This document shows positions 1 through 47,816 of a stretch of 47,816 bases of DNA, one piece after another (the stretch's first letter is position 1; the number at the start of each line of letters is the position of its first letter). The notes beneath the pieces were generated by a model. It did no database searches and was not told where the DNA came from. It was given only the letters and a program-made list of their open reading frames with translations. Where the stretch lies: the IMG/VR virus record IMGVR_UViG_3300042887_002926, positions 1-47,816 of that record; one strand, written 5' to 3'. This stretch comes from a virus. The position numbers and the translations under genes were made by a program.

Positions 1-2
1 CG

Positions 3-293
3 AATTTTTCTCCGCGTAATGTAGACTTCAATGTTGTTATTGAAAAAACAAAAGTTAGACCAAAAGCCGCAATAATTATGTTCAATGAGATTTTTGATTT
101 TGTGTTCAACCGTTTGGAGATGGCTAGGGTGACTGGCTTGATACCCAACAAAAATACCGAATCGTGCAAACTGGCTGAAGGCTTTGGTTTTAAATTGGAA
201 GGCGTGATGCGCGCTGCGCTGGATGATGATGACGTGCGCATTTATAGTTTTTTGGCTGACGAATATCGCTCACACGCTTGGCACAGAGGATGA
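3..293 (+). CDS. GNAT-family N-acetyltransferase, C-terminal part (5' end outside window)
   Basis: The reading frame is open from base 3, without a stop, to the TGA at 291-293, so the beginning of the gene lies outside the window; the ATG at base 78 is internal. The visible 96 residues carry the typical end of a RimJ/RimL-like GNAT fold: VTGLIPNKN, then a conserved N/S-x-x-S-C-K-L helix start, followed by EGFGFKLEGVMRAA. In this family GFK.EG.xR is the acetyl-CoA-side strand. Such enzymes move an acetyl group from acetyl-CoA to an amine, often a protein N-terminus. The target here cannot be told. The gene lies just upstream of virion genes; similar acetyltransferases are common in aquatic phages. 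The family call is fairly firm, the substrate unknown. Confidence 0.7.
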   Translation, partial: NFSPRNVDFNVVIEKTKVRPKAAIIMFNEIFDFVFNRLEMARVTGLIPNKNTESCKLAEGFGFKLEGVMRAALDDDDVRIYSFLADEYRSHAWHRG

Positions 294-295
294 AC

Positions 296-2185
296 ATGGA
301 CGTACGCGCAATAGTAGAATTAGTCAAACAAACGCCTGAAGTTCAGCGCGCGGTAGACATAATCGACGCTCAGTTAGAGCGCATGCCGATTATGCCGGAG
401 GATCTGGACGAAATAATTGCGATGCTGGAGGCTGTCGTCCAAGACCCCAACCGCTACCCTGAAGTGCGCGCGGCGGCTGTGAAAGACGGCATAATCAGCG
501 AACAAGAAGCGCCGCAAGAATACGACCCGACATTTGTCTTGGCTGTGTTGGTGGCGCTGTATGGTTACCGTGAGCGGCTGTCGACTAAAGGATATGCCCG
601 TGGCGGGTTGAAGGTTGCTGGCAGGCAACTGGAAGCCGCAGGGCGTGGCGGCGACAGCATGCTCGCCCACATCAACCCGCGCGAAGCCGAGATGTTGCGT
701 CGCATGGGTGGCGCTGGCACCGTCAACCCGAACACAGGCTTGCGCGAATACAAGAGCGGCAAGAGCATTCTCGGCGCCATCTTGCCGATTGCATTGAACT
801 TCATCGTCCCGGGCATAGGCGGCATAGTTGGTGGCGCGCTAGGTGCTTCAGGAACTGCCGCGACAATGTTAGGCAACGCGGTGATTGGCGGCCTCAGCTC
901 GGCGGTCACTGGTGGCGACCCATTGAAAGGCGCGCTGATGAGCGGCTTGGGCAGCGGCTTGGGCGGCACTGTCGGCGGTTACGCCAGCGACGCTTTGAAA
1001 CTTGGTTTGGGCGAGACAGGGCGGTCGATTCTGGGCGGCGCGCTTGTCGGCGGGGTTTCTGGCGCATTGACTGGGCAAGGTTTCGGCCAAGGCGCTTTGC
1101 AAGGAGCGGTTGGCTCTGGTGTCGGTGAATTGGCTGGCGGCTTCAGCGGCCCTTCAGCTTTGCAACAGGGCATCAGCCAAGCCGGTAGAGCCGCTGGCCA
1201 AGCATTGACTGCAGGCTATGACCCTAAGACGGCGCTGACGGTTGGTGGCTTGTCTGGGTTGGCTTCAGGCATCCAAACAGGCATGCAGGCAAAGCCGTCT
1301 GACAGCGTTGTCGCGAATTTGAAAGCGCCGGGCGGCGGTTCAGCGGGTCAACTGACTTCATTGCAGCGCGACTTGACTGGCCGGTTTTATGACGCTCAAC
1401 CCGGTTCGCAACCATCGTTGACAGGGGCTACAAACCTGAGCAAGTTTGGCTCAACGTCTGATTACAGCGCGCTCACCCGACCCGGCGGCTTGAAAGTCAA
1501 CGCAGGTGATTTAGACGAACTTTTAGCTCCCACAGGCACAGACGCTGCATTTGCTGGCGTAGGCAAATTGCGCGGCTTACAACCTGCTTCGACTGGCACA
1601 GAAAGCGCAATTCCGAGCGGTACAGAAAGCGGATTGCCGGGGTTGAACCTGAAAACAGCCGGTACGTTGGCTTTGTTGAGCAGCTTGAGCGCCGGTCGGC
1701 CGCCCGAAGTCAACGCAGCCATCGAAAAGATGTCGCCAGAACAGCAAGAATATTTCAACCGTCCGAGCTTGAAGTGGGACTGGAACAAATTGCAATCTGA
1801 CGCCAATGCGCAACGGATGTCGTTGAGCCAATACATGTCGACTTATTGGCCACAAATTTCTTCCGGCACATACAACTTGCCGACCAACATGGCTATGGGC
1901 GGCGCGTACGCTATGGGCGGCGGCCCGTTGGGGGCTGTTGCAAGACTGGTGCGCGGCGGCGGCTCAGGCCGCGACGACACAATCAACGCTCGGTTGTCTG
2001 ACGGCGAATACGTCATGGATGCAGAAACCGTCGCGATGCTGGGTGACGGCTCGACAGACGAAGGTGCACGCCGACTCGACAGCATGCGTTCTCAACTGCG
2101 CAAACACAAAGGGAAAACATTGGCACGCGGCAAGTTCAGTCCCAACGCCAAGAGCCCGCTCGCATACATGAAAGGAGCCGCGTAA
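296..2185 (+). CDS. Large glycine-rich virion protein (candidate internal/ejection protein)
   Basis: About 629 residues. I chose the ATG at 296 because AGAGGA at 285-290 sits 5 bases before it; a TTG at 278 and an ATG at 290 are also in frame. The N-terminal 75 residues are acidic and helical, followed by GYARGG. A long Gly/Ala segment (bases about 770-1290) contains strongly hydrophobic stretches of the kind that can insert in membranes, for example around AILPIALNFIVPG. The C-terminus has RDDTINARLSDGEYVMD and ends basic (KGKTLARGKF). I associate this ending with structural proteins of uncultured aquatic phages. The gene is first in a run of four large genes with overlapping or near-touching ends. 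An injected, membrane-active role is inferred from the context and composition only. Confidence 0.6.
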   Translation: MDVRAIVELVKQTPEVQRAVDIIDAQLERMPIMPEDLDEIIAMLEAVVQDPNRYPEVRAAAVKDGIISEQEAPQEYDPTFVLAVLVALYGYRERLSTKGYARGGLKVAGRQLEAAGRGGDSMLAHINPREAEMLRRMGGAGTVNPNTGLREYKSGKSILGAILPIALNFIVPGIGGIVGGALGASGTAATMLGNAVIGGLSSAVTGGDPLKGALMSGLGSGLGGTVGGYASDALKLGLGETGRSILGGALVGGVSGALTGQGFGQGALQGAVGSGVGELAGGFSGPSALQQGISQAGRAAGQALTAGYDPKTALTVGGLSGLASGIQTGMQAKPSDSVVANLKAPGGGSAGQLTSLQRDLTGRFYDAQPGSQPSLTGATNLSKFGSTSDYSALTRPGGLKVNAGDLDELLAPTGTDAAFAGVGKLRGLQPASTGTESAIPSGTESGLPGLNLKTAGTLALLSSLSAGRPPEVNAAIEKMSPEQQEYFNRPSLKWDWNKLQSDANAQRMSLSQYMSTYWPQISSGTYNLPTNMAMGGAYAMGGGPLGAVARLVRGGGSGRDDTINARLSDGEYVMDAETVAMLGDGSTDEGARRLDSMRSQLRKHKGKTLARGKFSPNAKSPLAYMKGAA

Positions 2186-3426
2186 TGGCTAGCTTGTTCC
2201 AAGGTGACCCACAAAAGGCCACCAGCTATACAACGTCCACCAGCGAGACGCCCAAGTGGATGCAAGACGCAATCTACAACCAAATTCAGGTTGCTCAGAA
2301 CATCGCGAATCGTCCTTTCATGGAATACGACTTGCCGCGTGTCGCGGAGTTGTCGCCGCTGCAACAACAAGCTTACAAAAATGTTGTCGGCAATCAAGGC
2401 TTTTACCAACAAGACCTCGACAAAGCTCAAGCCGGGATGTATGGCTTTTCTGAAAAAGGCACTGCGGACCAATTAGGCCAACAACAAGGTCGGTACTTGT
2501 ATGACCCGAGCAAAGTTCAAGGAATGCTCGGTCAAGGTGTCGGTTATTTCGACAAAGCAGGCACTACAACGGGCGAAGCGTTGGCAGAGCGCGCATTGAA
2601 AGCTGCTGATCCCTATTTGCAAGCTGCGGCTCAAACGTCAGCTCAAAATGTCGGCCAATACATGTCGCCTTATCAAACAGGCGTCTTGGACGTGATCGCC
2701 AAACAAGGCGCGAGAAATTTGCGAGAGAATTTATTGCCGCAAGTGAGCGATGCGTTTGTCCGTGCAGGCCAATTTGGTTCTTCCCGCATGGGCGAAATGG
2801 GTTCACGCGCATTACGCGACACTCAAGAAGCGATTCTAGCTCAACAAGCGCAAGCCGCGCAACAAGGTTATGGACAAGCGCTGGCGGCTTCGCAAGCTGA
2901 TTTGGCGCGCCAAGCTCAGTTGGCAGGAACAGTGGGTTCAATCAGCGGCGCGGATTTGTCGCGCATCCTGCAAGGCGGCGCTCAATATGGCAGCATAGGG
3001 CAAGCCTACACAGGGGCAGCGCAAGCGCAACAACAGCTCGGTCTCGGGGCAGCGCAAGCAGAACAACAAGCGCGCGCGGCTGACTACCAACGACAAATGA
3101 CAGCGCTCAGTCAATTCGCGCAAATGCAACAGCAAGAACAAGCAATGCGCGCGGCTGACGTGGCCGCGTTGGAAACGGCAGGCATGGCTCAACAAGGCCA
3201 GCGTCAACGCGAACTCGACATGGCCTATCAACAAGAACGAGAAAAATTCTTGTACCCACAGCAACAAATGGATTGGCTCAGCACACAAATTCGCGGCATG
3301 GCGCCAATCACACCGCAAACCGTCACGCAAGCAGGACAAACGGTTGGTGCGACGTATTCGCCTTCGCCGCTGTCGCAGTTGGCGTCTGGTGTGTTCACTT
3401 ACAAAGGTTTGCAAGGTCTCGGCTAA
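2185..3426 (+). CDS. Gln/Ala-rich virion protein
   Basis: 413 residues; ATG shares one base with the preceding TAA stop and is preceded by AAAGGAG. After an N-terminal region with TSTSETPKWMQ and LSPLQQQAY, most of the chain is helical and exceptionally rich in Gln and Ala (runs such as QQAQAAQQGYGQAL), predicted to form long coiled coils. The C-terminal part has QQMDWLSTQIRGM, a segment I recognise from structural proteins next to large ejection proteins in podovirus-like genomes. No enzyme motif is visible. Its place between two other very large virion candidates suggests part of the internal core or tail machinery. Function is inferred from composition and position. Confidence 0.6.
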   Translation: MASLFQGDPQKATSYTTSTSETPKWMQDAIYNQIQVAQNIANRPFMEYDLPRVAELSPLQQQAYKNVVGNQGFYQQDLDKAQAGMYGFSEKGTADQLGQQQGRYLYDPSKVQGMLGQGVGYFDKAGTTTGEALAERALKAADPYLQAAAQTSAQNVGQYMSPYQTGVLDVIAKQGARNLRENLLPQVSDAFVRAGQFGSSRMGEMGSRALRDTQEAILAQQAQAAQQGYGQALAASQADLARQAQLAGTVGSISGADLSRILQGGAQYGSIGQAYTGAAQAQQQLGLGAAQAEQQARAADYQRQMTALSQFAQMQQQEQAMRAADVAALETAGMAQQGQRQRELDMAYQQEREKFLYPQQQMDWLSTQIRGMAPITPQTVTQAGQTVGATYSPSPLSQLASGVFTYKGLQGLG

Positions 3427-3435
3427 GGAACTATC

Positions 3436-6024
3436 ATGGGATACGAACTCAACAAATTGATGAGTCTCTATGGCGTTTCGACGCCGGGTATGGCTCCTTA
3501 TGGCGGCGGCGCAAACGACCCTGCTGCGATGCAAAGGTACAATCAGTATCGCACAGACTATATGAATCGTGTTGCGTCAACTCCCATGTATGGTGAGCAA
3601 CAATACCTCACGGGGTTGGCTGGAGAGCGTGTCGCGCCGACTTACGCATCACCAATAACGCCGCCGGTCAACATCACATTGGCTGGACCTGACAATTCCG
3701 CGATCATGGGGCCGCCAGCACCCAAGATAACTACGCCCACAATCACAACAGGAACAAAACCCGGCACAACGACAGGCGCAACTGCTGCAGGTGGTGGCAC
3801 AACAACCACGCCTGTTAACGTTACGCCTCCACCTTACATTGGCGGCGGTATTGGTATGACAACGTCGCCAGCCGACCAAGGAAGTGCCACCACATACATT
3901 GGTGGAGGCCTTGGAACAGACTTGCTAAACAAAACAAGAGAACTCCAGTCGGGCGACAATCCAAAAACCCGCGCCGATTTGGTTGAATTTTATCTAACTC
4001 ACCTTGGGCGTCTTCCCGAAGAAGCTGGACTTAATTATTGGACGAACAAGTTCGGCGAAGAAATTGACCGAGCGGAAATGAAAGAGTTGGAGTCTGCAGC
4101 GCAAAAAGAGCTTGGTCAGCAAGCCGACTTGAAGAATTTGTATAGCAAATATTTGCAGCGCGAACCAGACCTTGCTGGGCAAGAATATTGGATGGGGCAA
4201 ATTGGCGCGGCAGGCGGCGTAACGCCAGAAGTTGAACGCCTATTCCAACAAGGCGCGAGACAAGAAGTTGATATGGGCAACGCTGGTTTCCGACCCGGCA
4301 TGTATGACGTTGGTCAAATGGGCAGCCGCATCACGCCAACAGAGTCAACTCAACTTTACGCAGCAGCGCCATTCGTTTTTGGGCAAGACAGCACCGCAGC
4401 CGCGAACAATCGCGCGCGCCAAGACCTTTATGATTTGTATGCACAAAACTTAGGTCGTGCGCCCGACCCAGAAGGGTTCAATTATTGGATCCGACAAATT
4501 GGCGACGACAACGTCATTTCTGCACAAGAAGCCAACCAATTTTTGGCCGAAGCGCAACGCAAAGGCGAAACTGTGACCCCGATGGCGCATGGCGGCATGC
4601 ACAACTTAGCTCAAAAATACAATGTTGGCGGCCCTGTTCGTAAATTCCGTATTGGCGGCGATCAAGGCGAGCTGGATGAAAGCAAGGTCACAGCCGCACG
4701 GCGCGCCCGAGGCATGTTGGATGACGAAGGATTTGAAGCTTACTTACGCAACCAAGAATTCATCGGCAACCCTGCGGGTGAAATGCGCGCAGCAGCGAGC
4801 GGTTCTGTGACCAGAGCGGTACCAAGCACAGAAGGCGCTGTTGAGTCGGTTTCTCCTGCTGCGCAACCTGTGAAGTTGCCGCCTGCAACAACAACGCCAG
4901 TTTCTCCTGCCGCAACAGACCTGATGGCCATGTTGGCTAATTATGGTGACGACGTTTATGCGCCAGAGCTGAAGACTGCAAGACAGAAAGTCTCTGCAGA
5001 GAATGAGAAGTTTGCTCAGATGATTGAAACAGCGATGAAAAGTGAGAGCGCTGTTCCAGACAAGACTGAGCTGTATTTCCGGCTAGCTAAAGCATTTGGC
5101 TCACCAACGAAGACCGGCGCATTGACAGAGAATTTGAGTCTGGTCGGTGGTGAGGCGGCCGAATATGCAAAAGACGTCAGAGCTGGTCAACGCGCTGACA
5201 AACAACTGCGCACGCAGCTCGGCTTAGAGGCTCAAAAACTCCGTGCACAAGGTGCTCGCGAAGACCTCACGACGCTGCGCACGTTGGCTGGTGAGGAAAT
5301 GAAAGACAGGCGCGCCATCTTAACAGAATACATCAAGAGTGGCCGCCCACAGTCTGAAGCAGGCAAGGCGGCAATCGACGCAGGCTTGAAGCAGGGCACG
5401 ACAGAGTTCACAAAGTTTGTTGAGAAGTACATCGACGACAAAGTCCGCACCGGCAACATGCTGAAAGAAGCCATGGTCGCGATTGCCGCTGGGCAACTCC
5501 AGCTCGGCAAGAAGCGAGTCGATATTGCAGAAAAAACCGAAAAGCGCGCAGAGGAAGCCGCTGGCAAACTCACGCCCGGAGAAGTCAGGCTCAAAGCGGA
5601 AGCCGAAACAACACTCGGCGGCATCGACGACGCGATGTCTTCGCTCAAACGTGCCTATTCGCTCAACCCCAACACATTCGACGGCACGCTCGTTGCGCTG
5701 GCTCAACGCAAGATCCTCGAACAAACGGATCCAAAAGATCCGCGAGTTTTGGCGACGCGCGAACAACAAAACTTGCTCAGCAAAGGTGCAATCGACAAGC
5801 TGCGCGCGTCGTTCGGCGGCAACCCAACAGAAGGCGAACGCGCCGCGTTGTTGGCGTTGGAAGGCATCGATTCCAAGAGCAAGGAAGAGCGCGCGCAGAT
5901 CATGAAGAACACCTACAAGTTGCTGCAAGCTCGTCGTCAACGCGAGCAAAAGCGGCTTGATGACATCACGCGAGGGTTGTACCGCGAAACAACACCAACA
6001 CCAGCCGCAGGAGACCTTGAATAA
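3436..6024 (+). CDS. Large virion protein with three DUF4214 repeats
   Basis: 862 residues, start set by AAGGA before the ATG. A Pro/Thr/Gly-rich linker (residues about 70-160) includes two YIGGG(I/L)G motifs. Three DUF4214 units follow at roughly residues 178-225, 230-280 and 328-378, each with the signature L-x-x-x-Y-x-x-x-L-x-R-x-P-(E/D)-x-x-G-x-x-Y-W. DUF4214 is known from bacterial surface and exported proteins as well as phage structural proteins. After MAHGGMHNLA and VGGPVRKF motifs, the C-terminal 400 residues are charged and helical (coiled coil). It overlaps the next gene by one base (TAATG). I infer an internal or ejected virion component. No catalytic motif is evident. Confidence 0.65.
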   Translation: MGYELNKLMSLYGVSTPGMAPYGGGANDPAAMQRYNQYRTDYMNRVASTPMYGEQQYLTGLAGERVAPTYASPITPPVNITLAGPDNSAIMGPPAPKITTPTITTGTKPGTTTGATAAGGGTTTTPVNVTPPPYIGGGIGMTTSPADQGSATTYIGGGLGTDLLNKTRELQSGDNPKTRADLVEFYLTHLGRLPEEAGLNYWTNKFGEEIDRAEMKELESAAQKELGQQADLKNLYSKYLQREPDLAGQEYWMGQIGAAGGVTPEVERLFQQGARQEVDMGNAGFRPGMYDVGQMGSRITPTESTQLYAAAPFVFGQDSTAAANNRARQDLYDLYAQNLGRAPDPEGFNYWIRQIGDDNVISAQEANQFLAEAQRKGETVTPMAHGGMHNLAQKYNVGGPVRKFRIGGDQGELDESKVTAARRARGMLDDEGFEAYLRNQEFIGNPAGEMRAAASGSVTRAVPSTEGAVESVSPAAQPVKLPPATTTPVSPAATDLMAMLANYGDDVYAPELKTARQKVSAENEKFAQMIETAMKSESAVPDKTELYFRLAKAFGSPTKTGALTENLSLVGGEAAEYAKDVRAGQRADKQLRTQLGLEAQKLRAQGAREDLTTLRTLAGEEMKDRRAILTEYIKSGRPQSEAGKAAIDAGLKQGTTEFTKFVEKYIDDKVRTGNMLKEAMVAIAAGQLQLGKKRVDIAEKTEKRAEEAAGKLTPGEVRLKAEAETTLGGIDDAMSSLKRAYSLNPNTFDGTLVALAQRKILEQTDPKDPRVLATREQQNLLSKGAIDKLRASFGGNPTEGERAALLALEGIDSKSKEERAQIMKNTYKLLQARRQREQKRLDDITRGLYRETTPTPAAGDLE

Positions 6025-8072
6025 TGGCGACCAAACCTGTGAATCAATTGGTGGGCGGCACTCGCGCTGCCGTCGGGCAAGGCCTCATGATGGGCTGGGG
6101 CGACGAAGCCGAAGCTTGGTTGCGTTCCAAGCTCGGCGAAGGCGACTACAAAGACCTTGTCAACAAGATACGCCAAGAGTATGGCACGTATTCTGAACAA
6201 TACCCGGTGTCGTCGGCGCTCGCAGAGTTCGGCGGCGGCGCGTTGCCGGGGTTGGCGGCGATGATGGTGCCGGGTGGACAACCTGCAGGAGCCGCGCAAC
6301 TGACCACAGCAGGTGGCTCAGCGCTGGCCCGGCTGGCCGCGCGACCTGTCGCGAAAGGTGTCGCCGCAGGCACCACCACAGGAGCCATCTCTGGCGCTGG
6401 TTCAGCCGTGGAAGGTAGTCGAGGTTCAGGCGCTGTCACCGGCGGCGTGACCGGCGCAACAATCGGTGCAGCCACACCAGTCGTCATGCGTACCGCAGGC
6501 GGCGTCAAGAACTGGTTGATGGACAGGCTGTTCCCGTCTGAAGCGAAAACATTTGAGCGCGCGTCGCAAAGGATGACGGAAGCCATGGGCGAAGCAGGCA
6601 TGACGCCAGCCGACATTTCCAAGCGCATGGCAGAAAACCGTGCGTTGGGTGTTCCAGCAACCGTCGCCAACACAGAAGCCGCGTTGGCCGATTTAGCCGA
6701 GACGGTCGCACAACGCACCGGCAAAGGCACCCGCAGGATCGAAAAGAAAATCAGCCAACAACAAGCCGGTACCAAAGAGCGCGTCTATCAGCAAGTTCGC
6801 AAAGGGTTGAAGCCAGACGATTATTACAGCGAAGAAGAACGCTTGATCAGTGACTTGCGCAGTAAATCGGCGCCAGCTTACAAACAAGCTTACGCTGTCG
6901 GCGAAGTTGACGACCCGCAAATCATGGACATGTTGGCATTGCCGCAGTTCCGTGGTGTTTGGGCGACAGCCCGGTCGATTGCAGAAGCTGACGCCGCAGC
7001 CGCCAAGGTCAACGCGATGCGCAGCGGCGAAGCATTCGACCCCAGCGAGTTCAAGTTGCGCGACATCTATGAAGTCATCCGCGACCCAAAAACAGGCAAC
7101 CCAATCGACGTGAAAATCACCGGCACTGTGCCGGACGTGCGCACGCTGGATTACATGAAGCGCGCTCTAGACGCTCAAATCAGCGCCGGGTACCGCTCTG
7201 ACAACGCCGCGACGTTGGCCAGCGCGAATGCCTACAAAGACTTGCGCAATGCGTTGCGTGACCGCACCAAAGAGGTCGTGCCTGAATACAACGCGGCATT
7301 GCAAACTTACAAAGGCGACAAAGAAATTTTAGATTCGCTCAGGGCTGGTTACAACGACTTCGGCAAGATGGACCACGAAGAAGTCATCAGGCTCGTCGCC
7401 AACATGTCGCCCGCCGAGAAAGAAGCGTTCCGCACCGGGGTGGTGCGCGACATTTACGGCAAGTTGTTCACCACCAGCCGCAACATCAACGCCGGTGCAA
7501 TCCTCAACGCGCCAGAGATGCAAGCCAAGCTGCAGCCGCTGTTCGACAGCCCAGCGCACTTCAGGCTGTTCCAAGCCGCCACAGAACGCGAAGCGCAACT
7601 GTTCAACCAAGCTAATCAAATCCTCAAAGGTTCGCAAACCGGCAAGCGCACCGCCATGCGGGAAAAGTTCGAAGACACAGGCGAAGGGTTCTCGCAAGCC
7701 GCTGCACAAGCATTGACAGGCGGCTGGAAATCTTCTCTGACTGGGATGGCTTCACGCGCACTTTACAAGACCACCATGACAGAGGATATGGCCGACAAAC
7801 TGGCCACCATGCTCATGTCCACCGACCCGAAAGAAGTTGCAGCTGTAGTCAAAATCCTGGAAGACTATGCCGAGCGCGCCGCGCCCAAAGCCGCAGCAGC
7901 CACCAGAAGGGAAATCGGCACGACAACAGGCTTGTCGGTCAGCGCGCTGCCAGCGCCGAGCTCCGGCGAGAAGTTCGGCAACATAGAAGAGGAAACGCGC
8001 ACGGAAATGCCCGCAGGCCCAGACATTGAAATGGACATAGAGTCCGAAAGCTCTCCCCGGCAGCAACGCTGA
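6024..8072 (+). CDS. Large virion protein with hydrophobic Gly/Ala segment (candidate ejection protein)
   Basis: 682 residues, ATG overlapping the previous TAA, with AGGAG nine bases upstream. Residues about 60-160 are dense in Gly, Ala and Val (ALPGLAAMMVPGG, AGTTTGAISGAG) and look like glycine-zipper membrane-inserting segments. The remaining 500 residues are long charged helices with repeated RK/E patches, e.g. KKISQQQAGTKERVYQQVRKG, and the tail is acidic. This order (membrane-active front, helical body) is familiar in podoviral internal core proteins, but I see no lytic transglycosylase motif. It is the last gene before the terminator at 8098-8122, so it would be the final cistron of the late transcript. 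Role inferred. Confidence 0.6.
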   Translation: MATKPVNQLVGGTRAAVGQGLMMGWGDEAEAWLRSKLGEGDYKDLVNKIRQEYGTYSEQYPVSSALAEFGGGALPGLAAMMVPGGQPAGAAQLTTAGGSALARLAARPVAKGVAAGTTTGAISGAGSAVEGSRGSGAVTGGVTGATIGAATPVVMRTAGGVKNWLMDRLFPSEAKTFERASQRMTEAMGEAGMTPADISKRMAENRALGVPATVANTEAALADLAETVAQRTGKGTRRIEKKISQQQAGTKERVYQQVRKGLKPDDYYSEEERLISDLRSKSAPAYKQAYAVGEVDDPQIMDMLALPQFRGVWATARSIAEADAAAAKVNAMRSGEAFDPSEFKLRDIYEVIRDPKTGNPIDVKITGTVPDVRTLDYMKRALDAQISAGYRSDNAATLASANAYKDLRNALRDRTKEVVPEYNAALQTYKGDKEILDSLRAGYNDFGKMDHEEVIRLVANMSPAEKEAFRTGVVRDIYGKLFTTSRNINAGAILNAPEMQAKLQPLFDSPAHFRLFQAATEREAQLFNQANQILKGSQTGKRTAMREKFEDTGEGFSQAAAQALTGGWKSSLTGMASRALYKTTMTEDMADKLATMLMSTDPKEVAAVVKILEDYAERAAPKAAAATRREIGTTTGLSVSALPAPSSGEKFGNIEEETRTEMPAGPDIEMDIESESSPRQQR

Positions 8073-8081
8073 AACAGCGAC

Positions 8082-8294
8082 TCAGCAGCTGTCTTCGCCC
8101 CGCTCCGTGCGGGGTGTTTTTTCTTCACACATGACGTAGTTGCGCATGTCGAGAATTATTTCGATGTGTTCAGCGGCTGTGTGTTGCCCTGCGGCGCGCG
8201 CTGTTTCGATGGCCGCGAGCAGCTCTTCTTGAGTGCGGCCCCAGTGCAAACCGGGGCCGAGCAGTTGGCGTATGTACGCCCATGTTTCACACAA
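8082..8294 (-). CDS. Small hypothetical protein, last gene of the early operon
   Basis: 70 residues from a TTG start at 8294; a GAGGAA lies about 6-7 bases before it. The sequence is soluble and helical (TQEELLAAIETARAAG, AAEHIEIILDM) with a small acidic/basic tail. I do not recognise the family. It begins 10 bases after the stop of the upstream gene and converges on the late operon, its last codons lying on top of the plus-strand terminator. The TTG start makes the exact N-terminus uncertain. Confidence 0.5.
   Translation of the reverse strand: MCETWAYIRQLLGPGLHWGRTQEELLAAIETARAAGQHTAAEHIEIILDMRNYVMCEEKTPRTERGEDSC
8098..8122 (+). terminator. Rho-independent terminator ending the late plus-strand unit
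   Basis: A perfect 6-bp stem CCCCGC/GCGGGG (8098-8103 with 8109-8114) with a 5-base loop is followed by TGTTTTTT. It starts 26 bases after the stop of the last plus-strand virion gene. The same bases code for the C-terminus of the converging minus-strand gene. On the minus strand no T-run follows the stem, so it should act in one direction only. Confidence 0.85.
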
Positions 8295-8304
8295 CCAGAA
8301 TTCC

Positions 8305-8703
8305 TCATTGCAATGCGCTCTCGTCGATTTCTAGCATCTTCCGTAAGCGCTTGATTCTTTGTACTTCGAATTTTACCATATTGTCGTAGTATTCTCGCAG
8401 CCGCTGACACTCCAACAGATTGCGGCGTGCATCTTCCAGCTCTCTGTGACCGAGTTTCTCTGGGCTCGGTTTTTTGAAAAGCTCTACAATCCAATCATAC
8501 CAGTGTTCTTCAATTGCTGGGTGGGTGATTATCTGATATTCTTCAGAAGCGCTGACAGTTCTGATACGCCGCCATTGCACAAAAGCAGATTTTGAGCTTT
8601 TCTGTATCGGTCTTGTACTGAGTGATTGATGAACTTGGTCATTAGTATGGTATGCGAACGGCGCAGGGGTTCGCGTTTCAATGCTTGTTCTGGCGTTAGA
8701 CAT
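8305..8703 (-). CDS. Hypothetical helical protein, long overlap with upstream gene
   Basis: 132 residues from the ATG at 8703, which is preceded by TTGGAG five bases upstream. The first 58 residues overlap, in another frame of the same strand, the end of the preceding gene (8529-8703) and are Ser/Thr-rich and low in complexity. The rest has a convincing protein character: acidic/aromatic (EEHWYDWIVELFKKP) followed by a basic coiled coil (RLREYYDNMVKFEVQRIKRL). A GTG at 8580 would reduce the overlap to 52 bases but has no good ribosome site. I do not recognise the family. The C-terminal half is real with fair confidence; the start is open. Confidence 0.55.
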   Translation of the reverse strand: MSNARTSIETRTPAPFAYHTNDQVHQSLSTRPIQKSSKSAFVQWRRIRTVSASEEYQIITHPAIEEHWYDWIVELFKKPSPEKLGHRELEDARRNLLECQRLREYYDNMVKFEVQRIKRLRKMLEIDESALQ

Positions 8704-9182
8704 GTGAACTCCAAATGCGGGAAATTGTTAATGATGGTTTGAGATTGTTGATTGAGCAAGCCTATAACCAGCACTCCTGTGCGCGCGGTGCGCGGCGCAG
8801 AAATTGGTTGTGGGTCGTGTTTGGGGTGCTGTTTGGCTTCTTCCTTGCGCAGCTCCAGCCGTTCAGCGACTTTGTCGGCCAACGCCTCAAGGAGCTGGTC
8901 TAGGATGGTGCGAAACAGGTCGGGTGCAGCTTCGGTTGGGGGCGGCGAGACAGGCGGCTCTGGTGGCTTAATTTTGGCTTCAGCGCGAGCACGATCTATA
9001 TCAACCGCATATTTGTAAAGCGACGAAAAATTAGGTTTGCGCCGCCGCTCGGCAGGCAATGCGCTTTGCGCGGCAACGTACAATTCTTCCTTGCGCAGGA
9101 ACGGTCTTTCGCGCAACAACGCGACCATCTGTCTATAGACAGCTTCGCGCTCTTGTTCGTCCCAACGTATTTTGGTGGCCAT
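8529..9182 (-). CDS. Hypothetical protein with Pro-rich linker
   Basis: 217 residues, ATG preceded by the shared early motif CTTAGAAAGGT. The N-terminal third is a small basic helical domain (MATKIRWDEQEREAVY) that could bind nucleic acid. A linker rich in Pro follows (PPEPPVSPPPTEAAPD), then a charged helix and a compact C-terminal domain with RTGVLVIGLL and SHTILMTKFINHS, which has the alternating pattern of an alpha/beta fold. I do not recognise a named family. The gene sits just downstream of a minus-strand terminator, so it and the two small genes after it may need either read-through or an internal promoter. Confidence 0.6.
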   Translation of the reverse strand: MATKIRWDEQEREAVYRQMVALLRERPFLRKEELYVAAQSALPAERRRKPNFSSLYKYAVDIDRARAEAKIKPPEPPVSPPPTEAAPDLFRTILDQLLEALADKVAERLELRKEEAKQHPKHDPQPISAPRTARTGVLVIGLLNQQSQTIINNFPHLEFTCLTPEQALKREPLRRSHTILMTKFINHSVQDRYRKAQNLLLCNGGVSELSALLKNIR

Positions 9183-9201
9183 CTTTCACCTTTCTAAGTT
9201 C

Positions 9202-9226
9202 AAAAAACCGGGGCGCGCGGCCCCGG
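9202..9226 (-). terminator. Rho-independent terminator on the minus strand
   Basis: Read on the minus strand, CCGGGG (9226-9221) pairs with CCCCGG (9213-9208) around a GC-rich 7-base loop and is followed at once by TTTTTT (9207-9202). It begins 6 bases after the stop codon of the possible ssDNA-binding protein gene at 9233. It would end most transcripts of the replication operon and lower expression of the three genes beyond. Confidence 0.8.
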
Positions 9227-9232
9227 CAACAA

Positions 9233-10060
9233 TCAGAAGCCGCTGGTTTCGCCAGCGTCTGTCGGGTTGTCTTCGTACTTGACTTGGACGCCGCCCTTCG
9301 CGATGTTGGCGTGGAAGGCTTTGGCGGCTGCATAAACTTCACTGCGGTCGACTTGTCCTGCCAGCTCGAACTTCACGCCGAACCAAGTGCCCTTGTCGTT
9401 GCTTTCGCCCACGCTCGTGACGCGAACGAAGTTGGCGAATGTCGGCGGCGTATAGAGCTGGCCGCCAGAGTTTTTGAGCTTGACGGAAGCCAACGCCGAC
9501 ATCAGCATCTTGGACTTCTTGATTTGGGTGGAAGTCAGCGACAACAACGCTTCACTCCATGCGCCGCTTTCCTGATCGATGATCAAGACGTAATGGTTGC
9601 GCGTGTCGTTGAAACGGTCGCTCTTCTCTGGGTTGATGGACTTGTCCTGCTCAGGCGCATAAAGCCGCCCGTCCAGTTCCACCACCTGACCTTTGGTGCG
9701 CATGTCTGCGACTTCCTCTGGGCTATAAACGCCGCGCAACCCACCGCCGTTGGCGCGTGCACCCCACCGCAAAAACTCACGGCGATAAGAGCAAGGCACG
9801 ATGATCACGCCATCTTTGCCGGAAAACAGTCGGCCTGTGACGTTCTCGAAAAACATCCCGGCGCGCGCACCTTCCAACGCCGCGCCAGAGGCTTCGTCGA
9901 CTTGCGGCGAACCCTTCTGCAACAAGCTCAAAAACGGAATAGCGAACGATTCCTGACCGGCATTTTCCATGCCCGCGCCAGCGTCAGCGGCAAAATCCAT
10001 ATCAGCGACCACCAATGCTGTGTTGGTTTCTTCAACCTTTGCAAGTTCTTTTTTGCTCAC
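9233..10060 (-). CDS. Early phage protein, candidate single-stranded DNA-binding protein
   Basis: 275 residues from a GTG at 10060, preceded by CTAGAAAGTGAG. The sequence starts acidic, then has SFAIPFLSLLQKGSPQVDE, which I recognise from proteins found beside recombination and replication genes in other phages. The middle is beta-rich (GVIIVPCSYRREFLRWG, HYVLIIDQESG). The last residues, EDNPTDAGETSGF, form an acidic flexible tail ending in Phe, as in bacterial SSB and T7 gp2.5. It sits at the end of the replication operon and has its own strong terminator, as expected for an abundant product. The SSB call is inference from tail, fold type and place; no diagnostic motif was seen. Confidence 0.5.
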   Translation of the reverse strand: MSKKELAKVEETNTALVVADMDFAADAGAGMENAGQESFAIPFLSLLQKGSPQVDEASGAALEGARAGMFFENVTGRLFSGKDGVIIVPCSYRREFLRWGARANGGGLRGVYSPEEVADMRTKGQVVELDGRLYAPEQDKSINPEKSDRFNDTRNHYVLIIDQESGAWSEALLSLTSTQIKKSKMLMSALASVKLKNSGGQLYTPPTFANFVRVTSVGESNDKGTWFGVKFELAGQVDRSEVYAAAKAFHANIAKGGVQVKYEDNPTDAGETSGF

Positions 10061-10084
10061 GATGTACTCACTTTCTAGTTTGGT

Positions 10085-10110
10085 GTGGGGCTCAGAAAAC
10101 GCCGCCCCAC
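10085..10110 (-). other. Intergenic hairpin
   Basis: GTGGGGC (10085-10091) and GCCCCAC (10104-10110) form a perfect 7-bp stem with a 12-base loop between two minus-strand genes. No T-run follows on either strand, so I do not call a terminator; an mRNA processing or stabilising hairpin ahead of the 9233-10060 gene is possible. Confidence 0.4.
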
Positions 10111-10117
10111 TCAGCGT

Positions 10118-10612
10118 TCACTTCTTTGAAGCAGTGATCTTTACTTTGTTATAGGGATGCACCCCAAACAAATCGAACGGCACAGGATGTCCTGCGGCCA
10201 TTTGTTCCTTGATGAATGACTTCAGTGTGCTGGGGTGCACACGCTCGACCATCTCGCCGCCGATTTGTTGCGCGCAAGCCACAGCAGCGTCACGTTCGTC
10301 ACGCCCGAACTTGGCGACGACTTCGGTCTTGATCAAGCCGCCGAACCCGTTGGTCGTCAACCAGTCGTGCGCTCGTGCGCGGCGCTCTTCGCTGATGCCG
10401 CAGTCTATTTCTGGCTTGACTTCGATTGTTTCGCCGGTGGTGAGCTTGAACGTCGCCAACCCCAACTCTTGCATCAGGTCAGGCAAGTCTTCTTGCTCGA
10501 CGCGTCGCACGTCTTTTTTGGCTGTTTCCAGCTCATTTTCCAAGCGCGTGACGTTCTCGCGCAACTTCAACAGCAACTCAGCCAGCTGCACGGCACGGTG
10601 TAAATCGCTCAT
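10118..10612 (-). CDS. Coiled-coil phage protein of the replication operon
   Basis: 164 residues. The ATG at 10612 overlaps the upstream TGA (ATGA) and has GGAGG nearby (TGGAGGCGAACGT), so I prefer it to an upstream in-frame start. Residues 5-45 form a coiled coil (LLLKLRENVTRLENELETAKKD). The following domain has DLPDLMQELGLATFKL, then WLTTNGFGGLIK and a C-terminal FDLFGVHPYNKVKI. I recognise this layout from a protein often found next to recombination/SSB-like genes in phages, with no assigned function as far as I know. Basic C-terminal end. It is co-translated with the gene before it. Confidence 0.6.
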   Translation of the reverse strand: MSDLHRAVQLAELLLKLRENVTRLENELETAKKDVRRVEQEDLPDLMQELGLATFKLTTGETIEVKPEIDCGISEERRARAHDWLTTNGFGGLIKTEVVAKFGRDERDAAVACAQQIGGEMVERVHPSTLKSFIKEQMAAGHPVPFDLFGVHPYNKVKITASKK

Positions 10613-10944
10613 ACGTTCGCCTCCACGGAAATGTAGCTGCCTGATTGTCTGTCCCACTTAAGTATGCGCAGCAAGCCGCCGGTCTTGCGCACAGCAATGC
10701 AGGAAACTGCCGCGATGAGCGATGGGTCACCTACCGCAACAACATAATCTTCGTCTGAATAATCCTTCATCTGTTCGCGCAAGGCAGCGATCAATGGATT
10801 GATGTGGAGCCGGTTGGCGTTGGGCGGCAACATCACGACCAGCTCACCGAATGATTTGGCGTGATCCAAGTTGATGGAAGGCACCCAAAGTTTTGTGGCC
10901 GGGTCGTACTTGCTAGGTACTTGCGGCGCGTAGACTTTTGACAT
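10609..10944 (-). CDS. Hypothetical early protein
   Basis: 111 residues from the ATG at 10944, with TAGAAAGGA seven bases upstream; a GTG codon immediately before it is less likely to be the start. The N-terminal half reads like a short beta structure (PSKYDPATKLWVPSINLD), and the middle has ELVVMLPPNANRLHI and EDYVVAVGDPSLIAAVSC, giving alternating strands and helices. No domain is recognised. It is coupled by an ATGA overlap to the coiled-coil gene downstream, so the two products probably work together or need equal amounts. Confidence 0.55.
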   Translation of the reverse strand: MSKVYAPQVPSKYDPATKLWVPSINLDHAKSFGELVVMLPPNANRLHINPLIAALREQMKDYSDEDYVVAVGDPSLIAAVSCIAVRKTGGLLRILKWDRQSGSYISVEANV

Positions 10945-10974
10945 CACTTTTCCTTTCTAAATTTGTGAGGGTAA

Positions 10975-12453
10975 TTATCCCGCTATAGCCGCGATTTCGT
11001 CTCCCAGCACCATTGCGGCGGTACGCTGTTTGCGCTGCAAATTGCGCGCGATCTGTTCGTCGATTGTGTTCTCTGCGGCGATGTCGATGTAAACAACATT
11101 CTTGCGCGTGCCGATGCGGTGCGCGCGGTCTTCAGATTGCAGCCTTGTTTCGAGGTTGAAGTCATTGCTGAAGTAAAACACTGTCTCAGCCGCCGTCAAC
11201 GTCAACCCAATGCCGCCGGATTGAGGTTGTCCTACGAACACACGCACGTCGCCATTTTGGAAGCTGTCGACAGCGGCTTCCCTGTCGTCACGGCTCACCC
11301 CGCCGTGGTACTGAACGCAAGTGATGCCTGCGTCGGTGAGCGCGTCGCGGACAGCGTCCAGCTCTTCGCGGAACCGCGCCCATATGATGAACTTGCCGTC
11401 CACGTCTTCGATGGCGTCCATCAATGTTTTGAGTCGAGGGTTGTCGTCGGAAACGTACCGGATGCCGAGCGGCGTGTTGACGAAGCCAGACGTGATTTGT
11501 TGCAACTTGATCAATGCCGCCAACTCACTGACCGGCAACTCCACATTGTCGCCCAAATCAATGCGCAACTCGTCTTGCATTTTGTCGTAGGCGCGCTGTT
11601 GGTCGTTGTCCATTTCGAATGTGATGGTTTTGTAAATCTTGTCCGGCAAATCCAAGCAGTCTCGCTTCAACACGCGGAACGAATGCGGCTCCAGCAACTT
11701 TTGCAGCTTGTCAAGGTTGCGCCAACGCGGCGAGCCGTCTGGGTTGCGTGCGATGATTTGTGCGAATGCCGCGCGCGGGTTGCGGCGCACCATGTTTTGC
11801 ATGAGCGGGTGGGTGTTGGGCAGCACGTCAGCGTATTCAGAAACGAACGCTCGGTAGCTGGTCGTACCCAACAAGCCGCTCTCCAGAAACTCCATTTGTG
11901 CGAACACGTCCACCGGCGAGTTGGTGACCGGCGTGCCTGAGGCGATGCGAGCGCCCTTTGCGTACCGGCGCAGCCGCATGAGCGCTTTGGTGCGAGCGGC
12001 GTCTGGGTTCTTGATGCGTGAACTTTCGTCCAAAACAATCCAGGAGTTGCCGCTCAACAAGAATCGCTCACAAAACTCGTAGCCCTTTTTCGTCACCAGC
12101 GCGTCGATGTTCACAGCCAGGAACCGCAGCGGAACAGATTCACCTTCTTGACGAACCTTGAACAAATCTTCCAATGAGCGCATATACCGTTGACCAGCAC
12201 CTGAGCGCCATGCACGAGCGACGATGTTGCCTTCCATATGAGCAGGGATTTCTCGGTTGACCCAGTTGAGGTGAACGCCGTTGGGCGCCACCACCAAGAC
12301 GGTGTCGATTATCCCCTTGGCGTACAGCCGCTCGGCGTCTGCGAGCAGCGTCCAAGTCTTGCCGGTACCTTGTTCCATGAACAAGGCATAGGTCTGACGA
12401 CCGACCATGCGTTGTATGGCTTGCAGTTGATGCGCCATGCCTTGCGTTTTCAT
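10975..12453 (-). CDS. SNF2/SWI2-family DNA helicase-like ATPase
   Basis: 492 residues. Helicase motifs of superfamily 2, SNF2 branch, are present in order: Walker A EQGTGKT (27-33), DESS in place of DEAH (142-145), SGTP (172-175), and in the second RecA-like domain GIGLTLTAAE, then QSEDRAHRIG (motif VI). A Q-motif-like HQLQAIQRM stands at the N-terminus. Such proteins use ATP to translocate on double-stranded DNA; phage members are common near replication genes and may remodel forks or aid recombination. Start ATG overlaps the upstream stop (ATGA) with AGGAG in front. Length fits a compact phage helicase without accessory domains. Confident family, unknown precise job. Confidence 0.9.
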   Translation of the reverse strand: MKTQGMAHQLQAIQRMVGRQTYALFMEQGTGKTWTLLADAERLYAKGIIDTVLVVAPNGVHLNWVNREIPAHMEGNIVARAWRSGAGQRYMRSLEDLFKVRQEGESVPLRFLAVNIDALVTKKGYEFCERFLLSGNSWIVLDESSRIKNPDAARTKALMRLRRYAKGARIASGTPVTNSPVDVFAQMEFLESGLLGTTSYRAFVSEYADVLPNTHPLMQNMVRRNPRAAFAQIIARNPDGSPRWRNLDKLQKLLEPHSFRVLKRDCLDLPDKIYKTITFEMDNDQQRAYDKMQDELRIDLGDNVELPVSELAALIKLQQITSGFVNTPLGIRYVSDDNPRLKTLMDAIEDVDGKFIIWARFREELDAVRDALTDAGITCVQYHGGVSRDDREAAVDSFQNGDVRVFVGQPQSGGIGLTLTAAETVFYFSNDFNLETRLQSEDRAHRIGTRKNVVYIDIAAENTIDEQIARNLQRKQRTAAMVLGDEIAAIAG

Positions 12454-12872
12454 TCTTTGTCTCCTAGTTGCACCAGCATGTCAACGATGTTGTCGATGCC
12501 GATGAGCATTGCGGCTGACCTGAACTGCGGCGTGTTGTATTCGTTGATGTGGTCTGCGGTCGCGCCGCTGAACACGAACACTTCGTCGCTCACACCCACA
12601 ACAACCAGAGAAATGCCGCCCCAGTTGCGCCAGTTGAGATGCCAATTCTTTTGCACTTGCGAGAGCCCTTTGTCGCCGAGGACTTTGGTGGAGCTGCGCG
12701 CAGGCCAATCTTTCACATACTTCAATTCTATTGGGATGAAGTTGCCTTTCACTAATGTGTCCACGTCAGGCCGACCAACACCGACCAAATTCTCGATCCG
12801 TTCTGTGTACACGCGGCCCGCAGCAGCGTCACGCAGACGATCCCACAAGCGTTGTTCTGGACGTCGACTCAC
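12450..12872 (-). CDS. VRR-NUC-like endonuclease (PD-(D/E)XK fold)
   Basis: 140 residues, GTG start with AGGAGG six bases upstream, within the end of the polymerase gene (44-base overlap). The nuclease core is visible: E25, then VGRPDVD (P35-D36) and IELK (E49-L50-K51). These supply the metal-binding acidic residues and the catalytic Lys of the PD-(D/E)XK superfamily. VRR-NUC and related phage proteins cut branched DNA such as Holliday junctions. Between polymerase and SNF2 helicase genes, a role in resolving recombination intermediates before packaging is likely. Fold call is good; the junction-specific activity is inferred. Confidence 0.8.
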   Translation of the reverse strand: MSRRPEQRLWDRLRDAAAGRVYTERIENLVGVGRPDVDTLVKGNFIPIELKYVKDWPARSSTKVLGDKGLSQVQKNWHLNWRNWGGISLVVVGVSDEVFVFSGATADHINEYNTPQFRSAAMLIGIDNIVDMLVQLGDKE

Positions 12873-15660
12873 TCAAATCCTCCTGGCGGTTCAATACTTT
12901 GATGCGTTCAATTTTTATCATGCCGAAGTTCGGTATCTTCTTGCCGCGCACGAGCAACACATCCTGTTCAGCGACCAAGCGTTCCATAGCAATGCGGCCC
13001 AGCGGCTCGTACTTAAAGCGGTCGACGCGGCAAATGATTGGGATGCCGGTGTCGTCCTTCAAGAAAAAGTCAGCGAACAAAGTTTGCCCACTCAACTTGC
13101 GGCCATCTCGCCGCGCGACACGGACTGTTTCATTCTCGTCGCGCAATTCTTTCTTGGCGATTTTGCCAATGAACAGCACGTCAGCGCCGTCAGGCAGCTT
13201 GTCGGCTTTATAAATGACCGACCCAACCCGGCAACCATGGCCCACGGGGTCGGCGTACCAATCAGCGTAGGCGTGGCTGATTGGGTAGAGGTCACTGAAC
13301 TTGATGTGTGCTTCCTTGATGCGTTGCCGCAGCTTGTCGTCGGTTGTACCGAGACGGCGCGCTTCTACTGCGGCGACAGCTTTCGCAGGCCCGAACCCGA
13401 CAAGGTTCATGTAGCCGCCGATCAACCTGCCATTTTGCACCGACCAGTTGATGTCGCTCAGGTCTGGGTCGAACGCTGTATATTCCACGCCTTCACGAGC
13501 CATCTCACGCAGGATTTCCATCGTCTGGTCGTCGTCTTTGGCTGACCTGAGGCAAGCCGCTGCATATTCCAGCGGGTGGTACGCCTTCATCCAAGCGCAC
13601 CAATAGCTAATCACCGCATAAGCGCAGGTGTGCGACTTGTTCATGCCCCATGCGCCGAAGTTGCAGATTTCGTTCCAGATGTCTTGCGCGGTCTCTCCGT
13701 CAATTTTGTCTTGCGCCGCGCCTGCGATGAACTTTGCACCTTGCTGGTCAAAATATTCTTTCCCTTTGCGGCCAGACATCGCCTTGCGAATGACGGTGGT
13801 CTCATCCCACGAAAACTTGCCGATGTCGCGCACGATGCGCATGACTTGTTCTTGGTAGAGCACGACGCCGTATGTGTCAGCCAACAACTCCTCCAGCGCC
13901 GGGTGAGTGTAAGTCACCGGCTCTTGACCAGCCTTGCGAGCGATGTATTTCCCGGTCGCGCCGCCGCCCAATGGCCCTGGACGCGCCAACGCCGTCAGGT
14001 GGTCAACCGTTCTGAAATCGTCCACGTGCACTTGTGCTGAGATGGTGCGCTGGCTTTGTCCTTCAAACTGAAAGATGCCGGTGTATTTGCGCTGGTTGAA
14101 AATTTCGAGTACCTTCGGGTCGTCCAGTTTCAACCCATAAAGCTCCTCAGCCGTGACACAGTGCGTGTCCTCAATGATGCCGAGTGTGCGCAACCCCAAT
14201 GCATCAATCTTGAGCAAGTTCAGGTATTCGCTGTCTGGCTTGTCGAGTTGCGCAACCCCATCCGGCCCGATGGTGCAAAACTCATCGACCGGCACATTAC
14301 AAACAATCACCCCGGCGGCGTGTACGCCTGTGTGCCATGCGTGGTTTTCAACTTCTGACATGACCACAGCCTTTGGGTTGCGGTCCATGAATCGCCGCCC
14401 GATGTCGGTGTTGTTGAGCGTGTCCTCTAACCCTTTGCCGTAGCGTGAGTCACCTGACGAATACTCAATCAACACATTGAGCAGCTCGAACCGCTCTTTG
14501 TCAGGAATCCCGAACCGCTTGCAGACTTCGGCCATCACGCTGCGCGGCTTGAGCGTGTTGACGTTGCCGATGCGCGCCACACAGTTGCGACCATACTTCT
14601 CGGCAAGGTAATCGAAACATTGGTCGCGCTTGGTGTCCGAAAAGTCAATGTCGATATCAGGCAAATCCTTGCGCGTCAAATCAATGAACCGCTCGAACAA
14701 CAACCCATGCGGTATCGGGTCAACTTCGGTGATCCCCAACAAGTAACAAAGCAACGAACCAGCCGACGAGCCGCGCCCCGGCCCCACCAGCATGCGTTCC
14801 TTGGCCCAAGCAATCAAGTCGGCCACAACGATGAAGTAGCTCTCGAAATTTTTGGCTTCGATGGCGCTCAGTTCGCGCTGCAACCGGTCTTCGTATTCCT
14901 GCGGCCAAGATGCCAAGTGACCGAGCGACAAACGGTTCCTGCGCCCTTCTTCAGCCAGCGCGCGCAAGTCTCCATCCACATGAATCAGCGGCGCGGTAGG
15001 CAACGCACCAGCGCACCGTTCAGCGACTTCGTGTGTGTTGCGTACAGCTTGCTTCCAAGCATCGTCGTCCAGGATGCGTAACGCTGCGCGCAACTCCTGC
15101 TCGGAGAGGATGTGTTGCGGCGTTGTCGCCTCACGACCACCAATCGACATGAACGCGGCGTAGTCGGTTGGCTGGGGATAAAAATTGGCGCTGCTCAGGA
15201 CGAGGAGTTTGCCTGTACGACGTGCGAGCGCCAATGAAAAGCGTTGCGCCACGGGAGACGCAGGGTTGATGTCTACATAATCGAATGTGTCAGGGTCAGT
15301 CAACGCCGCGCCAGCGAACCTGATTACGCCCTTGCTCTCGCGCAGCAATGCGAGGGGGTCAGAATCTTTGGCGCGCAATGCGGTGCTGAACCGGTAAAAT
15401 GCACGAGTGTCCTCGGCCAGCGCCCATGCTTGCGGCTTGCGACCGTCTGGTAGCGTGACGGAAAACTCCGTACCGAATAACGGTTTGAATCCCTGAGCGG
15501 CTGCCGCTTTGGCCCAACGTACGTGACCCCAAGTGCCGCCGTCAACGATGCCTGCTGCTGGCGCGCCGAGCTCCTTGATGGCTGCCGCCACACGCGGCAC
15601 AGGGCCGAACGCTTGACGGAAGCTGAACTCGGTACGTACGCGCAACTGCGGGATTGTCAT
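12829..15660 (-). CDS. dnaE: DNA polymerase III alpha subunit (replicative polymerase, family C)
   Basis: 943 residues. Visible family C signatures: GPGRGSSAGSL (293-303), PDIDIDF (334-340; catalytic D335 and D337), KIDALGLRTL (third catalytic Asp D486), GIFQFEGQSQR (528-538), LYQEQVM (601-607) and NKSHTCAYAVISY (674-686). The N-terminal PHP domain is present in outline but begins RVRTEFSF where cellular enzymes read RVHSDYSM, so a metal-binding His is lost and PHP nuclease activity is unlikely. An OB-fold-like C-terminal region (about 825-920) follows. The chain is roughly 200 residues shorter than E. coli DnaE and seems to lack the tau-binding end. ATGA-coupled to the proofreading exonuclease gene. 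Very confident identification; phage members are known but uncommon. Confidence 0.97.
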   Translation of the reverse strand: MTIPQLRVRTEFSFRQAFGPVPRVAAAIKELGAPAAGIVDGGTWGHVRWAKAAAAQGFKPLFGTEFSVTLPDGRKPQAWALAEDTRAFYRFSTALRAKDSDPLALLRESKGVIRFAGAALTDPDTFDYVDINPASPVAQRFSLALARRTGKLLVLSSANFYPQPTDYAAFMSIGGREATTPQHILSEQELRAALRILDDDAWKQAVRNTHEVAERCAGALPTAPLIHVDGDLRALAEEGRRNRLSLGHLASWPQEYEDRLQRELSAIEAKNFESYFIVVADLIAWAKERMLVGPGRGSSAGSLLCYLLGITEVDPIPHGLLFERFIDLTRKDLPDIDIDFSDTKRDQCFDYLAEKYGRNCVARIGNVNTLKPRSVMAEVCKRFGIPDKERFELLNVLIEYSSGDSRYGKGLEDTLNNTDIGRRFMDRNPKAVVMSEVENHAWHTGVHAAGVIVCNVPVDEFCTIGPDGVAQLDKPDSEYLNLLKIDALGLRTLGIIEDTHCVTAEELYGLKLDDPKVLEIFNQRKYTGIFQFEGQSQRTISAQVHVDDFRTVDHLTALARPGPLGGGATGKYIARKAGQEPVTYTHPALEELLADTYGVVLYQEQVMRIVRDIGKFSWDETTVIRKAMSGRKGKEYFDQQGAKFIAGAAQDKIDGETAQDIWNEICNFGAWGMNKSHTCAYAVISYWCAWMKAYHPLEYAAACLRSAKDDDQTMEILREMAREGVEYTAFDPDLSDINWSVQNGRLIGGYMNLVGFGPAKAVAAVEARRLGTTDDKLRQRIKEAHIKFSDLYPISHAYADWYADPVGHGCRVGSVIYKADKLPDGADVLFIGKIAKKELRDENETVRVARRDGRKLSGQTLFADFFLKDDTGIPIICRVDRFKYEPLGRIAMERLVAEQDVLLVRGKKIPNFGMIKIERIKVLNRQEDLSESTSRTTLVGSSA

Positions 15661-16214
15661 ACTTTTTCCTCGAATGCCATCTTGTGTAAGTCTAACGCCA
15701 CCACCACTTCCACCAGCGCCATCACATCGTCCAGCGCCCGGTGAGTTTGCGGCAGCGGCTTGTTGAGCGTGAACTCATAGAGCTCAGTCAACTTAGGGTT
15801 GCGGCCCCATTGATCCTTGTGCAATCCAACGGTGCAATATTCTTGCGCTGGCCAAGGGAAGTCCAACACATCACACCGCGCCAAATCATTACGAATCATC
15901 GCCCGGTCGAACGGCAAGTTGTGTGCAAACACAGCGAACGCCTGTCCAAAGATGTGCCGCAGTTGTGGCAATGCATCTTTGAACGATGGCGCGCCGACGA
16001 GCGCGTCGTTGGTGATGCCTGTGATGCGCGTGATCTCGTCGGTGATGTCCTCGCCGGGGTGCACAAGTTGAGAGAGCGTCTCTACAACCTGACCTTGCTC
16101 ATCCACCAATGCCGCGCCAAGCTCGATTATCTTCGGTTGCTTGGCGAGCGGCGCTGATGGGTGCAACGTCAGCCCGGTTGTTTCCGTGTCGAAAACGAGA
16201 ACAAGGTTGCTCAC
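15657..16214 (-). CDS. dnaQ: DnaQ-like 3'-5' proofreading exonuclease (DEDDh)
   Basis: 185 residues, GTG start overlapping the upstream stop (GTGA). The DEDDh catalytic set is complete: D9 and E11 in FDTETTG, D103 in HNLPFD, and H158 with D163 in HRALDDV. This is the nuclease that removes misincorporated nucleotides as the epsilon subunit of DNA polymerase III. It ends in an ATGA overlap with the alpha subunit gene, so the two are made together and almost certainly act as one polymerase-exonuclease complex. No separate clamp-binding tail is obvious. Family and residues are clear. Confidence 0.93.
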   Translation of the reverse strand: MSNLVLVFDTETTGLTLHPSAPLAKQPKIIELGAALVDEQGQVVETLSQLVHPGEDITDEITRITGITNDALVGAPSFKDALPQLRHIFGQAFAVFAHNLPFDRAMIRNDLARCDVLDFPWPAQEYCTVGLHKDQWGRNPKLTELYEFTLNKPLPQTHRALDDVMALVEVVVALDLHKMAFEEKV

Positions 16215-16690
16215 CCGGCATTCTCCCGGCGCACGATGAACTTCAGGTCTGTGCCAAGGATGGCGCGCGTGTCGAAGATCACGTAATGATACTTGCGCTT
16301 TTGGTCAATCAAGAACTGGTTGGTGTGGCTGCGCGTGAACACTTCCTGCGCGACCTTGATGCCCATGGTGTTGAGCTTTTGGCGAAACTTTTCCAGCTCT
16401 TCCTCGGTGCAATGCATGCCAATGTGCGAAACAGTCGGACGCCGCCCAGACATCCAGTTTGGCCCGGTTGTGTAATCCAACACCTCCAACTCTAGCGGCT
16501 TGTCGCCGGGGCGAGTGTTTTGGTAGTTGAATGAGAGGTCAGCTTCATTCGTGCCAGAAACGCCGAACACACGACCGTCAGCCACCACATGGTCTTCGAC
16601 CCATTCGTTCAGGCCCAAGTCGGAGAGCAGTTGTTTGGCCTTCACTGGATCGTTCGGGCAAAGGGCAATTTGTTCGATGAAGAATTTCAT
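16211..16690 (-). CDS. VOC (glyoxalase/dioxygenase-fold) protein
   Basis: 159 residues from the ATG at 16690; GGAG lies six bases upstream, and an in-frame ATG at 16702 lies in the stop region of the preceding gene. The paired beta-alpha-beta-beta-beta modules of the vicinal oxygen chelate fold are suggested by FFIEQIALCPNDPVKAKQLL in the first half and VSHIGMHCTEEELEKF in the second, where H93-like and a late Lys/Asp-rich strand would line a metal site. VOC proteins include glyoxalases, dioxygenases and antibiotic-binding proteins. The gene directly follows an SDR gene (1-base gap), so a shared small-molecule reaction is possible. Substrate unknown. Confidence 0.6.
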   Translation of the reverse strand: MKFFIEQIALCPNDPVKAKQLLSDLGLNEWVEDHVVADGRVFGVSGTNEADLSFNYQNTRPGDKPLELEVLDYTTGPNWMSGRRPTVSHIGMHCTEEELEKFRQKLNTMGIKVAQEVFTRSHTNQFLIDQKRKYHYVIFDTRAILGTDLKFIVRRENAG

Positions 16691-16691
16691 T

Positions 16692-17372
16692 TCAAGCTCC
16701 ATAAGGTAGCACGCAACCAGTCAGGTATTTGTGCCGGGGTTTATTGTGCAACAAAAAGGCCATGAACTCTGCGAGCTGGGCCGGGTCAGTTTCCTCACCG
16801 GCCAGCAGGGCATTGATTTGATATTGTTCAGCGTATTCTTTCGTCCAGCCGCGATGCTTGATGACTTGTTCCTCGATGTCCTTGGACATTTCGGTACCCT
16901 TGAGCTTGTTGGGGCTGATGCCGAAGACGGTGATGCCGTGTTTCTTGGTCAGCTCGCGCGCCAGCTGCAGCGTCATGATGTGCGCGGCCCCTTTGGAAGC
17001 GTTGTAAGCGAGCGATGTCGTCATGGGCATGTGCGACGCATTGCTCACGATGTTCAACACGGTGCCATGCGAACGCTTCAACTCCGGCAGCGCCCACTGG
17101 GTCATGCGGTAGATGCCCTTTGCGTTCACCGTCAAGACGTCATCCCAATCCTCTTCTTGGAAATCTTCCAGCCAGCCTGTGATGTTGATCCCTGCGCAGT
17201 TGATCAACACGTCCAGCCGCTCAGGACAGTCACCGTAAGTTTCTTGCGGGTCAACAACGTCATTGCCCTTCTTGCGGTCGAACTCAAACACCTCATGCCC
17301 ATCGCGGCGTAGTGCCGCAACAGCCAGCTTGCCGAGCCCGGCCCCAGAGCCGGTGACGAGAATCTTGCTCAT
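16692..17372 (-). CDS. Short-chain dehydrogenase/reductase (SDR)
   Basis: 226 residues. The Rossmann nucleotide site TGSGAGLG (7-14) matches the SDR TGxxxGxG motif, NCAG (58-61) stabilises the central sheet, and the catalytic set is visible as N83, S110, Y123 and K127 (YNASK). Complete SDRs are NAD(P)H-dependent oxidoreductases acting on alcohols, ketones or sugars. Start ATG has the shared AATCAGAAAGGA upstream. All key residues are kept, so an active enzyme is expected, but the substrate cannot be told. In a phage this is an auxiliary metabolic gene; it lies between a DUF6378 gene and a VOC gene in the nucleotide-metabolism stretch. Confidence 0.88.
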   Translation of the reverse strand: MSKILVTGSGAGLGKLAVAALRRDGHEVFEFDRKKGNDVVDPQETYGDCPERLDVLINCAGINITGWLEDFQEEDWDDVLTVNAKGIYRMTQWALPELKRSHGTVLNIVSNASHMPMTTSLAYNASKGAAHIMTLQLARELTKKHGITVFGISPNKLKGTEMSKDIEEQVIKHRGWTKEYAEQYQINALLAGEETDPAQLAEFMAFLLHNKPRHKYLTGCVLPYGA

Positions 17373-17656
17373 TGCTTTTCCTTTCTGATTAATGATTCGA
17401 CCATGGCGGCGTAAACAGCGAGGTCATGGATTGAGTCTTCGTGCGTCAGGTCGCTGTTGGCGAACCGCGTCATCTTCACAACCATCAACTCGAACAAATG
17501 CCAGACGTTGTAATCTTCTGCGGTGTGCAACCAAACCCCATCAGGGAACATGGCCGTCATGACGTCGCCCACTCGCTTGTAATTGTCGCCATACACTTTG
17601 TTGCGTTCACGGTAGGTCTCGGCCATTTCGGCCAGGATGTCAGCGGCTGTCTTCAT
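17369..17656 (-). CDS. DUF6378-like protein (possible MazG-type nucleotide hydrolase relative)
   Basis: 95 residues from the ATG at 17656, which has AGGAG before it and overlaps the upstream stop as ATGA. Helical throughout, with KVYGDNYKRVGDVM (20-33), HLFELMVVKMTRFA and HEDSIHDLAVYAAM (72-85). This pattern of YGD, a K-x-x-R helix and a final H-x-D-S-x-x-D-x-A-x-Y helix matches the DUF6378 family common in phages. The all-alpha acidic layout recalls MazG/dUTPase-like nucleotide pyrophosphohydrolases, but that link is inference. Neighbours are a HAD phosphatase and SDR, in keeping with nucleotide or small-molecule metabolism. Confidence 0.65.
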   Translation of the reverse strand: MKTAADILAEMAETYRERNKVYGDNYKRVGDVMTAMFPDGVWLHTAEDYNVWHLFELMVVKMTRFANSDLTHEDSIHDLAVYAAMVESLIRKEKQ

Positions 17657-18141
17657 GCGGGCTCCTTGGTCTTGGGTTTTGTGTAGGCACAAACATTGTG
17701 AATCTCTCGCTTTTCAGCTTTTATCCCGGCGCGGAGATACATCGCCACCACGTCAGGCCTGTCGTCGTATGCCGCGACAATTTCTTCCATGGGTACCCCA
17801 TAGATGTGCGGCAACCAGTTGAGCATCGTTTGCTTGAGTTCCAACGAATGACGGTGGTCATTGTTGTTGCGCATGACAAGGTATTCATAAGGTATCTTGT
17901 TGCGACGCAACCATTCCTTCGTCAGCGCGGCGTAGTGCACTGGGCGCGCGGTGAAGATGATTGTCTTGGCGTCGAAATGCTTTTCGAATATGTCGATGTT
18001 GCCGACATGGTCGAAGCCGCTCAACGAATGGTAGTCGTGGTAGCGCTCCATGGGGTCTGACTTTTGCCAGTTGATGTGCGGGATGCGCCATGCGTCGTCA
18101 GCGATGCAGTTGTCGAGGTCGACGATTATGAACTTGTTCAT
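17653..18141 (-). CDS. HAD-family phosphatase (polynucleotide kinase 3'-phosphatase-like)
   Basis: 162 residues. HAD motifs are complete: motif I VDLDN (nucleophile D8, general acid D10), motif II TAR (T64), K103 as motif III, and motif IV AYDDRPD (D126, D127, with D130). The AYDDRPD ending and overall size resemble the phosphatase half of T4 polynucleotide kinase and related phage deoxynucleotidases, which remove phosphates from DNA/RNA 3' ends or nucleotides. No kinase domain is attached. Its ribosome site TCAGAAAGGA lies inside the coding end of the DenV-like gene. Substrate choice between nucleotides and nucleic-acid ends is open. Confidence 0.82.
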   Translation of the reverse strand: MNKFIIVDLDNCIADDAWRIPHINWQKSDPMERYHDYHSLSGFDHVGNIDIFEKHFDAKTIIFTARPVHYAALTKEWLRRNKIPYEYLVMRNNNDHRHSLELKQTMLNWLPHIYGVPMEEIVAAYDDRPDVVAMYLRAGIKAEKREIHNVCAYTKPKTKEPA

Positions 18142-18500
18142 GCAGTTTTCCTTTCTGAGATACGGTCACGGTTGAGTTGCAGTGCTGCTTCGTCAGGCGT
18201 CCACTCGCCCCACCACTCAGGCGGCAAGTTGACTGGTGGTGGTTGCACGTATTGCGGCTTGTACCCGCGCACCAACATCTCCAGCCGCAACGCCAAAAAC
18301 CGATCAAGGCACCAGCCGAGCCGCTGGTAGAAGAACTTGACGTGGCCAGCGCCCAACGTATAGCGCTCAGGCGCCACGAACTTTCGTTTGGACTGGTAGG
18401 CTTTGGCCGCTAGATTAAAAACGCGCGGTAGCTCGCGGTATTCAGCCAGCAGGTGCTGCCGGGAGAGCTCTTCGGGCGGCACGCAATTGATCCGGGTCAT
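18138..18500 (-). CDS. denV: Pyrimidine-dimer DNA glycosylase (T4 endonuclease V-like)
   Basis: 120 residues against 138 in T4 DenV. The start MTRIN matches T4 DenV exactly: T2 is the catalytic N-terminal amine after Met removal, R3 contacts DNA, and E23 in AEYRELPRVF is the catalytic Glu; H16 is also kept. LGAGHVKFFY matches the T4 segment LGAGHVTFFY. The enzyme cuts the glycosyl bond of UV-induced pyrimidine dimers and nicks the site, starting base excision repair. AAGGAGG for its start lies in the end of thyX (ATGA overlap). A sunlit water habitat would fit. The shortened C-terminus lacks the aromatic tail of the T4 enzyme. Confidence 0.92.
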   Translation of the reverse strand: MTRINCVPPEELSRQHLLAEYRELPRVFNLAAKAYQSKRKFVAPERYTLGAGHVKFFYQRLGWCLDRFLALRLEMLVRGYKPQYVQPPPVNLPPEWWGEWTPDEAALQLNRDRISERKTA

Positions 18501-19219
18501 TTTGCCTCCTTGCGCATCTTGTCCACGATCTTCAGCAGTCGGCCCTTCTTAAGTAAATCGCCGCCATATTCTTCCTCGGCGAACTTTTCGATCTCTGCAA
18601 AGTAGTCGCGCCCTTGCTGGAACAAGAACTTCTCAGCCCATGGGTGCACGCGCAACACCTCATCGCACATCGCGTTCATGACCTTCTGATATTCGTTTTG
18701 TGTGCGTCCACCGGTGCGGCTCTTGGCGAGGTCTACGAATGACCTGAGGTTGAACTTGGCGACGATGTTGGTGCTGATGTTGGTCGGCAAGATGCCACGT
18801 GCGTCTTCGGCTGGCAGCCCGAGCTCGATCAACTTGTTGTAGCCGAGCCGGATATTCTCATTGACGATGTCGACGATGCCGCGTGCCTGAATGTCGTTGT
18901 TCACGCGGTCGGTATAGACGTAATCATATTCGCCCATGTTCAACACGCGCATTGTTTGTTGCGCGTAGGAAGCGTTGCGGCTCCGCACGAACTGATGAGT
19001 GAACGCGCGGCTGACGCCTTCAATCATGAAAACGTAATCCACAAACTCCCACGAGCTGGGGATTGTGTTGGCCATGTAATCTAGTTCGGCGAGCTTCTTT
19101 TCTTCCGGCCAAGCACGAATCTCATCCATCAACCCCGGCGACATCGTCAGCCGAGTTGACTTGGTGAAGATCAGAAGCTCCATGGCTTCTGGCGTTGTGC
19201 TGATTAATGTTACCTTCAT
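18497..19219 (-). CDS. thyX: Flavin-dependent thymidylate synthase ThyX, variant signature
   Basis: 240 residues, about the usual ThyX length. Family features: SRAFTHQFVR, the signature region R79-S80-R81 followed by NASYAQQT, and ARGILPTNISTNIVAKFNLRS near residue 145 onward. ThyX makes dTMP from dUMP using FAD, NADPH and methylene-tetrahydrofolate. The classical RHRx7S signature reads RSRx7T here (H to S at 80, S to T at 89), a notable change in residues that contact flavin and dUMP. The start ATG carries CTTAGAAAGGAACAACC upstream and lies inside the end of the upstream zinc-ribbon gene. It would supply thymidine for phage DNA unless the altered site signals another pyrimidine reaction. 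Confidence 0.9.
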   Translation of the reverse strand: MKVTLISTTPEAMELLIFTKSTRLTMSPGLMDEIRAWPEEKKLAELDYMANTIPSSWEFVDYVFMIEGVSRAFTHQFVRSRNASYAQQTMRVLNMGEYDYVYTDRVNNDIQARGIVDIVNENIRLGYNKLIELGLPAEDARGILPTNISTNIVAKFNLRSFVDLAKSRTGGRTQNEYQKVMNAMCDEVLRVHPWAEKFLFQQGRDYFAEIEKFAEEEYGGDLLKKGRLLKIVDKMRKEAK

Positions 19220-19580
19220 GGTTGTTCCTTTCTAAGTTCAAGTCAATTTTCGCAACTCTTCTGTGAGGAGAAACGTCTAACGGAGATGCGCGTATTTGCC
19301 GCACGCGCGTGGCGGTGATGTTGAAGTCTTTGGCGACCACTGAAGCTGGCCGGTCATCCATGGAAATCATTAAATCGCGATTATACCTGCCGATGCGGCG
19401 TTTTATGTGACGCACCGCACAATCGAACTCCCGCTTGTCGCCCAACAACGACAAGTGAACTTCCATTGTTGAGAAGCGATGTTTCCGGTCACAAATGCGC
19501 GCATACTCAACACAATATTCGAGCGGCCTGTGGCTCACGCCGATGACCGCACTCTCAGACCCGCAAATGGGACAGTTCAT
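19122..19580 (-). CDS. Zinc-ribbon/HTH regulator-like protein
   Basis: 152 residues from the ATG at 19580 (ATGA overlap with the FAD gene). It starts MNCPICGSES, with a second ligand pair in RICDRKHRFSTME, like the NrdR zinc ribbon except that one Cys is replaced by His. After a basic helix (RHIKRRIGRYNRD) comes a helix-turn-helix with FNITATRVRQIR, which has the shape of sigma-70 region 4. A role in binding DNA or the host RNA polymerase is plausible. The frame runs 98 bases into thyX, so the last 30 or so residues are of doubtful value. Name withheld; the regulator idea is inference. Confidence 0.6.
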   Translation of the reverse strand: MNCPICGSESAVIGVSHRPLEYCVEYARICDRKHRFSTMEVHLSLLGDKREFDCAVRHIKRRIGRYNRDLMISMDDRPASVVAKDFNITATRVRQIRASPLDVSPHRRVAKIDLNLERNNHEGNINQHNARSHGASDLHQVNSADDVAGVDG

Positions 19581-20476
19581 GCTGCGGCTCTCCGCAGGTC
19601 GTAGGCGTTGTTGGCCTTGAGCAGCTTCTTGATTGCCGCGATGTCGTCTACAACGTCGTCGAGCAGTATGTTGCGCCAAGTCGCGAACCGACCCAACGAA
19701 TATATGTTGCGCTCCATGGTGAGCCTGAACAACAGTTGTTTGCGCACAGCGTCATCGATGGGTGCAATCTTGCCATACTTCTGGTCAACTGAACCCAACG
19801 ACTCACACCCGCTCAGTTGGATGCCGAAGCTCTTGTTGATTTCTTCGTCGTCCATGTCGCCGAGCGGCCCGACCGTTTCCACGATGAGTGTGTCGCCGGT
19901 GATGCTGGCGCGGTAGACGTTCAAGTGCTGTTCGGGGTAGTAGAGTGTTTGGAACACGTCAGCGCCGGGGATGCGCCAGCGATGCACCGTGATGCCAGAG
20001 CGCGAGAACGTCACCGGGGCGAGCCACCCCACCAAGCTCAACACCACCGGCAACGGCGCTGTGGAGATGGTTGGGCGCGGCGCGTTGTAGTTGGCGGGTG
20101 TTTCCCAGTCAATCCGGTCATTCACTGCGGCCACCAGCTGCTCATATAAGTCGTCCGGCGCGATGAACCGTTCAGCCGGGTCAAGGTTCCAAATGCTCCG
20201 CTCACCGGCCAGCCGCCCGACAACCTTCTGGGCGTAAAGGTTGGCCCAACGGATGGCGCTGGTTTGTTGGGTGCCGTCGGCCCAGATGCCCTTGCGTACC
20301 CGAACCTTGCGGAACTCAATGCCCGTCAGCCGCGCGACAGCGTCACTGCGGAAACGCAGCAACGCCTTGTGCGCAGCTTTGGGTTGCGCAGCGGCTTCCA
20401 CCACTTGCGCATTCGGCCACGCATGGGCTGCAATCAGCCCCGCGAGGCCAGCGCCAACGATCACTGGGGCCGTCAT
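19577..20476 (-). CDS. FAD-dependent oxidoreductase-like protein
   Basis: 299 residues. The N-terminus PVIVGAGLAGLIAAHAW is a classic FAD-binding Rossmann GxGxxG start, and a C-terminal NIYSLGRFATWRNILLDD resembles the second FAD-contact region seen in amine-oxidase and UDP-galactopyranose-mutase-like flavoproteins. The middle is unfamiliar. The substrate is unknown. It is coupled by ATGA overlaps to genes on both sides, in a set leading into ThyX, itself an FAD enzyme. Such short FAD proteins recur in phages without known function. FAD binding is likely; the reaction is not inferable. Confidence 0.75.
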   Translation of the reverse strand: MTAPVIVGAGLAGLIAAHAWPNAQVVEAAAQPKAAHKALLRFRSDAVARLTGIEFRKVRVRKGIWADGTQQTSAIRWANLYAQKVVGRLAGERSIWNLDPAERFIAPDDLYEQLVAAVNDRIDWETPANYNAPRPTISTAPLPVVLSLVGWLAPVTFSRSGITVHRWRIPGADVFQTLYYPEQHLNVYRASITGDTLIVETVGPLGDMDDEEINKSFGIQLSGCESLGSVDQKYGKIAPIDDAVRKQLLFRLTMERNIYSLGRFATWRNILLDDVVDDIAAIKKLLKANNAYDLRRAAA

Positions 20477-21036
20477 TCGTCATCCTCAACGATGGCGAGA
20501 TGATTTTTCTCGACCAGCTTTTGCAGGTAGCCGCGCACGTTTTGCTGGAAGTGTTCCTCTAGCTCTGCCACCGTGCAGGTTTGGTTCGGTGCGTTTTGCA
20601 CGTAGACCAACACTTGGTTGCGGATTGAACCGGCTTGCGGGCGAGATTCACCCGCGTTGGTGGCGACCACCTTGTGAATGATTACGCGTTTGCGTCGTTC
20701 GCCTTTGGGTTGCTCTGAGACTTTCGGGCGCGGCTCGATGGGTTGTTGTGCCGTCACGGCATCGTGCAGTGAATGACTCATGGTGCCTTCCTTGTACGGA
20801 TTGTTGTTTTTTATTTCGCTGGGCGTGAGCGCCACTGGCTGCACGCCTTTGGGCACGCCTGCGCGCCCGACAGCGTCCTGAGCGGACATGATGGCCATGC
20901 CCACTTGCACTTCTGCTGCTGCGCGGCTCCCGAACCCTTTGAAGCCGGGATCATTCTTCAGCGCGCGGTAAGTTGCGTTCAAGTCTTCCAATGTAGCGCC
21001 CTTCACGGCGTCACGGTCGCGGATGATGTTTGGCAT
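20473..21036 (-). CDS. Hypothetical protein with C-terminal winged-helix-like region
   Basis: 187 residues from the ATG at 21036, which has CTCAGAAAGGT upstream; longer in-frame starts run into the DUF932 gene and are unlikely. The first half includes ATLEDLNATYRALKND and SRAAAEVQVGMAI. A basic, disordered middle (PKGERRKRVIIHKV) leads to a C-terminal helix pattern, NQVLVYVQNAP then TVAELEEHF and VRGYLQKLVEKNHLAIVED, resembling a winged helix. DNA binding is possible. No named family recognised. Confidence 0.55.
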   Translation of the reverse strand: MPNIIRDRDAVKGATLEDLNATYRALKNDPGFKGFGSRAAAEVQVGMAIMSAQDAVGRAGVPKGVQPVALTPSEIKNNNPYKEGTMSHSLHDAVTAQQPIEPRPKVSEQPKGERRKRVIIHKVVATNAGESRPQAGSIRNQVLVYVQNAPNQTCTVAELEEHFQQNVRGYLQKLVEKNHLAIVEDDE

Positions 21037-21079
21037 TGCGTTCACCTTTCTGAGTTTGCTGAATTGATTATGCTGGATT

Positions 21080-21823
21080 TTACCACGTCTCGGCAACTTC
21101 TTCTGCGAGTTGCCACAACTGCGCATTGTAGTCTACCGAGCGAGTGATGTCGCTCAATGGGCGGGAAGTGGCCGCACGACCTGAGCGTGAGAGGCCTTCG
21201 ATGCCGCCGCGCACGGTATTTTCCTGGACGCGGTTGAACACCGACCACAAGTCACCCTTGTCGTCTTCTGCGCGGCGCGGCTCCAGCAACTCAGCCGGTG
21301 AGAACCGTTGCGCGTCACCCCAACGCAGTTGTGCGGCGAAGCGCGCGAACTCAATGCGCTGACTTTTGCTCAGGTCAACTTTCGACCAGCGGTCGATTTG
21401 CGTGTAGAGCTTGGAAGTGTTTTTCGCCAACCCTTGCATGCGGTGAATCAAGTCAGCCGCCGCGTCACCGGTGTGACGTACCACTTCATGGCCAACCGTG
21501 TTGCCGACAACCAGCCCATTGGCGCAAACGAACCGGAACACTCCCGCCATCACGCGCGCCGAGGAAGAACCGTCGTGGCTGTTGATGAGGATGATGCGCG
21601 GTACGGCCCCATTGATTTCTTCGTGGTCTGGGTGGCGAAAGTCGATCATGTGCTTGGCGTAAAGTGAACTACGCTTGCGCGGGTTGGCGACGGAGCTGGT
21701 GGCAACCTGCCAACCTTCTTGCGCGAAGCGGTCGACAATCTCGCCGCTGGAAATGAATTGGTAACGCGCGCTCACAGTTGGGGCGGCTCCGTTGACCAAG
21801 GCGGGTGCTGGTAGTGTTTTCAT
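21080..21823 (-). CDS. DUF932 (phage/plasmid-like TIGR03299-type) protein
   Basis: 247 residues; ATG with GAGGAGACACTC before it. The DUF932 core is visible: RYQFISSGEIVDRF, then RIILINSHDGSSSARVMAGVFRFVCANGLVVG, and a long helical second half. DUF932 proteins are widespread on phages and plasmids and are often induced early; a role in plasmid/phage DNA maintenance or defence evasion has been suspected but is not settled. Its neighbours are small early proteins of unknown function. Family call is good; function open. Confidence 0.8.
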   Translation of the reverse strand: MKTLPAPALVNGAAPTVSARYQFISSGEIVDRFAQEGWQVATSSVANPRKRSSLYAKHMIDFRHPDHEEINGAVPRIILINSHDGSSSARVMAGVFRFVCANGLVVGNTVGHEVVRHTGDAAADLIHRMQGLAKNTSKLYTQIDRWSKVDLSKSQRIEFARFAAQLRWGDAQRFSPAELLEPRRAEDDKGDLWSVFNRVQENTVRGGIEGLSRSGRAATSRPLSDITRSVDYNAQLWQLAEEVAETW

Positions 21824-21833
21824 GAGTGTCTCC

Positions 21834-22007
21834 TCAAAGGGTTTGTTGTTGAACAGAGATGGTGTAACCGAGGCCTTTGATTTGTTCCAGGACGCGATCG
21901 GTGAATGTTTTGCAGCCGACCAGCGTTGCGAGCTTTTGGGCTACCGGGCAAACCGGGTACACCGCCCGGTTGCCGTAGTTGTTTGCGATTCTGACGGTGA
22001 TGTTCAT
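21834..22007 (-). CDS. Small conserved phage protein (57 residues)
   Basis: 57 residues: ATG at 22007, TGA at 21836-21834. It begins MNITVRIANNYGNRAVYPVC and continues through KTFTDRVLEQIKGLGYTI. I recognise this N-I-T-V-R-I-x-N-x-Y-G-x-x-x-(I/V)-Y-P-V-C pattern from many short phage proteins of unknown function. The start is preceded by the complete early motif AACTCAGAAAGGA. Too short for most gene-length cutoffs but clearly coding: good ribosome site, fits exactly between two genes, recognisable family. Confidence 0.8.
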   Translation of the reverse strand: MNITVRIANNYGNRAVYPVCPVAQKLATLVGCKTFTDRVLEQIKGLGYTISVQQQTL

Positions 22008-22014
22008 TGCGTTG

Positions 22015-22028
22015 TCCTTTCTGAGTTA
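22015..22028 (-). promoter_or_regulatory. Conserved early start-associated motif, one of twelve copies
   Basis: On the coding strand this reads TAACTCAGAAAGGA and lies just before the start at 22007. Related copies (core YAGAAAGGW or near) lie at 9188-9200, 10070-10078, 10951-10961, 17379-17390, 18149-18159, 19226-19238, 21044-21056, 22625-22637, 22846-22860, 23497-23507 (all minus strand) and 23672-23682 (plus strand). AGAAAGGA alone would be an ordinary ribosome site; the conserved AACTYA ahead of it goes beyond what pairing with 16S rRNA needs. Late genes use AGGAG-type sites instead. Confidence 0.75.
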
Positions 22029-22616
22029 GACAATTTTGAACTTGTAGCCGCCGAAGTTTGCCTTGCCGGCAGCTTTCAATGCACCACGGAATTTGATGTG
22101 TTGGCCGATCGGCAATGCCAGCACCATGAACGCCTCCCGCACTGAACGGTGCGAGACCTTCTTGCCGTCAGGCGTGACAACCTCGACCGCGTGACGCGCT
22201 GCACGAGCAGCTGCGACCTGCTTGTCCTGCCATGAGGCGGCGATGGAAGCGCTGCGCTCGGCGCTGGCGGCAGCTTTGCGCACTGCGCGGCCAGTTTCAG
22301 TGTTCCACTCATGACCGCACATGTGGCAGTCAGCGATGTGTTCGTTGACGACATGTTGTCTGCCGCGAATGATGCGCACTTCGCCGGTGGTGAGGTTGTC
22401 GGTGTCGCCGCACTCAGGGCAGCGTAGCTCATGAGCGTTGTCGGCAGCGACTGCGCGCTGGGCAGCAGCCATGATGTGCTCGGCGGCAACCTTCGGCAAC
22501 AAAGCAGCGCAACGGCGCTCGGCGGTCTTGCGGTCAGCGAACTTCTTGACCGGCTTGGCGTTGTGAGCGTTATAAAATGCGACCAGTTCAGCAGTGGTGG
22601 CGGTGGTGATGTTCAT
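22026..22616 (-). CDS. Conserved zinc-ribbon phage protein
   Basis: 196 residues. The N-terminal segment LVAFYNAHNAKPVKKFADR followed by TAERRC is a module I recognise in many phage hypotheticals. A zinc ribbon follows: CPECGDTDN, then CHMCGHEWN about 35 residues later. Then comes a basic helical region (KAAASAERSASIAASWQDK) and a C-terminal strand-rich piece with FGGYKFKIV. Nucleic-acid binding is likely from the zinc ribbon and basic charge. Upstream is the full early motif; the stop TAA abuts the next copy of the motif. Confidence 0.65.
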   Translation of the reverse strand: MNITTATTAELVAFYNAHNAKPVKKFADRKTAERRCAALLPKVAAEHIMAAAQRAVAADNAHELRCPECGDTDNLTTGEVRIIRGRQHVVNEHIADCHMCGHEWNTETGRAVRKAAASAERSASIAASWQDKQVAAARAARHAVEVVTPDGKKVSHRSVREAFMVLALPIGQHIKFRGALKAAGKANFGGYKFKIV

Positions 22617-22643
22617 GATCAGTTTCCTTTCTGAGTTGTCGAA

Positions 22644-22838
22644 TTAAATCAGGTCATGCTCTTCAACGGCGATGCAGTTGGCTTCGTCCTCGCCCCAGAC
22701 ATTGTTGCCTTGCGGCTCGTGGCCTGAGTATTCAGCGACGTCACCAGCGTGCTCGCACGCTTGCTTCAGCGTCTTGTAAACGCCGCCGATGGACTTCTCG
22801 CCGTCGATCGTTTCGGTCACGATGTAAACTTTTTTCAT
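22644..22838 (-). CDS. Small acidic hypothetical protein
   Basis: 64 residues, ATG preceded by CTCAGAAAGGAACTAGCC. Sequence MKKVYIVTETIDGEKSIGG then a helix KTLKQACEHAGDVA and an acidic end (VWGEDEANCIAVEEHDLI). It looks like a small beta-alpha-beta protein. The strong negative charge could mimic DNA, as known for several phage inhibitors, but nothing specific supports that. Flanked on both sides by the early start-associated motif, as if an exchangeable cassette. Confidence 0.6.
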   Translation of the reverse strand: MKKVYIVTETIDGEKSIGGVYKTLKQACEHAGDVAEYSGHEPQGNNVWGEDEANCIAVEEHDLI

Positions 22839-22856
22839 GGCTAGTTCCTTTCTGAG

Positions 22857-23489
22857 TTAGAGGATGGTTGGGCGGCTGATCATAGTTTGCGCAACGCCGT
22901 CACGCTCACCGTGTTCTTTGATCGTTGCTTTGACGCGCAGTTCATCGCCGCGCTCCCAAGGGTTAGAACCTTTGTAAACGACAACATTGTTGTCACCGTC
23001 GCGGCACACATTCACAAACGTGATTCCGAACCGCGTTTCGAAAGAGAACACAGCTTCCACTTTCAATGCAAACTCACGGCGCTCGCCGACGTTGCCGACA
23101 TGCTGGCTGTTGGCGCGGTCGAGATCTTTCTTCGCAGCGAAATCAATCAAACGCTGTTCAGCGCGCGCCAATGCTTTGGCGACCACAGCAGTTTGTTTTT
23201 CGCTCAACGAACCCCAGTCATCCAGCGCGCATTGCATCTGAGCAAGCATGTTGCCGAAATCGCCCTTGTACATTCCGCGCACCAATGGGTGCGGCTTGTC
23301 TTCGTCTGCTGGGTGATGCTTGAACTCGCCGCGTTGGTTCAGCCAATCGCTCAGGCGCGCGTTGTTCGGGTCAGCTGCGAGCCACTCACGTGAGCGACGG
23401 ATGGCTGCGTTGCGCTTGATTGCATCGGCGCGACCCTGCTCCCATGCGCCTACATTGTGAATTAGTGTGCCGCCGGTCGTGATTCTCAT
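22857..23489 (-). CDS. Conserved phage hypothetical protein, first gene of the minus-strand operon
   Basis: 210 residues, first gene after the divergent control region. N-terminal basic helices (RADAIKRNAAIRRSREWLAADP) are followed by WLNQRGEFKHHPADEDKPH. The C-terminal part NVGERREFALKVEAVFSFETRFGITFVNV with VVVYKGSNPWERGDELRVKATIKEHGERDGV has an OB-like beta-rich pattern and matches a widespread phage domain whose G-E-R and K-G-x-x-x-x-x-x-G-D motifs I recognise but cannot name. RNA or DNA binding is a fair guess. Early position suggests a takeover or replication role. Confidence 0.6.
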   Translation of the reverse strand: MRITTGGTLIHNVGAWEQGRADAIKRNAAIRRSREWLAADPNNARLSDWLNQRGEFKHHPADEDKPHPLVRGMYKGDFGNMLAQMQCALDDWGSLSEKQTAVVAKALARAEQRLIDFAAKKDLDRANSQHVGNVGERREFALKVEAVFSFETRFGITFVNVCRDGDNNVVVYKGSNPWERGDELRVKATIKEHGERDGVAQTMISRPTIL

Positions 23490-23512
23490 GGTCGTTTCCT
23501 TTCTAAGATATC

Positions 23513-23529
23513 CGGTCTTTTTGTGACCG
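23513..23529. promoter_or_regulatory. Small inverted repeat in the early leader
   Basis: CGGTC (23513-23517) and GACCG (23525-23529) form a perfect 5-bp inverted repeat with a 7-base T-rich loop. It lies between the predicted minus-strand -10 box and the first early gene, so it is either an operator or a hairpin in the 5' leader. Confidence 0.35.
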
Positions 23530-23536
23530 TATCGTT

Positions 23537-23565
23537 ATTCTCGTGAGAAAATCGAGTCACGGCAA
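23537..23565 (-). promoter_or_regulatory. Candidate sigma-70-like promoter for the minus-strand early operon
   Basis: Read on the minus strand, TTGCCG (23565-23560), a 17-base spacer and GAGAAT (23542-23537) match a sigma-70 promoter with correct spacing, about 45 bases ahead of the first early ATG. The -35 box is the same TTGCCG seen before the terminase operon. The -10 box is only 4 of 6 to consensus. Confidence 0.5.
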
Positions 23566-23578
23566 CATATTTTTGAAT

Positions 23579-23598
23579 ACCCCTGCAAAATGTAGGGT
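23579..23598. promoter_or_regulatory. Imperfect inverted repeat, candidate operator
   Basis: ACCCCTGCA and TGTAGGGT around AAA form an imperfect dyad with one bulge and one G-T pair, in the middle of the 199-base divergent region (23490-23688). Its place between the two early transcription units suits a regulator site. I found no convincing plus-strand promoter in the rest of the region. Confidence 0.3.
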
Positions 23599-23688
23599 CT
23601 TTCCTAGGCTGGCGCACTCCCTTGCGGTAAACTGGGCGAGCCCAAGATGCCCGAGAATAGCACTTCCAAATCTCAGAAAGGATAAATT

Positions 23689-24618
23689 ATGAAGGAAAAT
23701 GAAGCATTTCTGGCCGATTTGGCCAGAGGGTTGGCCCCGGACGAGCGCCTTATTTTGTGCGGCTTCCCCGGCGACCCTTACGCCGCTGGCCCGACCGCTT
23801 GGCGGCCCCGGCCATGGAAGGTGGGCGCTGAGGTGCCATTCGGGCCGCTGGACAACGCCTACGTGACCGTGGGCGCGTTCAAGCGCGCCACCGACGGTAC
23901 CTACCGCCGCCGCACCGAGACGTTCACGGCTGGCTTGGCGCTCATGGTGGACGATGTCGGCACAAAGGTTGACCGGACATTTGTGGAGGCAATGCAGCCA
24001 ACTTGGAAGATCGAAACTTCTCCCGGCAACGAACAGTGGTGGTACTTCTTGCAAGAGCCTGAGCGCGACATGGCGCGGTTCGATGGGCTTATACGCGCGT
24101 TCATTCACGGCAAGCTCCTGGGCGCGGATCCAGGGATGAGCGGCGTGACACGTGTGGGCCGGTTGCCCGGACACTTGAATGGCAAAAAGGCCTACAACGG
24201 CTGGACAACGCGCGTGACGGAAGCCAACGGCACCCGGTGGACGCCGCAAGAACTCCTGGACGGGTTCGGGTTGCAAATCCGTGGACAGAGAGTCGCGCGG
24301 GAAAAATTGCCGACTGAGGAAGCGTTAGAGCGCAACCGTATGTTCATGAACGTCTACAAGTGGCTCGACCAGCGCAACATGCTCAAGCGGCATGAACCCG
24401 ACCCGAGCGGTTGGACAGAGATGACTTGCCCATGGGTGGGTGACCACACTGGCGGCGTTGATTCAGGGGCCGCGATACGTGAGCCAGCGCCCGAGAACGA
24501 TTATTACGGTGCCTTCAGGTGCCACCATGGACATTGTGTCAACAAGGGTTGGTCGCAGTTGACGGAATGGGTGAACGAAGAATCAATCGAAGAACTGGAA
24601 AGGGCCGCGCATGAATGA
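23689..24618 (+). CDS. RepB-like/AEP-type DNA primase
   Basis: 309 residues, start ATG preceded by CTCAGAAAGGATAAATT. Features of a small archaeo-eukaryotic-type primase family: the acidic pair in LALMVDDVGTK (D88, D89), a TSPGNEQWWYFLQEP strand (110-124) and RVGRLPGHLNGK (155-166), where R and N/K contact nucleotides. The C-terminal part holds a zinc-type motif CPWVGDHTGG (C247, H253) with FRCHHGHC (C278, C283). Such proteins make RNA or DNA primers and work with a separate helicase; a DUF5906 helicase gene lies 1.6 kb downstream on the same strand. First gene of the plus-strand early unit. Strong family match. Confidence 0.82.
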   Translation: MKENEAFLADLARGLAPDERLILCGFPGDPYAAGPTAWRPRPWKVGAEVPFGPLDNAYVTVGAFKRATDGTYRRRTETFTAGLALMVDDVGTKVDRTFVEAMQPTWKIETSPGNEQWWYFLQEPERDMARFDGLIRAFIHGKLLGADPGMSGVTRVGRLPGHLNGKKAYNGWTTRVTEANGTRWTPQELLDGFGLQIRGQRVAREKLPTEEALERNRMFMNVYKWLDQRNMLKRHEPDPSGWTEMTCPWVGDHTGGVDSGAAIREPAPENDYYGAFRCHHGHCVNKGWSQLTEWVNEESIEELERAAHE

Positions 24619-24730
24619 GCTTTGGTACTTCATTGTTTTGGCAGGCATCGGCACCATGGGCGCTGGTGTTTTTGTTTTGTTGTTGGGATTGGTCGCTGTG
24701 TTGGGAATGATGTTGGAGGACGACAGATGA
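24611..24730 (+). CDS. Small single-pass membrane protein (39 residues)
   Basis: ATG at 24611 overlaps the primase end by 8 bases; TGA at 24728-24730 overlaps the next ATG. The 39 residues are nearly all hydrophobic: LWYFIVLAGIGTMG and GVFVLLLGLVAVLGMM, then an acidic-basic end LEDDR. This predicts one or two membrane spans. It could be a small holin-like or superinfection protein, but there are no lysis genes nearby. Coding is supported by tight packing and composition only. Confidence 0.55.
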   Translation: MNELWYFIVLAGIGTMGAGVFVLLLGLVAVLGMMLEDDR

Positions 24731-24903
24731 CTGAAACAAGATTTTGCACCAGTTGCCAAGCGACAAGGTCCATCGAAGGCGGGGAACGCAGGAGCACGCG
24801 CGGCGTTCCGCGTTGGGTCTGCCGCCACTGCATAGCGCGCAAGTGCGAAAGCATCTACAAAAGCAACCGGGCTGACGCTGTCCGGTCGAGGGAGAGAGCA
24901 TGA
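24727..24903 (+). CDS. Small zinc-ribbon protein (58 residues)
   Basis: ATGA overlaps at both ends. A four-Cys ribbon is clear: CTSC near residue 7 and CRHC near residue 36, separated by a basic strand (GERRSTRGVPRWV), then a basic helix SIYKSNRADAVRSRERA. Small zinc ribbons of this shape usually bind nucleic acid. It lies between primase and helicase genes, so a replication or regulatory partner is possible. I do not know the family name. Confidence 0.65.
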   Translation: MTETRFCTSCQATRSIEGGERRSTRGVPRWVCRHCIARKCESIYKSNRADAVRSRERA

Positions 24904-25343
24904 ACAGAGAAGACATCGTCCGCATGGCGCGGGAAGCTGGAATTGGTTGGCTTGAAAGAGCTGAGGGCACACCTGAATTTCTTGAACGATTTGCCAAATT
25001 AGTCGCAGCAGCAGAGCGTAACGATGGTATTCAATTAAAAAACATTGAGCATCCAATTTTTCTAGGCGATGCGTCAGACTATAAGTTTTCTAGCGAATCG
25101 ATTGAAGAAGGGTGGCTACACCGTGAACGGCAACGGCTGACGGATGAGGAACTACACCTACAGGCAGCAGCATATGCAACCTACCGCAAAAATGCCTACC
25201 TTGAAGGAATGAAGAGCGGCGAAGTAGACCACATGAGTGAAGATGCATTGAACGGTAAGTGGCTCGCACACTACGAAGGCTACAGAGAAGGCTATTGGGC
25301 GGCGACAAACCCCGCCAAGCTGAAGGAGAAGAACGGTGGATGA
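24900..25343 (+). CDS. Conserved phage hypothetical protein
   Basis: 147 residues. The start MNREDIVRMAREAG and FLERFAKLVAAAERND belong to a short N-terminal module I recognise as common to many phage early proteins, joined here to a different C-terminal half (RQRLTDEELHLQAAAYATYR, HYEGYREGYWAATNP). No catalytic motif. It overlaps the zinc-ribbon gene by ATGA. The shared N-module may act as an interchangeable interaction or stability tag. Confidence 0.6.
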   Translation: MNREDIVRMAREAGIGWLERAEGTPEFLERFAKLVAAAERNDGIQLKNIEHPIFLGDASDYKFSSESIEEGWLHRERQRLTDEELHLQAAAYATYRKNAYLEGMKSGEVDHMSEDALNGKWLAHYEGYREGYWAATNPAKLKEKNGG

Positions 25344-25569
25344 ACCGATTGCGAAGGTCATAGGAATTTACGACGGCTACTTTATGGCGGCTTCCATCAA
25401 TGAGGCGGCATTGCCTGTTGTTGGTGCGCAACTCTATGGCGCGCCGCCCAAGCCGGTGTGGCGAGGGTTGACAACAGCGGAAACAAAAGCGCTTTGGGTC
25501 GCTGCGGAGAAAAAGCCGAGCGTGTTCGCAGAGATGATTGGACGGAAATTGAAGGAGAGGAATGCATGA
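25336..25569 (+). CDS. Small conserved phage hypothetical protein
   Basis: 77 residues from a GTG that overlaps the previous gene's end by 8 bases. The pattern VIGIYDGYFMAASINEAALPVVGAQLYGAPP, then GLTTAETKALW and FAEMIGRKLKERNA at the end, matches a widespread family of short phage proteins seen alone or fused to others. Function unknown. Overlap with neighbours on both sides suggests translation coupling in the primase-helicase operon. Confidence 0.6.
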   Translation: MDEPIAKVIGIYDGYFMAASINEAALPVVGAQLYGAPPKPVWRGLTTAETKALWVAAEKKPSVFAEMIGRKLKERNA

Positions 25570-26213
25570 GCTTTATTTGCCCGTTGCCGCCCATAAAAGT
25601 GCTTGTAAGAGCTGAATATTTGTATGACTTTGAGCGAGGCCATAACGAACAAGTACAAGGCGTTTGGGTGAGCTGCAAATCGCTGCGCGGCGAAGCGCTG
25701 CGGTTCGAAACTTACCTGCCTGAATATGGCGCGTTGTTCGACAAATTGCCTATCAGCGCATTTTTGCATGATGAGAAAATGCAGCTGGGCGAGTTGCCGC
25801 TGGACGTGTTGCAAATTTGGGATGCCATGAGCTATGACATCACACTCGTGGAAAAGCCGTTGTTGAAAGGGTTGCGCGCTGAATTTTTCGGCAAAGATAA
25901 ACGAACGCATTCCGGCGAATACATGTTCACACTCGACAATGCGCACACCGACCCGCGAGTGCCAGACTACACATTCAGTGAAACGCCTGACGAACACAAG
26001 TCGTTCAATGTGTTGAAACTCGACAATGGACAGTTCGCGTTGCAACCGAACAACCGTTGCCGCTTCTTTGACCCGGCGCTCAACCCGCACGAAATGAAGA
26101 TGCCGAACTTCCACGTCGCGACCAAAAAGTATCGCGTCGAACAACATGCAAAGTGGCGGTTAGGCGACACAACAACAACAACATACGACGACAGGGTCGA
26201 GGAAAAAGAATGA
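25566..26213 (+). CDS. Conserved hypothetical protein preceding primase-helicase
   Basis: 215 residues, ATG at 25566 in an ATGA overlap with the gene before, with GGAGAGGA upstream; an in-frame ATG at 25458 lies inside that gene and is rejected. The fold looks beta-rich (LVRAEYLYDF, QVQGVWVSCKSLRGEALRF) with DKLPISAFL and CRFFDPALNPHEMKMP near the end and a Thr run at the C-terminus. I recall similar proteins beside phage DUF5906 helicases but cannot name them. Probably an accessory protein for replication. Confidence 0.6.
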   Translation: MSFICPLPPIKVLVRAEYLYDFERGHNEQVQGVWVSCKSLRGEALRFETYLPEYGALFDKLPISAFLHDEKMQLGELPLDVLQIWDAMSYDITLVEKPLLKGLRAEFFGKDKRTHSGEYMFTLDNAHTDPRVPDYTFSETPDEHKSFNVLKLDNGQFALQPNNRCRFFDPALNPHEMKMPNFHVATKKYRVEQHAKWRLGDTTTTTYDDRVEEKE

Positions 26214-27718
26214 CAACAATCGAGGAAAGAACTGCCGCCAGAGAAGCGGCGCTGGCAGCAGCCGTGGCAGCTTCCCGGCGGCTCGCGCGGCCTGAAGACT
26301 ACGTGTTCGACAAAGCGCAAGAGGCATTTTGGGACTTGCGTGACGGGACACAACATTCAGAAAAAGCGGTCGACGCTTCCATCCCTATCGAGCTTTGGCG
26401 CGTTGAAGTGGAAGAAGCCGAAGAGGAAGCGCCAGCCGAAGGGCGGCGCGGGCGGCAACGGCGTCGACGTGAACGGCTCATCCCACCTTCGCGCGATATC
26501 ATGCGCGTCGAAAATGATCAGTTCGTCGAAGGTAGCACGTGGTGGCCCGGTGAGCCGCAAATCATCAAGGATATATTTATAGATTCCAACGGGTGGCGTC
26601 CAGCGCCGGGCCGCAGGATCTATAACAAATACCTGCCGCCGCCCGAACTCACCGGCGACGCTGCACAAGCGGTTGTTTGGGTCAACCACGTACGCAAGCT
26701 CTGGCCCGACCCGGTCGAACATGAATTCTTCTTCGACTTCTGCGCGCATATGGTCCAGCGCCCAGACATAAAGTGCAACGCCGCAATCGTCTTGAGCGGC
26801 ACACAAGGCATCGGTAAAGATGCGGCGCTCATGCCAGTGAAAGCTGCGGTAGGCAACTGGAACACCAAGAACATCGACCCCGACGAGCTGTTTTCTCCGT
26901 ACAAGCCGTGGCTCGAGACCTTGATGCTCGTGGTCGACGAAGTGCGCCCGACGAAGGATGAGTTCCATGCGTCGAGCGCTTACAACATCCTCAAACCAAT
27001 GATCGTCGCACCCCCAGACACGCTGCCGCTGAACGACAAATACGCGAAGCTCCGCCACATCATCAACCGACTGCGCGTGTTCATCACGACCAACGACTGG
27101 ATGAGCATGTACATCCCGCCCGAAGACCGCCGCATGTTCATCATGCACTCTCACCTGCCACAAAAGTGGCATGAGAAAGAAAAACAACCAGCCTACTTCA
27201 ATGAGTTGTTCGCGTGGTTCGAAAGTGGCGGCATCAATCACGTTGCCGCATGGCTGGCGGCGAGAGATCTTTCAGCGTTCGACCCCAAGGCACAAATCGC
27301 TCGCACAGCAGGCTGGGGCGCTGTGGCGGCTTCCTGGGGCGAACCTGAAGACGCTGTCGCTTGGGTGCTTGACCAGCTGGGCAACCCACCCGCCATCCTA
27401 GGACAAGAACTCGTCAACCCACAGTTCGACCACAGGGAAGAAGTCGCCAACATGCTCAAGTCGCCGCGCAAGATCTCTCACCGCATGAACCGCGCGGGCT
27501 ACGTCAATGTGCCTGCACCGGGCGGCGCTGACCGATGGGTGTTCCGCTCGGAAGGCAAAACGCTGCGCGCGAGATATGCATTCGTGCGCGGAGAGCTGAC
27601 CCGTGATATCGATGCCGCGACCGAGCTGGTCCGCAAAAGAGGAGAAGAATTGCTCGCCGCACAATCCCAAGATGGGGGAAATGTGGTCGTTTTGGAAGCA
27701 AAAAAGGGCGGATTCTGA
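26210..27718 (+). CDS. DUF5906-type primase-helicase ATPase
   Basis: 502 residues from the ATG at 26210 (ATGA overlap, GAGG upstream). The N-terminal 110 residues are charged and probably disordered. The ATPase core has FDFCAHMVQRPDIKCNAAIVLSG, Walker A GTQGIGKD (197-204), a Walker B-like LMLVVDEV and a sensor FITTND, the hallmark set of the phage/virulence-associated helicases grouped as DUF5906. These unwind DNA at the fork and usually pair with an AEP primase. The C-terminal domain (about 380-500) may bind DNA. It ends right at the start of the repeat cluster that may be the origin. Confidence 0.85.
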   Translation: MTTIEERTAAREAALAAAVAASRRLARPEDYVFDKAQEAFWDLRDGTQHSEKAVDASIPIELWRVEVEEAEEEAPAEGRRGRQRRRRERLIPPSRDIMRVENDQFVEGSTWWPGEPQIIKDIFIDSNGWRPAPGRRIYNKYLPPPELTGDAAQAVVWVNHVRKLWPDPVEHEFFFDFCAHMVQRPDIKCNAAIVLSGTQGIGKDAALMPVKAAVGNWNTKNIDPDELFSPYKPWLETLMLVVDEVRPTKDEFHASSAYNILKPMIVAPPDTLPLNDKYAKLRHIINRLRVFITTNDWMSMYIPPEDRRMFIMHSHLPQKWHEKEKQPAYFNELFAWFESGGINHVAAWLAARDLSAFDPKAQIARTAGWGAVAASWGEPEDAVAWVLDQLGNPPAILGQELVNPQFDHREEVANMLKSPRKISHRMNRAGYVNVPAPGGADRWVFRSEGKTLRARYAFVRGELTRDIDAATELVRKRGEELLAAQSQDGGNVVVLEAKKGGF

Positions 27719-27940
27719 TCCCGAGATTGAAGCAGAATTAATTTCGATGAGAGCCGCAAGAATAATAGTCGTCTCGGGCAACTTGGGATCCTGATCCCGA
27801 GATTGAAGCATAATCCCAAAAATCCCAAGATAGTAATTGTTGAATAATTTTGTGTTAAATTGTATTAAATTAAGAAAAAGAGAAGAATAGGAAATCTCGG
27901 GCATCTCGGAATCTCGGGATTTGGCGGCGTACCCGAGATT
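27663..27940. repeat. Iteron-like cluster of ATCCCGAGAT repeats
   Basis: About eleven full or partial copies of ATCCC(G/A)AGAT. Direct copies: 27664-27673, 27718-27727, 27794-27803, 27813-27822 (weak), 27822-27831 and 27932-27939 (partial). Inverted copies: 27772-27778 (partial), 27782-27789, 27894-27901, 27903-27910 and 27911-27920. Two of the direct copies sit in a perfect 20-base repeat, CTGATCCCGAGATTGAAGCA, at 27715-27734 and 27791-27810. Mostly direct copies lie on the left and inverted ones on the right of an A+T-rich core. The gene-free stretch is 27719-28069. Confidence 0.85.
27831..27893. other. A+T-rich core, candidate replication origin
   Basis: By my count 12 of these 63 bases are G or C, far below the surrounding genes. 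The core lies between direct and inverted iteron-like repeats and directly after the primase-helicase gene. Iterons beside an easily melted A+T-rich block are the usual design of theta-type origins. It could instead be an upstream element of the late promoter at 27990. Function inferred. Confidence 0.5.
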
Positions 27941-27989
27941 TAGGAAACTTTTTATGCTTTGTGCGAAATAGAAACGCGCGGCGAAAATG

Positions 27990-28018
27990 TTGCCGGAAGA
28001 ACAGAGCGCGGCGATAAT
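27990..28018 (+). promoter_or_regulatory. Sigma-70-like promoter ahead of the terminase/late operon
   Basis: TTGCCG (27990-27995), a 17-base spacer and GATAAT (28013-28018, 5 of 6 to TATAAT) form a good sigma-70 promoter, 50 bases after the last iteron-like repeat and 52 bases before the small terminase ATG. The predicted transcript starts near 28025. Confidence 0.6.
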
Positions 28019-28069
28019 CGCGCGAAGAATGCTGTGTGAAGCATTCAAAAATATTTGGAGCTTGATGCG

Positions 28070-28489
28070 ATGCAGCAACCCAGGAGCAAGGGCGGTCGAA
28101 AGCCCGGCAGTGGCGGGCGTCCTCCAGGAATCCCAAACAAAGCTACGCGCGCGGCGCGTGAAGCCATCGCGGCGTTTGTCGACGACAATGCACCGCGCAT
28201 GCAGGAGTGGCTGGACAAGGTTGCGCATGGCGTGCCTCGTGTTGATGCGGAAGGCAATCAGTTGCACGACGAAGACGGCAACCCGATGTGGTTCCACCCG
28301 CCCAACCCTGAGAAAGCGTTCAACATGCTCAGGGATGTGGTTGAGTATCACGTGCCCAAGCTCGCTCGCAGCGAGTTGACGGGCGCAGGCGGCGGCCCGA
28401 TTAGTGTGGCGGCCATCGACATGAAAGGGTTGTCTGACGCCGAGCTGGAAACAATGCAGCGGCTCTTGGCGAAGGCGAGCGACGCATGA
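28070..28489 (+). CDS. terS: Terminase small subunit-like protein
   Basis: 139 residues from the ATG at 28070 (GGAG nine bases ahead; a TTG at 28055 is an alternative). The N-terminus is basic and flexible (SKGGRKPGSGGRPPGIPNKA), then comes a helical part (REAIAAFVDDNAPRMQEWLDKV) and EKAFNMLRDVVEYHVPKLAR near residue 80 onward. This sequence style is what I know from proteins just upstream of large terminases in many phages, which recognise the packaging site. The large subunit lies 250 bases downstream. Call rests on style and place. Confidence 0.7.
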   Translation: MQQPRSKGGRKPGSGGRPPGIPNKATRAAREAIAAFVDDNAPRMQEWLDKVAHGVPRVDAEGNQLHDEDGNPMWFHPPNPEKAFNMLRDVVEYHVPKLARSELTGAGGGPISVAAIDMKGLSDAELETMQRLLAKASDA

Positions 28490-28737
28490 GCATCGACCGC
28501 ACGCCAGTCGGTGCTGAAACAGAAGTGATCGAGGAATGGCTGCGGCAGTTCGGTGAATTGCAAGAAACACCCGAAGGCACAGCGGTGGTGCTCACAACAG
28601 AGCTGTTGCGCGAATACGCCGAGTGGGTTGCGGCTTGTCAGCGCGAATGTATCGCTCAGGTGTTGGAGCGGATGCCTGATGGTTACTGGGCGAACAACTG
28701 CGCGATGGCTATACGCATGATGAGGGCGCAACACTGA
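28486..28737 (+). CDS. Small hypothetical protein between terminase genes
   Basis: 83 residues, ATGA overlap with the small terminase gene and TGATG overlap with the large one. Acidic N-terminus (ETEVIEEWLRQFGELQETP), then a helix LLREYAEWVAACQRECIAQV and WANNCAMAIRMM. The tight coupling suggests a packaging accessory, but no family is recognised. Two Cys close together in the last third could bind metal only with partners. Confidence 0.55.
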   Translation: MSIDRTPVGAETEVIEEWLRQFGELQETPEGTAVVLTTELLREYAEWVAACQRECIAQVLERMPDGYWANNCAMAIRMMRAQH

Positions 28738-30308
28738 TGAATGCTCCATTGAGCCCTGCTGTGATGTTGGACGCGATACGCCGTGAGAAAGAACGGCGCG
28801 CGGCGTCTGCATCATTGTACGAGTTCGTGAAGCAAGCATGGCCGATTGTCGAGCCCGGTGTGCCGTTCATCGCCAGCTGGCACATTGAAGTCATCTGTGA
28901 GCATTTGGAAGCGATTAGCTCAGGCGAGCTCCGCAAGCTGCTCATCAACATCCCACCGCGACATTCCAAATCTACCATCGTGAGCGTTATGTTCCCGATG
29001 TGGGAGTGGCAAGTGTCGCCTGAGCAAAAGTATTTGTGCGCGAGTTACAGCGGCACACTCTCCATCCGCGACAACCTGAAGGCGCGGCGGCTCGTGCAGA
29101 GCCCATGGTACCAAGAGCGTTGGGGCCAGCTGTTCGAGCTCGCTGGTGACCAGAACGCCAAGCAGCGTTTCGAGAACGACAAGACAGGCTACCGGCTCGC
29201 CACCAGCGTTGGCGGTACGGCCACTGGTGAAGGCGGCTCGCGGTTGTTGCTTGATGACCCGCACTCAGCGCAAGAAGCTCAGTCTGACGTGATCCGTCAG
29301 AGCGCGCTGGAATGGTTCGACGTTGTTTGGTCGACGCGACTCAACGACCCCAAGCGTGACGCGATGATCACCATCATGCAGCGGCTGCACGAAAAAGACA
29401 TCAGCGGACACATCCTTGAGGACATTGGCGGCTGGGAACACTTGATGATCCCGGCTGAGTGGGATGGCGTAAAGCGCAAGACGATCCTGGGCCCATACGA
29501 CCCGCGCACGACAAAAGGCGAGCTCATCTGCGCAGAGCGCTTCGGCGAAAAAGAAATCACAGAGCTCAAGCAGCTGCTCGGCGTTTACGGCACTGCGGGT
29601 CAGCTGCAGCAAGATCCGCAACCAGCCGAGGGCGGCATTCTCAAGACCAAGCATCTGCGGCTGTGGCCGCACGACAAAGGGTTGCCGCAGTTCGAATACA
29701 TCTTGCAGTCCTACGACTGTGCGTTCACTGAAAAGACGACAGGCGATCCAACGGCTTGCAGCGTTTACGCGGTGTTCACGCACGACAACGAACGGCACGT
29801 GATGTTGATCGACGCATGGGATGAACACTTGTCGTATCCTGAGCTGCGCACGAGAGCGATCAGAGACTGGCAAACCGAGTACGGCGGCACAACGATCAAG
29901 GATGGGCTACGCACGGCTCGGCGGCCTGACCGCGTGTTGGTCGAGGCAAAGGCGTCAGGCCAGTCGCTCTTGCAAGACCTGCGGCTCGCAAAGGTGCCAG
30001 CCATCGGCTACAACCCCGGCAACGCGGACAAGGTCTCGCGCGCGCATCAGGCGGCCCCAACACTGGAACTCGGCTATGTTTGGGTTCCTGAGAGCGCCAA
30101 GAACCCCGGCCATGCGGTGAGTTGGGCATTGCCGTTCATCAAGCAGCTCGAAAAGTTTCCTGTGGCCGAGCATGACGACTATGTCGACACGTTCACTCAG
30201 GCGATCATTTACCTCAAGAACGATGGTTGGTTCGACTTGCCCAAGGCACGCGACCCAGACGAACCCAAGCAGTGGAAGCGTGAAAGGATCAATCCCTATG
30301 CAGCCTAA
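28737..30308 (+). CDS. terL: Terminase large subunit (DNA packaging ATPase/nuclease)
   Basis: 523 residues. The ATPase domain shows Walker A PPRHSKST (73-80), a Walker B SRLLLDDP (D173-D174) and the coupling segment TIMQRLHEKDISGHI (213-226). The nuclease domain begins at QSYDCAFTEKTTGDPTA (D327 probable metal ligand) with a further VLVEAKASG. This motor cuts concatemeric DNA and pumps it into the procapsid through the portal. It is one base overlapped with the gene before it, and the usual portal lies 3.2 kb away rather than directly downstream because of the inserted 921-residue gene. Very confident. Confidence 0.96.
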   Translation: MNAPLSPAVMLDAIRREKERRAASASLYEFVKQAWPIVEPGVPFIASWHIEVICEHLEAISSGELRKLLINIPPRHSKSTIVSVMFPMWEWQVSPEQKYLCASYSGTLSIRDNLKARRLVQSPWYQERWGQLFELAGDQNAKQRFENDKTGYRLATSVGGTATGEGGSRLLLDDPHSAQEAQSDVIRQSALEWFDVVWSTRLNDPKRDAMITIMQRLHEKDISGHILEDIGGWEHLMIPAEWDGVKRKTILGPYDPRTTKGELICAERFGEKEITELKQLLGVYGTAGQLQQDPQPAEGGILKTKHLRLWPHDKGLPQFEYILQSYDCAFTEKTTGDPTACSVYAVFTHDNERHVMLIDAWDEHLSYPELRTRAIRDWQTEYGGTTIKDGLRTARRPDRVLVEAKASGQSLLQDLRLAKVPAIGYNPGNADKVSRAHQAAPTLELGYVWVPESAKNPGHAVSWALPFIKQLEKFPVAEHDDYVDTFTQAIIYLKNDGWFDLPKARDPDEPKQWKRERINPYAA

Positions 30309-30465
30309 GAAACCAGTGTGGGAGCGCTCGCGCCCCAAAGACCTGCCTGAGCCGAAGGCGCTCAGCAAGAAGCAAAAGTCCAGCGCCAAGAGCATGGCCA
30401 AGAGCGCCGGGCGGCCCTACCCGAACCTTGTCGACAACATGCGCGCAGCGCGCAAGAAGGGTTGA
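30298..30465 (+). CDS. Small conserved basic protein downstream of terL
   Basis: 55 residues, ATG inside the terL end (11-base overlap) with AAAGGA upstream. Sequence: PVWERSRPKDLPEPKALSKK, then SSAKSMAKSAGRPYPNLVD and a basic end. Pattern of P-V-W-E-R and A-G-R-P-Y-P-N-L-V-D is recognisable in short proteins next to terminases in other phages. Strongly basic and likely disordered. Possibly DNA-binding during packaging or a minor head part; no function is established to my knowledge. Confidence 0.7.
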   Translation: MQPKKPVWERSRPKDLPEPKALSKKQKSSAKSMAKSAGRPYPNLVDNMRAARKKG

Positions 30466-30468
30466 GCC

Positions 30469-30711
30469 GTGGTCGACAAAAGCAAGATGGCCTGCAACAA
30501 ACCGCGCAGCACGCCTGACCATCCGAAGAAGAGCCACATCGTGAAAGCGTGCGAGGGCGGCACAGAGAAGATCATTCGCTTCGGTCAGCAAGGCGTCAAG
30601 GGCTCGCCCGAGGGCAGCGCACGCAACGATTCATTCAAGGCGCGCCACGCGAAGAACATCGCCAAGGGCAAGATGAGCGCGGCTTACTGGGCTAACAAAA
30701 CCAAATGGTGA
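30469..30711 (+). CDS. Small conserved basic phage protein
   Basis: 80 residues from GTG at 30469, three bases after the preceding stop. KSHIVKACEGGTEKIIRFG, GQQGVKGSPEGS and FKARHAKNIAKGKMSAAYW with NKTKW at the end follow a family I know from aquatic phages, always small and basic. The conserved R-H-x-x-N-I and A-Y-W-A-x-K signatures suggest a folded DNA- or RNA-contacting piece, but its role is unknown. Co-transcribed with terL. Confidence 0.7.
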   Translation: MVDKSKMACNKPRSTPDHPKKSHIVKACEGGTEKIIRFGQQGVKGSPEGSARNDSFKARHAKNIAKGKMSAAYWANKTKW

Positions 30712-30717
30712 TGAGCT

Positions 30718-33483
30718 ATGGCTGACATCCGTCCAACACCCGAGCAGCGCCCGATTGCGGGCGGCTTGGCACGATTGCTCCAGCGCGCCGACAAGTTCGC
30801 TCGCGCGCCATTCGGTTATTCCAACCCGCCAGTCGAAGTCATCTCTGACTTCCTGCGCGTGCCGGAACTTTACCGCACCATGGAGAACTATGCTTACGGT
30901 TCGCCGTTGGCTTCTGGCACGAGTTCTGTTTCTCGTTATCTGCCGCGCTTGAGCGAGGACACGAAGGGCGCGATTGAAGGTGCGATCAACTTGGCGCCGA
31001 TGGTCGGGCCAGCAGCGCGCGCCACGACAGCCGGTGCAACAGCGTTGGGGCGCTTGGGCGAGCGAGCAGCAGCTCGTGCGGTTCCTCAAATCATGGAGCG
31101 TCGCGGCGTTGGTGCAGACCTGTTGTCGGCGCTGGCATCAGGCACAACCAGCAACGTCATCAAGCCGAAGGGTGGCAACTGGATGGCTGGGCACGTTGAG
31201 CGAGCATTGGAGCCGCTCAAAAGTGCAGACGAAGACGCGGCAGTTCGAGCCATGTTGCGTGCGAATCCAAATCTCGATCTAGAAGCTGCTCGCCAATTTG
31301 CGGCTGCGGGGGCTGCTGTCCCGCCGCAAAACCAAGCCATCAACCGTTGGATCGACACAAAGCTCGCAAAGTACATCCGCAACGAGATGGGCACACCGGA
31401 AGATCCGGTGCGCGCTCTCGCTGAGCGCGGCGTGTTGCACGTGAGCCCCAACGAACTCAATTATCGATTCAATGCTTATGGCAAATATCCGCAGCCCGGC
31501 CAAGAGTTCCTGGCTACCAGTGATGCAGCGAAAATGTGGGAGGGCACCAGCGACAACGCCATCAATGTTTTGACTGCGGGCCAAATCACAAGGCCCGACA
31601 TCGCCGATGCTCGGCTCATCGCGAAGAATCCATGGCTCACCAAGTTGCCGCCGGAAACGAATGTTTACGCGACCATGGAAGCGGAGACGCTGGCAAACGA
31701 CCTTGGCTTCCCGCACCTGATCGACGAACTGAAAGCCGCAATGAGCCCGACGAGCGACTTGCCGACGAACTTGCGGTTCGACCCGAAGGACATCGACAAG
31801 CTCACTGTGCCGCAAGCCGTCGAACGCGTGAGCAAGATCAACGCATGGCGCGCCGAACAAGCTGCCAAAGCTGAGAAAGCAGGGATGATGGAAAACCTGC
31901 AAGCGGCTCCGCGCTTGGCCGACGAGAACTTGCAGTTGTCGTTCGTTGAAAAACCCGGCGGCGCTTGGGTGGACATTCCAGAGACGGTCAATGAAGAAGG
32001 CATAAAGCTCTGCACATCAATCGGCAAAGCGGGTGGCTGGTGCACCATGCACGAAGAGCGCGCTAAAGACTATGGGGCAGGTCATAACCGGCTCACCGCG
32101 CTCATCGACGCGGAAGGTCGACCACACGCTCAGGCGAAGATCACGTCTATACCAAGCACCGGCGACATCATGGACGACATGGACGATGTCATGCAATCTT
32201 TGTCTGCCGCAGAACGCAAAAAATTCAATCGTTTCCTCGGTTCTGACGATTTTGATGGAGACCCAGAAGAAGCGTTCGATTGGTTGAAAAACAATTTGCC
32301 GGAAGTTTACCAGCGTTACATTTCTGAAAACGCTGTTGCGATCCCTGACATCACCGAACTCAAGCCTCCCGGCAACTCATTCAACAGCAAGCGCGCACGA
32401 GAATACGCCGAGCGCGACCCGCAATACAAAGCCAAGGTCACCGACTCTGTCTTGAACTTCCTCAACAGCGGCCAATGGGGTTCTGTCAGCGACCTGCATC
32501 ATTACGACATCGTTGATTTGGCGAGCGAGCGTTCGGTTGAAAGTGTGTTGCAAAAATATTATGGCTCGCATTCTCGGCAAGCGATGCAAGAGTTCAACAC
32601 CGCGTTAGGCAACAATCCGAGCGCACCGCGCTTCATGACAGAAACGCAGTTCTACAGATTCTTAGAGCCTAGCGTTGAACCACCCGGCTACGCCGAAGGT
32701 GGCGTGAAGAAACCGAGCCCATTCGACGAACTCGAACCGACATTCGGCCAGCGCATGGGGGCAGCAGCAGCTGACAAGCTCGCTGAAGCAGGCTTGTGGC
32801 TCTACGACAAATTGGCAGACCGCGACAAGTTGTCTTCCGCGCACAAAATTTATTTGGACACGTTTGTTCATGACAAACGCGACCCAATCACGGCCAAAGA
32901 TTTCAACCCGCAAGATTTGATCGAGCTGCAGAATCTCATCCAGCAAAAAGAAAAATTGACCGGCGGCAAAGGCAGGGGCTACATCCAGTACCAAGATTAC
33001 AAAACTTTGCCCGGTGGTGACCAACGACGCGGCGTTCCAGCAAATCTGACTGGCGGCGTTTTGCCTCCAAGGTTGTCGCTCGGCAAATCGCTGGGCCAAT
33101 TCAACTATGAGCGCGACCCAAAGACGGGCCAGTTCCGCATCATTGATGAATACGATTTCAACCCACAAACAATAACCGTTGGCGGCGAAAAGGTAGAAGT
33201 GCCGTTAGAGTTTTACGGTGATTACGTTGAAGACGCAGGGTTCTCGCCTTATGCATTGGCGCGTCTTTATGGTGGGCGCAAGATGCCGCCCGGCAAAGGG
33301 CGCAAGGTCGAACTGAGTGTTCCGGGCAAGGCACGCGGCGGCGCGGTCGATTATGACCCTGACGAGATCGCAAGGTTGGCAGCGAGTGTTGTGCCCGGTT
33401 ACGCCGCAGGCGGCTTGGTCGACTATGACCCAACAGAAATAGACACAATTGTGTCCAAACTGAAAGAGGAATTCCATGGCTGA
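30718..33483 (+). CDS. 921-residue protein of unknown function between terminase and portal
   Basis: Very long for this site. Bases 30940-31100 give an alanine-rich, possibly membrane-interacting part. A notable central segment reads SIGKAGGWCTMHEERAKDYG with TALIDAEGRPHAQAKI after it (around residues 435-480); the W-C-T, R-x-K-x-Y-G and L-I-D-x-x-G-x-P-H-A pattern resembles the C-terminal part of PcfJ-like and related phage proteins, an association I cannot confirm. GYAEGGVKKPSPFDEL follows near 656, and the end holds two near-repeats, RGGAVDYDPDEI and AGGLVDYDPTEI. Overlaps the portal start by 8 bases. Possibly injected, regulatory or a scaffold-like part; no function can be assigned. Confidence 0.65.
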   Translation: MADIRPTPEQRPIAGGLARLLQRADKFARAPFGYSNPPVEVISDFLRVPELYRTMENYAYGSPLASGTSSVSRYLPRLSEDTKGAIEGAINLAPMVGPAARATTAGATALGRLGERAAARAVPQIMERRGVGADLLSALASGTTSNVIKPKGGNWMAGHVERALEPLKSADEDAAVRAMLRANPNLDLEAARQFAAAGAAVPPQNQAINRWIDTKLAKYIRNEMGTPEDPVRALAERGVLHVSPNELNYRFNAYGKYPQPGQEFLATSDAAKMWEGTSDNAINVLTAGQITRPDIADARLIAKNPWLTKLPPETNVYATMEAETLANDLGFPHLIDELKAAMSPTSDLPTNLRFDPKDIDKLTVPQAVERVSKINAWRAEQAAKAEKAGMMENLQAAPRLADENLQLSFVEKPGGAWVDIPETVNEEGIKLCTSIGKAGGWCTMHEERAKDYGAGHNRLTALIDAEGRPHAQAKITSIPSTGDIMDDMDDVMQSLSAAERKKFNRFLGSDDFDGDPEEAFDWLKNNLPEVYQRYISENAVAIPDITELKPPGNSFNSKRAREYAERDPQYKAKVTDSVLNFLNSGQWGSVSDLHHYDIVDLASERSVESVLQKYYGSHSRQAMQEFNTALGNNPSAPRFMTETQFYRFLEPSVEPPGYAEGGVKKPSPFDELEPTFGQRMGAAAADKLAEAGLWLYDKLADRDKLSSAHKIYLDTFVHDKRDPITAKDFNPQDLIELQNLIQQKEKLTGGKGRGYIQYQDYKTLPGGDQRRGVPANLTGGVLPPRLSLGKSLGQFNYERDPKTGQFRIIDEYDFNPQTITVGGEKVEVPLEFYGDYVEDAGFSPYALARLYGGRKMPPGKGRKVELSVPGKARGGAVDYDPDEIARLAASVVPGYAAGGLVDYDPTEIDTIVSKLKEEFHG

Positions 33484-35956
33484 AATGAACAAGCCGCTCG
33501 AAGACGACGAAGAACAAGGCGAAATGTTCGAGCTCGAAGACGACGAACTCGAAGTTGAAGACACCGAAGACGGTGGCGCGATCATTCGTATGGAAAACGA
33601 ACAAGACGCCGCAGTCAAGCAAGCGCACTTCGCCAACATCGTCGAAGAGGTCGACCCATCCGCGCTCAAGACGGCGGTGCAAGACCTGCTGGAAAAGATC
33701 GACAAAGACAAGGAAGCCAGAGAAAAACGCGACAAGCAGTACGAGGAAGGATTGCGTCGCACTGGCTTGGGCGACGACGCACCCGGCGGCGCTCAGTTCA
33801 CTGGCGCCAACAAGGTTGTGCACCCGATGTTGGTCGAAGCCTGCGTGGACTTCAGCGCGCGGTTCATGAAGGAAGTGTTCCCGCCGTCTGGCCCGGTGAA
33901 GAGCAAGATCATGGGCGAGCACGGGAAAGACAAAGTCGACAAGGCGCGGCGCAAAGCTGACTTCATGAACTGGCAGTGCACAGAACAAATGCCCGAGTTC
34001 AGGAGTGAGCTGGAGCAGCTCTCCACGCAGCTGCCGTTGGGCGGCGGCCAGTACTTGAAGCTCATGTGGAACGCGCAGTGGAAGCGCCCATGCTCTGAGT
34101 TCATTGCGATTGACGATATTTACTTGCCGTTCGCGGCCACGAACTTCTACAGCGCCGAGCGCAAGACGCACGTTCAGTACATCACCAAGATGGAATACCA
34201 GCGGCGCGTCAAGGTTGGAATGTATTCTGACGTCGACGTCGGACAACCAGAAGACCCCGAGTTCAGCAAGTCGAGCCAAGCCAACGACAAAATCGAAGGG
34301 CGCAAGGACACAGCCTACAACGAAGACGGCCTGCGCACCATCTTTGAGGTTTACACTCATTTGGACTTTGGCGACGGTGTGGAGCCCTACATCATCTCCA
34401 TCGACAAAAGTTCCGGCAAGGCGCTTTGTTTATACCGCAACTGGGAGCCAGAAGACCAACAAAAGCGCGAGCTAGACTGGATTGTTGAGTTCCCATTTGT
34501 GCCTTGGCGGGGTGCTTACCCAATCGGCCTCACGCACATGATCGGCGGCCTGAGCGGTGCAGCCACCGGCGCGCTGCGTGCATTGTTGGATTCGGCTCAC
34601 ATCCAAAACATTCCCACGCTGCTGAAGTTGAAGGGCGGCCCCAACGGACAAACCATCAATGTCCAACCGACCGAAGTGGCAGAAATCGAAGGCGGCGCGC
34701 TGATCGACGACATTCGCAAGCTCGCGATGCCTATGCCGTTCAATCCTCCGTCAGCCGTGTTGTTCCAGCTGCTCGGATTCCTGGTCGACGCGGGCAAGGG
34801 CGTAGTGCAAACATCGTTCGAGAAGCTCTCTGACGCCAACCCCAACCAGCCTGTGGGCACGACGTTGGCGTTGATTGAGCAGGGCATGGTTGTTTTCAGC
34901 TCGATTCATTCGCGGCTGCACAACTCCATGGCGCGCGTGTTCAAGATCCTTCACCGCATCAACAGTGCTTACCTCACCGACGAGGTTGTTGAAGGTTACG
35001 AAGCAGGTTTAGAAGTCAAGCCGCAAGACTTCGACGGCCCGTTGGACGTCATTCCTGTTTCTGACCCAGCGATTTTCTCGGAAACGCAACGCTTTGCGCA
35101 AGTGCAAGCATTGATGCAGCGCGCGGCGATGATGCCGGGCATGTACGACCAGCGCAAAGTGGAGGAAATGTTCCTCCGCGCCATGAAAATCCCAGACAAC
35201 GACGTGTTGAAGCCGGATCCAGGCAAAGACAACGTCGATCCTGTGTCGGAAAACGTGGCAGCCGCCATGGGCAGGCCGATTTATGTGTTGCCGAAACAGG
35301 ATCACATGGCGCACATCAAGACACACGTCGCATTTTTGAAGTCTCCGCTGTTCGGAATGAACCCGGCGATCACACAGACTTACCTTTATCCGATCGCATT
35401 GCACTTGCGCGACCACTTGTTGAACTATTACTTGGTCGAAGCGCACGAAGCGGTCGAAAAAGCGTCCGACGAGAACTTAATTGGCAAAGATGCAATGCAA
35501 GAGGTGCAGATCATCTTGCAAGTTCAGCAATTCATCGAGCAACAACTCGGTGCGTTCGCGCAAGAGCTGGCACAACTGTCGCAAGCTGCAGAGCAATTCA
35601 AGCCGCAGCCGCCCATGCCGCCAGATTCTTCGTTGCAAGTGGCTCAAATCGGCGCTCAGGTGCAACAAGCCGCGCTGCAGCAGCGCGCTCAGAGCGATCA
35701 ACAGCGCCTCGCGCAACAAGCGCAAATCGAACAACAGAAGTTGGCAGACCGCGCACAAGAGCGTGCCGAGAAGTTGCGGCAGGAAGAGTTGCGTCAGATG
35801 GCGGAAAACGAACGGACAGCGGCAGAGATTGGTGCACGCGAACGCATGAACACCGCCGACAACGACACGGCAATGAGGTTGGCTGCGGCAGAAATCGCCA
35901 GCGGCGAAAAGATAGCGGTGAGCACCGGCACCGGCATCAATCCGGGCACACGTTAA
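33476..35956 (+). CDS. Portal protein (P22 gp1-like family)
   Basis: 826 residues, ATG with AGAGGA six bases ahead. After an acidic N-terminus come FTGANKVVHPMLVEACVDFSA, a wing/stem-like middle and FVPWRGAYPIGLTHMIGGLSG, then LRALLDSAHIQNIPTLLKLKG and FQLLGFLVDAGKGVVQTSFE, typical of the portal family of podoviruses with long C-terminal helical barrels. The last 180 residues are Gln-rich coiled coil (QQAALQQRAQSDQQRLAQQ) that would form the barrel inside the head. Twelve copies form the vertex through which DNA enters and leaves and to which terminase docks. Confident by sequence style and position. Confidence 0.88.
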   Translation: MAEMNKPLEDDEEQGEMFELEDDELEVEDTEDGGAIIRMENEQDAAVKQAHFANIVEEVDPSALKTAVQDLLEKIDKDKEAREKRDKQYEEGLRRTGLGDDAPGGAQFTGANKVVHPMLVEACVDFSARFMKEVFPPSGPVKSKIMGEHGKDKVDKARRKADFMNWQCTEQMPEFRSELEQLSTQLPLGGGQYLKLMWNAQWKRPCSEFIAIDDIYLPFAATNFYSAERKTHVQYITKMEYQRRVKVGMYSDVDVGQPEDPEFSKSSQANDKIEGRKDTAYNEDGLRTIFEVYTHLDFGDGVEPYIISIDKSSGKALCLYRNWEPEDQQKRELDWIVEFPFVPWRGAYPIGLTHMIGGLSGAATGALRALLDSAHIQNIPTLLKLKGGPNGQTINVQPTEVAEIEGGALIDDIRKLAMPMPFNPPSAVLFQLLGFLVDAGKGVVQTSFEKLSDANPNQPVGTTLALIEQGMVVFSSIHSRLHNSMARVFKILHRINSAYLTDEVVEGYEAGLEVKPQDFDGPLDVIPVSDPAIFSETQRFAQVQALMQRAAMMPGMYDQRKVEEMFLRAMKIPDNDVLKPDPGKDNVDPVSENVAAAMGRPIYVLPKQDHMAHIKTHVAFLKSPLFGMNPAITQTYLYPIALHLRDHLLNYYLVEAHEAVEKASDENLIGKDAMQEVQIILQVQQFIEQQLGAFAQELAQLSQAAEQFKPQPPMPPDSSLQVAQIGAQVQQAALQQRAQSDQQRLAQQAQIEQQKLADRAQERAEKLRQEELRQMAENERTAAEIGARERMNTADNDTAMRLAAAEIASGEKIAVSTGTGINPGTR

Positions 35957-35974
35957 TTTTTTATGGAGGCAACA

Positions 35975-36121
35975 ATGAGCGACAAACCAACACCCGGCAC
36001 CGTACCGATGAGCGGCCCTTACGTGAAACAAAAACACCGCCTCGCGGCTGGTGAAAAGCTGAACGGCCAGACGCTCCCAGCAGCGCCCAAGACCGCTCCA
36101 GGGCCAAAAACCCCTGCATGA
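35975..36121 (+). CDS. Small hypothetical protein (48 residues)
   Basis: ATG at 35975 with GGAGG six bases ahead; TGA overlaps the next ATG. The sequence SDKPTPGTVPMSGPYVKQKH is rich in Pro and Lys and continues PAAPKTAPGPKTPA, certainly unstructured. No family recognised. Coding is supported by the excellent ribosome site and the ATGA coupling. Possibly a small flexible linker or head peptide. Confidence 0.6.
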   Translation: MSDKPTPGTVPMSGPYVKQKHRLAAGEKLNGQTLPAAPKTAPGPKTPA

Positions 36122-36315
36122 ATGTAGTCGACCAACTATTCAACCGCCTCAAGGAACAACAGCGGGAGTTTGCGCTGGACGCCTTGAAGCGGCCCCAAAC
36201 ACGAGACACCTTTGAGTACGGGTATCGTGTCGGCATCGTACAAGGGTACGAAGCCGCCATCAATGTGCTCTTGCAACTTCTGAAAGAGGAGAAAGACAGT
36301 GACCCAGACCTATGA
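36118..36315 (+). CDS. Small helical hypothetical protein
   Basis: 65 residues. Helical: VVDQLFNRLKEQQREFALDA followed by DTFEYGYRVGIVQGYEAAIN. The F-E-Y-G-x-x-V-G-x-x-x-G motif recurs in short proteins near portal and scaffold genes of other phages and may mark a small head or scaffold partner. ATGA-coupled to the gene before and overlapped by 17 bases with the co-chaperonin gene after it. Confidence 0.6.
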   Translation: MNVVDQLFNRLKEQQREFALDALKRPQTRDTFEYGYRVGIVQGYEAAINVLLQLLKEEKDSDPDL

Positions 36316-36706
36316 GGACGCATTGGCAGAGGCTTTTCCGGCGGTAGACGCTGGCATTCAGCCTTTTGGCAGCCGTGTCCTGGTGCAAATCCGTACGCCA
36401 AAGAAAAAGTCGGCAGGCGGCATCATCATTGACACCGGTTCACGTGACACCGAAAAGTGGAACACACAAGTTGGGAAAGTCATTGCGCACGGCCCAGTGG
36501 CCTATCGCAACCGCAACAATCTCGAAGCTTGGCCTGAAGGTTCGTGGGCGCATGCCGGTGATTTTGTGCGTGTGCCAAAATACGGCGGCGACCGTTGGGA
36601 AGTTCCAATGGAAAACGGCGAGAGCGCGATGTTTGTGATTTTTAACGACTTGGACATAATCGGCAAGGTCGATGGCGACCCGCTGGCTGTCCGGGCATTC
36701 ATCTGA
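36299..36706 (+). CDS. GroES-like co-chaperonin (Cpn10)
   Basis: 135 residues from a GTG with AGGAG seven bases upstream. The Cpn10 beta barrel is visible as PFGSRVLVQIRTPKKKSAGG, IIIDTGSRD (mobile-loop region that touches GroEL), GKVIAHG, then GDFVRVPKYGGDRW and VIFNDLDIIGKV. Phage GroES analogues such as T4 gp31 replace the host lid on GroEL so that the major capsid protein folds; the capsid gene lies 2.2 kb downstream. The extra C-terminal residues DGDPLAVRAFI are outside the usual domain. Family call strong. Confidence 0.85.
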   Translation: MTQTYEDALAEAFPAVDAGIQPFGSRVLVQIRTPKKKSAGGIIIDTGSRDTEKWNTQVGKVIAHGPVAYRNRNNLEAWPEGSWAHAGDFVRVPKYGGDRWEVPMENGESAMFVIFNDLDIIGKVDGDPLAVRAFI

Positions 36707-36718
36707 AGGAGATGAACC

Positions 36719-37675
36719 ATGGCAGAAGTAATGAAAGAAGATGACGAACAGCAAGAAGAACTTGTCATCCTTGAAGAGGATCCTGCGTCAAAACAAGAAG
36801 AGCCCACCGGCGTAGAAGACGAAGACGCGCGCGTCAACGCATCCAACGAAGATGACGACGACGAACTCGACGCCAGCGACAAAGAGCGGGAAGCCATCCG
36901 CGAACGTCGTCGTCTGGAAAAGCAAGAGCGCAAGGTTCGCCGTGATGAAGCCATCAAGCGCGACAAAGTCGAGCTTGACTTTCTCCGCAAACGCAATGAC
37001 GACCTAGAGCGCCGTCTCAGCGCGCAAGAGCAGCGCGCTCACACAGCCGACTTGCGCGGCTTCGACGCTGAGATTGCACGCGCCCAGCAAGAAGTCGAAA
37101 TGGCCGAAAAAGTCATCGCCAAAGCCGTCGCAGCAGGCAACGGTGAAGACGTGGCGCAAGCCATGCGGTATCGCGACGCAGCGATGCAGCGCGCGCAACA
37201 GTTGACTTACGCAAAGCAGCAAACCGCGCAACAACCGCCAACGCAGCAAAACACGCCAGACGACACCGCGATGCTTTATGCGCGGGAGTTCATCCAGGAA
37301 AATCCTTGGTATGACACTCATGGCGGCAATGAGGACAGCGCCATCATCCTCGCCATCGACCAGTCTCTCGCCAAAGAAGGGTTCGACCCGCGCAGCGAGG
37401 ACTTCTGGGATGAGCTGCGTCGCCGGGCAGCGCGCCGGTTGCCTGAGCGTTTTGCGTCGAACAAAGAGCCGCAGCCGCAGCAAAAACGGGAAGCGCGCGG
37501 CGGCCCACAGGTAGGCTCCGGCAAAGAGCACGCCCCAACCAGCACTCGCAAGGAAATTTACATTTCCCCAGAGCGCAAACAAGCACTGATTGAGGCAGGC
37601 GTTTGGGACGATCCTGTTTTGCGTAACAAGTACGTTAAGCGTTACGCAGAATACGACCGCAATAATAAAGCCTGA
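36719..37675 (+). CDS. Capsid scaffolding protein
   Basis: 318 residues, AAGGAG upstream. Extremely acidic start (KEDDEQQEELVILEED), followed by long charged coiled coil with RDEAIKRDKVELDFLRKRND and RAQQEVEMAEKVIAKAVAAG, a Gln-rich linker, a middle segment FIQENPWYD and a basic C-terminal end (SPERKQALIEAGVWDDP, YVKRYAEYDR). Size, acidity, coiled coil and basic tail before the capsid genes are the usual marks of podoviral scaffolds, which guide procapsid shape and leave before packaging. Strong by position. Confidence 0.8.
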   Translation: MAEVMKEDDEQQEELVILEEDPASKQEEPTGVEDEDARVNASNEDDDDELDASDKEREAIRERRRLEKQERKVRRDEAIKRDKVELDFLRKRNDDLERRLSAQEQRAHTADLRGFDAEIARAQQEVEMAEKVIAKAVAAGNGEDVAQAMRYRDAAMQRAQQLTYAKQQTAQQPPTQQNTPDDTAMLYAREFIQENPWYDTHGGNEDSAIILAIDQSLAKEGFDPRSEDFWDELRRRAARRLPERFASNKEPQPQQKREARGGPQVGSGKEHAPTSTRKEIYISPERKQALIEAGVWDDPVLRNKYVKRYAEYDRNNKA

Positions 37676-37678
37676 GTG

Positions 37679-37707
37679 TTGCCTTTTTTGAAATTCCACA
37701 ACATAAT
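37679..37707 (+). promoter_or_regulatory. Sigma-70-like promoter ahead of the capsid module
   Basis: TTGCCT (37679-37684), a 17-base spacer and CATAAT (37702-37707) match a sigma-70 promoter, in the 61-base gap between scaffold and next head gene. Transcription would begin near 37714, just before the ATG at 37737. Extra expression of capsid genes would make sense. Confidence 0.55.
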
Positions 37708-37736
37708 GTGCACAATCGCTGAAAGGAGCGAGCAAT

Positions 37737-38267
37737 ATGACCGACGAACGCCTGAAGAAATCCGCTGGAGACAATCGCACAAATCGCGCGATGGAAGATC
37801 GTGCTGTCACTGAAAATCGTGAAGTCACCGAAGATGAGCGGGTTGAAATGTTCCGTCAGCAGTTTTTCCAGTCCTCATTACCGGACTTGCCTACCATTCC
37901 GGGCTGGCACACATGCTGGCTCACAACCACCAATCCACGTGACTCCATCCAAATGAGAATTCGTTTGGGTTACGAACCCGTGAAGCCGGAAGATGTTCCC
38001 GGCTGGGAATACGCCACACTCAAGACGGGTGACTGGCAAGGGTTCATCGGCGTCAACGAAATGCTAGCATTCAAGCTGCCTATTTCACTGTACGAAAAAT
38101 ACATGAAAGAAGCGCATCATGACGCGCCATTGCGTGAAGAAGAGAAACTCACCGACACTGCTGAGTTCTTGGAACAGCAAGCGCGCGCATCGAAATCGAA
38201 GCTGCAAATTGGTGAAGGCAACATGGAGATGGGACAGCGGCGTGAGGCCTTATTTGACCTCACGTGA
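37737..38267 (+). CDS. Conserved head-module protein
   Basis: 176 residues, AAAGGAG upstream. The first 40 residues are charged and flexible; then PTIPGWHTCWLTTTNPRD, QMRIRLGYEPVKPEDVPG and GFIGVNEMLAFKLPISLYEKYM give a compact domain. I recognise the G-W-H-x-x-W-(L/V)-(S/T)-T-T-N and R-x-x-x-G-Y-x-x-V motifs from proteins between scaffold and capsid in aquatic podovirus-like genomes. Possibly a capsid-associated or procapsid factor. Role inferred by place. Confidence 0.6.
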   Translation: MTDERLKKSAGDNRTNRAMEDRAVTENREVTEDERVEMFRQQFFQSSLPDLPTIPGWHTCWLTTTNPRDSIQMRIRLGYEPVKPEDVPGWEYATLKTGDWQGFIGVNEMLAFKLPISLYEKYMKEAHHDAPLREEEKLTDTAEFLEQQARASKSKLQIGEGNMEMGQRREALFDLT

Positions 38268-38295
38268 CGAACCATTTAACCATTAGGAGTAAGCA

Positions 38296-38889
38296 ATGTC
38301 TTCGACTAGCGCACCTTTTGGCTTCCGTCCGTCTTACCACAACAGTGGCCAGATGCGGCCGAAAGCCTACACCATCGCGTCGACTTACGCTGCCAACATT
38401 TTCTCGGGTGACCCTGTAAAGTTGACAGACAACGGCGTGATTCAGTTGGGTACCAGCGATGGCACCCGTTCCGGAACCGTTGACGGCGTCACGCTGCTCG
38501 GCATCTTCGCAGGTTGCCAGTATCTTGACTCGTCGGGCAAGCCAACCATCAGCCCGTTTTGGCCTTCTGGCGTGACTGGTACGGAAATTGTTGCTTGGGT
38601 CTATGACGACCCAGAAACACTTTTCGACGTTCAATACACCAACCCTTCGGCTGGCACCACAGTGCAAACCGCTGTCGGCGAAGAGTGTGATTGGACCGTT
38701 GCCTCACCCGGCGGCTCGACTCAAACCGGCCTGAGCAATTGCCAACTCACCGCGATTCAAGCTACTTCTGGTCAATTCCAGATTACTGGTTTCGCATACA
38801 ATATCAACGACTCGCTCACAGATGCTTATGTGCAAGTGACTGTTCGAATCAACGAACACACTTACAAAGCTGCTGTGAACTCGGTATAA
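38296..38889 (+). CDS. Head structural/decoration protein candidate
   Basis: 197 residues, AGGAG upstream. Beta-rich: PFGFRPSYHNSGQMRP at the start, GDPVKLTDNGVIQLGT, EIVAWVYDDPETLFDVQ, then VQVTVRINEHTYKAAVN at the end. A style I know from small capsid-associated proteins that come directly before the major capsid gene in aquatic phages. No Cys pairs or metal site. It probably decorates or stabilises the capsid. Directly followed, with a 13-base gap, by the capsid gene. Confidence 0.65.
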   Translation: MSSTSAPFGFRPSYHNSGQMRPKAYTIASTYAANIFSGDPVKLTDNGVIQLGTSDGTRSGTVDGVTLLGIFAGCQYLDSSGKPTISPFWPSGVTGTEIVAWVYDDPETLFDVQYTNPSAGTTVQTAVGEECDWTVASPGGSTQTGLSNCQLTAIQATSGQFQITGFAYNINDSLTDAYVQVTVRINEHTYKAAVNSV

Positions 38890-38902
38890 GGAGGGTTGAC
38901 GA

Positions 38903-39817
38903 ATGGCTACCCCAATGCGTAGTACCGACTTTCGGTCGGTTGTCGAACCTATCCTGAACGAAGTGTTCGACGGTGTTTACGAGCAACGTGCTGACGAATG
39001 GAGCATGGTGTTCCGTGAGCAAAAAGGTATTCCACGCAACTACCATGAAGAGCCAGTGCTTTATGGTTTCGGTGCAGCGCCTGAACTGCCTGACGGCATG
39101 GCTGTCAGCTATCAGTCGGGCGGCGTGCTGTTCCTGCAGCGCTATCTCTACAAGGTCTATGGTTTGGCATTCAGCCTGACCAAAGTTCTCGTGGAAGACG
39201 GTGATCACATCCGTATCGGTCAGACCTACGCCAAGCACTTGGCACAGTCGCTGATTGAAACGAAAGAGACACTCGGCGCCAACGTACTGAACCGCGCGTT
39301 CAACGCTGCTTATCCCGGCGGCGATGGCGTGGCACTGGTTTCGGCCAGCCACCCAATCGTGAACGGCACGTTCAGCAACCAGCTGACCACCGCAGCGGCA
39401 CTGAGCCAGACTTCTCTGGAACAGCTGCTCATTCAGATCCGCAACGCTGTTGACAACAACGGCAAGCGTATCCGTCTGACGCCGCGCAAGATTGTCGCTG
39501 GCCCATCCAACGTCTTCCAAGCTGAAGTCCTGTTGAAGTCGGTGCTGCGTACTGGCACTGCTGACAACGACATCAACCCAGTGAAGTCGATGGGTCTGCT
39601 GGCAGAAGGTCAGGCTAACTTGTCTCGTATTACTTCAACCACCGCATGGTGGATTGAGACCGATGCACCAGAAGGTCTCAAGCTCATGATGCGCCGTGGT
39701 CTGGAGAAGAGCATGGAAGGCGACTTCGAAACCGACAGCATGCGTTACAAAGCCACTGAGCGTTACACGTTTGGTTGGACTGATCCACGCGGCATTTACG
39801 GTACCGCTGGCGTTTAA
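38903..39817 (+). CDS. Major capsid protein (HK97-fold)
   Basis: 304 residues, GGAGG before the ATG. Typical capsid features: an N-terminal arm (SVVEPILNEVFDGVYEQ), a strand/turn domain with SGGVLFLQRYLYKVYGLAFSL, an A-domain-like LLIQIRNAVDNNGKRIRL and PRKIVAGPSNVFQAEVLLKS, and a C-terminal TTAWWIETDAPEGLKLMMRRG then FGWTDPRGIYG. The helical spine plus A-domain order follows HK97-fold capsids. Scaffold, decoration and portal genes lie upstream, and a hairpin follows at 39826-39849. Confident. Confidence 0.87.
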   Translation: MATPMRSTDFRSVVEPILNEVFDGVYEQRADEWSMVFREQKGIPRNYHEEPVLYGFGAAPELPDGMAVSYQSGGVLFLQRYLYKVYGLAFSLTKVLVEDGDHIRIGQTYAKHLAQSLIETKETLGANVLNRAFNAAYPGGDGVALVSASHPIVNGTFSNQLTTAAALSQTSLEQLLIQIRNAVDNNGKRIRLTPRKIVAGPSNVFQAEVLLKSVLRTGTADNDINPVKSMGLLAEGQANLSRITSTTAWWIETDAPEGLKLMMRRGLEKSMEGDFETDSMRYKATERYTFGWTDPRGIYGTAGV

Positions 39818-39825
39818 GCAGTGAA

Positions 39826-39849
39826 CCCCGCTCGGGCAACCGGGCGGGG
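39826..39849 (+). other. Strong hairpin after the capsid gene
   Basis: CCCCGCTCGG and CCGGGCGGGG form a 10-bp stem with one G-T pair around GCAA, nine bases after the capsid TAA. No T-run follows, so it is more likely an mRNA 3'-end stabiliser or partial pause site than a full terminator. The remaining gap (39818-39938) shows no other clear element. Confidence 0.5.
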
Positions 39850-39938
39850 AATTCCGGGGTTACCCGGTGTTGTAGACAGTCCCGGCTGACGTCATGCAGA
39901 CTACAACGCCCTGAATACTCGCATGAGAGGAAACGAAC

Positions 39939-40310
39939 ATGGCATCTACTACCTTTTCTGGCCCAGTTACTTCGACCAATGGTTTCATCGGCGCTGTGAC
40001 GGGCAATGTGACTGGCGACATTTTCGCTACCAACCAAGCTTTGTCTGGTGCGGGCGCGGTGAATGTGACTGATATGCTCACCAGCCTGACGACCACCGGC
40101 GCTGCGCAAGCATTGACGCTGGCCAACGGCACGCTAGGCCAAATCAAGATCATCAGCCACGTTGTGGATGGCGGCTCGGCAGTTCTGACGCCAACCACCA
40201 AGATTGGCTTTACGACCATCACGTTCACCGCTGTTGGTGACAGCGCGATGTTGATTTACACCGCGTCTGGTTGGGACATCGTAGCTTTGAACGGCGCTGT
40301 CGCGGCCTGA
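39939..40310 (+). CDS. Small beta-rich virion protein
   Basis: 123 residues, GAGAGG upstream. FSGPVTSTNGFIGAVTGNV then LANGTLGQIKIISHVVDGGS and TTITFTAVGDSAMLIYT follow a repeated-strand pattern I recognise from small structural proteins of aquatic phages (head fibre or decoration trimers). A Gly/Thr composition without charge clusters. It lies between capsid and neck genes. Role inferred from style and place. Confidence 0.65.
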   Translation: MASTTFSGPVTSTNGFIGAVTGNVTGDIFATNQALSGAGAVNVTDMLTSLTTTGAAQALTLANGTLGQIKIISHVVDGGSAVLTPTTKIGFTTITFTAVGDSAMLIYTASGWDIVALNGAVAA

Positions 40311-40323
40311 TTAGGAGGTCGTT

Positions 40324-40734
40324 ATGGCTGATGCCGTCTCTTCACAAACGATTCTTGACGGTGAGCGACTGTTCATCGGCAAGTTCACCAACATCTCGGA
40401 CGGAACCGGGGAGACGGCTGTCGTCAAGATTGACGTCTCCACTCTTTCTCCGAACGCCAACGGCAACGCTTGCAACGGCGTCAAAATCAACCGTTTGTGG
40501 TATACCACGCATGGCATGGAAGTTCGCATTTTGTTTGATGCGACAACTGACACATTCGCGTGGATGATCCCACAGAACAATAGTTATTTTATGGATTTCT
40601 CGTCTTTTGGTGGGTTGCCTAGCAATGCGGGCGCGGGCGTCACAGGCGACATTTCGTTCACCACAGTAGACGCTTCTAACGGCGACATGTACACCATCGT
40701 CATAGAAGGCATAAAAACTTACGCTACGAGTTGA
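40324..40734 (+). CDS. Beta-rich virion protein
   Basis: 136 residues, TAGGAGG seven bases ahead. ERLFIGKFTNISDGTGETAVV, VKINRLWYTTHGMEVRIL and DATTDTFAWMIPQNNSYFMD then SFGGLPSNAGAG and GDMYTIVIEGIKTY read as a beta-sandwich head or tail accessory of aquatic phages. No catalytic residues. It follows the other small beta protein with a 13-base gap, suggesting a joint surface role. Confidence 0.6.
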   Translation: MADAVSSQTILDGERLFIGKFTNISDGTGETAVVKIDVSTLSPNANGNACNGVKINRLWYTTHGMEVRILFDATTDTFAWMIPQNNSYFMDFSSFGGLPSNAGAGVTGDISFTTVDASNGDMYTIVIEGIKTYATS

Positions 40735-40737
40735 GCG

Positions 40738-40986
40738 ATGGAATTGATGCTTTGGAATTTGGTTCTTTCTTTCGCGATCAGCATCTTGGGTTGGGTGTTG
40801 AGGGAAAAGTCTGCAGAGCTCAACCGCGTCACCATCTTGCTGAATAGAACGCGCGAAGAGATAGCGAAAGAGTACGTAACAAAAGTTGAAGTGCATGCAG
40901 ACATCAACCGTGTCATGAATCGGCTAGAGGTGTTGGACGCAAAGCTCGACCGGCTCATTGAAAGCAACCGCGTAAGAGGAGTTTAG
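40738..40986 (+). CDS. Small membrane-anchored coiled-coil protein (XhlA-like)
   Basis: 82 residues. One N-terminal membrane segment (LWNLVLSFAISILGWVL) leads to charged coiled coil (EEIAKEYVTKVEVHADINRV, LEVLDAKLDRLIES). The layout recalls hemolysin XhlA and other holin-associated phage proteins but with the membrane segment at the opposite end. Start has only a weak ribosome site (TTGAG) and sits three bases after the preceding stop, so translation coupling is likely. A lysis link is speculative as no endolysin is visible. Confidence 0.55.
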   Translation: MELMLWNLVLSFAISILGWVLREKSAELNRVTILLNRTREEIAKEYVTKVEVHADINRVMNRLEVLDAKLDRLIESNRVRGV

Positions 40987-40988
40987 CT

Positions 40989-41495
40989 ATGGGCAAGTCA
41001 CTGAAGTACGTCAAAGACTTCGATTTTTCCAGCGCAGGCAAGACGGTTGGGTATTGCGGCGGCGGGATGGCCAAAAAAGGCTATGCCGAAGGCGGCAAAA
41101 TGCGCCCAGCGGTCTCTGCGATGGCCAAAAAAGAAATAATGGCCACGCCAACAATGCAAAAACGCGAAGTTGTTCAGCGGGAAAGCGTCAAAGCGCCTAC
41201 TGCGCCTGAAGGAATGTTGCGTGATACGTCTTCTTTGGGCATAAAAGGCAACAAAAACCCCGGAATCGCACGCCGTCGCATGCCGGTGGCTCCGAAAGAG
41301 CCAATGATTGCGCCATATAAAGAGGGTGGCGCTGTTCCAAAAGCGGGCGCGAAGAAAATTCCGAAGGTCATGCACGAATTCAAGGCGGGCGAACTGCATT
41401 CTGGCAGCAAAACTGGTCCGGTAGTCAAAAGCCGCGAGCAAGCATTGGCGATTGCGTTGAGCGAAGCTCGTGCAGCAGGCAAAAAGAAAAAGTGA
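40989..41495 (+). CDS. DUF6496-containing protein with GG motifs
   Basis: 168 residues, AGAGGAG upstream. N-terminal half basic and disordered with GYAEGGKMRP and YKEGGAVPK. The last 45 residues, KVMHEFKAGELHSGS then TGPVVKSREQALAIALSEAR, are the DUF6496 domain, small and helical, common in phages and seen in bacterial genomes. A highly basic KKKK end. It starts two bases after the gene before it. Nucleic-acid binding is suggested by charge; no function is established to my knowledge. Confidence 0.72.
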   Translation: MGKSLKYVKDFDFSSAGKTVGYCGGGMAKKGYAEGGKMRPAVSAMAKKEIMATPTMQKREVVQRESVKAPTAPEGMLRDTSSLGIKGNKNPGIARRRMPVAPKEPMIAPYKEGGAVPKAGAKKIPKVMHEFKAGELHSGSKTGPVVKSREQALAIALSEARAAGKKKK

Positions 41496-41516
41496 GTTGT
41501 CATAAACAGACAACTC
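41494..41516 (+). other. Perfect 8-bp hairpin overlapping a promoter -35 region
   Basis: GAGTTGTC (41494-41501) pairs with GACAACTC (41509-41516) around ATAAACA. No T-run follows. The dyad covers the -35 box and spacer of the promoter at 41497-41525, so it may be an operator or a chance dyad. Confidence 0.4.
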
Positions 41517-41525
41517 AAGCATAAT
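41497..41525 (+). promoter_or_regulatory. Sigma-70-like promoter ahead of the neck/tail-fibre module
   Basis: TTGTCA (41497-41502; 5 of 6 to TTGACA), a 17-base spacer and CATAAT (41520-41525; 5 of 6) give the best sigma-70 match in the window, in the 83-base gap before the adaptor gene. Transcription would begin near 41532. Confidence 0.65.
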
Positions 41526-41578
41526 TGGGTCAATCGGGCAGGCTGCCAACAGCCGCCATGTGACTGAATGGAGTTAGC

Positions 41579-42559
41579 ATGGCGTATTCAGGGAACATCG
41601 GCGGCACAACAACCAATGCACTGAAGGTGGTGGATCACGCCTTCCGGCGTTGCCGTCTTCCTGCGCAAGCCATCACTGCAGAAATGCAGTCGTACGCGCT
41701 GGAATCCTTGCGGTTCATGCTCAATGAGCTCGCCAACATTAAGACGCCCAGCTGGTGCATTCAGAAGTTGATTCTTCCGATGTATCAGAATCAACCGCTC
41801 GTCACGTTGCCTGAGGGCACGGTTGAAATCCTCAACTTGAATTACCGTGTGTTGCAGTTGTTGGATGGCACAACAACGACCACGTCCACAAGTTACACCG
41901 TCAACTTCACAACTCAAACGACCGTCGACACCGTAGGAATAAAATGGAGCGCGGCGGCTGTGCCTGTGACGTTCCAAGTGAGCACGAATGGCACTGTTTG
42001 GACGACTGTTGGCACTTCGAGCGAGACCGCTGCCGCTGGGGAAATAACTTGGACAGACATTTCGGGCGCGCTGCCATACAACTATTTCCGCATCACGGCT
42101 ACGAGCACGTTGAGTTATAGCGCGATCACGCTCGGAAATTTGCCGCAAGAAATTCCGTTGGGGCAGTTGAACCGTGACAGCTACGTGAATCAGTCTAACA
42201 AAGTTTTTCCGGGCCGCCCGAGCAACTACTATTTCCAGCGTGACCTGCCGCAGCCAGTTGTTTATTTGTGGCCTGCACCGTTTTCCGCAGCTGAAGCTGC
42301 ACAATTGATCCTCTGGCGGCATCGCCAGATCATGGACACAGAAAACTTGCAACAAGAAGTCGAAATGCCAGACCGTTGGCAAGAAGCCATCATCAACGGG
42401 CTCGCCGCTCGCATGGCCGCTGAAACACCTGCGGTGGACGCGCAGCTGATTCCGATGCTGGAACAAAAAGCATTGATCAGCCAACAGCGCGCGTGGGATG
42501 GTGACAATGATGGTTCGCCGATTCAGATCAACCCCGGCATAGGCGTTTACACAAAGTGA
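41579..42559 (+). CDS. Head-tail adaptor (P22 gp4-like) with inserted beta domain
   Basis: 326 residues, TGGAG upstream. The helical adaptor core is split: residues about 1-75 (ALKVVDHAFRRCRLPAQAIT, LESLRFMLNELANIK) and about 220-326 (PVVYLWPAPFSAAE, LILWRHRQIMD, RWQEAIINGLAARMA), a pattern seen in P22 gp4-type tail accessory factors that extend the portal. In between, about residues 95-185 form a separate beta domain (SYTVNFTTQTTVDTVGIKW, VTFQVSTNGTVWTTVG, NYFRITATSTL) resembling a discoidin/F5-F8C carbohydrate-binding sandwich. Good adaptor call; the inserted domain is inference. Confidence 0.7.
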   Translation: MAYSGNIGGTTTNALKVVDHAFRRCRLPAQAITAEMQSYALESLRFMLNELANIKTPSWCIQKLILPMYQNQPLVTLPEGTVEILNLNYRVLQLLDGTTTTTSTSYTVNFTTQTTVDTVGIKWSAAAVPVTFQVSTNGTVWTTVGTSSETAAAGEITWTDISGALPYNYFRITATSTLSYSAITLGNLPQEIPLGQLNRDSYVNQSNKVFPGRPSNYYFQRDLPQPVVYLWPAPFSAAEAAQLILWRHRQIMDTENLQQEVEMPDRWQEAIINGLAARMAAETPAVDAQLIPMLEQKALISQQRAWDGDNDGSPIQINPGIGVYTK

Positions 42560-42864
42560 GCAGCGGCAAGTTCCTCGACCCATCTGGCCAGCCGACCTAT
42601 GGCATTGGCATTTGTGGTCGTTGCTCGCGCAAGATGTTGTTGGCTGATTTGTCGCCCGACCCGAACTATCCAGGCTTGATGGTTTGTGAAGCTGACCGCG
42701 ATGAATACGATCCATACCGTCTCGCGCCGCGCCGCCCGGATCAAATTGTGCTCCCGTTTGTGCGCCCAGACACACCGATCAACACTCGGCCCGCTGGCTT
42801 GATCCAAGAGCAGGGCAATGAGTTCATCATCACAGAAGATGGTGACGGATATTTGGAGCTATAA
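42556..42864 (+). CDS. Small metal-binding neck/tail protein
   Basis: 102 residues from GTG in a GTGA overlap. CGRC near residue 20 with a later MVCEADRDEYDPYRLAP gives a partial zinc-ribbon layout (three Cys seen; the fourth ligand may be Asp or missing). I recall a similar C-x2-C...C-x2-C family next to neck genes in many phages; here the last pair is reduced to one Cys. The end is acidic (ITEDGDGYLEL). Probably a tail or neck accessory; the missing Cys makes metal binding uncertain. Confidence 0.6.
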   Translation: MSSGKFLDPSGQPTYGIGICGRCSRKMLLADLSPDPNYPGLMVCEADRDEYDPYRLAPRRPDQIVLPFVRPDTPINTRPAGLIQEQGNEFIITEDGDGYLEL

Positions 42865-45147
42865 ATGTCAGACGTACCCAGCAACCTGATACCGACCAGA
42901 GTCACGCAGTTGCCTGTCGCGCCGGTGGCCGACGAGAACTCGCTGATGATGATTGTTTATCAGGGCAACAACTACCAAATACGTGTTGGTGATTTGTTGT
43001 CTGTGGCTGGTGTGCCTACCACTCGGCAAGTGATTGCCGGCACCGGCATGACCGGCGGCGGTCAGTTGAGTTCTAACGTCACATTGAGCATTGCGCCCGG
43101 CGGCGTGGGTTCTACGCAACTGGCAAGCTCTGGCGTGACGCCGGGAGTTTATGGCACGTCGACAGACATCCCTGTATTGACGGTGGACGCCACAGGCCGC
43201 GTCACCGCCGCAACAACCATAGCAGCCACCATCAGCGGGTATGTTCCTGACAGCCGCCAAGTCATCGCTGGCACAGGGTTGAATGGCGGCGGGATGCTTT
43301 CCACAAACGTCACGCTTAACGCAAACTTGAGCAGCGCAACGCCGCAATCAGGATTCCAAAGCGGTTCGGCAGGCGTTTCAACAGACATCTCTCGTGCTGA
43401 CCACAAACACCCAGCGGTCAATCTTGCGGTTGACGACGAAGTTGACGGCATTTTGGGGCTGGGGAATGGTGGTACAGCGCGGTCTATTGTGCCAGATGAA
43501 GGTGCGATCATCTGGTGCGGCGCGGATGGTTTATACGTTGGCCCTGTGGGTACGGCTGGCCAAGTTCTTGTTTCCAACGGCACAGGCGAATACACTTGGG
43601 GTTCTGCGCTTTTGGTCGTGGACCAACCCGCCAACGTCATTTACGCAGGCCCAGCGAGCGGGCCTGTCGGCCCGACAAGTTTCCGAGCGATGGTGGTTGA
43701 TGATTTGCCTGCTTCTGGAGCCTCTGCTGGGACTTATGGTTCTCAAGCTGTCGTTCCTGTTTTTTCGGTCAATGCAAAAGGCCAAATTACTTCTGCGACC
43801 AACACAACGATCAACGCTGTAACGCTCACCACAGGTTCGATTTCAACTGCGCCGAGCAATGGCACAGACATCGTCAATAAGAATTACGCCGACTCAATCG
43901 CGACAGGGATCAATTTCCATCAAGCTTGTCGTTTGGCTTCTGCTGCTGCGTTGCCTTCTTGCACTTACGACAACGGGTCGTCTGGGGTTGGAGCCACGCT
44001 CACCGCAACGGCGAATGGTGCTCTTTCAGTCGACAGCACATTGGTTGTGATTGCCAACCGGATTTTGATCAAAAATCAAGCGAACACCGCGCACAACGGG
44101 GTGTACGTCGTGACGCAAGTTGGTGACGGCAGCACGCCGTTCATTTTGACTAGGGCAACAGACTTCAACACAGCAGGTTCTGGGGTCAACCAAATTGACG
44201 CCGGTGATTTTTTCCTCATAACAGCAGGAACCGCAAACGCCAACACCTCGTGGGTGCAACAAACGCCGTTGCCGATTACGGTGGGCACGACAGGCATCGT
44301 GTTCAGCCAGTTCGGCGCGGCAGGCGTCACTTATACGGCGGGGACAGGCCTCACGCTCGCTGGCACAGTTTTCAGCATCACCAACACAGCAGTGACTGCA
44401 GCTTCTTATGGCTCTGCATCCTCTGTCGGAACATTCACAGTCAACGCTCAAGGTCAACTCACTCTCGCGGCAGACGCGCCTATCGCCATTTCCGGCAGCC
44501 AAATTACTTCGGGCACTGTTGGTAGCAGCTATATCAGCGGCTCATACACTGGGATCACCGGTGTTGGTACGCTGACTGCAGGCACATGGAACGCCACCAC
44601 GATAGGCGTTGCGTATGGCGGCACTGGGCTGACTTCTTATGCTGCTGGTGATATTGTTTACGCAAGTGGTGCGACGACTATATCGAAACTGGCGTTGGGC
44701 ACTTCAGGGCAGGTGTTGACTGCTGGCGCTTCAGCTCCACAATATGTGGATCAGTCAACTTTGTCTGTGGGATCCGCAACAACAGCTGGGTCGGTGAATA
44801 ACTCTGTCACTTTCAACAACGGTGGGACAGGCGATGTCTCCGGCACGACATTCAATGGGTCGGCTGCTAGAACCATCAGCTACAACACGGTAGGCGCACC
44901 AAGCGTAAGCGGCGCCAACGCCACAGGCACGTGGAATATAAGCATCAGCGGCAATGCCGCGACTGCAACGTCTGCAACGTCTGCCACCACAGCGACGAAT
45001 CTTGCGGGCGGCGCGGCAAGCAACATCCCTTACCAAACTGGTGCAGGCGCGACAACATTCTTGGCCAACGGCACAGCCGGGCAGGTGTTGCTGTCGAACG
45101 GCGCTTCTGCTCCAAGTTGGGGCGGCGTTTCTGGAGGCACATTCTGA
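42865..45147 (+). CDS. Tail fibre-like protein with tandem beta repeats
   Basis: 760 residues, beginning directly after the previous TAA. Almost wholly Gly/Thr/Ser/Ala with strand patterns. An N-terminal segment (TRVTQLPVAPVADENSLMM) is a typical fibre virion-attachment start. Two copies of RQVIAGTG(M/L)xGGGxLSxNVTL lie about 80 residues apart (near residues 52 and 132). Later come DISRADHKHPAV, TGQVLVSNG-like turns and GGTGLTSYAAGDIVYAS, known from trimeric fibres. No chaperone/protease end domain is obvious. It should bind host surface molecules. Firm as a fibre, receptor unknown. Confidence 0.8.
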   Translation: MSDVPSNLIPTRVTQLPVAPVADENSLMMIVYQGNNYQIRVGDLLSVAGVPTTRQVIAGTGMTGGGQLSSNVTLSIAPGGVGSTQLASSGVTPGVYGTSTDIPVLTVDATGRVTAATTIAATISGYVPDSRQVIAGTGLNGGGMLSTNVTLNANLSSATPQSGFQSGSAGVSTDISRADHKHPAVNLAVDDEVDGILGLGNGGTARSIVPDEGAIIWCGADGLYVGPVGTAGQVLVSNGTGEYTWGSALLVVDQPANVIYAGPASGPVGPTSFRAMVVDDLPASGASAGTYGSQAVVPVFSVNAKGQITSATNTTINAVTLTTGSISTAPSNGTDIVNKNYADSIATGINFHQACRLASAAALPSCTYDNGSSGVGATLTATANGALSVDSTLVVIANRILIKNQANTAHNGVYVVTQVGDGSTPFILTRATDFNTAGSGVNQIDAGDFFLITAGTANANTSWVQQTPLPITVGTTGIVFSQFGAAGVTYTAGTGLTLAGTVFSITNTAVTAASYGSASSVGTFTVNAQGQLTLAADAPIAISGSQITSGTVGSSYISGSYTGITGVGTLTAGTWNATTIGVAYGGTGLTSYAAGDIVYASGATTISKLALGTSGQVLTAGASAPQYVDQSTLSVGSATTAGSVNNSVTFNNGGTGDVSGTTFNGSAARTISYNTVGAPSVSGANATGTWNISISGNAATATSATSATTATNLAGGAASNIPYQTGAGATTFLANGTAGQVLLSNGASAPSWGGVSGGTF

Positions 45148-45491
45148 TGCTGGACAAGCTCATCACGCGGGTATTCAAGGTGCGCAACGCCGCGCATTCT
45201 GAACATTGGACGACGAATTCGTTTTCCCAACACGAAGCGCTGGGCGAGTTTTACGAAGACATAATAGGCGCGGTCGACAAATACGTCGAAGCGCACCAAG
45301 GCACCTTTGGGCAGATGAAAAAAGCGCCTGACGGAGTGCCGGACATCGCCGAATTGCTAAGAGACGAGATGTTGTGGTTGATTGAAAACCGGTCGAAAAT
45401 TGCCAAAGATATCCCGGCATTGGAAAATTTGTTGGATGAAATGGCTGCGGTTTACATGAAAACACTTTACAAAATTGAAAATTTGAGGTGA
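45147..45491 (+). CDS. DUF5856-like helical protein
   Basis: 114 residues, TGATG overlap with the fibre gene. Helices with RNAAHSEHWTTNSFSQHEAL then GEFYEDIIGAVDKYVEAHQG and LLDEMAAVYMKTLYKIEN form a four-helix layout with H, E and D positions spaced like a ferritin or Dps relative. This matches the DUF5856 family from phages. H-x-x-H-W, H-x-x-L and E-x-x-x-x-D residues could bind metal. Role unknown: fibre chaperone, virion part or metal protein. Family likely, function open. Confidence 0.7.
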   Translation: MLDKLITRVFKVRNAAHSEHWTTNSFSQHEALGEFYEDIIGAVDKYVEAHQGTFGQMKKAPDGVPDIAELLRDEMLWLIENRSKIAKDIPALENLLDEMAAVYMKTLYKIENLR

Positions 45492-45495
45492 CAAA

Positions 45496-45708
45496 ATGGC
45501 ACAAACAGGCTACACACCAATTCAACTTTATCACAGCACCACACCGGGCGCTGTACCAACGGCGGCGAATCTTCTCCCCGGAGAACTGTCCATCAACATT
45601 GCTGACGGGAAATTGTTTTACGAAAACTCTAGTGGCGTCGTGACGCAATTTTCTGCCGGCATAACCAAAGGCCAGTCCATCGCTTTCGCAATGATCTTCG
45701 GACTATAA
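45496..45708 (+). CDS. Small fibre/tail-associated protein
   Basis: 70 residues, ribosome site GAGG in the end of the gene before. GYTPIQLYHSTTPGAVPTAA then LLPGELSINIADGKLFYENS is a module I know as an N-terminal attachment segment of many phage fibres, here as a stand-alone small protein ending in a hydrophobic SIAFAMIFGL. A C-terminal hydrophobic tail of this type is unusual for a soluble fibre part and may anchor in a neighbour. Probably part of the tail tip. Confidence 0.6.
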   Translation: MAQTGYTPIQLYHSTTPGAVPTAANLLPGELSINIADGKLFYENSSGVVTQFSAGITKGQSIAFAMIFGL

Positions 45709-45718
45709 GGAGTAAATC

Positions 45719-46096
45719 GTGGCAAATCCAAATATTGTTAACGTCGCCGCTATTTATGGCGAAAATTCTAGTGTTTCACTTACGACCACTAGCGCAACCA
45801 GTCTTGTGAGCAATGCCGCATCTAGCGGTAAAGTCTACAAGATCAATACGATCATGGTTGCTAACGTAGATGGTACAAACGCTGCGGACATCACCATCAA
45901 CAAATACAGCGCAGCAGCTTTGGGTGGAACGGCATTCCCGATTGTCTCCACCGTGTCGGTTCCTGCTGATGCGACTCTGATTGTTCTGGACAAGACCACG
46001 GCGATTTATTTAAAAGAGAATGAGTCAATTGGAGCCACTGCGGGGACAGCTAGTGACTTAGTGGTGACAACCTCGTGGGAAGAGATAAATAGTTAA
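45719..46096 (+). CDS. Tail accessory protein of T4-like cyanophage type
   Basis: 125 residues from GTG with AAGGAG upstream. INTIMVANVDGTNAADITIN and VSTVSVPADATLIVLDKTTA then IYLKENESIGATAGTAS follow a beta-rich protein known from marine myovirus and podovirus genomes, often near fibres. Three alternating strands with a D-G-T-N-A-A turn. Likely a virion surface or baseplate-accessory piece. Function not established. Confidence 0.6.
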   Translation: MANPNIVNVAAIYGENSSVSLTTTSATSLVSNAASSGKVYKINTIMVANVDGTNAADITINKYSAAALGGTAFPIVSTVSVPADATLIVLDKTTAIYLKENESIGATAGTASDLVVTTSWEEINS

Positions 46097-46105
46097 GGGG
46101 GCGAT

Positions 46106-47290
46106 ATGCCACTGCGTCCTCCGGCTGGGTTTATCTCAGCTTTTTACAATCCGTTGCAGGTTCCTAATGCGCCTACAGGCGTTAGTGCGTCTGCTGGGGT
46201 AGATGGCGCTGCTACCGTTTCTTTTACCGCTCCCACAAATGTTGGTGGTGGAGCGATTACGGGCTATGGCGCTGCTGCGGTCAAGACTTCTGACGGCACA
46301 ACGATTACTAACACAGGCGCGTCTTCACCAATCACAGTCACAGGACTGACGAACGGCTCTGCTTATACGATGAATGTATGGGCTATTAATAGCTTTGGCC
46401 CAAGCCCGTTTGGTACGAGTGGAAGTGTTACCCCAACTGCATCAAGAGGACTTTTTGGTGGCGGCGGAAATGATAGCAATGTCATCGACTATATAACAAT
46501 AGCAACTACAGGCAACGCCACCGATTTTGGAGATTTATACGTCGGTCGAAGCAGTTTAAGTTCTTGTTCCTCTTCAACAAGAGGAGTTTGGGGCGGCGGG
46601 TTTGTCAATCCCGGAACTTATGAAAATCGAATTGATTATGTGACTATTGCTTCTACGGGAAATGCTGCTGAGTTTGGTAATCTGACGGTAAAAAGAGATT
46701 ATTTAGCAGCATGTTCTTCTTCAACTAGAGGTTTATTTGGCGGCGGATATGACAATACAAATTTCTCTAATGTAATTGATTACATCACAATTGCATCTCT
46801 TAGCAATGCCATTGACTTTGGTGATTTGACTGTAGGTCGTCGCCAATTAGGCTCTTGCTCCTCTCCAACAAGGGGTGTTTGGGGCGGCGGATATAGAGCG
46901 CCATCCGAATATGCAACAATTGATTATGTGACTATCGCATCAACCGGAAACGCCGTTAGTTTTGGAAGTTTAACGGCGGCTAGGTCTTACTTGGCAGGAT
47001 GCTCATCTTCAACTAGGGGTTTATTTGGTGGTGGTTTTGGATCAAATATTATTGACTACATCACTATAGCAACTACCGGTAATGCTACAGATTTTGGCGA
47101 TTTGTCTGGAACTTCTTATGGATTAGCCGCTTGCTCATCTTCTACAAGAGGGGTTTTTGCTGGAGGCTTTACGGTAAACGTAATTGAGTATGTGACTATC
47201 GATACAACTGGGAATTCTTTAGATTTTGGTGATTTAACTGTCGCTAGGGGCGCTTTAGCTGGATGCTCCAACGGTCACGGAGGACTCTAA
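46106..47290 (+). CDS. Adhesin-like protein: fibronectin III domain plus six kelch-like repeats
   Basis: 394 residues. A fibronectin type III domain lies at about 20-110 (APTGVSASAGVDGAATVSF, SPITVTGLTNGSAYTMNVW). Six repeats of 45-49 residues follow, starting near 114, 159, 208, 256, 304 and 349, with the consensus S-S-S-T-R-G-(V/L)-(W/F)-G-G-G...I-D-Y-(I/V)-T-I-A-(T/S)-T-G-N-A-x-(D/E)-F-G-(D/N)-L-T-V-x-R-x-x-L-x-x-C. Repeats of this length predict a beta-propeller. Cys near each repeat end could link blades. The coding DNA is clearly richer in A+T than the rest of the window. Presumably binds host glycans or proteins at the tail tip. Confidence 0.75.
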   Translation: MPLRPPAGFISAFYNPLQVPNAPTGVSASAGVDGAATVSFTAPTNVGGGAITGYGAAAVKTSDGTTITNTGASSPITVTGLTNGSAYTMNVWAINSFGPSPFGTSGSVTPTASRGLFGGGGNDSNVIDYITIATTGNATDFGDLYVGRSSLSSCSSSTRGVWGGGFVNPGTYENRIDYVTIASTGNAAEFGNLTVKRDYLAACSSSTRGLFGGGYDNTNFSNVIDYITIASLSNAIDFGDLTVGRRQLGSCSSPTRGVWGGGYRAPSEYATIDYVTIASTGNAVSFGSLTAARSYLAGCSSSTRGLFGGGFGSNIIDYITIATTGNATDFGDLSGTSYGLAACSSSTRGVFAGGFTVNVIEYVTIDTTGNSLDFGDLTVARGALAGCSNGHGGL

Positions 47291-47292
47291 CT

Positions 47293-47816
47293 ATGCCATC
47301 GTATAGCGGTGTATGGAACCTCGCGGCAGTGTATCAGGCTGTTGCTCAAGGACAGTGGACAAACGTAACTGCAAGAGGTTTAGTTTCTGGCGGCTCTGGA
47401 ACAAACGGACAGCCAATCAATGTGATTCAATACATAAATTTAGCAACAGCAACTGGAAACGCCGCAGATTTTGGCGATCTGCTGTCTAACTCTTATCAAA
47501 TATCTTCTTGTGGGTCTTCCACGAGAGGCGTAATCATGGGCGGCTACAGTACCAGCGTTTCTAATTCTTGGAACGTAATCCAATATGTAACATTTGAAAC
47601 GACTGGAAATGCAACCGATTTTGGTGATTTGACCATGATTTCCTCTCAGGGAGCTGGCTGCAATTCAAGCACCAGAGGGGTTACGGCAAAAGCGACTAGC
47701 ACTAGTGGGACTTCGGTAAACGTGTTGGAGTACATCACCATCGCTTCTGTTGGGAATAGCACAGATTTTGGTGACATGACTTCTGCGTCATTTAGCATGT
47801 ATTCTTGTTCATCCCC
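47293..47816 (+). CDS. Second kelch-like repeat adhesin, 3' end outside window
   Basis: ATG at 47293 two bases after the preceding stop; open to the window end without a stop, so the gene is incomplete. The N-terminus MPSYSGVWNLAAVYQAVAQG differs from its neighbour, then the same repeat family appears: RGLVSGGSG, INVIQYINLATATGNAADF, SSTRGVIMGGY, VIQYVTFETTGNATDFGDL, SSTRGV and YITIASVGNSTDFGDM. It lacks the fibronectin domain. Same low G+C content. A tandem duplicate or a diversified second receptor-binding protein is likely. Confidence 0.72.
   Translation, partial: MPSYSGVWNLAAVYQAVAQGQWTNVTARGLVSGGSGTNGQPINVIQYINLATATGNAADFGDLLSNSYQISSCGSSTRGVIMGGYSTSVSNSWNVIQYVTFETTGNATDFGDLTMISSQGAGCNSSTRGVTAKATSTSGTSVNVLEYITIASVGNSTDFGDMTSASFSMYSCSS

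Follow-up and report, generated by a model that had tools for sequence, protein, structure and literature searches.

The stretch of DNA analysed here, referred to as the window, is a linear, partial fragment of 47.8 kb from a virus, and the absences reported below hold for that stretch. In an alignment with a 57.8-kb relative (G001), the missing ~10 kb correspond to tail-fibre, lysis and related genes. On its minus strand the window carries genes for a DNA polymerase III-type alpha subunit and an epsilon-like exonuclease, which an initial annotation made from the sequence alone had placed at positions 12829-16214; both genes are real and the coordinates are exact. They belong to a cassette of replication and nucleotide-metabolism genes:

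10118-10657, minus strand: PHROG 2378 protein, also part of the cassette; in phage WTB the protein at this position is named "host-nuclease inhibitor"
10975-12453, minus strand: SNF2-like helicase (SNF2-rel_dom, Helicase_C), 47% identical to that of Pluto phage
12450-12872, minus strand: small nuclease/helicase-associated protein (PHROG 2165), overlapping the end of the alpha gene; the homologue in Luteibacter phage Pluto is named nuclease
12829-15660, minus strand: alpha, a 943-aa family C DNA polymerase of the DnaE type
15657-16214, minus strand: DEDDh 3'-5' exonuclease (epsilon-like), 185 aa, GTG start (RNase_T, PHROG 192)
16211-16702, minus strand: conserved protein preceding epsilon; XcP1 and Pluto have the same gene order here
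16692-17372, minus strand: short-chain dehydrogenase preceding epsilon, again as in XcP1 and Pluto
17369-20476, minus strand: remainder of the collinear cassette, with a 107-aa protein (with counterparts in XcP1, Pluto and PB1), a polynucleotide-kinase-like protein, ThyX and a conserved 299-aa protein

Several lines of evidence identify alpha as a family C polymerase. It matched the Pfam families DNA_pol3_alpha (E=1.9e-64), DNA_pol3_finger (8.2e-40) and PHP (9.5e-6), and the core models PF07733, PF17657 and TIGR00594 scored 218, 136 and 461 bits against cut-offs of 23.9, 22 and 434, respectively. PHROG 405, annotated as "DNA polymerase", spans residues 1-780 (E=4.6e-235), and sequence matches in the PDB were to the alpha subunits of T. 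aquaticus, E. coli and M. tuberculosis (E ~1e-86). All three catalytic aspartates are kept, as the initial annotation had stated, with D335, D337 and D486 aligning to D401, D403 and D555 of E. coli. An AlphaFold model (mean pLDDT 75.7, built with 15 sequences) retrieved Pol III alpha structures in Foldseek with E-values down to 2e-43, and also an archaeal RPA domain (TMt 0.77). The OB family PF01336 was undetected in alpha by Pfam, and the model has a C-terminal beta barrel at approximately residues 827-922, from which we predict that an OB domain is present C-terminal to the polymerase core. Over the alpha gene the window and G001 share ~83% DNA identity and 91% protein identity, indicating that the gene is maintained as a protein; judged from these two sequences, the pattern is as would be expected for a conserved working protein.

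The N-terminal PHP domain of alpha is recognized only just (PF02811, 26.5 bits, barely above the cut-off of 26.4), and it was matched in the alpha of 13 of 15 relatives. Its first motif reads RVRTEF, whereas E. coli has RVHSDY, and the loss of this first histidine, to which the initial annotation had drawn attention, is real. Its significance did not survive comparison: mapping on E. coli DnaE showed that the closest phages also do without the histidine, and three major classes of Proteobacteria, DnaE3 and most DnaE2 likewise lack a conserved PHP metal site (PMC3919608). The degenerate site is therefore ordinary and unremarkable.

The architecture that follows the core is a variant among C-family polymerases, as alpha is without the tandem (HhH)2. 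One helix-hairpin-helix is kept at residues 751-769, aligning to the first HhH of E. coli, and the second is missing; the spacing from HhH to OB is ~58 residues (OB from 827 in the model), whereas in E. coli it is ~140, from 854 to its OB match at 1000. The Pfam family HHH_6 had no match in alpha or in the polymerases of PB1, XcP1 and Pluto, and among 15 close relatives it was found once, weakly. The controls, namely E. coli, one DnaE2 and three other phage polymerases, all contained it. The region of the internal clamp-binding motif (E. coli 920-924) is deleted in alpha, and the tau-binding C-terminal domain (CTD), suspected to be absent from the outset, is indeed lacking, with PF20914 matching E. 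coli DnaE and not alpha. The same mapping shows PB1, XcP1, Pluto, WTB and Bas98 to be without the second HhH and the clamp-motif position as well. This architecture is thus the property of a known clade, common to close relatives.

The epsilon-like protein matched RNase_T (Pfam, E=3.7e-24) and PHROG 192, "DNA polymerase exonuclease subunit". Its DEDDh set is complete (D9, E11, D103, H158 and D163), as had been noticed from the sequence. The epsilon gene lies upstream of alpha, and its stop overlaps the alpha start by 4 nt (GTATGA). The E. coli-type C-terminal alpha-binding tail, the length of which in E. coli is general knowledge, has no counterpart in the 185-aa protein, which ends 27 residues past the catalytic His158. 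Any physical coupling of alpha and epsilon is therefore only putative, which counts against the reading of the two as a replicase core given below.

The initial annotation presented a family C polymerase as a rarity in phages, a selling point that we cannot uphold. A tblastn search with alpha against 50,697 phage records gave family C polymerase matches in 1,317, and in 552 of these the match extended over 80% or more of the query. The best matches, at ~47-50% identity over 98%, came from Luteibacter phage Pluto and from Serratia MyoSmar-like, Xanthomonas XcP1/Carpasina and Pseudomonas PB1-like phages. A published survey of 18,382 Caudoviricetes genomes lists 6,560 with family A, 2,857 with family B and 947 with family C polymerases (PMC11348598). 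Family C is therefore the least common of the three and yet not exceptional, being rare only in relative terms.

A tree of alpha against bacterial DnaE1, DnaE2 and DnaE3 and phage members had been suggested at the start; ours contains 46 polymerases including DnaE1, DnaE2 and phages, with DnaE3 (none confirmed) and PolC (no intact reading frame) not represented. It groups alpha with IMG/VR contigs and with PB1, XcP1, Pluto, WTB and Bas98 in a clade made up of phages only (SH-aLRT 95-100), adjoining actinobacterial phages and outside both bacterial DnaE1, which includes E. coli, and DnaE2, itself a separate supported clade. Alpha also scored far under the cut-offs of DnaE1 models (for example, 492 of 1002 bits for NF004226), and reached 364 of 939 bits for the DnaE2 model NF004225. 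With bacterial DnaE1, represented by E. coli Pol III alpha, it has in common the PHP domain, the three-Asp polymerase core, an HhH and an OB fold; it differs in its ~29% identity, its separate branch and its lack of the second HhH, clamp motif and CTD. We also looked for a recent bacterial donor or a prophage copy and saw none, as a genome scan with alpha alone returned no bacterial relative, and one with a four-sequence alignment returned DnaE of bacterial genomes at only 28-36% best-segment identity.

The closest known counterparts, Carpasinavirus XcP1, Pluto, Serratia MyoSmar and PB1, encode an alpha ~47-50% identical over ~98% of its length with a separate epsilon directly upstream, have the same cassette order, and have likewise lost the second HhH, clamp motif and CTD. 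Between positions 10118 and 20476, genes were matched in order to 11 in XcP1, 12 in Pluto (~33-59% identity) and 8 in PB1, giving the PB1/Carpasina-type order of ThyX ... epsilon, alpha, small nuclease, SNF2 helicase and PHROG 2378 protein. These phages differ from the window in that their genomes are 61-69 kb, and none of the window's virion proteins was matched in the compared stretches of XcP1, Pluto and PB1. The alpha and epsilon genes thus represent another member of a known phage family C group, and the finding is largely known already.

Two further replication genes lie on the plus strand:

23689-24618, plus strand: RepB/AEP-type primase (PF16793; PHROG 4861, DNA primase)
26153-27718, plus strand: SF3-like helicase (DUF5906, D5-type), matching the PHROG "DNA primase" families 1156/1829

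Relatives of the primase were found in 360 phage records, mostly of the PB1-like group, and the gene is retained in most of the long relatives of the window. A primase and two helicase-like proteins had been expected from the initial annotation and are present. The picture of a near self-sufficient replisome of bacterial type that was drawn from them does not hold, as searches of the window and the sampled relatives gave neither DnaB (DnaB_C), DnaG (DnaG Zn-ribbon) nor the SSB family PF00436. The fork is instead a hybrid, with a RepB/AEP primase and an SF3-like helicase, and the second helicase is SNF2-like and not a replicative hexamer. A candidate SSB had also been proposed; for the plausible small proteins, encoded at 20473-21126, 21080-21823 and 22857-23489, the only matches are to families without an assigned function. 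Searches of the window and of relatives for polymerases of family A (PF00476) and family B (PF00136) gave none, leaving family C as the only polymerase family found.

Alpha and epsilon very probably form the phage's own replicative DNA polymerase core. Support for this comes from their domains and catalytic residues, the PDB and fold matches, the collinear cassette, the all-phage clade, the sole polymerase family found, and the primase and SF3-like helicase in the same genome. In the most likely scheme, the phage RepB/AEP primase would lay the primers and the SF3-like helicase would open the fork. The DnaE-type alpha would elongate and the separate DEDDh epsilon, from the overlapping upstream gene, would proofread, the two together copying both strands, within a type of cassette (replication plus nucleotide metabolism) also seen in PB1-like and Carpasina-like phages. 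Most likely the four proteins act jointly and the polymerase serves as the main replicase, with host SSB, ligase and possibly the clamp filling the gaps.

Bacterial replicative family C polymerases depend on a sliding clamp, and how the phage enzyme relates to one bears on the last of these steps. In agreement with the initial annotation, no phage clamp was found; PF02767 was absent from the window and from 11 relatives. A search for a clamp-binding peptide, which had been put forward as a way to find the link, gave no canonical pentapeptide in the 17 window proteins tested, and a looser pattern was no more frequent than in shuffled proteins. With neither an SSB nor a clamp-binding motif found, parts of the fork are unaccounted for, a point that speaks against a replicase core. 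The idea that alpha reaches the host clamp in another way, or does without it, applies to the whole known clade, and both are possible.

It is possible, though less likely than not, that this lineage of alpha operates with no sliding clamp at all, the retained HhH and OB fold together with fork proteins keeping the polymerase on the DNA; this departs from the scheme above in the clamp step only. It would agree with the shared loss of the second (HhH)2 half and of the E. coli 920-924 motif position in the window, PB1, XcP1, Pluto, WTB and Bas98, with the distribution of HHH_6 (present in E. coli, one DnaE2 and three other phage polymerases, and not in the window, PB1, XcP1 or Pluto), and with the lack of a clamp gene, of a canonical peptide and of any signal above the shuffled level. 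However, clamp peptides are short and variable, and such a search would overlook one that departs from the consensus, be it in alpha, epsilon or a partner; the clamp requirement of the bacterial enzymes also argues against it. A contact with the host clamp through the C-terminus of epsilon seems improbable. The sequence LHKMAF (residues 176-181) follows the last catalytic histidine at a place similar to that of QTSMAF in E. coli epsilon, and most close relatives have LHx[MLV][AP][FY], but the key Gln is missing, two relatives (L011 and L013) have LHELAL instead, and no such end occurs in the deeper relatives L018, L021, L022, L025, PB1 and Pluto. Because of these deviations, LHKMAF may be the mere end of the last helix.

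We tentatively suggest, as a broader and rather doubtful proposition, that the family C replicases of a large phage clade have lost canonical clamp contact and replicate either clamp-free or with an undescribed tether, under an AEP primase and an SF3-like helicase. If true, such a fork would be a hybrid that resembles neither the bacterial nor the T4/T7 type. As cultivable phages such as PB1 have lost the clamp site too, whether phage replicases of family C depend on a clamp can be put to the test.

That alpha is instead a repair or translesion enzyme is very unlikely. Its missing CTD and degenerate PHP site are shared with DnaE2, but it stands apart from the DnaE2 clade in the tree, is linked to an epsilon and is the only polymerase found in the phage.

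The virion genes of the window are related to those of other phages. The capsid protein is 81% identical to that of Caulobacter phage RW, 43% to that of Roseobacter phage CRP-901 and 41% to that of HTVC023P, and the portal protein is 58% identical to that of RW. In RW and CRP-901, the capsid, portal, GroES and neighbouring genes are in the same order as in the window. The replication genes differ, as RW has a polymerase of family A together with an Enc34-type SSB, and CRP-901 carries a Prim-Pol with no separate polymerase; HTVC023P, with its related capsid, has a family A polymerase. Related virion modules therefore go with different polymerase families, and, from the comparison of these genomes, the whole replication block looks to have been swapped between phage groups. 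Polymerase swapping has been described in Caudoviricetes, where different families occur with related virion modules and replication genes are exchanged together; the accessible part of that study describes swaps between families A and C in an SPbeta-like clade and does not mention the lineage of the window (PMC11348598). No existing view is overturned by the window, which fits the swapping described in that study as a further case, and extends the range of phages replicating with a bacterial-type polymerase by an uncultivated lineage.

The virion module of the window is related to that of the Caulobacter phage RW (81% for the capsid), to that of the Manatee Spring phage ctpbd312 (80%) and, more distantly, to that of the Roseobacter phage CRP-901 (43%). 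However, the polymerase of RW belongs to family A, unlike the family C polymerase (alpha) of the window, while CRP-901 has a Prim-Pol. This module and other features of the window are:

16211-17372, short-chain dehydrogenase and conserved unknown protein, beside the DEDDh exonuclease (epsilon) and alpha
21080-21823, DUF932 protein, conserved in relatives (42-99%)
25458-26213, match to PHROG 3704 'ferredoxin' (E=1.3e-89), between the primase and the SF3-like helicase
28737-42559, virion module: terminase, portal, GroES-like protein, capsid and tail adaptor
46106-47816, tail-end protein(s) truncated by the contig end, containing repeats of the type 'YITIATTGNATDFGDLT'

The dehydrogenase and conserved protein likewise adjoin epsilon and alpha in XcP1 and Pluto, with 52-59% identity, slightly above that of alpha itself. 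The polymerases of PB1 and WTB (L003:10001-13108 and L034:2992-5922, respectively) have an insert directly after the first HhH, in the region that lacks the second; it is long in PB1 but short in WTB.

For the protein between the primase and helicase, 'ferredoxin' is a doubtful name; its homologue in HTVC023P, a phage with a related capsid, lies under a gene annotated as PurM. The top named-phage matches of the DUF932 protein come mostly from genomes >350 kb. The C-terminal part of the protein at 22857-23489 is common to many unrelated phages (272 records), among them Burkholderia phage BcepSauron, whose protein is annotated as 'replication factor'.

Follow-up and report, generated by a model that had tools for sequence, protein, structure and literature searches.

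A block of short repeats around an A+T-rich core, located at the end of a DUF5906 helicase gene, is in our assessment the replication origin of the phage, where iterons would be bound and melted by the phage's own DUF5906 helicase (probability, about 0.8). The block lies in the virus record IMGVR_UViG_3300042887_002926, whose 47,816 bases are referred to here as the window. The first-pass annotation of this DNA had weighed an origin against a binding array for a late-gene activator. The former is strengthened because the element is conserved, follows the helicase and not the terminase, changes in matched fashion in its two arms, and has analogues in SaPI and SCC elements, and the latter is weakened.

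Repeat units, core, and promoter in the window

Eleven units of the ATCCC(G/A)AGAT type span positions 27664 to 27939. Those starting at 27664, 27718, 27794, 27813, 27822, and 27930 are on the plus strand, and those at 27771, 27780, 27894, 27903, and 27911 are on the minus strand (Table 1). Ten have at most two mismatches to ATCCCRAGAT, and the unit at 27771 has three. Five of the units are exact copies, whereas 0.10 is expected in the whole window, and this number was reached in none of 100 shuffled sequences. The 10 units with at most two mismatches fall inside one 300-base span, versus 2 to 4 in 40 first-order Markov sequences. Sites of that quality show no window-wide excess over shuffles (54 versus 51); the unusual feature is their clustering, not their frequency. 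In a scan at steps of 50 bases, no second 300-base stretch of the window contained five copies of one 7-mer. Nothing in the window was matched by Rfam at the gathering threshold or by a tRNA scan, and a blast search with positions 27700 to 27930 against phage and plasmid collections gave none at an E value of 0.01.

Table 1. Features of the repeat block and its surroundings (positions in the window)
Feature	Positions	Strand	Details
RepB-type primase gene, upstream partner of the helicase	23689-24618	+	PF16793, E 2e-10; PHROG 4861 DNA primase, E 2e-35
Stand-alone DUF5906 (SF3/D5-like) helicase gene	26153-27718	+	521 aa; Pfam
Left iteron block	27664-27831		5 units +, 2 units -; contains the 20-base repeat 27715-27734 / 27791-27810
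Core-proximal left unit pair	27813-27831	+	9 bp apart
A+T-rich core, proposed melting site	27833-27891	+	12/59 G+C; starts GTAATTGTTG, ends GAATAGG
Right iteron block, three inverted units	27894-27920	-	9 and 8 bp apart
Outlying direct unit	27930-27939	+	TACCCGAGAT
Sigma-70-like promoter TTGCCG-N17-GATAAT	27990-28018	+	Ahead of the packaging operon
First late gene	28055-28489	+	terS-like by position only; no Pfam family

The first-pass annotation had described about eleven such copies around the core, a number that was borne out, and the perfect 20-base direct repeat and the promoter sequence that it reported are both exact. Its core of 12 G+C in 63 bases compares with 12 in 59 in the delimited core and with a minimum of 11 among the 63-mers nearby. 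The arrangement that it gave, mostly direct units on the left and inverted units on the right, holds as a trend, with two inverted units on the left (27771 and 27780) and one direct unit on the right (27930). It had also placed the block between the helicase gene and the promoter; this is mostly so, but the block begins within the helicase gene, which contains the first unit. A turn of the cumulative GC skew at 27.8 kb, proposed there as a check of the origin, is not seen, the minimum being near 15 to 20 kb; GC skew is weak evidence either way because it follows the gene strand.

Conservation of the element and matching of its arms

Relatives of the helicase were taken from viral contigs, and in 45 of these the 3' end of the helicase gene is present. 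The element was searched for with a profile trained on 20 sequences, with L140, L144, L027, L003, and L006 kept out. The match was no more than 650 bases past the helicase stop in 36 of the 45 contigs, a count that does not represent independent events because many contigs are near-copies and because 20 sequences trained the profile. A search of related phages for the repeats next to their DUF5906 gene had been suggested at first pass. In two further contigs, which are rearranged, the match lies away from the helicase stop and upstream of terS. Contigs L010 and L025 end too early to show the element, and no profile match was found in L015, L017, L018, L153, and L154. The first three of these resemble the rearranged contigs in gene order, and their sequence stops short of terS; the other two, L153 and L154, are only distantly related (45% and 37%). 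Over all 172 loci, many of which overlap or are near-copies, 75 were matched, each at one place, the extra matches being reverse-strand echoes at that place. Matches of the 20 training sequences are true by construction because these were used to train the profile; matches outside training include L044, L045, L064, L068, L072, and L140 and, more weakly, L027 and L144 (E values, 5e-4 to 1.2e-3).

The gap between helicase and element is 621 to 646 bases in 6 of the 36 contigs (L011, L016, L020, L021, L022, and L152). An apparent small leftward gene occupies it in L011, L016, L020, and L152, and in L021 and L022 as judged by distance only. Contigs L024, L031, and L036 end 610 to 732 bases past the helicase stop, which may be chance or may mark genome ends.

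The anatomy was compared in 23 representatives, the near-identical L003 and L006 being dropped and the core ends being chosen by eye. Units on the left side are mainly forward (57, versus 25 reverse), and those on the right side are mainly reverse (60, versus 9 forward). Identity at a lag of 9 bases is 0.49 on the left and 0.47 on the right (shuffled maxima, 0.34 and 0.32), and a second autocorrelation peak is seen near lag 18. The core is 51 to 74 bases long in 21 of the 23 (121 in L140 and 97 in L144); its left end is ATTGTT in 14, and its right end is AATAG in 20, extended to AATAGG in 16. By these measures, the element is conserved in the polarity of its units, the ~9-bp phasing, and the semiconserved core ends ATTGTT and AATAG. 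One helicase relative, L172 (45%), was found by alignment against species genomes in a Burkholderiaceae MAG contig, where by eye CTTCGCCCG units with 9-bp spacing surround a core directly after the helicase stop. This match gives no more than a weak hint of the host.

The unit itself varies by lineage, the forms recognized by eye being CCC(G/A)AGAT, ACCAAGAT, AACCCGAGA, AAACCCG, and CAAGAA. Nevertheless, in the 23 representatives the left and right arms share on average 12.0 6-mers within a genome and 6.3 between genomes, with a permutation p value of 5e-5 that is the floor of 20,000 permutations; nine hand-picked divergent lineages gave 15.6 within and 5.5 between. A single protein reading both arms would be expected to lead to such matching within a genome. 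In 21 of 23 alignment rows, the putative recognition helix of the helicase (see below) has an intact KSPR. The remaining two rows are those of L027 and L031, whose units are, as judged by eye, the most altered, a pattern that is only suggestive because L027 retains two CCCGAG units beside its core.

The helicase and the linkage of the element to replication genes

Alignment suggests that the helicase probably starts near position 26213. By sequence, the protein matches the C-terminal region of NrS-1 (E value, 7e-7), and the best fold match of its model is also NrS-1 (Foldseek E value, 1.3e-5; Z score of 10.6 and rmsd of 9.5 over 306 residues), followed by AsfvPrimPol, D5, and SaPI5 PriRep1. 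The motor aligned with the SaPI5 structure 7ola over 189 residues (Z score, 8.2; rmsd, 4.1), and the alignment with PriRep1 (7pds; Z score, 6.2) covers residues 161 to 479. The motor thus has the same fold as the SaPI-type initiator helicases, as judged on a whole AlphaFold model with a pLDDT of only 65. When the C-terminal part was modelled alone by AlphaFold, the pLDDT was about 90 over residues 402 to 501, and a winged-helix-like part is predicted at residues about 400 to 505, with a putative recognition helix at 438 to 447. Fold searches with this domain alone gave weak scores (best Z score, 5.0), and Foldseek gave nothing under an E value of 0.001; the top fold-search rows are what we take to be largely winged-helix proteins. 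In eleven distant alignment rows, the C-terminal domain is 37 to 50% identical to that of the window and the motor 65 to 78%, which indicates that the domain diverges fast.

The phage has genes for Pol III alpha and for an RNase_T-family exonuclease in addition to that for the RepB-type primase. By analogy with known initiators, subunits of the stand-alone helicase would bind the iterons through the winged-helix-like C-terminal domain, and the opposed blocks would set two assemblies face to face across the A+T-rich core. The core would then melt and helicase rings would be loaded in opposite directions, giving bidirectional replication, in which the RepB-type primase would take over together with the Pol III alpha that the phage encodes.

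Two other gene regions were noted in the window. The minus-strand region from 10975 to 23489 encodes Pol III alpha, the RNase_T exonuclease, an SNF2-type helicase, ThyX, a pyrimidine-dimer glycosylase, and DUF932. The gene at 25458 to 26213 strongly matches PHROG 3704, which is named ferredoxin (E value, 1e-89); such a protein was not detected at 1e-8 in several helicase-bearing relatives, e.g., L012 and L013.

cosB and pac sites often consist of repeats near terS, and the element lies upstream of a terS-like gene in the window, as would a packaging recognition site bound by the small terminase subunit. However, the element is kept together with other terminases. The large subunits of L023 and L026 belong to the TerL_ATPase/TerL_nuclease families, i.e., to another Pfam family, and their small subunits are Terminase_4-like (that of L026 is under the Pfam cutoff). 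L029 has an Sf6-type small subunit, and the TerL proteins of L029 and L034 match only Terminase_6N. None of these four TerL proteins was detected with that of the window at 1e-8. Conversely, L058, L060, L063, and L097 have TerL proteins 83 to 88% identical to that of the window, AAA_25 helicases, and arrays built of different units. Those of L060 and L063 start right after the helicase stop and are 5 to 7 kb from terL. In the tested contigs, the element therefore does not go with the terminase type, and we regard a cosB/pac-like function as extremely improbable.

The array type goes with the replication module instead, because contigs with unlike TerL proteins keep the element and contigs with similar TerL proteins but AAA_25 helicases have different arrays. 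No profile match was present in 65 of the 74 loci found through TerL (L042 to L115), many of them short, which come from the best 80 of at least 599 matches. A position before the late operon also recurs in these sequences, beside the link to the replication module. In the rearranged contigs L014/L065 and L038, the primase and helicase genes lie beside DUF932 and the element is found before terS, 4.5 to 5.2 kb from the helicase stop. These contigs indicate that the element need not adjoin the helicase gene, and they speak against the origin reading, as does L097, in which the array immediately precedes terS and the AAA_25 helicase is about 5 kb away from the array.

Arrays of other types were also noted among the TerL relatives. 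CGTAACA or GCGACAGTAAA arrays followed by ~18 to 21 A's are present in L060 (4400 to 4620), L063 (2830 to 3215), and L059 (20 to 290); of these three, the AAA_25 helicase was seen for L060 and L063. Arrays of the AATCGTTCGG type lie upstream of terS in L095 to L098, L100 to L102, L054, and L058, of which L054, L097, and L101 were inspected at the sequence level.

The main rival, suggested by the frequent position of the element ahead of the late operon, is a binding array for a regulator that acts on the promoter of the packaging operon, as an activator or as a repressor/switch. In 14 of the 23 representatives, a sigma-70-like promoter sequence is found in the 330 bases after the core, the background in this phage being 12 of 432 windows, and the rearranged contigs, as well as L097 with its other array, keep the array just upstream of terS. 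However, the distance from core to promoter in these 14 ranges from 34 to 199 bases, and in the other 9 no sequence of the promoter-like form was found within 330 bases. A set distance between promoter and array, as for an activator, was thus not found; a distance-tolerant activator would still fit. The first downstream gene varies as well: it is terS-like, an HNH nuclease (L023), an Sf6-type terS (L029), or, by eye only, a GIY-YIG-like gene (L008). The distance of the L060 and L063 arrays from terL also counts against a regulator. The g19.1 protein, proposed as a binding candidate in the first-pass annotation, was undetected at 1e-8 in the element-bearing L023 and L024, where it is perhaps too diverged. 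Regulation of the packaging promoter as the explanation of the element is therefore unlikely in our view. Because a promoter-like sequence follows the core so often (14/23), the element may nonetheless act in late expression, either solely or besides serving as an origin.

If the element is the origin, a wider and more tentative proposal is that the helicase gene travels with its private iteron origin as a portable cassette, passing from one packaging module to another, unlike one in many Caudoviricetes. The iteron unit would change in step with the winged-helix recognition helix, and the helicase-origin code would then be readable from genomes alone. We consider this possible but doubtful. 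If true, such a code could be used to find origins in phages known only from metagenomes, few of which have a known origin.

Comparison with known origins and named phages

In SaPIs, iteron sets flank an A+T-rich region. Phage P4 has two sites, ori and crr, and a bacterial-type primase fused to its helicase, whereas the window has one site and a stand-alone helicase. The helicase of RSF1010 has a RecA fold. SaPI Rep and SCCmec Cch2 recognize iterons directly downstream of their own genes, Rep apparently acting as two hexamers and Cch2 binding through its C-terminal domain (PMC7581432). The origin of SaPI Rep and the putative origin of SCCmec Cch2 resemble the element in that short iterons lie immediately 3' of the gene for an initiator helicase. 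Here, too, short repeats surround an A+T-rich region, and the position directly downstream of the helicase gene is seen in the window and in the 36 contigs mentioned above. The element differs in belonging to the genome of a whole phage, which encodes a RepB-type primase and Pol III alpha, and in having opposed blocks of ~9-bp units with semiconserved core ends, for which binding is predicted only. By its anatomy and likely working, the element would belong to the SaPI-like kind, as a candidate origin. If this is right, the SaPI-type origin, studied in satellites, extends to whole phage genomes.

A winged-helix domain of the primase-helicase (alpha protein) binds origin repeats in P4, as is predicted here (PMC4234260). 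The RSF1010 oriV system (RepA/RepB'/RepC) also combines a RepB-type primase with an iteron origin but has a separate iteron protein, RepC (PMC4234260). In pRN1 and, by proposal, in Bordetella phage BIP-1, the origins are stem-loops located 3' of the SF3 primase-helicase gene, as the element is, and the pRN1 origin is movable (PMC4234260). This position could favor a stem-loop origin recognized as a folded single strand, and folding is strong in L029, L031, L034, and L172 (z scores, -4.2 to -6.8). The pRN1 and BIP-1 origins are, however, read as stem-loops without origin iterons (PMC4234260), and what recurs in the element is unit, phase, and polarity. In the window, the strong stem-loop of a pRN1-type origin is not found, since the element folds no better than shuffles (z score, +1.3), and that of L023 has a z score of -1.2. 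We therefore consider a pRN1/BIP-1-type origin very improbable. A literature search, to which most subscription papers were out of reach, found no description of this phage element.

We also examined 17 named phages among the 40 matches listed of 144 records with a distant helicase match, looking for any 7-mer that occurs at least five times between 100 bases upstream and 350 bases downstream of the stop of the helicase-like gene. Thirteen of the 17, including MW202483, the most similar of them (34% identity), had no such array, which weighs against the origin reading. The element profile matched none of the 17 loci. The other four distantly related phages have private arrays after the helicase-like gene: Curvibacter PCA1 (AGGTTCC, 6 copies), Burkholderia AH2 (AGGTCCG, 8 copies), Klebsiella S9a (CTTGTAA, 5 copies), and Escherichia vB_EcoM-611R5 (AGGTGAC, 9 copies). 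Elsewhere in the named-phage loci, five copies were reached in 13 of 503 windows. The feature tables of these four phages contain no origin annotation at the arrays; if the origin reading is right, it would provide a rule for predicting origins in other phages, these four included. In vB_EcoM-611R5 (L169, 3550 to 3830), the nine AGGTGAC copies are both direct and inverted and surround an A+T-rich stretch right after the helicase-like gene.
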